A stretch of 39,824 bases of DNA from an uncultured Acidimicrobiales bacterium (GTDB lineage Bacteria > Actinomycetota > Acidimicrobiia > Acidimicrobiales > UBA10347), in assembly GCA_937991435.1 (NCBI GenBank), contig CALKPY010000005.1, positions 109,854-149,677 of the forward strand. The letters run 5' to 3'. How positions within the stretch are numbered: the first letter of the stretch is position 1; each line of letters begins with the position of its first letter. A program made the translations under genes and the position numbers. The notes under the pieces were generated by a model, which worked only from the letters and a program-made list of their open reading frames with translations, did not search any database and was not told the DNA's origin. Of the stretch, positions 1 to 39,824 are shown piece after piece.

Positions 1-708
1 ACGACGAGTGTGGGGCGCACAACTGCCGAGGCCCTCGACTTAGGCGTCGCTACTGGTGAGGCGCAACGCATCAACCGCCTTGTCAACGATCTTCGGGAAC
101 GCTGCTTGACCGATCCGTTGTCTGTGTCTGTCGCTGACTCAGTCGAGGTGGACCAACTTGTGCACCGCTTCTCTGAGTCCGTCGCACAGGCTCGTGCAAG
201 CCACGACGCTCTGATCGGCGACCTCGCTGCCGCGCACGCACTGCTCGACGAGTGCCGCTCGTTGCTCAACGCAGCACAACGCCACCTGACCGATGCAACG
301 CTTAGGGTGGCCGACCCGATCGGCATGCGGAATCCACCAACCACCGCCATTATTGACGGTCCGCAAGGACTGGCCGCGATGCTCACACCGATCGCTACCT
401 CGAGCGAACCATGGCAAACGATTCGCCGCCGCCTCGAGGCGTGGTCGGTTACTGCCGATCGGCTGGCCCACCAGTTACGGCAAGTCGAATCGGCAAATCG
501 CCAGCCGCTCGACAGGCGCGATGAGTTGCGTGGACGACTTTCGGCATTTCGCGCAAAGATGGCAGGAACAGCAACGGGAACAAACGACGTGTTACACGAG
601 CTGGCCGCCGAGGCCTACAACGAACTCTTCACCGCTCCCACCGACCTTGCACGAGCGGCGCGACTTGTCAGCGAGCTCGGCGAGCAAATCGCCAAGGTGC
701 ACAAATGA
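1..708 (+). CDS. Helical protein of the PknG operon (5' end outside window)
   Basis: The reading frame is open from the first base, so the gene probably begins upstream. A GTG at 10 could give a 232-residue product but has no visible ribosome site. The visible part is almost entirely alpha-helical and rich in Ala, Leu, Arg and Glu, with heptad-like stretches that suggest coiled coils. It has no membrane segment, no cysteine cluster and no catalytic motif I recognise. The stop overlaps the pknG start (ATGA, 705-708), so it is translationally coupled to the kinase. In mycobacteria and corynebacteria pknG is linked to glnX, a membrane-anchored helical protein that relays amino-acid sensing. This could be the cytoplasmic end of a similar component, but that rests on position only. 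Confidence 0.6.
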   Translation, partial: TTSVGRTTAEALDLGVATGEAQRINRLVNDLRERCLTDPLSVSVADSVEVDQLVHRFSESVAQARASHDALIGDLAAAHALLDECRSLLNAAQRHLTDATLRVADPIGMRNPPTTAIIDGPQGLAAMLTPIATSSEPWQTIRRRLEAWSVTADRLAHQLRQVESANRQPLDRRDELRGRLSAFRAKMAGTATGTNDVLHELAAEAYNELFTAPTDLARAARLVSELGEQIAKVHK

Positions 709-3260
709 GTGTCGACTGTCGAGACAACAAGTGCCAAGGAGCCGTGCTGAGCGACGGTTACTGCAACACATGCGGGTTGGCAGCCGGCCCGCCAAAGGCG
801 CGCTCCGCGCAAAACCCCCGGGCGTCATTCGGAACAAATGCACCGATGCCGCAGCAGCGAGGCGGCCGCGCATCAGCGACAAACCCGCAGGTGGACTTCT
901 CGCTCGTTGGCAATGTCTGCCCAAAAGGCGACTGCGGCGGCACTGTTCTCGGAGACGGCTATTGCAACACGTGCGGTATCAGGGCCATCAAACCCTCACG
1001 GCCTCAAGGTCCACCACCACCATCGTCGAGCGCGACTGCGCAAAGCGGACAGACGCCGGCCCCGGCCTCTGGACCGGCTTCAGCCAGTATTGCGGTGCCA
1101 TCTGTACCGCAACTATCGAGCGTCGTCTCCGGGGCTGGCGGTTCGACTGAACGTCGACGGTCATCAGCGACTCGGCGCTCGGGCACACAACGCACCCGCC
1201 TCGGTGTAGGACTCGTCACGGTCAAACCAACGCCGCTTGGCGACCCAGCGTCGGCGTTGATGAGCGCCGAGCGCATCGAGCGCGCACTCGGCGAGGTCCC
1301 AGAAGACGATCGAACGTGCAGCAGCTGCGGCAACCAAGTCGGTCGAAGTCGCACGACTGAGTCCGTCGAGCATGGCGCCACCGTCATGCCAGGACGACTC
1401 ACCGGGTTCTGCGGCAACTGCCGCACGCCGTTCAACTTCATCACCGGTATGCCGGTTCTCAAAGCCGGTGACCTGGTCGCCGACCAGTATGAGATTCTGG
1501 GTCCACTCGCGCACGGCGGCATGGGTTGGATCTACCTGGGCCGAGACAAAGCCGTCTCTGATCGCTGGGTGGTACTCAAGGGCCTGCTGAATAAAGACGA
1601 TGCCGATGCAATCACCTCAGCCGTCGCTGAACGCCAGTTCCTCGCCCGAATCGAACATTCGAACATTGTCAACATTTACAACTTCGTCACGTGGGGCGGT
1701 GCTGGCTACACGGTTATGGAGTTCGTTGGTGGTGAGTCGCTGAACGCCAAGTTGAAGAAGCGACGCCAGGAAAACGGCGGAGTTTCCGACCCGCTCGATC
1801 TCCCTGATGCGCTTGCGTACATCATCGGGGTGCTTCCCGCCCTCGGCTACCTACACGAGCAGGGTCTTGTCTATAACGACCTCAAACCCGCGAACATAAT
1901 GGCCACCGCCGATGACGTGAAGTTGATCGATGTCGGTGGCGTTATGCCCATAGACGACCACGACGCCGCCATCTTCGGCACTCAGGGGTTCCAGGCTCCC
2001 GAAGTCGCAAGCGCCGGCCCATCAGTAACATCTGATCTGTACACCGTCGGCCGCACGCTCGCTGTGCTGACGATGACGTTTGTCTTTCACAAAGGCCACC
2101 TCGTCAACGCGATCCCTGACCCGGCCACCCAGCCACTATTGGCCCAGTGGGAGTCGTTCCACCGCTTCCTACTCAAGGCCACAGCGCCACACCCTGACGA
2201 TCGGTTTCAGACAGCACAGCAGATGCGCACCCAACTGGTGGGCGTGCTCCGCGAGATCATGGCTGTTCGGACCGGCACGGCCCGCCCTGCCCCGAGCGCA
2301 CTTTTCACCGGCGACCAGCTGACCGACCTGCTCATCGAGTCAGAGCACGATGTCGGCGATGCGACATGGCGGTCGCTTCCCCATCCACTCGTCAACGACA
2401 ACGATCCCGCAGCGAGCTTCTTACTCAATCTGCCCGACGCAGACCCAGTTCAGGCGGCGAAGCTGCTTGCAGGAGCTATCGAAGCTGGTCAGGTGCCCTG
2501 GACCCCCGAGGCTGCCTTTATGAGCGCCTTGCTGGCCACCAGATCGGGTCGCGACCCTCGTGCGATTCTGGATCTACTTGGTCAGGCCGACCCATGGGAC
2601 TGGCGAATTCGCTGGGTCGAGGGTCTTCGAGCCCTAATCACCGAGCAATGGACCGACGCAGCAGACAGATTCTCGCAAGTCTGGACTCAACTACCGGGTG
2701 AGATTGCACCGAAACTTGCGGTGGCGATCGCCGCCGAACAAGCTGGCGACGTTCATCGGGCTATTCCCCTCTACGAAACAATCGTCGCCAGGGACCCGGC
2801 ATGGGTTTCAGCCTCATTTGGCCTGGCCCGCTGCCGAGCTTTGACGCGAGACCGGCCAGGAGCTGTCGCCGCGTATCGCCAGGTGCCCGCGAGCTCGGCC
2901 GGATACTTCGACGCTCAGATCGCCGCGGCAAGGACCCACGTCGACCCTATTGACGGGTCACACCCAACTCAGCGTGATGTGATTGCGGCGGCCACCCTCG
3001 TCGACCAGCTGCAAATCGACGCCATAGCCCGCGCCGAGATATCTGCCACCATCCTCGAACAGGCACTGCACGGCATCGACGAGGGACATCACAACGGCGA
3101 CCCGTCGACGACGTTGTTCGACGAACCGTTCGACAACGATGGGATCCGCCGCAGCCTTGAGCGCACCTATCGCGAGCTCGCCCGACTCGAATCGACCAGG
3201 TCGGCGCGCATCGCTCTCATCGACAAGGCCAATGCCGTTCGTCCTCGGAGTCTGTGGTGA
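705..3260 (+). CDS. pknG: PknG-type serine/threonine protein kinase with zinc ribbons and TPR tail
   Basis: Soluble 851-residue kinase. Residues 5-23 and 72-90 form two near-identical zinc knuckles (C5/C10/C20/C23 and C72/C77/C87/C90). A Pro/Ser-rich linker follows to about 185, then a rubredoxin-like CxxC pair (C205/C208 and C236/C239), as in Mycobacterium PknG. The kinase domain (about 260-520) has a glycine loop at 266-274, Lys292, catalytic loop YNDLKPANIM with Asp392, Asp409 of the DFG equivalent (DVG) and APE at 431-433. YND in place of HRD is typical of the PknG family, so the enzyme should be active. The C-terminal 300 residues are helical repeats of TPR type. Known PknG proteins phosphorylate FHA proteins of the GarA/OdhI type to control 2-oxoglutarate metabolism. 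The two extra N-terminal knuckles are unusual. The start overlaps the upstream stop by 4 nt, and the sequence AAGG lies just upstream. Confidence 0.93.
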   Translation: MSVDCRDNKCQGAVLSDGYCNTCGLAAGPPKARSAQNPRASFGTNAPMPQQRGGRASATNPQVDFSLVGNVCPKGDCGGTVLGDGYCNTCGIRAIKPSRPQGPPPPSSSATAQSGQTPAPASGPASASIAVPSVPQLSSVVSGAGGSTERRRSSATRRSGTQRTRLGVGLVTVKPTPLGDPASALMSAERIERALGEVPEDDRTCSSCGNQVGRSRTTESVEHGATVMPGRLTGFCGNCRTPFNFITGMPVLKAGDLVADQYEILGPLAHGGMGWIYLGRDKAVSDRWVVLKGLLNKDDADAITSAVAERQFLARIEHSNIVNIYNFVTWGGAGYTVMEFVGGESLNAKLKKRRQENGGVSDPLDLPDALAYIIGVLPALGYLHEQGLVYNDLKPANIMATADDVKLIDVGGVMPIDDHDAAIFGTQGFQAPEVASAGPSVTSDLYTVGRTLAVLTMTFVFHKGHLVNAIPDPATQPLLAQWESFHRFLLKATAPHPDDRFQTAQQMRTQLVGVLREIMAVRTGTARPAPSALFTGDQLTDLLIESEHDVGDATWRSLPHPLVNDNDPAASFLLNLPDADPVQAAKLLAGAIEAGQVPWTPEAAFMSALLATRSGRDPRAILDLLGQADPWDWRIRWVEGLRALITEQWTDAADRFSQVWTQLPGEIAPKLAVAIAAEQAGDVHRAIPLYETIVARDPAWVSASFGLARCRALTRDRPGAVAAYRQVPASSAGYFDAQIAAARTHVDPIDGSHPTQRDVIAAATLVDQLQIDAIARAEISATILEQALHGIDEGHHNGDPSTTLFDEPFDNDGIRRSLERTYRELARLESTRSARIALIDKANAVRPRSLW

Positions 3261-4306
3261 GCGGCACCGACACCACAATGATTTGCGCCAGCTGCAGCGA
3301 GTCGGTACCGACCAACACGTTTTGTGAAGCGTGCGGCGAGGCGGTCGATACCGGACCTGCCTCGACGGAAACTGAGCTCGCCGCACGTCGATGCAGCGCG
3401 TGCAGCGCTACGGAAGTCACCGCTGACGGTTGGTGCAGCCACTGCGGGCAAAAGCAACGGCCGCCACAAGACCATGTCCCACAAGACCATGTCCCTGAAG
3501 ACCATGTCCCTGAAGACCATGTCGTCGATGATCATGGGCACGTTGCGGTCGTTTCTGACCGCGGACAACGGCATCGTCGCAATGAAGACGCTGGCGCGGT
3601 CCGGCTCGGATCGCGCCGCGTCGTACTCGTCGTGTGCGATGGGGTGTCTTCCACTGATTCATCGCAGCGCGCTGCCCATATCGCCGCAAACACCGTCGCC
3701 GACATCATCATTCATTCCAACGAATCGGACTCGGTAGCGATCCAAACCGCAACGGCTGTCGCCCAACAGCGGGTGACCGAACTGCCAGCCATCGACGGCG
3801 GCGATCCGTCGTCTTGCACGCTCGTTGCAGCGATCGCGAGTATCGAGCCACAGGCACAAAAGGTCGTCCTGACGGTTGGGTGGTTGGGAGACAGCCGCGC
3901 CTACTGGCTCGACGAAGACCCCGCACAAGGTCTCGGCGTCACACAGCTGACGGTTGATCATTCGTGGGCAAACGAAGAACAGCTGCATAGCAGATTGTCT
4001 GCAGACGAGATCGCAGCAGATTCTCGGGCCCATTCGATCACTCAGTGGCTCGGTGCCGACGCCGGCTCTATCGAGCCAACAGTGATCAGCGTCACCGTTG
4101 CGCTGCCGGGCCGCCTGTTGTTGTGCAGTGATGGCTTGTGGAATTACGCCCCAACCGAGCGCTCGTTGGCCCAGATTATCTCAAGGCTGAACATGGCATT
4201 CGGTGCCAGCGCGGAGCTCGCTGAAGCCCTGGTCAGCCACGCCAATGCTGCAGGCGGGCACGACAACATCACGGTGGCTATAGCCGCCCTTTCACCACAG
4301 GAGTAG
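3257..4306 (+). CDS. PP2C-family serine/threonine phosphatase with N-terminal zinc ribbons
   Basis: A 349-residue protein starting at GTG 3257, whose GTGA overlaps the kinase stop; GTG 3254 is the alternative start. Two zinc ribbons come first (C10/C13/C23/C26 and C46/C49/C60/C63). A short tandem-repeat linker rich in Asp and His follows, then a complete PP2C catalytic domain: RRNED at 107-111, CDG at 127-129, the GDSRAYW segment, LCSDGLW and GGHDNIT near the end. These include the acidic residues that bind the two catalytic metal ions. The protein has no membrane segment, so it should act in the cytoplasm. The obvious role is to reverse phosphorylation by the kinase encoded just upstream. 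The shared zinc ribbons suggest that kinase and phosphatase dock to the same partner or to each other, which is inference. Confidence 0.93.
   Translation: MSGTDTTMICASCSESVPTNTFCEACGEAVDTGPASTETELAARRCSACSATEVTADGWCSHCGQKQRPPQDHVPQDHVPEDHVPEDHVVDDHGHVAVVSDRGQRHRRNEDAGAVRLGSRRVVLVVCDGVSSTDSSQRAAHIAANTVADIIIHSNESDSVAIQTATAVAQQRVTELPAIDGGDPSSCTLVAAIASIEPQAQKVVLTVGWLGDSRAYWLDEDPAQGLGVTQLTVDHSWANEEQLHSRLSADEIAADSRAHSITQWLGADAGSIEPTVISVTVALPGRLLLCSDGLWNYAPTERSLAQIISRLNMAFGASAELAEALVSHANAAGGHDNITVAIAALSPQE
3464..3538 (+). repeat. 15-bp tandem repeat in the phosphatase gene
   Basis: Four 15-bp units (3464-3523) followed by a degenerate fifth (3524-3538). They encode PQDHV, PQDHV, PEDHV, PEDHV and VDDHG in the linker between the zinc ribbons and the PP2C domain. 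The unit keeps the reading frame, so copy number could change without breaking the gene. Confidence 0.9.
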
Positions 4307-4308
4307 GC

Positions 4309-5601
4309 ATGGCCGATTTCAACGCAGACGTATTCCAGAACGAGTACCTGCCGAGCGGAACCGACGTGGTCGACGCCATCGTGACTGTGACTGCCGGCGC
4401 ATCGGTCACCGCGGCGTCTTCGCCCGGCCCCACCACAGACCACCTGGTCGAGGTCATCGTGATCGATACGTCAGGTTCCATGGACGAAGACCGCGGTGCG
4501 AAGATGCAAGCCGCAAAAGCAGCAACGATCGCGGCCGTCGAGGCCCTGGCAGACGGTGTCGAGTTCGCGATTATTGCCGGCACAGAGAAGGCGCGCCTGG
4601 CATATCCGCGAGCCGGGCTCACCACCGCCAACCGATCCACTCGGCGCGAAGCCAGTCAGGTCGTGTCGAAACTTCGAGCCGACGGTGGCACCGCGATCGA
4701 GACGTGGCTTCATATGGCGGCACAGCTGTTTCAACAACGACCGCACACGATTCGTCACTGTTTGCTGCTCACCGACGGCAAGAACCAACACGGCAACCCG
4801 CAGAACCTCGCACGAGTCATTTCGCAGTGCGACGGCCTGTTTCAGGCTGATTGCCGGGGGCTCGGCACCGATTGGGACGTCGATGAACTCCGTCAGATCA
4901 GCTCCGCTCTACTCGGCACGGTCGATATCATTCCGCGACCCGACGAAATGGTCGATGAGTTCAGACGAATCATCGCGTCGTCGATGACCAAACAGGTTGC
5001 AGACGTCGCATTGCGGCTTTGGAGCCCCAAGGGCGCTGAACTGCAATTCGTGAAACAGGTGTCTCCGAGCATCGAAGCACTTACGCACCGGGCCGTGGTC
5101 GTTGACGACCTCACGAGCGACTATCCGTTAGGCGCCTGGGCCCCAGGCGAAAGCCGCGATTATCACGTACGAGTCCGAGTACCGGTCGGCAGCCTGGGCG
5201 ATGAGCGCCTGGCCGCGAGGGTCATGCTCGCGGTCGACGGCCAAGCTGAGCCTGTGGCACTCATCCGCGCTGTCTGGACCGACGACTCGAACCTGTCAAC
5301 CCGAATCAATCGCGAAGTCGCCCACTACACCGGCCAACAAGAACTCGCCGAGGTAATCCATTCCGGCCTCGCTGCCCGCGCTGCTGGGGACTTTGACTCA
5401 GCAACCATCAAGCTCGGGCGGGCGGTGCAGCTCGCGCACGAAACCGGTAATGCCGATTCGGTTCGTCTTTTACAAAAAGTTGTCGACGTCGATGACCCCG
5501 CCACCGGAACGGTGCGGCTGAAGAGAGCTGTTGAAACCGCCGACGAGATGGCGCTCGATGTTCGCTCGACACGTACGGTTCGAGTCCGCAAGGAGTCCTG
5601 A
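4309..5601 (+). CDS. VWA-domain protein of the kinase/phosphatase operon
   Basis: A 430-residue cytoplasmic protein. A von Willebrand factor A domain spans about 45-215 with an intact metal-ion-dependent adhesion site: DTSGS at 53-57, Thr128 in GGTAI and Asp156 in LLLTDGK. A beta-rich region (about 220-330) follows, then a helical C-terminal tail (about 335-430). No zinc ribbon, signal peptide or membrane helix is visible. The ATG at 4309 is preceded by CAGGAG (4298-4303) overlapping the upstream stop. VWA proteins next to a kinase and a PP2C phosphatase are known from the TerY-P triad described in tellurite-resistance-type gene clusters. This protein is likely the metal-dependent scaffold of the module, but its ligand is unknown. 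Confidence 0.9.
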   Translation: MADFNADVFQNEYLPSGTDVVDAIVTVTAGASVTAASSPGPTTDHLVEVIVIDTSGSMDEDRGAKMQAAKAATIAAVEALADGVEFAIIAGTEKARLAYPRAGLTTANRSTRREASQVVSKLRADGGTAIETWLHMAAQLFQQRPHTIRHCLLLTDGKNQHGNPQNLARVISQCDGLFQADCRGLGTDWDVDELRQISSALLGTVDIIPRPDEMVDEFRRIIASSMTKQVADVALRLWSPKGAELQFVKQVSPSIEALTHRAVVVDDLTSDYPLGAWAPGESRDYHVRVRVPVGSLGDERLAARVMLAVDGQAEPVALIRAVWTDDSNLSTRINREVAHYTGQQELAEVIHSGLAARAAGDFDSATIKLGRAVQLAHETGNADSVRLLQKVVDVDDPATGTVRLKRAVETADEMALDVRSTRTVRVRKES

Positions 5602-6272
5602 TGGCCAGCTGTCGCAATGGGCATACGTCTGAATGGCCTGACTGGTGCTCGATTTGCGGTGAACGACTCACCTCGGCGAGTCCGGCTTCCGCCGATCCCC
5701 CAGCTGCAACAGGGGCCACTCAGCCCGCCAGCTTCGTGCCGTGTACTCATTGCAACGCACCACGCCACGTCGACGATGTGTTCTGCGAAAGCTGCGGTTT
5801 CGACTTTCTCACCGGCACCTTGCCAGGACCGCTCCCCCACGTGACGCCGTCATCTCCCGCACCATTTGTTGCGCCGCTCCTAACCGTCTCGATCGACCCC
5901 GATTACTTCAAGGCCTCGGTGGGCGATATCGAGTTGGAGCTACCAGTTCCTTTGCCAGCCGCGACCACGATTGATATCACTGGCGTGCGGATGTTGATTG
6001 GCCGACGAAGCGAAAGCCGAGGTATCTATCCAGACGTCGATATCGACGCTTCAACTGCCGATCCAGCTGTCTCGTCTCGCCACGCGCTTGTCGAGTTCCA
6101 TGCTGAATCAGGCCGATGGACGCTCACCGACCTCGGGTCGACCAACGGAACCGCGACAGATGCTTCTGGTGGTGACGTGTTGACCTCAGGGGATCCTCGC
6201 GACATCGACATTGCGGCAGGAGCATCGTTTTGGATTGGGGCCTGGACCCGCATCGATATCAAGGCCAATTGA
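5601..6272 (+). CDS. FHA-domain protein with N-terminal zinc ribbons
   Basis: A 223-residue protein. The first zinc site uses C4/H8/C16/C19, the second C48/C51/C62/C65. A Pro-rich linker leads to a C-terminal forkhead-associated domain (about 105-220) with the conserved phosphothreonine-binding residues: Gly134-Arg135, Ser159-Arg160-His161 and Ser180-Thr181-Asn182-Gly183. It should therefore bind a phosphothreonine peptide, probably on a protein of this operon such as the kinase. Unlike mycobacterial GarA it shows no ETT-type phosphorylation motif before the FHA domain, so it may read kinase output rather than be its metabolic effector. The ATG shares one base with the upstream TGA, and AAGGAG sits at 5590-5595. 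It is the last gene of the operon. Confidence 0.92.
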   Translation: MASCRNGHTSEWPDWCSICGERLTSASPASADPPAATGATQPASFVPCTHCNAPRHVDDVFCESCGFDFLTGTLPGPLPHVTPSSPAPFVAPLLTVSIDPDYFKASVGDIELELPVPLPAATTIDITGVRMLIGRRSESRGIYPDVDIDASTADPAVSSRHALVEFHAESGRWTLTDLGSTNGTATDASGGDVLTSGDPRDIDIAAGASFWIGAWTRIDIKAN

Positions 6273-6399
6273 GTACGTCACGCCGAGCGACCGGTCTTGC
6301 GTTCTCGAAGAATGCAGACGCCCCGACAGCCGTCACTAGGCTGACTTCCATGTTCATATTCGGCCACAAGGCAGCTCGATTCGGCATCAAGGACGAGCG

Positions 6400-6834
6400 A
6401 TGAGTCCTTCGCAGCAGGAGTTGAACGGACTTGAGCAGCTCAGGTTCGGATTCGAGCAGAAGCCAGCGGGCATCATCGCCCTCACTGGGATGATTGTCGA
6501 AGAGATGGAACACGGGTCGGTCCGATTTCGTATCGAGCCGAACGAAACGATGACCAATCCGCTGGGCACCGTCCACGGCGGTATAGCAGCGACGTTGCTC
6601 GACAGCGTCGCCAGCTGCGCAGTTCACTCGGCTCTACCCGCTGGTTCCACCTACGCCACCACACAGCTCAACGTTCATTTCACCCGAGCGATCCAACCCG
6701 ACGGAACACCGATCACTGGCGTCGGAACGGTTATTCACATGGGACGATCGACAGCGACCGCCACCGGCACGCTGACCGACCCTGAGGGGCGCATTGTCGC
6801 CCACGGCAGCGTCACCTGCGCAATTCGCAGCTGA
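6400..6834 (+). CDS. PaaI-like acyl-CoA thioesterase (hotdog fold)
   Basis: A 144-residue single hotdog-domain protein. The family signature is clear: Asn53 in NPLGTVHGG, the HGG turn at 59-61 and Asp68 in the following helix, then the strand-rich second half with HFTRAI and GRSTATATG. PaaI-type enzymes hydrolyse aromatic or medium-chain acyl-CoA thioesters; the substrate here cannot be deduced. The ATG at 6400 follows AAGGA at about 6388. It lies 127 bp after the signalling operon on the same strand and converges on pcrA with an 18-bp gap. I see no regulatory element or RNA in the 6273-6399 gap. Confidence 0.85.
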   Translation: MSPSQQELNGLEQLRFGFEQKPAGIIALTGMIVEEMEHGSVRFRIEPNETMTNPLGTVHGGIAATLLDSVASCAVHSALPAGSTYATTQLNVHFTRAIQPDGTPITGVGTVIHMGRSTATATGTLTDPEGRIVAHGSVTCAIRS

Positions 6835-6852
6835 CAGAGAAGCGACGATCGG

Positions 6853-9102
6853 TCAGCCGCCGACCTTTTCAAGCGGGGCCCAAGACAGCAGAACGCGCTT
6901 CTCGCCAACGGTCGGAAAGTTAACGACGGCCTCGGCCTTTTCACCTTCGCCCTCGATCATCAGCACGACACCTTCGCCCCAAGTCGAATGACGAACATCG
7001 TCGCCTACCCGTATTCCCTTCTCATGGGCACCGCTGCGGGTGCGGGCTGGTGCCGTGGGATTCGCGATGCCCGTGCCCAGCGATGGGCCTGCGTTACTAC
7101 TTGCCGAGCGCATCGCTCGTTCGACTCGCGCTTCGCGTTGTTCGGCCCAGCGGTTGCTTCCGGTAGATCGGCTGCTGCGGCGGCGAGACGCTGTGCCTTC
7201 GACTTCTTTAACGAGCACAGCCGGTATCTCGTCAAGGAACCGGCTCGGCGGGTTGTATTGAGTTGCGCCAAACAGTGTGCGACTTGCGGCGTGCGTCAAG
7301 TACAGCCGCTGTTCAGCGCGAGTGATTCCAACGTACGCAAGGCGACGTTCTTCTTCGAGTTCTTCGGGGTCGCCGATGCTGCGCATATGGGGAAACACGC
7401 CGTCTTCCATACCCAAGATGAAGACCGTCGGATACTCAAGCCCTTTGGCCGAGTGCATGGTCATCAGCACCACCGAAGACCCCTCGTCGTCGAGCGCGTC
7501 GGTGTCGCTGACCAAGGCGATTTGTTCGAGGAACTCAGCAACATCGCCAAAGTCCGAAGCCGCACCGATCAATTCACCCAGATTCTCAAGCCGACCATCA
7601 GCTTCGACGCTGCGGTCAGCTTCGAGCGCCCCCCGGTAGCCAGAAACGTCAAGCAGATGGTCGAGCACGACCGCCGGCCCTTCGTCGAGCATGAGTTCGG
7701 CGGAGATCAAAAGATCGAGGAACTTGTTGATGCCAGCTACGGCCTTGCCCGAAACTCCCGCCTCGGGTGCCACTTTGAGCGCCTCGATAAACGGAAGCCC
7801 ATGCGCTGCCGCCCACACATCGAGGCGAGCAATCGAACTGTCACCGACGCCGCGGCGCGGCGTGTTCAGCACCCGCTTGACGCTCACTTCGTCGACCGGA
7901 TTCACGACCGCTTTGAGATAGGCCATGGCATCTTTGATCTCGCGCCGGTCATAGAACCGGGTGCCGCCCAAGACCTTGTAAGGGATCCCGACCCGCATCA
8001 TGTATTCCTCGAGCACCCGGCTCTGAGCGTTGGTGCGGTAGAACACCGCCATCTCGCCCCAGCGGTAGTGCTCAGACTCGTTCAGTCGCGACAGCTCATG
8101 GGCGACCCATCGAGCCTCGTCGCCTTCGTCTTCGGCGTGATAACGAATGATTGGTTCGCCGGGACCCTGCTCAGTCCACAGCGTCTTTGGTTTGCGGCCA
8201 GGGTTGTGGTCGATGACCGCATTGGCGGCATCGAGAATCGTCTGCGATGACCGGTAGTTCTGTTCAAGTACGACGGTGGTTGCATCGGGAAACGCATTTT
8301 CGAACTCGAGAATGTTGCGGATATCTGCTTTGCGGAACCGGTAGATCGACTGGTCTGCGTCGCCGACCACGCACACGTTGCGGTGCTGGGCGCCGAGTTG
8401 CAGAACGAGTTCGTTCTGCACCGGGTTGGTGTCTTGGTACTCATCGACCAGTACATGCTCAAATCGGCGCTGCCACGTTTCGAGAACAGCGGGGTTCGAG
8501 CGAAACAAGCGCACCGTCACCGACAGCAGGTCGTCGAAGTCCATTGCTCCGGCGCCCTTGATTCGGCGTTGGTATTCCGCGAATACCTCGGCGATACGGC
8601 GCTCGTGAGACTGCTCTGCCCGCTCAAGGAATTGCTCAGGGTCATAGCCCTCGTTCTTGGCAGCGCTTATTGCGGAGTGCACCGAACGCGGGGGGAAGCG
8701 CTTTGAATCAACATTGAGATCTCGCAGCACGTAGCCGGTCAGGCGTACAGCATCGGCGTGGTCATAGATGGTGAACGAACTCGGATAGCCGGCAACCGCA
8801 GCCTCTCGACGCAGAATCCGCACACAGGCGGAGTGAAAGGTCGACACCCACATCTTCTGGGCGACCGGACCCACGAGTGCCTCGACGCGATGTTTCATCT
8901 CGTTCGCGGCCTTGTTGGTAAAGGTGATCGCCAGAATCGAAAATGGCGAAACACCGTTTTCTTGAATCAGTCGACCAATGCGATGGGTGAGCACCCGGGT
9001 CTTACCGCTACCAGCACCCGCAATAACCAGCAGTGGCCCGACGTCGTGCAGTACGGCTTCTTCCTGGTCGGGGTTGAGGCCATCGAGCATTTCCAGCGTC
9101 AC
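6853..9102 (-). CDS. pcrA: ATP-dependent DNA helicase PcrA/UvrD (superfamily 1)
   Basis: A 749-residue 3'-5' DNA helicase for nucleotide excision and mismatch repair and for removing RecA from DNA. Walker A lies at 28-35 (AGAGSGKT), the Walker B region reads VDEYQDTNP, and the motif III-VI segments DADQSIYRF, EQNYRSS, MTMHSAKGLEYP and YVGITRA are all present. The C-terminal 50 residues form the RNA-polymerase-interacting Tudor-like domain usual in PcrA (DDVRHSTWGEGVV). I place the start at GTG 9102 because a TAGGGT hexamer ends 6 nt before it; ATG at 9090 is the alternative. Length is normal for the family. It is transcribed divergently from the oxidoreductase gene at 9209. Confidence 0.95.
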   Translation of the reverse strand: MTLEMLDGLNPDQEEAVLHDVGPLLVIAGAGSGKTRVLTHRIGRLIQENGVSPFSILAITFTNKAANEMKHRVEALVGPVAQKMWVSTFHSACVRILRREAAVAGYPSSFTIYDHADAVRLTGYVLRDLNVDSKRFPPRSVHSAISAAKNEGYDPEQFLERAEQSHERRIAEVFAEYQRRIKGAGAMDFDDLLSVTVRLFRSNPAVLETWQRRFEHVLVDEYQDTNPVQNELVLQLGAQHRNVCVVGDADQSIYRFRKADIRNILEFENAFPDATTVVLEQNYRSSQTILDAANAVIDHNPGRKPKTLWTEQGPGEPIIRYHAEDEGDEARWVAHELSRLNESEHYRWGEMAVFYRTNAQSRVLEEYMMRVGIPYKVLGGTRFYDRREIKDAMAYLKAVVNPVDEVSVKRVLNTPRRGVGDSSIARLDVWAAAHGLPFIEALKVAPEAGVSGKAVAGINKFLDLLISAELMLDEGPAVVLDHLLDVSGYRGALEADRSVEADGRLENLGELIGAASDFGDVAEFLEQIALVSDTDALDDEGSSVVLMTMHSAKGLEYPTVFILGMEDGVFPHMRSIGDPEELEEERRLAYVGITRAEQRLYLTHAASRTLFGATQYNPPSRFLDEIPAVLVKEVEGTASRRRSSRSTGSNRWAEQREARVERAMRSASSNAGPSLGTGIANPTAPARTRSGAHEKGIRVGDDVRHSTWGEGVVLMIEGEGEKAEAVVNFPTVGEKRVLLSWAPLEKVGG

Positions 9103-9108
9103 ATTTGC

Positions 9109-9114
9109 ACCCTA
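9109..9114 (-). promoter_or_regulatory. Putative -10 box of pcrA (leaderless)
   Basis: TAGGGT on the minus strand, followed by six bases and then the GTG start. This TANNNT-N6 spacing places the expected transcription start on the start codon. The identical hexamer and spacing occur before the gene at 30615. Confidence 0.55.
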
Positions 9115-9197
9115 TGCGTTGAGTCGGCGCGCGAAGTGTTCCCGCACGAGCTTCCACTCGTCGTTCGTTGGGCGAGGTTGTCGCGATGTCGAGAACG

Positions 9198-9203
9198 TAG
9201 TCT
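9198..9203 (+). promoter_or_regulatory. Putative -10 box of the LLM oxidoreductase gene (leaderless)
   Basis: TAGTCT lies five bases before the ATG at 9209, and no Shine-Dalgarno sequence is visible. A leaderless transcript is likely. It supports this ATG over upstream in-frame starts, which would overlap the divergent pcrA. Confidence 0.5.
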
Positions 9204-9208
9204 GCGGT

Positions 9209-10138
9209 ATGGCTCACCCCTTCAGGTTCAGTGCTTCCCTCGGTTCCCTCGACGCCGCTGATTTGGTCGCGAACGCGCAATTAGCTGAAGAACTCGGCTA
9301 TTCCGCTGTCACATTGCCAGACCATTTCGACAACCAGCCCGCTCCCCTTGTTGGACTCACCGCTGCAGCGATGGCGACCACCACGCTTCGAGTTCTGCCG
9401 CTCGTGCTCGCCAACGACTATCGACAACCGCTCGTGCTCGCCAAAGAAATCGCGAGCCTCGACGCCCTCACGGGTGGCCGTGTCGACTTCGGTCTCGGCG
9501 CAGGTTGGATGCGCGCTGACTACGAGCAAGCGGGCATCCCCTACGACACACCGGGAACCCGCATCGCTCGTCTCGCCGAATCTGTCGACATCATCACCGC
9601 GTTGCTCGACGGAGAAAAGATCGACCATAAGGGCACCCATTACACAATCACCGGCCAGCTGGCACCGCCTCTTCCAGTTCAGGCAGGTGGGATCCCGCTG
9701 ATGCTCGCGGGCGGCAAACAAAAAATGCTGACCCTTGCAGGATCCAAGGCAGACATCGTCGGAATCAACCCTGGGTTGACGGCTGGAGTTATCGATGAGA
9801 GGGCCGGCCGCGACAGCACACAAGCCCAGACAGACCGCAAGTTGCAATGGGTACGAGATGGTGCTGGCGACCGGTTCGACTCAATCGAACTCCAAACGAG
9901 AATTCACGTTGCGATGATTACCGACGACCGCGATTCCGTAGCTGCTGACCTTGCACCGGTACTTGGTATCTCTGCCGAAGAGGCCCTTGCATCACCGCAC
10001 GCGCTCGTCGGCACCGTCGGGCAATGCATCGACGAGATGCGCCGCTGGCGCGATCGTTGGGGAATCAGCTTTGTGTCGATAAACGGCGAGAACATGCGCG
10101 AGTTTGCGCCAGTTGTCGAAGCTCTCGCCGGGGCCTGA
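9209..10138 (+). CDS. Luciferase-like (LLM class) F420-dependent oxidoreductase
   Basis: A 309-residue TIM-barrel protein of the bacterial luciferase/F420 superfamily. Characteristic segments are the N-terminal HPFRFSASLGS, LAEELGYSAVTLPDHF, the LVLAKEIASLDALTGGRVDFGLGAG stretch in short form, GIPLMLAGG and the C-terminal VGTVGQCIDEMRRW. It most resembles the actinobacterial subfamily TIGR03621, for which reduced coenzyme F420 is the presumed cofactor; the substrate is unknown. An open frame runs further upstream, but ATG 9209 gives the usual family N-terminus and has a -10-like box at the right distance. It is a single-gene unit upstream of the S1-protein leader. Confidence 0.85.
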   Translation: MAHPFRFSASLGSLDAADLVANAQLAEELGYSAVTLPDHFDNQPAPLVGLTAAAMATTTLRVLPLVLANDYRQPLVLAKEIASLDALTGGRVDFGLGAGWMRADYEQAGIPYDTPGTRIARLAESVDIITALLDGEKIDHKGTHYTITGQLAPPLPVQAGGIPLMLAGGKQKMLTLAGSKADIVGINPGLTAGVIDERAGRDSTQAQTDRKLQWVRDGAGDRFDSIELQTRIHVAMITDDRDSVAADLAPVLGISAEEALASPHALVGTVGQCIDEMRRWRDRWGISFVSINGENMREFAPVVEALAGA

Positions 10139-10290
10139 GTTCCACAGCAACTCTCGACAATGCCGCAACGCCCGGAAGTCCGCGCTGGCTACACGGCGCG
10201 AGTCGCCCGTTCCGGTGGCAACATAGAACTTCTTGACGGTTGTGACGTCGTTCGCGGCATCTCAACCAACCGAACCAACCATTCATGACC

Positions 10291-10306
10291 GAGACCCTTA
10301 GGTCTC
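10291..10306 (+). promoter_or_regulatory. Leader hairpin 1 upstream of the S1-domain gene
   Basis: A perfect 6-bp inverted repeat, GAGACC-CTTA-GGTCTC, with a 4-nt loop. It ends 37 nt before the ATG at 10344 and should fold in the mRNA. It is followed directly by AAGGAG, a Shine-Dalgarno-like sequence with no start codon at usable distance. No poly-U follows, so it is not a typical terminator. The rest of the 205-bp gap (10139-10290) shows nothing recognisable. Confidence 0.6.
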
Positions 10307-10310
10307 AAGG

Positions 10311-10326
10311 AGCGGCAGCCGCCGCT
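10311..10326 (+). promoter_or_regulatory. Leader hairpin 2 upstream of the S1-domain gene
   Basis: A second perfect inverted repeat, AGCGGC-AGCC-GCCGCT, again with a 6-bp stem and 4-nt loop, four bases after the first hairpin. It lies just before the true ribosome site (AGGA, 10334-10337). Its 5' arm includes the last two bases of the AAGGAG element, so folding could hide that site. Confidence 0.6.
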
Positions 10327-10343
10327 ACAGAACAGGAAACGCC

Positions 10344-12185
10344 ATGCCTATTGAAGACACACCGCCAATTGAAGACACACCGCTTACCGAAGAAGCACCG
10401 CCTACCGAAGAAGCACCTAACGGTGCAAGCACGCCTACCGGTGACTCCATAACCAACGAAGAACTATCGATTGAAATCCCCGTTGTCGACGATGTTGTTC
10501 CCGCCGCTACCGGTGTCACCACCGACGCGATCGTGACCGAATCAACCGACTCGCCGACCGAATCAGCGGTGGTCGATGTGGCCGCGGCCGAATCAACCCC
10601 GCAGCCGGCACCAGCCGCTTCGACTTCAGAAGCGCCTGAGCCTGCTGCAGCGCCAGAAGCCGCAACGGCGCCTTCCTCTGAGCCAGCGGCTGTCACCGAC
10701 TCGGCAGCATCACCAGAACCAGAACCCCCGGTTGCTTCGGCAGAACCCGCAGCATCACCAGAAGCCGCGCCATCACCAGAACCTGCGGCTGCGCCGGCAG
10801 TCGAGGCAGCGTCGAGCGCACCAGCTGAGCAGACAGCGCCTATGTCGCCCGCACCCGGTGCGCACCCCACGATCGGCGACACAGCAATGCCAGGCGCCAT
10901 CCCACCTACCCCGGCGGGTCCGCCTGCAGACCTCACAGATGGCTTGGGTCTTCCCGACGACGGCGTAATCCTTGGTCCACCGAATCTTGGCGGCTTCGAG
11001 AGCGGCGAAATCATCACCGGAACCGTGCTTACGGTTACCAGCCGCGAAGCCGAGATCGACCTCGGCGACGGCAAGATCGGCGTCGTTGGCGAACGACACT
11101 GGAGCTCAGGCGATCAGACCGATATGACCACAGTGGTCAAGACCGGCGACACGGTTGAAGCCGCAGTTCTCGCGCGCGCTGATGTCAAAAAGCGCATCAC
11201 GTTGAGCCGCATCTGGGCGCAGCAGAAACGAGGCTGGGAGACCGCCGAGGCCGCCGCAAAAGACAAGACCGATCTAAGCGCTACCGTCGTCGAGACGGTC
11301 AAGGGCGGCATATCGCTTGACGTCAACGGGGTGCGAGCATTCATGCCAGCATCACTTGTGGATCTCAACACGGTCACCGACCTCAAGTCATTCATCGGCC
11401 AGACGTTCGACGTTCGGGTAATCGAAGCTGACCGAAACAAGGCTCGTCTGATCGTGAGCCGAAAGGCCGCTCTGCGCGCTACGCAGCGACACGAAGCTCG
11501 TACCGCAATGGCCAAGTTCGAAGTGGGCCAGGAGATCACCGGCAAGGTCGCCCAGATCACCGACTTCGGGGCCTTCGTCGACGTAGACGGTGTTCGGGGT
11601 CTCGTACACAAGAGCGAAATCGGTTGGAGCCGAGCACGTGACCCGCAGCGTGACCTTCAAGTCGGCCAGCAGGTCACGGTTCGGGTTCTCAAGGTCCAAC
11701 CCTCGAAGAACCGTCTCGGCCTGTCGATGCGGGCCGGAGCCGACCCGATCAAGGCAATCGCTAAGGGCGACCGTTTCGAGGGCACCGTGACCCGCCTCGT
11801 CGACTTCGGAGCTTTTGTTGAGCTTCCTGATGGCGGAGAAGGCCTGGTGCACGTGTCTGAGATGGCCGAATATCGGGTGTTTGCCCCAGAAGAGGTCGTG
11901 ATGCCTGGCGAGAAGGTCGCCGTCAAGGTGATCAAGGTCGACCGCAAGCGTCGTACGATCGACCTCTCAATTGCTCAAGCGGTTGTCCCTGACTCCCCCG
12001 CGGAGATTGCCGCCCGCGAAGCCGCCAAAGAGCGAGCGGCTGCCGAAGCTGAAAAGCAGGCGGCTGCCAAGTCAGAAACCGCGGCGCCCTCAACGGCCGC
12101 CGAAGCGGGTGACGACGAACATGCCGAAGACGCCGCGGGTTCGACTCCAGCAAGCCCCGAGGCGTCGTCTTCAGAAGACGAGTAG
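10344..12185 (+). CDS. S1 RNA-binding domain protein, ribosomal protein S1-like
   Basis: A 613-residue protein. Residues 1-215 are a disordered Pro/Ala/Glu-rich extension that opens with four hexapeptide repeats. Four S1 (OB-fold) domains follow at about 221-290, 308-375, 394-463 and 475-545. The last two are the most canonical (GKVAQITDFGAFVDVDG, GTVTRLVDFGAFVELPDG). The tail (546-613) is Ala/Glu-rich and ends in an acidic patch. Four S1 domains is the count of actinobacterial ribosomal protein S1, which binds mRNA on the 30S subunit, but the long acidic N-terminal extension is not part of classical S1. It could be this organism's RpsA or a paralogue. AGGA lies 6 nt before the ATG. Its stop directly abuts the stop of the convergent gene. 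Confidence 0.88.
   Translation: MPIEDTPPIEDTPLTEEAPPTEEAPNGASTPTGDSITNEELSIEIPVVDDVVPAATGVTTDAIVTESTDSPTESAVVDVAAAESTPQPAPAASTSEAPEPAAAPEAATAPSSEPAAVTDSAASPEPEPPVASAEPAASPEAAPSPEPAAAPAVEAASSAPAEQTAPMSPAPGAHPTIGDTAMPGAIPPTPAGPPADLTDGLGLPDDGVILGPPNLGGFESGEIITGTVLTVTSREAEIDLGDGKIGVVGERHWSSGDQTDMTTVVKTGDTVEAAVLARADVKKRITLSRIWAQQKRGWETAEAAAKDKTDLSATVVETVKGGISLDVNGVRAFMPASLVDLNTVTDLKSFIGQTFDVRVIEADRNKARLIVSRKAALRATQRHEARTAMAKFEVGQEITGKVAQITDFGAFVDVDGVRGLVHKSEIGWSRARDPQRDLQVGQQVTVRVLKVQPSKNRLGLSMRAGADPIKAIAKGDRFEGTVTRLVDFGAFVELPDGGEGLVHVSEMAEYRVFAPEEVVMPGEKVAVKVIKVDRKRRTIDLSIAQAVVPDSPAEIAAREAAKERAAAEAEKQAAAKSETAAPSTAAEAGDDEHAEDAAGSTPASPEASSSEDE
10347..10418 (+). repeat. 18-bp tandem repeat at the 5' end of the S1-domain gene
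   Basis: Four imperfect 18-bp units begin right after the ATG and encode PIEDTP, PIEDTP, LTEEAP and PTEEAP. Units 1 and 2 are almost identical in DNA, as are units 3 and 4, which suggests recent duplication in an unstructured tail. Confidence 0.85.
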
Positions 12186-12776
12186 TTAGTGGTCGGAAAC
12201 AGTCCGACCAAGCAACGCGAGAAGCCGTGTCGAAGCCGTCGCCTCTGGCGGCGGCTCGACGGGCGGACCATACGAGTCGGTCGTACCGAGCTTTGGTGCG
12301 ACCGACTGCCAGAAATCAAGCAACCACTCGGCGTTGTTGTCGCTGATCGGTTCAGGTCGACCCAGAGCGACTCCGAGATCCCATGTGTGCACTACGTTGT
12401 CGGTGATCCGGTTGCCGAGCAGTTGCTTCCCAGACACGAGTCCAACATCAATGGCGTAGTCGGCCTCGGCGACTCCGGGTGCCCGCACCGTTTCGATCGC
12501 AAGTAACGCAGTACCGCGCCAGGTCGTCATTGGCGTCAGGCCCAATAGGTCGCTTCCGAAGTCGGTTTGGGCCGAGGTCGACTCGCCCTTCAACACGCTC
12601 GTGAAGTGAGCCTCGCCCAGCACAACATGGGCAACGAGGTCGCGTACTGTCCAGTCACCGCATGGAGTTGAACGATCCCATTCGTGGTCGGCAATTCCCT
12701 GCACGCCTTCGCCGAAACCGGCGACTGCGCCGATATAGCGCTTTATGAGTTGGTCTGAATCGAACTCATCGGTCAC
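12186..12776 (-). CDS. DinB/mycothiol-dependent maleylpyruvate isomerase-fold protein (TIGR03086 type)
   Basis: A 196-residue helical-bundle protein of the actinobacterial TIGR03086 group. The N-terminal segment with CGDWTVRDLVAHV supplies His50, and NRITDNVVHTWDLGVALG supplies Asp126 and His130. These match the three-residue metal site (His, ExxxH) of mycothiol-dependent maleylpyruvate isomerase, with Asp replacing Glu. Members are thought to be metal-dependent enzymes that use mycothiol, but the reaction is unknown here. It lies 7 bp after guaA on the same strand, so it is probably co-transcribed. Its TAA stop abuts the stop of the S1 gene with no base between. Confidence 0.8.
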   Translation of the reverse strand: MTDEFDSDQLIKRYIGAVAGFGEGVQGIADHEWDRSTPCGDWTVRDLVAHVVLGEAHFTSVLKGESTSAQTDFGSDLLGLTPMTTWRGTALLAIETVRAPGVAEADYAIDVGLVSGKQLLGNRITDNVVHTWDLGVALGRPEPISDNNAEWLLDFWQSVAPKLGTTDSYGPPVEPPPEATASTRLLALLGRTVSDH

Positions 12777-12783
12777 CCGGCGG

Positions 12784-14316
12784 TCACTCCCACTCGATCG
12801 TGCCTGGCGGCTTCGACGTAATGTCGTAGGCCACGCGGTTGACTCCGTCGACCTCGTTGATCACGCGGCTTGAGATCGTTTCGAGCACGTCGTAGGGAAT
12901 GCGCGCCCAGTCTGCAGTCATGACATCTTCACTCGTCACGGCCCGCACGATGATTGGATAGCCGTAGGTGCGCTCATCGCCCATTACGCCGACGCTTCGA
13001 ATGTCAGGAAGCACAGCAAACGACTGAAATATTTCGCGCTCGAGTCCAGCGTCTCGCAGCACTTCGCGCACGATGAAGTCGGCGCGCTGTAGAACATCGA
13101 CTTTGTCTGGGGTGACCTCGCCGATGATTCGCACGCCCAGCCCTGGGCCGGGGAATGGCTGACGCCAGACAATCTCGTCGGGCAGGCCGAGTTCAGTGCC
13201 AAGTTTGCGGACCTCGTCTTTGAACAGGGTTCGCAGCGGCTCGACAAGCTCGAACTGCATGTCGTCGGGTAGACCACCCACGTTGTGGTGGCTCTTGATG
13301 GTCGACGCGTGCTTCGATCCAGATTCGATCACATCGGGGTAGAGCGTGCCCTGTACGAGGAAGTTGGCGTCTTCGATGCCGCCACTTGCCCGCTCAAAGA
13401 CTCGAATAAAGGTCTCGCCGATTGCCTTTCGCTTTGCCTCGGGTTCAGTGAGCCCAACAAGCTTCGCAAAGAAGTCGTCAGCCGCGTGCACATGAATCAG
13501 TTCGATTCCCTGCGTTTTCTGGAAAGTCTCGACTACCTGATCGCTCTCATGAAGGCGCATGAGCCCGGTGTCGACATAGACACAGGTCAACTGAGCCCCA
13601 ATGGCACGGTGCACGATGGCTGCGGCGACAGCGGAATCAACGCCGCCCGACAGGCCACAGATGGCACGCCCGGCGCCAACCTGTTGCCGAATGGCCTCGA
13701 CCTGTTCGTCGATGATGTTCGCCATAGTCCATTCGCGTGCGATCCCGGAACGATCGAGCCAGTTCTCGATCAGCTCTTGTCCGTGTGGCGTATGCGAAAC
13801 CTCGGGGTGATACTGCACGCCACAGATCAGTTCGCTTTCAAACGCTGCCACCGGTGCGTTAGCGGTCGAGGCGGTGACCACAAAGTTGTCAGGAAGCTCG
13901 CTGATGCAGTCGAAGTGACTCATCCAGACCGATTGGTTGATCGGTTGCCCAGCCAGCAAGCCCTGAGTCGCGCTGAGAGTCAAGTCTGTTCGGCCGTACT
14001 CACCAGCTTCGAATCGGCTTACGACGCCACCGAGCTGGCTGGCAATCAGTTGCGCGCCATAGCAGATGCCCAGGATCGGCACGCCAAGGTCGTACACGCC
14101 CGGATCGATTGCCGGAGCGTCGTCGACGTTGACCGATGCGGGGCCGCCACTGAAGATGATTCCCGCGGGGTTAAGGGCTGCAAACTCTGCCGCGGTCAGG
14201 TCGTGAGCGACGATTTCGCTATACGCATTGGCTTCGCGGACTCGGCGTGCGATCAGTTGCGCGTATTGCGCACCGAAGTCAACGACCAGAACGGCCCCGT
14301 CTTGCAGATCGGTCAA
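12784..14316 (-). CDS. guaA: GMP synthase (glutamine-hydrolysing)
   Basis: A 510-residue enzyme converting XMP, glutamine and ATP to GMP, the last step of guanine nucleotide synthesis. The N-terminal class I glutamine amidotransferase has Cys85 in GICYGAQ and His170/Glu172 in QYHPEV. The ATP-pyrophosphatase domain has its P-loop SGGVDS at 223-228, and the C-terminal dimerisation domain ends with the family signature KPPGTIEWE. The start is TTG at 14316. No ATG or GTG precedes the conserved [12 protein letters not shown] strand in frame, and the TTGA overlaps the guaB3 stop, indicating translational coupling. Length is typical. Confidence 0.96.
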
Positions 14317-15476
14317 CGTCCCATGCCGACAGCTTGTGCCTTTTGCAGGCTCTTGCCTTCGGTTTGCAGCGCTGGCGCCACCATCAACTCAGCCTTTTGG
14401 AACTCTTTGAGCGTGAGGTGTCCCGTGGTAGCCATCGAGGTACGCAACCCACCCATCAGATTTACTCGGCCATCATTTTCGCGGGCCGGGCCGACGAGGA
14501 TTTCTTCGAGGGTGCCTCGCACATCGGTCTTGACCCGTGCACCGCGAGGAAGCGTGGGATGGAACGTCGCCATACCCCAGTGGTAACCCTGCCCGGGTGC
14601 TTCTTGTGCTGCAGCCAGGGGCGAGCCGATCATGACGGCGTCGGCACCACACACGATTGCCTTGGCAATGTCACCGCCGGTAGCCATGCCGCCGTCAGCG
14701 ATTACATGGCAGTACACGCCGGTTTCATCGAGGTGACGCATGCGTGCGGCCCGAGCGTCGGCAATTGCGGTGGCCTGGGGAACCCCAATGCCGAGTACGC
14801 CGCGTGTGGTGCACGCATGCCCTGGGCCAACACCTACGAGGATTCCTGCTGCTCCGGCCCGCATGAGGTGCAGGGCTGCTTCGTAGCTTGCGCAACCGCC
14901 GACGATCGCCGGAATGGGCAAGTTGCGAATGACGTCTTTGAGATTCAGCGGCTCGGACTTTGTCGACTTGTGTTCGGCGGTGACGACGGTGCCTTGAATC
15001 ACCAACATGTCGAGTTCCGCAGCGAGCACTGCGTCGAGATACTGCGTTGTGCGTTGTGGAGTCAACGAGGCGCAAGCGACGACGCCCGCTTCTTTGATCT
15101 CGCGAATTCGTTGCGTGATCAGTTCGGGTTTGATCGGCTCTTGGTAGATCTCCTGCATGCGCAGTGTGGCCTTTTCGGTGTCAAGGCTTGAGATCTCGGT
15201 GAACACGGCCTCGGGATCGTCGTATCGGGTCCAGAGACCCTCAAGGTTGAGCACGCCCGACGCGCCAAGCTTGCCAAGGCGCACCGCCGTGTCGGGACTG
15301 ACCACGCCGTCCATCGCCGATGCCATCACCGGTAGGTCGAATCGGTAGGCGTCGATTTCCCATGCGAGGTCAACATCTTCTGGGTCGCGCGTACGCCGAC
15401 TTGGCACAATGGCCACGTCGTCGAATCCGTAGGCTCGTCGGCCCGATTTTCCGAGTCCGATATCGATCTGGACCAT
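14313..15476 (-). CDS. guaB3: GuaB3-family IMP dehydrogenase-like protein
   Basis: A 387-residue IMPDH/GMP reductase-family TIM barrel without the CBS domain pair of classical GuaB, which is the form called GuaB3 in Actinobacteria. The catalytic Cys222 is present in the loop GPGHACTTR, along with the phosphate-binding segment [16 protein letters not shown] and the N-terminal [17 protein letters not shown]. It is expected to act on IMP/XMP/GMP interconversion; whether it is a dehydrogenase or a reductase cannot be read from sequence. I use ATG 15476 because the upstream in-frame ATG at 15503 would add nine poorly conserved residues. It is the first gene of the guaB3-guaA-DinB operon, and the 64-bp gap upstream is shared with a divergent gene. 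Confidence 0.92.
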
Positions 15477-15540
15477 GACAAAACACCCTGCAGTCGGCGA
15501 CAATGCGACCCACCGACTCTATAGGGCAAGGAAGTCTGCG

Positions 15541-16464
15541 ATGAGTTCTCCAAGCGATAGTCAACAGATCGCGGTCGAGCCCATTTGTTGGCGCACCGAC
15601 GCGCTCGTGGCCGCAGTCGAATCTGCGGGCGCGGCCGTGGTCGACATAGCTGACGCTTCGGCGTTGATCTGGACAGACCAGTCTCAAGCCGAGCTGTTTC
15701 CTTCGATGGTTCATGACGGCATCGACTGGGTTCAGCTGCCATTTGCAGGTATCGGTCCGTTTGTGCCGTGGCTCGACAATCATCGCACGTGGACTTGCGG
15801 CAAAGGCGTTTACGCTCCGCCCGTCGCCGAGGCGGCCCTGGCAATGCTGCTGGCCGGCTTCCGTAATATTGCAAATTATGCGCGTGCCAACACTTGGTCG
15901 GGGCCAGTCGGACAGAACCTGACTGGCGCCAATGTCGTCGTGCTTGGAGCCGGCGGCATAACCAACGAGTTTCTGGCGCTTCTGCAGCCGTTTGATTGTG
16001 CGACGACAGTCGTTCGTCGCACCGCCCGTTTGCACCCGCTGGCGGATCGCACCGCGGCCCTGGAAGACCTTCACACGGTCCTGCCGCAGGCCGATGCAGT
16101 CGTACTCGCCCTAGCCCTCACGCCGCAAACACGCGAGGTCATCGGAGCAGCCGAACTGGCATTGATGAAGCAATCGGCGTGGATTGTGAACGTCGCCCGC
16201 GGCGCCCACATCGACACTGCCGCGTTGGTAGCCGCTCTTGAGAACGACCAGATTGGTGGCGCGGCGCTTGACGTGACCGAACCTGAGCCGCTGCCCGACG
16301 ACCATGCGTTGTGGAAGCTCGACAACTGCCTTATCACCCCGCACGTGGGCAACACGCCTGAGATGGGGCTCGAACTCTTGTCCAACCGGGTCAAAGAAAA
16401 CGTTGCCCGATGGCTGCGTTCCGATGAGTTGCTCGGCCTTGTCGATGTCGACGCTGGCTACTAG
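15541..16464 (+). CDS. D-2-hydroxyacid dehydrogenase, NAD(P)-dependent
   Basis: A 307-residue dehydrogenase. The catalytic triad of the D-isomer-specific family is complete: Arg220 in VNVARGA, Glu247 in DVTEPEPLP and His268 in ITPHVGN. The Rossmann motif reads VVLGAGGITNEF, with Thr141 where the third glycine of GxGxxG is normally found. The substrate could be glyoxylate, hydroxypyruvate or another 2-oxoacid. ATG 15541 is preceded by AAGGAAG (about 15528-15534), so unlike many neighbours it has a normal leader. An upstream in-frame ATG at 15475 would overlap the guaB3 start and is unlikely. It converges on kynA with a 10-bp gap. Confidence 0.88.
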   Translation: MSSPSDSQQIAVEPICWRTDALVAAVESAGAAVVDIADASALIWTDQSQAELFPSMVHDGIDWVQLPFAGIGPFVPWLDNHRTWTCGKGVYAPPVAEAALAMLLAGFRNIANYARANTWSGPVGQNLTGANVVVLGAGGITNEFLALLQPFDCATTVVRRTARLHPLADRTAALEDLHTVLPQADAVVLALALTPQTREVIGAAELALMKQSAWIVNVARGAHIDTAALVAALENDQIGGAALDVTEPEPLPDDHALWKLDNCLITPHVGNTPEMGLELLSNRVKENVARWLRSDELLGLVDVDAGY

Positions 16465-16474
16465 GGCAACTGTC

Positions 16475-17254
16475 TTAGAACAGGGATCGCACCTGCCAAA
16501 GGTCGGGAAAGCACGGCCGGAAAAGGGTCGAGCGGAGATATTCGACCCCAGACGAACCGCCGGTTCCCATGCGCGTACCAATGGTTCGCTGCACCATCAT
16601 GACGTGTCGATAGCGCCACTCTTGGAGCGACTGGTCAAGGTCAACCATGGCCTCGCACAGGCTGCGCAGGCGCACATCGTTCTGGTATGCATCGGCGATC
16701 ACGGCCTGCACTTCGGGCGACGGGCTTAGCGCTGCGGCCGGATCACGTTCGAGTGCCACCTTTGGCATGGCATGACCGTTGCGATTCAAGTATCGGACAA
16801 AGCAGTCCCATAGGGTCGGCGCTTCGATCCGCGCCGCCAGCCGGGCATGGGCTTCGGGGTCATCCGCGAACCAATCAACATCAAAGGTGTCAGTAAGCCC
16901 CAATAGCGCTTCGAGCTCGCGGAACTGCGCCGACTGAAACCCGCTTCCCGAGTCAAGAAACTCTCGGAATGACAGAAACTCGAGCGGCGTCATCGTTTCG
17001 AGAACATCCATCTGGCTGATCATCGTGTGAAAGATGCGACGCACTCGGCGTAGTTGATGTCCGCCGCGAGCCAGCGCATCACCGTTGAGGTGCGCTGCGA
17101 GCCGGTCGAGTTCATGCAGGATCTGCTTGAACCACAGCTCGTACACCTGGTGCACGATGATGAACAAAGTTTCGTCGTGTTCTTCAGGCTCGCTGCGCGG
17201 CTGCTGCAGCTTGAGAAGTTCATCGATTCGCAGGTAGTCGCTGTAGTTCGTCAC
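16475..17254 (-). CDS. kynA: Tryptophan 2,3-dioxygenase
   Basis: A 259-residue haem dioxygenase that opens the indole ring of L-tryptophan to N-formylkynurenine. The family motifs are all present: YLRIDELLKLQ at the start, His35 in IIVHQVYELWFKQ, Arg97 in LSFREFL, SGFQSAQFRELE, haem-ligand His217 in EWRYRHV, and the GTRMGTGGSSGVEYL loop. GTG 17254 is chosen because it gives the normal family N-terminus and stays clear of the divergent methyltransferase, and a TAGTCT box lies 8 nt upstream. The ATG at 17434 would lie deep inside that neighbour. No other kynurenine-pathway gene is in the window. Confidence 0.95.
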   Translation of the reverse strand: MTNYSDYLRIDELLKLQQPRSEPEEHDETLFIIVHQVYELWFKQILHELDRLAAHLNGDALARGGHQLRRVRRIFHTMISQMDVLETMTPLEFLSFREFLDSGSGFQSAQFRELEALLGLTDTFDVDWFADDPEAHARLAARIEAPTLWDCFVRYLNRNGHAMPKVALERDPAAALSPSPEVQAVIADAYQNDVRLRSLCEAMVDLDQSLQEWRYRHVMMVQRTIGTRMGTGGSSGVEYLRSTLFRPCFPDLWQVRSLF

Positions 17255-17262
17255 CAGCTTCG

Positions 17263-17268
17263 AGACTA
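17263..17268 (-). promoter_or_regulatory. Putative -10 box of kynA
   Basis: TAGTCT on the minus strand, 8 nt before the GTG, which implies a leader of one or two bases at most. It shares a 33-bp gap with the divergent promoter at 17276-17281, so any -35 contacts of each promoter fall inside the other gene. Confidence 0.4.
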
Positions 17269-17275
17269 GAGCGCA

Positions 17276-17281
17276 TATCGT
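17276..17281 (+). promoter_or_regulatory. Putative -10 box of the methyltransferase gene (leaderless)
   Basis: TATCGT followed by exactly six bases and the ATG at 17288. No Shine-Dalgarno sequence is present, consistent with a leaderless transcript. Confidence 0.5.
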
Positions 17282-17287
17282 CGGGCC

Positions 17288-18088
17288 ATGACCACATCGC
17301 CTGCCGAACAATTGCTGAGGTCTCAAGCGCAGTTCGGTGCTAACGCAGCAAAGTATGCCGCTTCGACCGTGCACGCCAAGGGCGCCAGTCTGAGTCGAAT
17401 CGTCGAACTCGTGATCGACAATGTGGCGCCGCAAGCGTCATGGCGCGGCCTCGATATCGCGAGCGCCGCCGGGCACACGGCCTTCGCGTTCGCTCCGCAC
17501 GTCGGTTCAATGGTGTCAAGCGACGCCACCCCCGAGATGCTGGCGGTTGCCAAAGCAACCGCCACTGATCGAGGCATTAGCAACATCGAGTTCGAACTCG
17601 CCGACGCCCATGCGCTGCCCTTCGCCGACGCCAGCTTCGATCTGGTGACGTGTCGGATCGCTCCTCATCATTTCTCGGACCCCGCACTGTTCGTGACCGA
17701 GGCTGCTCGGGTATTGAGCCCCCAGGGCGTGTTCGCGCTCGTTGACAACGTTGCCCCGGCTGACCCCGCTGCGGCGAAATGGTGCGACGACTTCGAACGT
17801 CGCCGCGACCTGAGTCACCTTCGATGTCTACCGGTGAGCGAATGGGTCGATCTGATCGAGAATGCCGGTCTGACCGTGTTGGTGTGCGAGACCATGGGCA
17901 AGAGGATGATGTTTGAGCCGTGGGCCGACAACATGTCGGTCGACGAGCAAACACGAAATGAGCTGGTCGCAAACCTCGCTGCTGCACCAGAAGGTGCAGC
18001 ACAATGGCTGCGACCACACGTACCCGCCAAGCGCTCCGAGGCATCGTTCGTGCTGACTGAGGGCCTCTTCGTGGCCCAAGTGCCGTGA
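17288..18088 (+). CDS. Class I SAM-dependent methyltransferase (UbiE-like)
   Basis: A 266-residue soluble protein with a Rossmann-type methyltransferase domain at about 45-165. Motif I reads GLDIASAAGHTA (54-65), so a Gly usual in this motif is replaced by Ala. The acidic residue after strand 2 is in SSDATPEMLAVA, and the LPFADASFDLVTCRIAPHHF segment is characteristic of UbiE/Methyltransf_11 proteins. The substrate is unknown. The stop overlaps the start of the next gene (TGATG), so the binding-protein-like product downstream is probably made with it. It is divergent from kynA. Confidence 0.85.
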   Translation: MTTSPAEQLLRSQAQFGANAAKYAASTVHAKGASLSRIVELVIDNVAPQASWRGLDIASAAGHTAFAFAPHVGSMVSSDATPEMLAVAKATATDRGISNIEFELADAHALPFADASFDLVTCRIAPHHFSDPALFVTEAARVLSPQGVFALVDNVAPADPAAAKWCDDFERRRDLSHLRCLPVSEWVDLIENAGLTVLVCETMGKRMMFEPWADNMSVDEQTRNELVANLAAAPEGAAQWLRPHVPAKRSEASFVLTEGLFVAQVP

Positions 18089-18879
18089 TGCGGCTGCGCT
18101 CCTACATGGCACCTGGCTTCCCCAAGGAGCTCTTTCTGCAGGTCGGCAAGCTCATTGGCGCCGACGTTGAATTCGATGAGCTTCGGTCTGGACCTGAGTT
18201 TGGTGATGATCCGTTCGCACGTGGCGAGATCGATCTGGGTTGGATCTGCTCCACGTCATTCGCCGCTCTTGCGCTGTCCAGCGAACAACCGTCGGTGCAA
18301 CTCGTTGGTGTCGCCTGGGTTCCCACCGACCCCGGTTCGGCGTCTGCTCCGCGCTATTTCGGTGACGTGGTCGTGCGCTCCGGACTGCAGACCACAGACG
18401 GAAGCCCAGTCACCGAGCTGCACCAGCTCGGCGGTCTGTCGATCGCGTGCAACGATCCAATCAGCTTGAGCGGTTACTACTCGTGGCGCGTCGCCGTGTC
18501 TGACTCAGGACACGACCCTGACACGTTCGCTGAAATCCGGTTCACGGGCGGCCACGAACAATCGCTCGAAGCCATCGTTGCCGGCGACGTCGACGCTGCA
18601 GTCATCGACTCGGTGGTTCGATTCTCGCGTGGGCGTTCTGATCCGGCGATCGCATCGTTGTCGGTCATTGATCGACTCGGCCCTTGGCCCGTGCAACCAT
18701 TGGTGGCTCGAGGGTCGATGCCTGCTGAGCAGGTCGCCGAGATTCGGCATTCAATTCTCAGGGCCGACACTTCTTCTGGGTCCGAGCTCGGCGAACAGTT
18801 GAACCGTGCCGGGCTTGATCGATTTGTCGAGGTCTCGCCCGATCACTATGCGCCCGTTGTCCGGGCGCTTGCGGTCTAG
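18088..18879 (+). CDS. PhnD/SsuA-type substrate-binding domain protein without signal peptide
   Basis: About 263 residues with the two-lobe layout of type 2 periplasmic-binding proteins: an early RSYMAPGFPKELF strand, DLGWICSTSFAAL, the GLSIACNDPISLSGYYSW hinge-strand region, GGHEQSLEAIVAGDVDAAVID and a C-terminal helical lobe. It most resembles phosphonate/phosphate (PhnD-like) binding proteins. The N-terminus has no hydrophobic stretch and no lipobox cysteine, so the protein should stay in the cytoplasm. No ABC permease or ATPase lies nearby. ATG 18088 shares a base with the upstream stop; GTG 18085 is the alternative. It may be a ligand sensor or an enzyme built on this fold rather than a transporter part. 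Confidence 0.75.
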   Translation: MRLRSYMAPGFPKELFLQVGKLIGADVEFDELRSGPEFGDDPFARGEIDLGWICSTSFAALALSSEQPSVQLVGVAWVPTDPGSASAPRYFGDVVVRSGLQTTDGSPVTELHQLGGLSIACNDPISLSGYYSWRVAVSDSGHDPDTFAEIRFTGGHEQSLEAIVAGDVDAAVIDSVVRFSRGRSDPAIASLSVIDRLGPWPVQPLVARGSMPAEQVAEIRHSILRADTSSGSELGEQLNRAGLDRFVEVSPDHYAPVVRALAV

Positions 18880-18886
18880 CAATACG

Positions 18887-20185
18887 TCAACGGGTCAGGT
18901 CCAGCGAAAAGTTCGACAGCAACTCGGGCCCCGCGTCGGTCACGAGATATTGGTCTTCGAGTTTGATGCCCTCGCCCCCCGAGCGCGGGCCGATGTAGCT
19001 CTCGACGGTGAAACACATGCCTGCTTCGACGACGCCGTCGTACCCCGAGGTTTCCCACGCTGCAGGGAAGTAGATGTTCGGATACTCATCGCATTGGCCG
19101 ACGCCGTGGAACAAACAGGAATAGTGGCGGAAATCATCGGGCGAGGGGAACCACGCCTGATGAGCGAGCTCGCGAAAGGTGCGCCCCACGGTCAACAACT
19201 CGGCATTGCGTGTCAGCTGTTCGACAGCCATATCGAGCAACTGGGCCTGGTGTTTGGTGGGTGCGACATCACCAACGACCCAGCTTCGACTGATGTCGGT
19301 CATCATTCCGTAGGGCCCCACAAGGTCGGTGTCATAGGCCAGCATTTCGCCGGCCCCAATTTTGCGCGAGCTTGCTTCCTGCATCCACGGGTTGGTGCGA
19401 GGACCCGAAGCAAGGATCTGGGTCTCGATCCACTCGCCGCCACGTCGAATGTTCCCGGCGTGCAACAGGGCCCAAACATCGCGCTCGGTCATACCCGGCT
19501 CCAACGCGTTGAGCATCTCCGCCATCGTTGCCTCGCACGAGTGGACCGAACATCGCATCGCTCGAATTTCGTCGGGTCCTTTGATGCGTCGGGCCAACTC
19601 CAGAACCCGCTGACCGTCGCCGACGGTAAACCCGGCGGACTCAAGGTTTCGGTAACACTCGTATGGAGCTGCGTCGATGGCAACCTTCGCTCCTGGGCCG
19701 TGACGCTCCACTATTAGCGATGACAGTTCGTCGGCCCATCGTTGAGCTGCGTCGAAGCGCCGGTCGCCTGCCGAAAAATAGTTCAACCCAATCGCGGGCC
19801 GAACCTCAGCGATCACGTCACTGTGACCCGACAGAAATTCGCAACCGACATAGTCCCAGACCACGATGTGTCCATCGGTTCCGATCCAGGCGTATCGGGT
19901 CGCATTGTGCATAACCCACAGCTGCATATTGGTGGTGTCGGTTACATACCGAATGTTCATTGGGTCCAGCAGGATTGCCCCGTCGTACCCGCCCGACTGC
20001 AACTGTTCAATCGTGCGAGCCACTCGATACTCGCGCATCGACGCAACGTCGGGCAGCTCGAGTCCTGCCGTTGTCCAGGCTGCGACCTGTTCGTCACCGG
20101 GACCAAGCGTGAGATGATGTCCATCGGTTGCGGCCAGCACATTTTCACGTGAGCGGTCACGCAGCGATTTGACGACGCGATTCAT
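18887..20185 (-). CDS. dddP: DddP-like dimethylsulfoniopropionate (DMSP) lyase, M24 peptidase family
   Basis: A 432-residue protein of the M24 (creatinase/Xaa-Pro peptidase) fold that matches DddP far better than true peptidases. DddP cleaves DMSP to dimethyl sulfide and acrylate. Visible DddP-like segments are MNIRYVTDTTNMQLW, RIKGPDEIRAMRC, GGEWIETQILASGPRTNPW and HGVGQCDEYP. The metal-binding set appears complete: Asp285, Asp287 (the DTD that departs from the peptidase pattern), Asp297, His360, Glu395 and Glu410. The proposed catalytic Asp366 lies six residues after His360. From memory these correspond to D295/D297/D307/H371/E406/E421 and D377 of the Ruegeria enzyme, offset by a constant 10-11. 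No signal peptide, so cytoplasmic. A GGGGGTG ribosome site precedes the ATG. An M24 peptidase of unknown substrate remains possible. Confidence 0.8.
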   Translation of the reverse strand: MNRVVKSLRDRSRENVLAATDGHHLTLGPGDEQVAAWTTAGLELPDVASMREYRVARTIEQLQSGGYDGAILLDPMNIRYVTDTTNMQLWVMHNATRYAWIGTDGHIVVWDYVGCEFLSGHSDVIAEVRPAIGLNYFSAGDRRFDAAQRWADELSSLIVERHGPGAKVAIDAAPYECYRNLESAGFTVGDGQRVLELARRIKGPDEIRAMRCSVHSCEATMAEMLNALEPGMTERDVWALLHAGNIRRGGEWIETQILASGPRTNPWMQEASSRKIGAGEMLAYDTDLVGPYGMMTDISRSWVVGDVAPTKHQAQLLDMAVEQLTRNAELLTVGRTFRELAHQAWFPSPDDFRHYSCLFHGVGQCDEYPNIYFPAAWETSGYDGVVEAGMCFTVESYIGPRSGGEGIKLEDQYLVTDAGPELLSNFSLDLTR

Positions 20186-20295
20186 GGCACCCCCAGACGG
20201 TTCATGTCAGACTCCCAGATCGCGAACGTAGACGAACAGCAAGCATCGCGCCGGTGTAGCGGCGCTGTCCGAGATATGTGCGCCGACGGCTTCGC

Positions 20296-20301
20296 TATGG
20301 T
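20296..20301 (+). promoter_or_regulatory. Putative -10 box of the Nudix remnant (leaderless)
   Basis: TATGGT followed by six bases and the ATG at 20308, the same geometry as at intact genes. The promoter of the damaged gene therefore looks preserved. Confidence 0.45.
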
Positions 20302-20307
20302 GCGCTG

Positions 20308-20700
20308 ATGAGCGGATCCGAACTTGGCCGGTGGATCGAACACAGCCACAAGGTGATCTATGAGAGCTCCTGGGTGAGCCTGGAAACTGTCGATATCGAG
20401 ACGCCTTCGGGCCAACGCTTCGATCATCATGTGGTGCGATGCCCCCGGTGGACACCAGAAGCATTGCGCCTTGGCGTTCATTGGCATCCGAGCAACGGCT
20501 TGATCGATCAGACTTTTCACGTGGCCTGGACAGACCATGCGGTCAATACAGGACCGCCAACCGATATCGATGAGGCGACCGAAATTTCATTTCACCCTGT
20601 GGCATCCATCGGCGCAATGATCACCTCAGGTGAAATCACCGACGGACTCAGTCTGACCTCATTGTGCTGGTGGCTTTCGTGCGGACCTGATCGGCACTGA
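20308..20700 (+). pseudogene. Nudix hydrolase gene with the Nudix box deleted
   Basis: A 130-residue open frame. The first 43 residues match the N-terminus of actinobacterial ADP-ribose pyrophosphatase-like Nudix proteins (WVSLETVDIETPSGQRFDHH, then VVRCPR). The rest matches the part that normally follows the Nudix helix (WTPEALRLGVHWHPSNGLID, then QTFHVAW). The roughly 45-60 residues expected between PR and WTP are missing, and with them the entire catalytic GX5EX7REUXEEXGU box. The frame is kept across the junction, so a protein could still be made, but it cannot be a Nudix hydrolase. It is either a recent in-frame deletion, a non-catalytic protein, or an assembly error. Confidence 0.75.
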
Positions 20701-20775
20701 CCGACCGCTAACTTTTTACGTTTCGGGGCCGATAGGTCACGTGTCGACCGGTCCAACTCGGTTCACGCCCACGTC

Positions 20776-22878
20776 ATGTCCAATCCTTCCGATTCCCCGA
20801 ACACCACAGCCCGCGCTGACACACCCATTGATCCGGCAGTCGAGCTGAAGCACATTCGGCACCTGGTAAGCGCCGTCGACGACGTGTTAATCGTGAACGA
20901 CGCAAACGGCGTTATTAAGTGGACCAACGCGCGGGCGTCGGAGCTTCACCGCGAACCTGAGGGCGGCTGGATTGGCACGACCTTGCTGGAACACGTCGCC
21001 GACGACGCCAGCAAGCTTCGATTTATCAACCTCGCTCGGGCTCGAGACAATCCTGACCACAGAGCGGAAGCTCAACTGACCTGCTTTGATCGCAACGGCG
21101 ATTTGATCGAAGTGTGGACCCGCGTTGTGTATGACCCGGGAAGTGATCTCTTCTACTCGATCGAGCGAGATATCACTGAGCGCGACGCGATGGAAAAGGA
21201 TCTCCGAGCTACCCAACAGCGCTACGCGGTTGCGTTCGAGGCATCGCGTGACGGCGTGTGGGAATTCAACCTTGCGGATCAGACGTTCATCGCGAATGAA
21301 CGCAACTATGAGCTGCTGAATCAACCCTTTGAACCAGATCCTGTGTCAGCCGAAAGACTTCGCGAGGTAATTGGAATTTCTGAGTACAGCAAAGTCGAAG
21401 GCGCCATGCGCGAGATCGTCTACACCGGCACTGGAGTCACGCTTGACTTTGAGGTTCACGGTGCGACTGGGGTGCGCACAATCGAAACCTCGGCACTCCC
21501 GATCATCGACGACGACGGCACGATCACCAGCGTGGTCGGTTTCATGACCGACGTCACCGAGGCCATGCAACGATCTGCAGCGCTCGAGTTCGCGGCGAAC
21601 CACGATGCACTTACCGGGCTGAAAAACAGACGGTTTCTCATAAGCGCGTTGAATCGGATGCTTGCCGCCTCGCAGGCCTGCACCCTGCTATCGGTCGATC
21701 TCGACGACTTCAAAATTATCAATGACTCGCTCGGACACGAAGCGGGCGACGAGATGCTCGAGGTGGTTGCTCGCCGACTCGTCGAAATCGCTGGGCAACA
21801 CCACATCGTCGCTCGATTTGGTGGCGACGAATTCGCAATCCTCATGGACACCGACGACCTGGAGTTGGCGCAATCTCTTGGGCATGCGTTGCTCGATGCC
21901 TGGGAACGACCGTTCTATATTGCCAATCACGAGTTATACGGAAGCATGAGCGTGGGCATCGTTGCCGGTCGCGGAACCCACAACGATGCGAACGAACTGC
22001 TTCGCGATGCGGACATCGCCCTCTACGCAGCAAAGGCCAAAGGCAAATCAACCGTCGCCGTATTCAAATCGCCGATGCGCGCCGAGGCCGAGATTGTGCA
22101 CCAAATGCACAACGACATCCGCCGTGCGGTGAGCAACAATGTGTTCGAGTTGTATTACCAACCCATTCTCGACACGGCAACGATGACGATGACATCGTGC
22201 GAAGCGCTGATCCGTTGGAACCGGTCAGGTGTTCCCGTAGCGCCAAGCGAATTCCTGCCGTACATCGAACAGACCGGCCTGATCGCAAAGGTCGGTCGCT
22301 GGGTTATTGACAAGGCATGTGAGCAGCTCGCCCAATGGCGCCGTGACTTTCCGCACATGGCGCATATTTCTGTCGCTGTCAATATCTCACGGGCTCAATT
22401 TGATCGCGGGAATTTATTGAGCGACATACTTCACGCGCTTGTCAAGAACGGGCTTACAGCTGCAGACCTGACTGTCGAAATTACCGAGACTGCTGTCGCT
22501 GGCGCCCCAGAAGACCTATTGACGACCGTGCAGCAACTTCGCAGCGCTGGCATCGCCGTCGCCATGGATGACTTTGGCATTGGGCAGTCGTCGCTCGCCG
22601 ACCTATACGAGCTTCCGTTTGACACGGTCAAGATCGACAAATCGTTCATTTCGCGCATCAGGCCCGACGCTGTAGAACCCGTCATCGACGCCGCTCTGTC
22701 TATTGTCCGAGCCGCCGGAATCAAGTCAGTAGCTGAGGGCGTCGAGACCGCCGCACAACTCGAGTGGTTGGTTGCGCGGGGGTGCACCTTGGTGCAGGGT
22801 TACTACCTCGCTCGGCCTGTGCCGGCTGATCAGCTGCCGGAGCTGGCTGTGTCGCTACAACCGCAAGACCTTCGCTGA
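20776..22878 (+). CDS. PAS-PAS-GGDEF-EAL cyclic-di-GMP protein
   Basis: A 700-residue cytoplasmic signalling protein. Two PAS domains (about 25-138 and 150-265, each ending in the DIT/DVTE motif) precede a diguanylate cyclase domain with intact GGDEF at 349-353 and a phosphodiesterase domain with EAL at 476-478. The EAL domain keeps the catalytic set: VNIS, EITET, MDDFGIGQSSL, KIDKSF and AEGVET. The inhibitory RxxD I-site expected five residues before GGDEF is absent, so product inhibition is unlikely. Both activities look possible, with the PAS domains choosing between them. No membrane helix is present, so the signal should be intracellular (redox, gas or a small ligand). The 75-bp gap upstream has no clear promoter. 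Confidence 0.93.
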   Translation: MSNPSDSPNTTARADTPIDPAVELKHIRHLVSAVDDVLIVNDANGVIKWTNARASELHREPEGGWIGTTLLEHVADDASKLRFINLARARDNPDHRAEAQLTCFDRNGDLIEVWTRVVYDPGSDLFYSIERDITERDAMEKDLRATQQRYAVAFEASRDGVWEFNLADQTFIANERNYELLNQPFEPDPVSAERLREVIGISEYSKVEGAMREIVYTGTGVTLDFEVHGATGVRTIETSALPIIDDDGTITSVVGFMTDVTEAMQRSAALEFAANHDALTGLKNRRFLISALNRMLAASQACTLLSVDLDDFKIINDSLGHEAGDEMLEVVARRLVEIAGQHHIVARFGGDEFAILMDTDDLELAQSLGHALLDAWERPFYIANHELYGSMSVGIVAGRGTHNDANELLRDADIALYAAKAKGKSTVAVFKSPMRAEAEIVHQMHNDIRRAVSNNVFELYYQPILDTATMTMTSCEALIRWNRSGVPVAPSEFLPYIEQTGLIAKVGRWVIDKACEQLAQWRRDFPHMAHISVAVNISRAQFDRGNLLSDILHALVKNGLTAADLTVEITETAVAGAPEDLLTTVQQLRSAGIAVAMDDFGIGQSSLADLYELPFDTVKIDKSFISRIRPDAVEPVIDAALSIVRAAGIKSVAEGVETAAQLEWLVARGCTLVQGYYLARPVPADQLPELAVSLQPQDLR

Positions 22879-22914
22879 CTGGGCTGGGTTTCCCCAGGCC
22901 CGAGCTTTGCGCTA

Positions 22915-22932
22915 GTGACTGTGACTGTGACT
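22915..22932 (+). repeat. GTGACT hexamer, three tandem copies, upstream of lhr
   Basis: Three perfect copies of GTGACT (22915-22932) followed by GT lie in the 90-bp gap before lhr. They sit about 36 bp before the ATG, upstream of a TAAGTT (22948-22953) that could be a -10 box. They may be a regulator site or chance. Confidence 0.7.
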
Positions 22933-22968
22933 GTCGCACCCCTGCGGTAAGTTCGCATCACCGTAGTT

Positions 22969-25900
22969 ATGGCCCTTACTGAACTTCCGTCGATCATCAA
23001 TACGAGCCCCTTGCCGTTCGGCGCGCCTGAACCGCCATCTGACCCTGTGGTCGCAGCTTTTCATCCGGCGATACGAACCTGGTTTGATCGCACGTTCCCG
23101 CACGGCCCGACCGATCCGCAGCGCTACGCCTGGCCATCGATCGCCGCGGGCAATGACACGCTCGTCGCCGCTCCGACGGGTTCGGGCAAGACGCTCTCGG
23201 CGTTTCTCGTCGCTATCGACGACCTGTACAAGCGTCACGATGCAGGCACGTTGGTCCCCGACACGGCCCAGGTTATGTACGTTTCGCCGCTCAAGGCGCT
23301 GGCGGTCGACATCAGCGAGAACCTCGTGCGCCCGCTCGACGAGATCTCAGCTATCGCGACTGAGCTCGGCTACTCGCCCCCGTCGCTGCGGGTCGGCGTG
23401 CGATCAGGCGACACCACAAGTTCGCAGCGCAGCTCAATGGTGCGCAAGCCACCTGAGTTCATCGTCACGACTCCCGAGTCGCTGTACCTGATGGTGACCG
23501 CGGAGAAGAGCCGCAACGCGTTGCGCACGGTGCGCACACTCATCATCGACGAAATCCATGCCGTCGCCCGAGATAAGCGCGGTTCGCACCTGAGCCTGAC
23601 GGTCGAGCGGCTCGAACACATTTGCGACGAGCGACCCGTGCGTATCGGGCTCTCTGCAACGCAACGGCCAATCGAAACAGTCGCCCGTCTGCTCGTCGGT
23701 AGCAACCCAACCAAGGCCGACGGCACAGCCGACTGCACCGTGGTCGATACCGGCCACAAGCGCCACCTCGACCTCGAACTCGTGCTTCCTGATGGCGAAC
23801 TCGAAGCAATCGCGCCCGCCGAACAGGTGGCTGAGATGCTCGACGAGATCACCGAGATGATCGAGCAACATCAGACCACGCTCGTCTTCGTCAACACCAG
23901 GTCGCTCGCCGAGCGAGTCGCGCACCAGCTCGCCGAGCGTCTCGGCGATGATCAAGTCGCGGCCCACCACGGATCGCTGTCTAAGGCGCGCCGCGAGCGA
24001 GTCGAGCGCAAGCTCCGAGCCGGCGAGTTCAAGGCGCTCGTGGCGACTGCTTCGCTTGAGCTAGGCATCGACATCGGCCCAATCGAACTCGTTTGCCAAA
24101 TCGGTTCGCCACGATCGATCGCGACGTTCTTACAACGAGTTGGCCGTTCGGGGCACACACGATTCGGCACACCCAAGGGCCGCCTATTTCCTCTGAGTCG
24201 AGACGAACTCGTCGAGTGCGCCGCGCTCATGTCTGCCGTGCACGGTGGGCGGCTCGACGCGATTCACCCGCCGGTTGCGCCGCTCGACATTCTCGCCCAA
24301 CAGATCATCGCCGAGACTGCAGCTGAACGGTGGGCCGTTGACGATCTCTTCAGCTTCGTCAAAAAAGCTGCCCCATACAAAGACCTCACACGCGAAGTCT
24401 TCGACGAAGTTCTGACCTTTGTCGGCGACGGCATCGTGACCGGCCGAGGACCCAAAGGCGCCTATGTCCACCACGACAAGGTCAACGGCGAGCTTGAGGG
24501 TCGGCGCGGGGCACGGCTTGCCTCGCTCACCTCTGGCGGAGCGATCCCCGAGATCGCTGACTACCGGGTTGTTGCCGATCCCGACGACATCTACATCGGC
24601 TCGGTCAACGAAGACTGGGCTACCGAATCGCTGCCGGGCGACATCTTCTTGCTCGGCACCCACTCATGGCAGATCCGCCGCATCGAACCAGGTGTCGTTC
24701 GGGTCGTCGATGCTGGCGGAAGACCACCGACTGTGCCGTTCTGGCTTGGCGAGGCACCCGCACGTACCGCGGAACTGTCCGAAGAGGTCTCCAATCTGAG
24801 AGCGGGCGTGCAGCAGCGCCTCGAAACCGAAGTACCAGCCGCTGCACGAGCGTGGATCCGTGAAATCTGCGGCATCGATGCCCTTGCCGCTGAGACGCTT
24901 GTTGCATACCTTGCCGCTTCGTTGACCGTGCTGGGTGACCTTCCCACGTGCGACCGCCTCGTCATCGAGCGATTCTTTGACCAGACCGGCGGCATGCAAC
25001 TCGTCGTGCACTCCCCCTTTGGCGGGCGCATAAATCGAGCCTTTGGTTTGGCACTTCGCAAGAAGTTCTGTGTCAACTTCGACTTCGAACTCCAAGCCGC
25101 GGCCAACGACAACGCGGTCGTGCTCTCGCTCGGGCCACAGCACAGTTTCCCGCTCGACGAGGTCAAGAACTACCTCAAACGTGACCAAGTGCCCCAGACC
25201 CTCACGCAGGCCGTGCTGGTGCCACCATCGCCAATGTTCATCTCACGGTGGCGGTGGAATCTCAACCGATCACTAACCGTGTTGCGATTCAAGGGCGGCC
25301 GCAAGAACCCACCGCCGATTCAACGCATGGAAGCCGACGATGTCATGGCCGCGGCGTTTCCGTCAGCAGCAGGTTGCCAAGAACACATCAACGGCCCCAT
25401 CGAAATTCCTGACCACCCCATTGTTCGTCAGACCATGTTCGACACGCTCAACGAAGGCATGGATGTCGTCGGCCTGCAAGAGCTCGTAGGGCGGCTCGAG
25501 AGCGGCGACCTCGCCGTCACGTGCGCTGACACCGTTGAACCTTCGCCGCTTGCCCACGAGTTACTCGTGGGAGCGCCCTACACGTTCCTCGACGATGCCG
25601 AGGCCGTCGACCGTCGCACGCGTGCGGTGCCCTTGCGTCGAGGTATCCCCATCGATCTCACCGAGATCGGCGGCGTTGATACCTCAGCGATCAGCCGAGT
25701 GCGGACCGAAGCGCAACCAGATGTTCGCAACGCTGACGAGCTTCATGACCTGCTGAGCGATCTGGTGCGCTGTCGCCCGATGGCCAATCTGCAACCGCTG
25801 TTCGATGAGTTGGTCGAGCGCCAGCGCGCACAAATCATCGGTGGTGGGTTCTGGTGCACAACCGAGTTTGTCGAGCAAGCCTTGGCCGTCGGCACCGCAA

Positions 25901-27360
25901 CCACCGCTGGCGAACGAGCCCTTCAGGCAATGGTGCGCGGCCACCTGAACATCACTGGCCCAATCACAACAAGCGAGCTTGCCGACCAATGCGGTGCCGG
26001 CGTAAGCCAGGTCGCGATCGCCCTTGTCGGGCTCGAAGGCACCGGCTTTGCAATACGGGGCAGCTGGTCGCCTACCGACGGCGAAGATGCCCAATGGTGC
26101 GCCAGACAACTCCTCGCCCGCATTCACATCTACTCGCAAAAGCAACGCCGCAAGGCAGTCGAACCAGTCACCGCACAACAATTTGTGCAATTTCTATTTC
26201 GCTGGCAGCACCTGGCGCCTGACGCCCAGGTCCGAGGCCGCGCCGGGCTTCTGGCCGTCCTCGAGCAGCTGCAGGGCTGCGAGATACCCGCCGGGGCGTG
26301 GGAGCTCGTGCTGGCATCGCGGGTCTCTGACTACCGCCCCGAATGGCTCGACGAACTCTGCCTCGGCGGCGAACTCGTCTGGGGCCGCCTGTCGCCCCGC
26401 ACGCACACGACTCACGACGAAGACGACAGCGAGACCGACGCCGACGAAACGCCAAGCTCCGGCGTTTCGACCAGCCCTCAACGTCTCACGCCGTCGCGAG
26501 CAACGAAAGTCACGATGACGTTGCGTGGCGATTTCGCCTGGCTTCTCGCCGCCGGGCGGGGCGTCCACGAGGCCGTCGCTCCCCCCGGCATCATCGCCGA
26601 CCTCGTCGAGATTCTGACCAGCCGCGGAGCACGGTTCCACGCGCAGCTCGTCGACGAACTCGACCTGCCTGCCGACCAGGTCGAACAGGCGCTGTGGAAT
26701 GCTGTTGGTCTCGGCCTAGTTACCGCCGACAGTTTCAACGCAGTGCGCTCACTACTGTCAGGGCGTAAATCTCGCACCGTTCGTCACTCCCTTGGGCGGC
26801 GGGGGCTACGCGGCGGCGCCGCAGGTCACGAACGAAGCGAGGGCCGATGGGCGTTACTTCCCGAGCCACTTGAGATCGAAGACCGCGATGAGCTCGCCGA
26901 GGCCGTCGCTGAACAGCTGCTCGCACGATGGGGCGTGGTGTTTCGAGATGTAGCCATGACCGAGACGCTTGCGGTGCCGTGGCGCGAGGTGCTGTGGGCA
27001 TTTCGACGACTCGAAGCACGTGGCCTGATCCGCGGCGGGCGTTTCGTGACCGGATTTGCCGGCGAGCAATATGCATCGGTCGAAGCCATCAGATCGCTGC
27101 GGACACTGCGCCGCGGAAGCGGGGCACAAAGCGCTCCCGCTTGCCGTGGCGGCCGTTGGACCGAGGGCAACAACCAGCCTTCAGCGCCCCTCGGCGGTAG
27201 CGAACAGATCGTGAACCTGCTGGCCGTCGATCCCTGCAACATCACTGGCGTGTTATTGCCCGGCGACCGTGTGCGAGCCGCTGGGTCTCAACGCATTCAG
27301 TTCCACAACGGGCTACCGATTACCGACGTCGAACCTCCTGCCACTGCTGCCGCCGGTTGA
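22969..27360 (+). CDS. lhr: Large superfamily 2 ATP-dependent helicase Lhr
   Basis: A 1463-residue helicase, close to the size of the mycobacterial Lhr, which translocates 3'-5' on DNA and unwinds RNA-DNA hybrids and is linked to mutagenesis repair. Walker A is at 69-75 (PTGSGKT), DEIH at 194-197 and the motif III region GLSATQRPIE near 227. The second RecA domain carries HHGSLSKARRERVERKL and FLQRVGRSGH. The winged-helix and Lhr-core beta-barrel regions follow (about 440-860). A long C-terminal Lhr-CTD (about 880-1463) contains a low-complexity acidic linker near 1145-1165. The ORF is uninterrupted. ATG 22969 is the natural start. It converges on gatB with a 25-bp gap. Confidence 0.96.
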   Translation: MALTELPSIINTSPLPFGAPEPPSDPVVAAFHPAIRTWFDRTFPHGPTDPQRYAWPSIAAGNDTLVAAPTGSGKTLSAFLVAIDDLYKRHDAGTLVPDTAQVMYVSPLKALAVDISENLVRPLDEISAIATELGYSPPSLRVGVRSGDTTSSQRSSMVRKPPEFIVTTPESLYLMVTAEKSRNALRTVRTLIIDEIHAVARDKRGSHLSLTVERLEHICDERPVRIGLSATQRPIETVARLLVGSNPTKADGTADCTVVDTGHKRHLDLELVLPDGELEAIAPAEQVAEMLDEITEMIEQHQTTLVFVNTRSLAERVAHQLAERLGDDQVAAHHGSLSKARRERVERKLRAGEFKALVATASLELGIDIGPIELVCQIGSPRSIATFLQRVGRSGHTRFGTPKGRLFPLSRDELVECAALMSAVHGGRLDAIHPPVAPLDILAQQIIAETAAERWAVDDLFSFVKKAAPYKDLTREVFDEVLTFVGDGIVTGRGPKGAYVHHDKVNGELEGRRGARLASLTSGGAIPEIADYRVVADPDDIYIGSVNEDWATESLPGDIFLLGTHSWQIRRIEPGVVRVVDAGGRPPTVPFWLGEAPARTAELSEEVSNLRAGVQQRLETEVPAAARAWIREICGIDALAAETLVAYLAASLTVLGDLPTCDRLVIERFFDQTGGMQLVVHSPFGGRINRAFGLALRKKFCVNFDFELQAAANDNAVVLSLGPQHSFPLDEVKNYLKRDQVPQTLTQAVLVPPSPMFISRWRWNLNRSLTVLRFKGGRKNPPPIQRMEADDVMAAAFPSAAGCQEHINGPIEIPDHPIVRQTMFDTLNEGMDVVGLQELVGRLESGDLAVTCADTVEPSPLAHELLVGAPYTFLDDAEAVDRRTRAVPLRRGIPIDLTEIGGVDTSAISRVRTEAQPDVRNADELHDLLSDLVRCRPMANLQPLFDELVERQRAQIIGGGFWCTTEFVEQALAVGTATTAGERALQAMVRGHLNITGPITTSELADQCGAGVSQVAIALVGLEGTGFAIRGSWSPTDGEDAQWCARQLLARIHIYSQKQRRKAVEPVTAQQFVQFLFRWQHLAPDAQVRGRAGLLAVLEQLQGCEIPAGAWELVLASRVSDYRPEWLDELCLGGELVWGRLSPRTHTTHDEDDSETDADETPSSGVSTSPQRLTPSRATKVTMTLRGDFAWLLAAGRGVHEAVAPPGIIADLVEILTSRGARFHAQLVDELDLPADQVEQALWNAVGLGLVTADSFNAVRSLLSGRKSRTVRHSLGRRGLRGGAAGHERSEGRWALLPEPLEIEDRDELAEAVAEQLLARWGVVFRDVAMTETLAVPWREVLWAFRRLEARGLIRGGRFVTGFAGEQYASVEAIRSLRTLRRGSGAQSAPACRGGRWTEGNNQPSAPLGGSEQIVNLLAVDPCNITGVLLPGDRVRAAGSQRIQFHNGLPITDVEPPATAAAG

Positions 27361-27385
27361 GACGACCGACGAAGCCGAGGGCCGT

Positions 27386-28804
27386 TCAGGCTTTGGCCTT
27401 TGCTGACATCAACTGGTTCACAATCTTGCCGTCAGCCTTGCCCTGTGTTGCCTTCATGATCTGGCCGACAAAGAAGCCTTGCACCTTGCTGTCGCCTTCG
27501 GCGAACCTCGCCCATTCGTCAGGATTGTCGGCGATCAGTTGATCGAGCAGCGATTCGAGTTCGCTGTTGTCCATGGCTTCGAACCCCATCGACGCGGCGA
27601 TGTCGGCGGGTTGACCGCCCGAAGCGACCATCTCGTAAAGCACGGTCTTGACCTGGGTCGCACTCAGCGCGCCGTCTGCCTCAAGTGCGACGAGCGCGGC
27701 GAACGACTCGGCGGTCATCACGCCAACGCCGTCGGCAAGGTTCTGATCGACGTGTTTCATCACCGAAATGCCCTGGCCACCAGCCGCGATTGCGTCGAGT
27801 GCGAACGTATCGAGACCACGTTCAACCGCCAAGGAAGTTTCGGCCATGCTGACCCCTGCTGCAGATGCGAGCGCGGAACGGCGCCGACCTGGCAGTACCG
27901 GCATTGCCTCGTCAATCGCCGCAAGTTCGGCTGGCGTTGGTGCAAGCGGGGGTAAGTCGGGACACGCGAAGTAGCGGTAATCATCGGCATCTTCTTTGGA
28001 CCGACCCGATGTGCTGCGCCCGCCGTCTTCGTCCCAGTGACGGGTCTCTTGCGACGGCGCTTCGCCTGCTTCGTACAGCGCCACATGTCGGCGCGCCTCG
28101 TAATTGATGGCACGGCCGAGAGATCGCAGCGAGTTGATGTTCTTGATCTCGCAGCGCGTTCGCAGCTCGGCATCGCCTGTTGGCCGCACCGAAACGTTGG
28201 CATCGACCCGCATCGAGCCTTCTTCCATACGGGCATCGCTGACACCGGTCGCGATCAAAATGTCTCGCAGTTCGGCGACATAGGCCCTCGCCTCGTCGGC
28301 AGAGGTGAGCTCAGGGCGGGTCACGACCTCGACCAGAGGCACGCCGGCTCGGTTGTAGTCAACAAGCGTGGCCGTCGCATCGTGGATTCGGCCGCCACCG
28401 CCGAGGTGTGTTGATTTGCCGGTGTCTTCTTCGATGTGCGCCCGTTCGATGCCGATGACGGTGCCGTCAGGCAGTTCGAGCGACCCATCTTCATTTGTGG
28501 GCTGGTCGTACTGCGTGGTCTGGTAGTCCTTGGGCATATCGGGGTAGAAGTAGTTCTTGCGGGCGAACACCGATGGGCTGACCGTGCAGCCGATCGCCCG
28601 ACCGAGTGTCATGGCGTACTGAACAGCCTGCGCGTTGACGACCGGAAGCGAACCTGGAAGCCCCAGGCACGTAGGGCAGACATTGGTATTGGGCTGATCC
28701 CCGAACGAGTTCGAACAACCGCAGAACAACTTGGACTTCGTGGCGAGCTCAACGTGGACCTCGAGCCCGATGACCATCTCCCAGCCATCACTCAACTCGC
28801 TCAT
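27386..28804 (-). CDS. gatB: Asp-tRNA(Asn)/Glu-tRNA(Gln) amidotransferase subunit B
   Basis: A 472-residue subunit that binds the misacylated tRNA and activates the acyl group with ATP in GatCAB. The N-terminal catalytic cradle begins WEMVIGLEVHVEL. A zinc site is formed by C28/C30 and C43/C46. The segment GRAIGCTVSPSVFARKNYFY and the C-terminal helical tail domain (Yqey/GatB type, ending with GKADGKIVNQLM) are normal for the family. The start overlaps the gatA stop by 4 nt (28801-28804), so it is the last gene of a gatC-gatA-gatB operon. The presence of the complex implies indirect synthesis of Gln-tRNA and/or Asn-tRNA. Confidence 0.96.
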   Translation of the reverse strand: MSELSDGWEMVIGLEVHVELATKSKLFCGCSNSFGDQPNTNVCPTCLGLPGSLPVVNAQAVQYAMTLGRAIGCTVSPSVFARKNYFYPDMPKDYQTTQYDQPTNEDGSLELPDGTVIGIERAHIEEDTGKSTHLGGGGRIHDATATLVDYNRAGVPLVEVVTRPELTSADEARAYVAELRDILIATGVSDARMEEGSMRVDANVSVRPTGDAELRTRCEIKNINSLRSLGRAINYEARRHVALYEAGEAPSQETRHWDEDGGRSTSGRSKEDADDYRYFACPDLPPLAPTPAELAAIDEAMPVLPGRRRSALASAAGVSMAETSLAVERGLDTFALDAIAAGGQGISVMKHVDQNLADGVGVMTAESFAALVALEADGALSATQVKTVLYEMVASGGQPADIAASMGFEAMDNSELESLLDQLIADNPDEWARFAEGDSKVQGFFVGQIMKATQGKADGKIVNQLMSAKAKA

Positions 28805-30234
28805 GACGATCCTTTCTGGGCGGCTTCGAGTACCGCTGCGGCTGCGAACATGGCCGGTTCGTGCAACATCGGCGCCAGTATCTGCACACCGATGGGTAGA
28901 CCATCGTCACCAGAGCCGAAGGGCACCGACATAGCTGGGTGGCCGACAAGGTTCGATGGAATCGTGCACACGTCGCACATGTACAGCGCCATGGGGTCGC
29001 TCTTGGCACCCAACTCAAAGGCCGTCGACGGCGAAGTCGGCGAAAGCAGCAGATCGAATTGTTCGTATGCAGTTGCGAACTCGGCGGCGATCAAGCTGCG
29101 GACCCGTTGCGCCTTGCCGTAGTAGGCGTCGTAGTAGCCAGAGGACAGTGCATAGGTTCCGAGCATGATGCGGCGCTTGACTTCGTCGCCGAAACCAGCA
29201 GTGCGGGTGGCGATGTTCATGGCTTCGACGTTGCCGCCGTCGACGCGAGCACCGTACCGAACCCCGTCATAGCGAGCCAGGTTGCTCGACGCTTCAGCTG
29301 GTGCAATCAGGTAGTACGCAGCCAGTCCGTAGATGGTGGCTGGGATACTCACTCGTTCGACAGTCGCTCCGGCGCTTCGAAAGGCCTCGGCTGCAAGTTC
29401 TGTTTGCCGAAGAACATCTTCGTCAATGCCCTCGCCCATCAGCTCGTCGATGATGCCAATCCGCTTGCCTGCGACGCCGTTGGTCAACGCGCTGCTAACC
29501 GTAGGAATCGCCGCCGGTATCGAAGTGGCATCGAGCGGGTCGTGGCCGCTGATTGCGTCGAGCACCAAAGCGGCATCGCCGACTGTCGTTGCGAACGGAC
29601 CGATTTGGTCGAGTGAACTGGCAAAGGCAATGAGCCCGTAGCGCGAAACCGCTCCATAGGTCGGCTTGACACCGACCACCCCGCACAGCGAGGCAGGTTG
29701 ACGGATCGAACCACCAGTATCGCTGCCTAGCGACACCGGAACGAGTCCAGCGCCCACGGCGGCGGCCGAACCGCCACTGGAGCCGCCGGGGACCCTGCTT
29801 GGGTCGTGCGGGTTTCGGGTCGGACCAAAAGCCGAATTCTCGGTCGATGATCCCATCGCAAATTCGTCAAGGTTTGTCTTGCCGACAACGAGCGCCCCAG
29901 CAGCTTCGAGTCGCGAGACGACGGTCGCGTCATATGGCGGCTTCCAGCCTTCGAGCATTTTCGACGAGCACGTGGTCGGGGCACCTCGGGTGCACATGTT
30001 GTCTTTGAGCGCTATCGGAACGCCTGCAAGCGGGCCCGGGTCGTTACCCGCGGCGACTACTGCATCGACCGCGGCTGCTTGTGCTCGGGCTCGGTCCTCG
30101 GTCAGGTGCAGAAAGGAATGCAACTCGCGATCACGCTCGGCGATGTCGCTCAACGACGACTCAAGAGCCGCGGTAGCAGATTGGGATCCAGAGCGAACCT
30201 GCGCAGCGATCTCGATTGCGGTCGGCGTACTCAT
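28801..30234 (-). CDS. gatA: Asp-tRNA(Asn)/Glu-tRNA(Gln) amidotransferase subunit A
   Basis: A 477-residue amidase-signature subunit that releases ammonia from glutamine. The Ser-cisSer-Lys triad is intact: Lys77 in ALKDNM, Ser152 in the GGSSGGS motif and Ser176 in SDTGGSIRQPA. The family block continues as VGVKPTYGAVSRYGL. Length is typical. The start overlaps the gatC stop by 4 nt (30231-30234) and the stop overlaps gatB, so the three subunits are translationally coupled, in the usual order. Confidence 0.97.
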   Translation of the reverse strand: MSTPTAIEIAAQVRSGSQSATAALESSLSDIAERDRELHSFLHLTEDRARAQAAAVDAVVAAGNDPGPLAGVPIALKDNMCTRGAPTTCSSKMLEGWKPPYDATVVSRLEAAGALVVGKTNLDEFAMGSSTENSAFGPTRNPHDPSRVPGGSSGGSAAAVGAGLVPVSLGSDTGGSIRQPASLCGVVGVKPTYGAVSRYGLIAFASSLDQIGPFATTVGDAALVLDAISGHDPLDATSIPAAIPTVSSALTNGVAGKRIGIIDELMGEGIDEDVLRQTELAAEAFRSAGATVERVSIPATIYGLAAYYLIAPAEASSNLARYDGVRYGARVDGGNVEAMNIATRTAGFGDEVKRRIMLGTYALSSGYYDAYYGKAQRVRSLIAAEFATAYEQFDLLLSPTSPSTAFELGAKSDPMALYMCDVCTIPSNLVGHPAMSVPFGSGDDGLPIGVQILAPMLHEPAMFAAAAVLEAAQKGSS

Positions 30235-30533
30235 TGAGCGTCTCCGAGAGCTGGCGGCACCCGAAAGCGCCCGTCTTCAGCAGCGGGGGCCATCGCCAGC
30301 ACCTCGGTCGGGTCAAGGCTCGGGGTGACTACGTCTTCGCGCAGCACATTGGTCAGTGCATAGGGCTGCGCCATTGGTTCGACACCATCGAGGTCCAGGG
30401 CTTCGAGCGCACTCGCTGTTTCGAGCACAGCCGCAAGCTGCTCGGTGAACATGACAAGTTCGTCATCAGCAACCCTAAGACGGGCCAGCGTCGCTACATG
30501 GGTAACTTCGTCGGCAGTGATGCGTTTGGTCAT
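30231..30533 (-). CDS. gatC: Asp-tRNA(Asn)/Glu-tRNA(Gln) amidotransferase subunit C
   Basis: A 100-residue subunit that wraps around and stabilises GatA against GatB. The N-terminal ITADEVTHVATLARL and the following ELVMFTEQLAAVLE helix are the family signature, and the C-terminal strand PEDGRF-like segment reads AAEDGRFRVPP. ATG 30533 is the correct start; the frame is open further upstream, but that part overlaps the divergent gene at 30615 and is not GatC-like. It is the first gene of the gatCAB operon. The 81-bp gap upstream holds the divergent promoter for the SCP2-like gene. I see neither a clear Shine-Dalgarno sequence nor a TANNNT box for gatC. Confidence 0.95.
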   Translation of the reverse strand: MTKRITADEVTHVATLARLRVADDELVMFTEQLAAVLETASALEALDLDGVEPMAQPYALTNVLREDVVTPSLDPTEVLAMAPAAEDGRFRVPPALGDAQ

Positions 30534-30602
30534 CGGTTGATCCGGGGGTGAGACACGTGTCGATGCTACCGGTGCTGAACGAGGCGATCGGCAAGGTTTG
30601 TC

Positions 30603-30608
30603 TAGGGT
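30603..30608 (+). promoter_or_regulatory. Putative -10 box of the SCP2-like gene (leaderless)
   Basis: TAGGGT followed by exactly six bases and the GTG at 30615. The hexamer, spacer length and GTG start are the same as at pcrA on the opposite strand. Confidence 0.55.
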
Positions 30609-30614
30609 GAAGTT

Positions 30615-31034
30615 GTGACTTCTCATACCTTCCTGTCGCCTCAGTGGATCGCGGCGGCCAGAGCCGTGCACGACGACCTCGCTGCCGACATCGATGCACC
30701 TGCCGATCCGGTGCGCGTCAACGTCACCGTGCTCGACGCTCCGTTTGACGATCCCGAGTTTCTCGGACACGTTGACACGACAACAGGCTCGATCGTGCCC
30801 GAATTGGGCCACATTGACTCGGCCGACGTAGGGGTAAGGATTCCCTACGCGATCGCTCGTCAACTGTTAGTCGACCAAGACGTCGAAGCGATCATGATCG
30901 CGTTCATGAGCGGTCAGATCGAGGTCGAAGGCGACGTAACCCGCCTGCTCGATTTGCAAGACATGGAGCCAACGGCTGAGCAACAGGCAGTAGGCCAACT
31001 TGTTGCGTCGCGTCTGCGAGACATAACCGCCTAG
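30615..31034 (+). CDS. SCP2 sterol-binding-domain-like protein
   Basis: A 139-residue protein that looks like a single SCP-2 sterol/lipid-transfer fold. The early LSPQWIAAARAV helix, VRVNVTVLDAP strand, TGSIVPELGHIDSADVGVRIPYAIARQLL and AFMSGQIEVEGDVTRLLDL are the usual order of elements in actinobacterial SCP2-like proteins. Such proteins bind hydrophobic ligands and are often encoded beside lipid-metabolism genes, but none are adjacent here. The GTG start at 30615 is supported by the -10 box at 30603-30608. It converges on the pseudokinase gene with a 12-bp gap. Confidence 0.75.
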   Translation: MTSHTFLSPQWIAAARAVHDDLAADIDAPADPVRVNVTVLDAPFDDPEFLGHVDTTTGSIVPELGHIDSADVGVRIPYAIARQLLVDQDVEAIMIAFMSGQIEVEGDVTRLLDLQDMEPTAEQQAVGQLVASRLRDITA

Positions 31035-31046
31035 CAGCCGGTCGGT

Positions 31047-33266
31047 TCAGCCGTCTTCGGTCGGGTCTTCTTCGGTGCCTGCGTCTGACTCGTCATCGTC
31101 GCTTGGCTCGCCGAGCACGACAACGAACTCGGTGCCGACATCGACAATCTCGCCCGCCGCCGGAACAGTTCCAATCGCTGGCTCTCCTGGTGTTCCCTCA
31201 CTATCGATAAACACCAAACCGAGGGCTTCGAGAAGCTCACGTGACTCGCCCAACGTAAGTCCGTCGACATCAGGTATCTCGACCGGCTCGGGACCTTGAC
31301 TGACTTGTGCGGTGATGGTGGTGTCGGCCTGCACGGGAGTACCCGACGCAGGCGTTATGGCAGTCACCACTCCAATCGGCGCGACCGGGTCATAGACCTG
31401 TTCTTCAACCACCCCGATACGTAGGCCCACAAGATCTGCGGTTACCTCACCGATCGGTCGACCGATCAACCCGTCAGGAACAACTCGAGCCACGGGCCCG
31501 AGCGAAACACGAAGTGCGACGGTTTCACCGACCGCCTTTTGGGTTGTTGGTTCATCAATCGATACAACCAGCCCGGCCGGAAGCGTTTCACTGTTGACTT
31601 GCGAGACCTGGCCGACGTTGAGCCCGACGATGTTCAAACGATCCTGAGCCTGTTCAGCGGTGAGACCGGCAAGGTCTCCGGGAATCTCAACCATCTCTCC
31701 GCCAAGCGACACCGTCAACGCTATGGGCGAATCGGCATCGAGTTCGGAACCTGGCTCCGGATCCTGAGCGAGAATCTCGCCCGGCGAAGAACCTTCCCTT
31801 CGGGCTTCGCGCCGTTCGAGGTTCCATCCGCCTGACTCAACTCGATCGGCAGCCTCGTCTATCTGAAGGCCGACAAGGTCAGGCACCTCGGACCGACCAA
31901 GGCCGCCAGACGACACCCACAGCAACGCAGCAACAGCGCCGGCTGCCAACGTGATGAGGGCAAGAATTGCCAGGGGCCAACGGGGTCGATCGGCAAACTC
32001 GTCATCGGAATCGACGAGCACGTGAGCGCGGGATCGATCAACCAACATGGGTTCATCGAGAGTGCTTTGCCCATGTTGGGAGCGCACCGGTTCGAGGTCG
32101 TCGTTCGGCTTGCCGACAATAGTTTCGCTCGGCACGTGCGATGTCGTAACCGGTGCGTCGAAGCCGGTTGACTCTTCGAAGTCATCGGCCGAGACCGTGA
32201 GTTGTTCGCCGGGGTCAAGCATTTCGCGGTCGACCAGGTCGACATCCGAAGCGCTAGACCTCGCGTCGCCGGTGTGGCCAGCTTCGGTATCTGCACCCGC
32301 ATCGAGGCCAACCTGTTCAGGAACAGATTCTGCGAAATCCCCAATGCCCGAATCGCGGTCTTCGATGGCGTCTGGTTGCTCTTCGATGATCGGTTCGATG
32401 ATCGGTTCGATGTAGTCGCCCCGAATCGGGACAGGTTCAGGGCGCTCCAGCTGTCCGGCCAGGGCAACAAGCGACTCGCTGCATGACCCGGCAGTTGGGC
32501 GCTCCGACGGTTCGACGGCGCCGCACGAATGGAGCAGCGAGGCGAGCACGCCGCACCGATCATCGATGACAGCCGGCTGTTGTGCTCTGTTCAACATGGT
32601 GGCAACGAGCGTGGGCGACGTCGGGGGCCGTTTACCGCTGATTGCTTCATTGGCAACGAGGGCCAACGCATACACATCGTTGGCCGAGTCAGGAGCCCGG
32701 CCGCGGGCTTGCTCAGGCGCCTGGTAACGCACCAGTGCGACCGGGTCGATCGATTCGTCGCCAGACACTGTGATCGTCTGAGCCGTATCCGGCAACAAAC
32801 CAGTGCCGCCAAGTCGCACACGGCGGTCCGCTCCGAAATGGAGGTGCGCAGGGCTTAGACGGCCGTGCACCAGACCCGCTGCGTGCACATACTCAAGCGC
32901 TCGGGATGCCTCGAGGGAAATCACCAAGGCCTGACTGGGCGAAAGCCGGCCACCGCGACCAATCATTTCGGCCAGGCTTCCGCCTGGCATTGCCTCGCTG
33001 ACGACCCATGGACGTTCGTCAACTCCCCAATCCAGCACGGGCAATAGGTTCGGATGGGACAGCGAGGCAACGGCCTGTACACGCTCGGCAAAGGCGTCTT
33101 GTGCAGCCTGATCTGGAGCTGCCTCGAACATCTCGATCAGCACACGACCGCCATCGACCGTGTCTTCGGCAACAAACGAAGCAGTGCCGTCACCGGTTGA
33201 CTCGACGATGCGATAGCGATCGCCGACCAAACGTCCGATCTGGTCAGCTGTAGAACGAGAAGCCAT
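31047..33266 (-). CDS. Membrane-anchored PASTA pseudokinase (PknB-like, catalytically dead)
   Basis: A 739-residue protein with PknB layout: cytoplasmic kinase-like domain (about 18-270), long acidic linker (271-428), one membrane helix (430-450) and four extracellular PASTA domains (about 459-522, 524-590, 592-658, 660-720). The kinase fold is recognisable (GDGTASFVAED glycine loop, APE at 183-185, DVYALALVANE) but every catalytic residue is changed. The VAIK lysine is Glu45, HRD is HGR (134-136) with no aspartate, the LKPxN part is LSPAH, and DFG is GGT (153-155). It cannot use the normal kinase mechanism. PASTA domains bind muropeptides or lipid II, so it is probably a cell-wall sensor or scaffold. 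ATG 33266 is chosen; upstream in-frame codons are not kinase-like. Confidence 0.9.
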   Translation of the reverse strand: MASRSTADQIGRLVGDRYRIVESTGDGTASFVAEDTVDGGRVLIEMFEAAPDQAAQDAFAERVQAVASLSHPNLLPVLDWGVDERPWVVSEAMPGGSLAEMIGRGGRLSPSQALVISLEASRALEYVHAAGLVHGRLSPAHLHFGADRRVRLGGTGLLPDTAQTITVSGDESIDPVALVRYQAPEQARGRAPDSANDVYALALVANEAISGKRPPTSPTLVATMLNRAQQPAVIDDRCGVLASLLHSCGAVEPSERPTAGSCSESLVALAGQLERPEPVPIRGDYIEPIIEPIIEEQPDAIEDRDSGIGDFAESVPEQVGLDAGADTEAGHTGDARSSASDVDLVDREMLDPGEQLTVSADDFEESTGFDAPVTTSHVPSETIVGKPNDDLEPVRSQHGQSTLDEPMLVDRSRAHVLVDSDDEFADRPRWPLAILALITLAAGAVAALLWVSSGGLGRSEVPDLVGLQIDEAADRVESGGWNLERREARREGSSPGEILAQDPEPGSELDADSPIALTVSLGGEMVEIPGDLAGLTAEQAQDRLNIVGLNVGQVSQVNSETLPAGLVVSIDEPTTQKAVGETVALRVSLGPVARVVPDGLIGRPIGEVTADLVGLRIGVVEEQVYDPVAPIGVVTAITPASGTPVQADTTITAQVSQGPEPVEIPDVDGLTLGESRELLEALGLVFIDSEGTPGEPAIGTVPAAGEIVDVGTEFVVVLGEPSDDDESDAGTEEDPTEDG
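32385..32408 (-). repeat. 12-bp direct repeat in the pseudokinase linker
   Basis: GATGATCGGTTC occurs twice in tandem on the plus strand. It encodes a doubled IEPI unit in the acidic linker between the kinase-like domain and the membrane helix. Confidence 0.8.
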
Positions 33267-33275
33267 GGTCGTGAG

Positions 33276-33281
33276 AGCGTA
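33276..33281 (-). promoter_or_regulatory. Putative -10 box of the pseudokinase gene
   Basis: TACGCT on the minus strand, nine bases before the ATG at 33266. It implies a leader of only two or three bases. The same hexamer serves the cysteine desulfurase gene. Confidence 0.4.
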
Positions 33282-33363
33282 CTTTGCACGGCAGCAGCAC
33301 GAGTGGCGCCACGACCTCGTAGTCGGGTTGGGCACGCGCACCACCACGCCCCGCGGCGACCCG

Positions 33364-33369
33364 TACCCT
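33364..33369 (+). promoter_or_regulatory. Putative -10 box of the small membrane protein gene (leaderless)
   Basis: TACCCT followed by exactly six bases and the ATG at 33376. It supports this start over the longer open frame from 33265, which would overlap the divergent pseudokinase. Confidence 0.5.
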
Positions 33370-33375
33370 CAACGT

Positions 33376-33792
33376 ATGGATCTTCCAAGCGCAAAAAGCA
33401 GGCGTCTGATCGTCATTGCTTTGCTCGCTCTCGCGGCTGCGGTCTTCGCTGCGGCAATCATCGTCGCGACGGGCAACCCCGATAACGACGGGCTTCCGGC
33501 CGCCATTCAAAACGTGCAACCTGCGCCTGGTGACAATGTGCTCAGTCAGGTCGAAATTCTTGTCGACCTCAATGCCGGTTACGACGCCGATCTGGTCGTC
33601 AACGGGGTAACGATCCCTCGTGAACAACTCGGTGAGGTGCGTGGGCTCAACGTCATTACGTACCGCGCCGGCGAAGGTCGGGCCGTTGAGTCGCTGCTGC
33701 CTGATCAGAACTGTGTCCAAGCTCGGTACTGGGAGATCTCGACCGGACCAGACAGTGCCAAGATCTTCACCTGGTGCTTCTTCACCAGCTGA
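33376..33792 (+). CDS. Single-pass membrane protein of unknown function
   Basis: I do not recognise this 138-residue protein. A basic N-terminus (KSRR) precedes one hydrophobic helix (about 11-31), predicting an N-in orientation with a roughly 105-residue domain outside the membrane. That domain looks beta-rich (VEILVDLNAGYDADLVVNG and VITYRAGEGRAVESLL are strand-like) and has only two cysteines, Cys113 and Cys134, which could form a disulfide. It has no lipobox. It is divergent from the PASTA pseudokinase across 109 bp and converges on ligA with an 18-bp gap. A link to the envelope function of the neighbouring PASTA protein is possible but unproven. Confidence 0.75.
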   Translation: MDLPSAKSRRLIVIALLALAAAVFAAAIIVATGNPDNDGLPAAIQNVQPAPGDNVLSQVEILVDLNAGYDADLVVNGVTIPREQLGEVRGLNVITYRAGEGRAVESLLPDQNCVQARYWEISTGPDSAKIFTWCFFTS

Positions 33793-33810
33793 GTTACGAC
33801 TCAAAATTGT

Positions 33811-36808
<2,998 letters not shown>

Positions 36809-36824
36809 CTCGCAGTAGGCCAGT

Positions 36825-37862
36825 TCAGCTGATGGTGCGACCGGCGATGCCGCCGCCCACCACGATCGGCCCGTCATAAAGCACAACCGTCTGGCCGGGG
36901 GCGACTCGTGGTTGGGGCGATGCCCAGGTGACTCGGTTGCCGTCGACGGTGGCATCGCGTGGGGTGCCATGCGCACTTGTCTGCGCGGTGAGATCGGTGT
37001 CGAACACATCGCCGATCCACGACATCTCATCGAGATCGACGTGCGAAGTCAACAGGTCGGCTCGGCTTCCGATCGTGACCCGCTGCCCCACGACATCAAC
37101 GTCGTTGACCCATTGTGCGGGCGCGCCGCCCGCCAGGCCGAGACCCTTGCGTTGGCCGATGGTGACCAGCTGAACAGCGGGCACGCTTCCGACCTCTACG
37201 CCGTCAGAGTCGACGACGGTCGCAGATGTGGGCTTGAGGCGTTTGCCGAGGAACTCAGCGCGGCTGGTGGTGCTGGCAATGAAGCAAACGTCTTGGCTAT
37301 CAGGCTTATCCGCGATTCGCATGCCGATCTCGGCAGCGATCTCACGCACGCGGGTCTTGGTCATTGAGCCAACCGGCAACATGACCTTTTCGAGGTCAGC
37401 CGACGAGAGCATGTGCAGGACATAGCTCTGGTCCTTGGCCGCGTCTTCGGCCCGAGCAATGCGGCGGGTTCCGTCAGCGACGGTGACGATGCGAGCATGG
37501 TGGCCTGTGGCCACGGCGTCGAAACCAAGCGCGTCAGCTCGTTCGAGTAGACGGGCGAACTTGATCGAGCGGTTGCATTCGATGCATGGGTTCGGGGTGC
37601 GGCCGGCTTGGTGAGCCTCGACGTAGTGACCAATCACATCACGTTCGAACTCTTCGCCGAAGTTGAATACGTGATGATCAACGCCGACAAGATCAGCGGC
37701 GCGACGGGCATCGAGCACGTCGCTCACTGAGCAACAGCCCTTGTCGCTGGGCCCGCCCCATAACTTCATGGTGACGCCGACGACTTCGTGGCCGGCTTCG
37801 ACCATGAGCGCAGCGGCGACCGACGAGTCGACGCCGCCTGACATGGCAACCATTACCTGCAT
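36825..37862 (-). CDS. mnmA: tRNA-specific 2-thiouridylase MnmA
   Basis: A 345-residue enzyme that thiolates U34 of tRNA-Glu, -Gln and -Lys using ATP and a persulfide. The PP-loop SGGVDSS is at 8-14. Catalytic Cys93 lies in NPCIECN and the partner Cys193 in DSQDVCFI, matching the two active cysteines of the family. The C-terminal beta domain ends in the family QTVVLYDGPIVVGGG-type strand. A clear ribosome site, GAGGTG, precedes the ATG. It lies 34 bp after the cysteine desulfurase gene on the same strand, and that enzyme is the likely sulfur donor. Confidence 0.96.
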   Translation of the reverse strand: MQVMVAMSGGVDSSVAAALMVEAGHEVVGVTMKLWGGPSDKGCCSVSDVLDARRAADLVGVDHHVFNFGEEFERDVIGHYVEAHQAGRTPNPCIECNRSIKFARLLERADALGFDAVATGHHARIVTVADGTRRIARAEDAAKDQSYVLHMLSSADLEKVMLPVGSMTKTRVREIAAEIGMRIADKPDSQDVCFIASTTSRAEFLGKRLKPTSATVVDSDGVEVGSVPAVQLVTIGQRKGLGLAGGAPAQWVNDVDVVGQRVTIGSRADLLTSHVDLDEMSWIGDVFDTDLTAQTSAHGTPRDATVDGNRVTWASPQPRVAPGQTVVLYDGPIVVGGGIAGRTIS

Positions 37863-37896
37863 GTCATCACCTCAAGCTTGCCGACTACTGCATCTA

Positions 37897-39084
37897 TCAT
37901 GCCGCCGCCGTTCGCAGCTGGTCGACACACGGTGGAATGATGGCGAGTGCGCGGTCAACGTCGTCGCCGGTGGATCCAAAGCCAAGCGAAAGGCGAAGTG
38001 ATCCACCGGCAAGTTCGCGTGAGTAGCCCATGGCTGCAAGCACGTGGCTCGGGTCTTGGGCACCGCTGGCGCACGACGATGCTGCCGAGGCTGCGAGGCC
38101 CTGTCGTTCGAGCATGAAAAGCAGTGCTTCGCTCTCGATGCCATCGAAGCACAGGTGCGCGCTTCCGGCGACCTTGTGCGAACGGTCTGCCGCTGCCCCA
38201 TCAGCTTGTGCCGGCATCGCAGTTTCGGTAATTCCGCCGACGGCGTCTTGCAGGCCACTGACAAGTCGATCTCGGAGCGCGCCAACGCGAGCCACAACCG
38301 AATCGCGTTGTGCATGCATCAAACGTGCAGCAGTCCCAAAGGCGGCGATACCGGCCACGTTGTGAGTGCCGCTTCGCATTTCGAACTCCTGACCGCCGCC
38401 GAGTACCTGAGCGCTCAGGCGAGCCCGGTCGCGCACGACGAGCACGCCGACTCCCTTTGGTCCGCCAAACTTGTGGCCGCTCAAGCTGATCAGGTCAGCG
38501 CATACCGCTGCTTCGCGAAGATCAAGCCACGGAAACGCCTGTACGGCGTCGGTGTGCAAGAGAGCCCGAGGGGCCTGCGCATCGAGCACCGCTCGAATCG
38601 GTTCGAGCGGCTGGATCACGCCGGTTTCATTGTTGGCGAGCATGACGGACAGAACCGACAGCTCAGCCGTCGCCACTTCGCGTAGATGATCGAGGTCGAC
38701 GTGTCCGCGGCTATCGACATTCACGACCGCGCCGCCAAGGTGCTGCACAGGGTGCAGTACGGCGTGGTGCTCTACAGCGGCGCAAGCTGTTGTGCCGCCC
38801 GAATGAGCCTGGCTGCCAAAGATGGCCAGATTGTCGGCCTCGGTTCCGCTTCCACAGAACACGATCTCTGACGGAAGCGCACCAACCACATCGGCCACTT
38901 CGTCGCGAGCATCGTCGACCAGGCGGCGGGCGGTGCGGGCAACGTGGTGCGATCCGGTTGGATTGCCGAAGCCGGCTTGGGCCGCGGTCACCATTGTCTC
39001 GATTGCTTCGGGGCGCATAGGGGTGCTCGCGGCCCAGTCGAGATAAACGTCGGTTCGCGAAGACGCAGCGTCAGGAGCACCCAT
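37897..39084 (-). CDS. Cysteine desulfurase (IscS/NifS family)
   Basis: A 395-residue PLP enzyme that removes sulfur from cysteine as an enzyme-bound persulfide. Visible features are the YLDWAASTPM start, His106 in VEHHAV stacking on PLP, NNETGVIQP, PLP-Lys205 in LSGHKFGGPKG, RSGTHNVAG and the active Cys338 in SSCASGAQDPSHVL. The long Cys loop fits the IscS-like class. It is the first gene of a two-gene operon with mnmA, a common actinobacterial arrangement supplying sulfur for tRNA thiolation; no Fe-S scaffold gene is adjacent. The start at ATG 39084 is supported by a TACGCT box six bases upstream. Confidence 0.95.
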   Translation of the reverse strand: MGAPDAASSRTDVYLDWAASTPMRPEAIETMVTAAQAGFGNPTGSHHVARTARRLVDDARDEVADVVGALPSEIVFCGSGTEADNLAIFGSQAHSGGTTACAAVEHHAVLHPVQHLGGAVVNVDSRGHVDLDHLREVATAELSVLSVMLANNETGVIQPLEPIRAVLDAQAPRALLHTDAVQAFPWLDLREAAVCADLISLSGHKFGGPKGVGVLVVRDRARLSAQVLGGGQEFEMRSGTHNVAGIAAFGTAARLMHAQRDSVVARVGALRDRLVSGLQDAVGGITETAMPAQADGAAADRSHKVAGSAHLCFDGIESEALLFMLERQGLAASAASSCASGAQDPSHVLAAMGYSRELAGGSLRLSLGFGSTGDDVDRALAIIPPCVDQLRTAAA

Positions 39085-39090
39085 GGTCCC

Positions 39091-39096
39091 AGCGTA
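39091..39096 (-). promoter_or_regulatory. Putative -10 box of the cysteine desulfurase-mnmA operon (leaderless)
   Basis: TACGCT on the minus strand, followed by exactly six bases and the ATG at 39084, with no Shine-Dalgarno sequence for this first gene. In contrast mnmA, inside the operon, has one. Confidence 0.55.
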
Positions 39097-39146
39097 TTGC
39101 CAAGCGGTGGTGGGTACGGCATGACACCCGCTGCGTTAGTCCCCGC

Positions 39147-39152
39147 TAGCTT
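39147..39152 (+). promoter_or_regulatory. Putative -10 box of the terminal methyltransferase gene (leaderless)
   Basis: TAGCTT followed by seven bases and GTG 39160. It favours this start over the in-frame ATG at 39121. Confidence 0.4.
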
Positions 39153-39159
39153 CGGCCAC

Positions 39160-39824
39160 GTGACAGACCATGACCCTGGGCTCTATGCGCGGTCGTTCAC
39201 CGATGTGTATGACCAGTGGTACGGTGACCTCGATGACCCGCAGGTGATCGTCGACGCCTTGCAAGCCCGGTGCCCCGCTCGGGCTGTCGTCATTGAGCTT
39301 GGTTCAGGAAGCGGCCGCATCGCCGGGCATCTGCGAGGCGGCGGATTCACGGTGCTCGGCATCGACGTCTCGACCAAGATGCTCCGAGCTAGCACGAGCG
39401 ACGAAGCACGTATTGCAGCAGACATGATCACGTTGCCAGTCGGCTCCGCTGTTGCCGACGCCGTCATCGTTGCGTGGAACACGTTATGCAATCTCGCGAC
39501 TCCAGAACTGCAGTCACGGTGTATTGCCGAAGCGGCTCGCTGTTTGGTGCCTGGCGGCTTGTTCGTCATCGACACGTTCGTCGCTGCACCGGCAAATCCG
39601 GGCGAAGACGCCATCGGCGTTTCCACACAGCCCCATCCAGAAGATGGCGACGCTTCCACCGTGATCATCACCGAACGGATCCACCGTGGCGAGCTGGGCG
39701 CGGACCTGATTACTGGCACGCACGTCGAGGTCGGCACACCAAACCCACGTAGTCGACCGTGGCAATTGTGCGTACTGACACCTCAGGCGATCGATGCAGC
39801 GGCCACCGAGGCCGGGTTTGTTCT
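39160..39824 (+). CDS. Class I SAM-dependent methyltransferase (3' end outside window)
   Basis: The frame is open from GTG 39160 to the window edge, giving 221 codons. The N-terminal YARSFTDVYDQWY segment is followed by an intact SAM-binding motif I (VIELGSGSGRIAGHL, Glu46-Gly52), the post-motif GIDVSTKML, an IVAWNTLCNL segment and PGGLFVIDTFV. This is the common actinobacterial family of small-molecule methyltransferases; the substrate is unknown. An in-frame ATG at 39121 would add 13 residues. It is divergent from the cysteine desulfurase operon. The C-terminal end cannot be seen. Confidence 0.85.
   Translation, partial: MTDHDPGLYARSFTDVYDQWYGDLDDPQVIVDALQARCPARAVVIELGSGSGRIAGHLRGGGFTVLGIDVSTKMLRASTSDEARIAADMITLPVGSAVADAVIVAWNTLCNLATPELQSRCIAEAARCLVPGGLFVIDTFVAAPANPGEDAIGVSTQPHPEDGDASTVIITERIHRGELGADLITGTHVEVGTPNPRSRPWQLCVLTPQAIDAAATEAGFV

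Follow-up and report, generated by a model that had tools for sequence, protein, structure and literature searches.

An M24-family gene of an uncultured Acidimicrobiales bacterium, located within the 39,824-nucleotide stretch of DNA analysed here (the window), encodes a protein that is probably (at a probability of roughly 0.6) a DddP-fold binuclear-metal lyase belonging to a dispersed onium-osmolyte (DMSP or betaine) catabolic gene set of this actinobacterium. DddP converts the osmolyte DMSP into dimethyl sulfide (DMS) and acrylate. The lyase reading rests on homology, fold, active-site residues, phylogenetic position, gene content and ortholog synteny, from which we infer the reaction, the substrate and the joint action of the gene set. 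By analogy with DddP, cleavage of DMSP by the query is plausible, with a quaternary-ammonium analogue as a serious competitor for the role of substrate; the figure above applies to the general lyase statement, and the DMSP and betaine readings divide the possibilities both inside and beyond that statement.

Gene and host

The open reading frame, whose limits and M24 family were given exactly in an earlier note made from the DNA letters, starts with ATG and encodes a protein carrying the Pfam domains Peptidase_M24 and Creatinase_N, the best solved relatives of which are RlDddP and RdDddP. Its features, with residue equivalences in RlDddP numbering, are as follows.

18887..20185, minus strand: DddP-like M24B metalloprotein, 432 aa
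19916..19918, minus strand: W90 in the NMQLW motif, equivalent to RlDddP W95 (alignment)
19325..19333, minus strand: D285-T-D287, predicted metal ligands equivalent to RlDddP D295 and D297 (alignment; PMC4108388)
19295..19297, minus strand: D297, predicted metal ligand equivalent to RlDddP D307 (alignment)
19121..19123, minus strand: Y355, equivalent to RlDddP Y366 (alignment; PDB 4s00 is the Y366A mutant)
19088..19108, minus strand: H360-GVGQC-D366 (alignment; PMC4108388)
19001..19003, minus strand: E395, predicted metal ligand equivalent to RlDddP E406 (alignment)
18956..18958, minus strand: E410, predicted metal ligand equivalent to RlDddP E421 (alignment)

The gene is single-copy in a genome of 3.7 Mb in 164 contigs. 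Orthologs at 54-77% identity occur in Acidimicrobiales genomes, the closest sequence being a 77% ortholog in a different genome of the same genus (G005), and the window encodes a GuaB3-family protein that scores above its cut-off. GuaB3-family proteins are of a type typical of actinobacteria. Both observations support the actinobacterial host that had been proposed as probable. A contaminant or recently acquired foreign gene was considered and is countered by the codon GC3 of the M24 gene (0.69, similar to that of neighbouring genes) and by orthologs throughout the order.

Similarity to DddP in sequence, fold and active site

A phmmer search of the PDB returned DddP structures as its top four matches, namely 4b28 (RdDddP from R. 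denitrificans, E=2.5e-106), 4rzy (RlDddP from R. lacuscaerulensis, E=3e-104), both matched over query residues 20-429, and 4s00 and 4s01 (E ~1e-104); the next family was the prolidases at E=1e-9. Identity of the query to RdDddP and RlDddP is ~42%. The AF2 structure prediction, made for the monomer of what in DddP is a homodimer enclosing the active-site tunnel, has a pLDDT of 91.9 and superposes on 4rzy with a TM of 0.89 and an rmsd of 1.9, N-terminal domain included, compared with a TM of ~0.65 against prolidases. DddP is thus the best match by sequence, profile and predicted fold alike.

In the alignment the query keeps six out of six DddP metal ligands (D285, D287, D297, H360, E395 and E410) as well as the substrate and catalytic set W95/Y366/D377, present as W90, Y355 and D366. 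H360 corresponds to the metal-ligand H371 of RlDddP and D366 to D377, the proposed catalytic base, of which 4s01 is the D377N mutant. Six metal ligands have likewise been reported for RdDddP, and the equivalents of Y366 and D377 were both discussed as catalytic (PMC4108388); according to a review, one Trp and one Tyr bind the sulfur of DMSP, and the alpha proton is taken by an Asp (PMC5395565), and W95 would be the sulfur-binding Trp of that review. The DTD motif, the HGVGxCD arrangement and both Glu ligands, on which the earlier note had relied, are all present, and to these are added the conserved Y355 and W90, which it did not mention. Its statement that the spacing is that of DddP holds for the His-to-Glu distances (35 and 50, identical to RlDddP) and is right to within a single residue for D295-H371, where the query has 75 and RlDddP 76.

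Three paralog subfamilies from sister genomes (same genus or order) were compared with the query. W95 is replaced by Y, Y366 by N and D377 by N in the first (L008-L010); W95 is replaced by F and D377 by G in the second (L012, L014, L135); and the NMQLW motif is gone from the third (L011, L015, L017). Since each misses parts of it, the full residue set of the query is not a default of the fold. L008, L009 and L010 keep the metal ligands around an altered active site and may represent a DddP-like metalloenzyme of a different active site.

Phylogenetic position

A maximum-likelihood tree of 81 proteins was anchored on RdDddP and RlDddP, placement being tested against these two structurally verified sequences; fungal DddPs and the O. 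doudoroffii DddP1 and DddP2 are not among the sequences sampled, and the several M24 copies of Oceanimonas-group genomes, none of which could be equated with DddP2, were not taken as verified anchors. Three clades form one group (support 99/96), outside which the long-diverged paralogs fall. Clade A (100/100) holds RdDddP, RlDddP, Oceanimonas, Pseudomonas and others, clade B (97/93) Mesorhizobium, Roseibium and Kiloniella, and clade C (99/94) some gammaproteobacteria, Denitromonas, Chloroflexi and a 27-row actinobacterial subclade. The query belongs to this subclade (99/94), hence outside the clade of the crystallised DddPs. Against the NCBIfam equivalog model for DddP, NF043017 (cut-off 600 bits), it scores 437 bits; clade A members reach 602-627 bits, with Oceanimonas, Oceanisphaera and Pseudomonas relatives passing, and the other clade B and C members scored reach 445-510 bits. 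On position and score together, the query is DddP-like and not a curated DddP equivalog. The phylogeny, which the earlier note had proposed as a check and which it allowed to count against its reading, therefore places the protein outside the clade with the two structurally verified DddPs; this is not decisive against activity, because a Fusarium DddP only 32% identical to RdDddP was reported as functional (PMC4108388).

A short paralog clade outside A+B+C (L220) has the corresponding residues at 265, 341 and 392. The active DddP of HWgs001 was published with residues D263, H339 and E390, and also E385 (PMC10989825); the first three match the L220 spacing and E385 does not. HWgs001 might belong to this clade, in which case DMSP lyase activity would occur on either side of the query in the tree, although the placement is weak because of the misfit of E385.

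Genomic context

The window neighbours (tryptophan dioxygenase, a methyltransferase, a PF12974 protein, a GGDEF-EAL protein, Lhr helicase, GMP synthase, GuaB3 and GatB) indicate no pathway; no DMSP gene adjoins the M24 gene, and MTTB and DMGDH are absent around it. The convergent genes at 17288-18879 (plus strand) encode a SAM methyltransferase and, overlapping its end, a PF12974 (phosphonate-binding-like) solute-binding protein, and a functional link to them was rejected, as no homologs were found in the other fetched loci. Clade-B M24 loci carry another, different PF12974 protein (L071:9252-10079). A 140-aa ORF at 20278-20700 (plus strand), in which the ends of a Nudix hydrolase were recognised by eye without the central Nudix box, has no Pfam match and may represent a Nudix protein that has decayed or is without catalytic function.

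A recurrent arrangement among the Acidimicrobiia orthologs has a gene of the MTTB family and one for an FAD-GcvT fusion preceding the M24 gene, all co-directional and separated by short gaps, and such MTTB-DMGDH-M24 tandems span Acidimicrobiia, Roseibium, Mesorhizobium and gammaproteobacteria. No in-frame stop, which would be a sign of pyrrolysine, interrupts the MTTB genes, and their best PDB matches include the solved glycine betaine methyltransferase; the FAD protein of the operons has dimethylglycine dehydrogenase as its nearest match (E=5e-170). MtgB-type enzymes demethylate glycine betaine in marine bacteria (PMC12478193). OpuAC, ProV-like and permease genes are close by in several ortholog loci. 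An MTTB or DMGDH gene lies within 6.5 kb of the M24 gene in 15/29 actinobacterial, 23/25 clade-B and 2/19 clade-A loci, the clade-B loci not being independent because they are mostly from Mesorhizobium; the difference between the actinobacterial subclade and clade A has a Fisher p of 0.003, uncorrected for phylogeny. Clade-B clusters also encode a betaine-homocysteine methyltransferase above cut-off (573/338). Betaine-type genes are further found beside a Pseudomonas shirazensis clade-A protein above the DddP cut-off, which adjoins ProVWX and a GbcA-like gene, and beside plasmid-borne distant M24 paralogs, which adjoin BCCT, Rieske, sarcosine oxidase and glycine betaine ABC genes.

The 77% ortholog in the sister species (G005) lies two genes downstream of a DmdA-family gene, whose product has DmdA 3tfh as its best PDB match (E=1e-80 vs 1e-34 for the next) and is 65% identical to the DmdA-like protein of the query's own genome, both keeping the SGWSKQGG motif. 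At this locus (L149:3571-7601) the DmdA-like and M24 genes flank an AAA_33 + Bac_luciferase (kinase/luciferase-like) fusion on the same strand. Mandelate racemase/enolase-superfamily genes occur near DddP-family genes of clades A and C (L053:2689-3915, L098:9359-10588, L143:7353-8456).

The earlier suggestion that the enzyme may work alone holds for the locus only: elsewhere the genome encodes AcuI, a DmdA-like protein and ABC importers of the betaine type (ProVWX/OpuAC loci). On another contig of this genome, C11, an MTTB gene (63% to the operon type), a DMGDH gene (58%) and the DmdA-like gene stand in tandem. This contig (L222) carries, close together at 2033-12944, three different DMGDH-like FAD-GcvT fusions, one MTTB and one DmdA-like gene, in what is by its gene content a putative concentrated methylated-amine/onium demethylation island. 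Against the DmdA equivalog model NF009133 (cut-off 410 bits) the DmdA-like protein scores 344 bits, and the best protein across the 8 genomes searched 404. AcuI (acrylyl-CoA reductase) is encoded ~100 kb from the window on the same contig (G000:C5:28959-29921; equivalog model NF051456, 454.7 bits vs a cut-off of 440). Across the order (59 genomes, many of them incomplete MAGs), AcuI exceeds the cut-off in 5/7 carriers of a clade-C M24 gene vs 10/52 others (Fisher p=0.009, uncorrected for phylogeny), and in 4/5 vs 7/49 (p=0.005) once relatives from the same genus are excluded. This enrichment fits an acrylate-forming reaction; AcuI also has roles beyond DMSP use. Of the three OpuAC proteins that the genome encodes, one belongs to a ProVWX cluster together with an M19 protein, an aldehyde dehydrogenase and an Ldh_2 protein, which shares 64% identity with the Ldh_2 encoded close to the M24 gene of G005. 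No BCCT transporter was found in the genome.

Proposed function and alternative explanations

Most simply, the protein would catalyse a beta-elimination of the DddP type on an onium compound that bears a carboxylate. If the mechanism follows that of DddP, this carboxylate would be bound by the metal pair, the onium head group would be held by W90 and Y355, and abstraction of the alpha proton by D366 would lead to beta-elimination; DMSP as the substrate would yield DMS and acrylate. Import may proceed through OpuA-type ABC systems, acrylate may be activated to acryloyl-CoA and then reduced by AcuI, and the DmdA-like enzyme and the MtgB-like/DMGDH pair may act alongside as demethylases of DMSP or betaines. 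The residues, the AcuI link and the DmdA-like neighbour are compatible with DMSP, the MTTB-DMGDH synteny with a trimethylammonium analogue. Because importers can be common to DMSP and betaines, a shared osmolyte island explains both signals. Against the lyase reading stand the lack of an adjacent DMSP gene, the score of 437 vs 600 bits, the position outside clade A, DmdA-like proteins at 344-404 vs 410 bits and a genome with no BCCT.

A dedicated DMSP lyase, acting physiologically on DMSP and as a side activity on DMSOP just as Roseobacter DddP does, falls somewhat short of even odds. It is favoured by the identity of the known active-site residues, by the presence of AcuI and its enrichment among carriers, by the DmdA-like gene near the closest ortholog, by functional DddPs at 32% identity to RdDddP (PMC4108388) and by surveys in which Acidimicrobiia MAGs already appear as carriers of dddP (PMC7494906, PMC13280387), whereas the score under the equivalog cut-off, the betaine-operon synteny of the sister clade and the setting of the clade B members of soil rhizobia, with MTTB, DMGDH and an above-cut-off betaine-homocysteine methyltransferase, argue against it. 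What the earlier note called a DddP-type DMSP lyase is upheld as regards membership of the DddP superfamily, the fold and the complete set of catalytic residues; DMSP lyase function is not established, because of the sub-cut-off score, the position outside clade A and the preferential link of orthologs to glycine-betaine-type demethylation genes.

Alternatively, the M24 proteins of clades B and C may use a trimethylammonium betaine (e.g. beta-alanine betaine) or another betaine-breakdown intermediate, with DMSP cleavage incidental or absent, a possibility to be taken seriously even if it is rather less than probable. The short-gap tandems in Acidimicrobiia, Roseibium, Mesorhizobium and gammaproteobacteria, the matches of their MTTB to the solved glycine betaine methyltransferase and of their FAD protein to dimethylglycine dehydrogenase, the nearby glycine-betaine ABC transporter genes and the divergent plasmid M24 paralogs in betaine loci all point this way. 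However, DMSP lyases have this same active site, the gene in the window lies outside such an operon, we know of no step in glycine betaine breakdown that requires an M24 enzyme, and co-location may merely mark an osmolyte island, transporters being common to DMSP and betaines. It seems unlikely that clades B and C form a separate family cleaving a trimethylammonium betaine (e.g. to trimethylamine and an unsaturated acid) in MtgB-DMGDH operons, of which marine DddP would be the sulfonium-specialised offshoot. That the query is an ordinary M24B Xaa-Pro peptidase or dipeptidase merely resembling DddP, as the M24 fold and the 'Xaa-Pro peptidase' annotation of several relatives might suggest, is very improbable given the DddP-specific residues kept (the D297 ligand, W, Y and D), the matches to DddP vs prolidases (E=1e-104 vs 1e-9; TM 0.89 vs ~0.65) and the inactivity of RlDddP on Val-Pro (PMC5395565).

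Implications

The presence of dddP homologs in Acidimicrobiia is not new, since they were reported in MAGs of this class in 2020 and 2026 (PMC7494906, PMC13280387). In the literature searched, neither a description of the sister clade and its MtgB- and DMGDH-containing operon nor biochemistry on any actinobacterial member was found. Several cultured actinobacteria release DMS from DMSP without a known ddd gene (PMC6309047), and, if the clade cleaves DMSP, the DddP-fold lyase proposed here would be a candidate enzyme for an actinobacterial lineage. Metagenome surveys count the Acidimicrobiia dddP homologs as DMSP lyases; if the clade acts on betaines, surveys with loose cut-offs would overcount dddP, and the family would offer a lead on the origin of DddP.

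Comparison with known systems

With DddP (RlDddP 4rzy, RdDddP 4b28; NF043017) the query shares the M24B fold, the six metal ligands, W95/Y366/D377 and a full-length alignment over residues 20-429, whereas it is ~42% identical, scores 437 bits against the 600-bit cut-off, forms part of a separate sister clade and has relatives with a gene neighbourhood unlike that of DddP. Prolidase/Xaa-Pro dipeptidase, the ectoine hydrolase DoeA and creatinase have the pita-bread fold in common with the query but reach only a TM of ~0.6-0.7 at 15-21% identity, and the sequence match of the closest prolidase is far weaker (E ~1e-9). The actinobacterial DddP-like paralogs (L008-L010; L011/L015/L017; L012/L014) possess the M24B fold and the metal ligands, yet, unlike the query, they are without the DddP N-terminal stretch and have lost W, Y and D in varying combinations. 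Clade B (Mesorhizobium, Roseibium and Kiloniella, with MTTB-DMGDH and often Bmt clusters) has the same residue set as the query and, as in many actinobacterial orthologs, MTTB and DMGDH upstream; it differs in being a separate clade (97/93) at ~45-54% identity, and the window copy stands outside such an operon.
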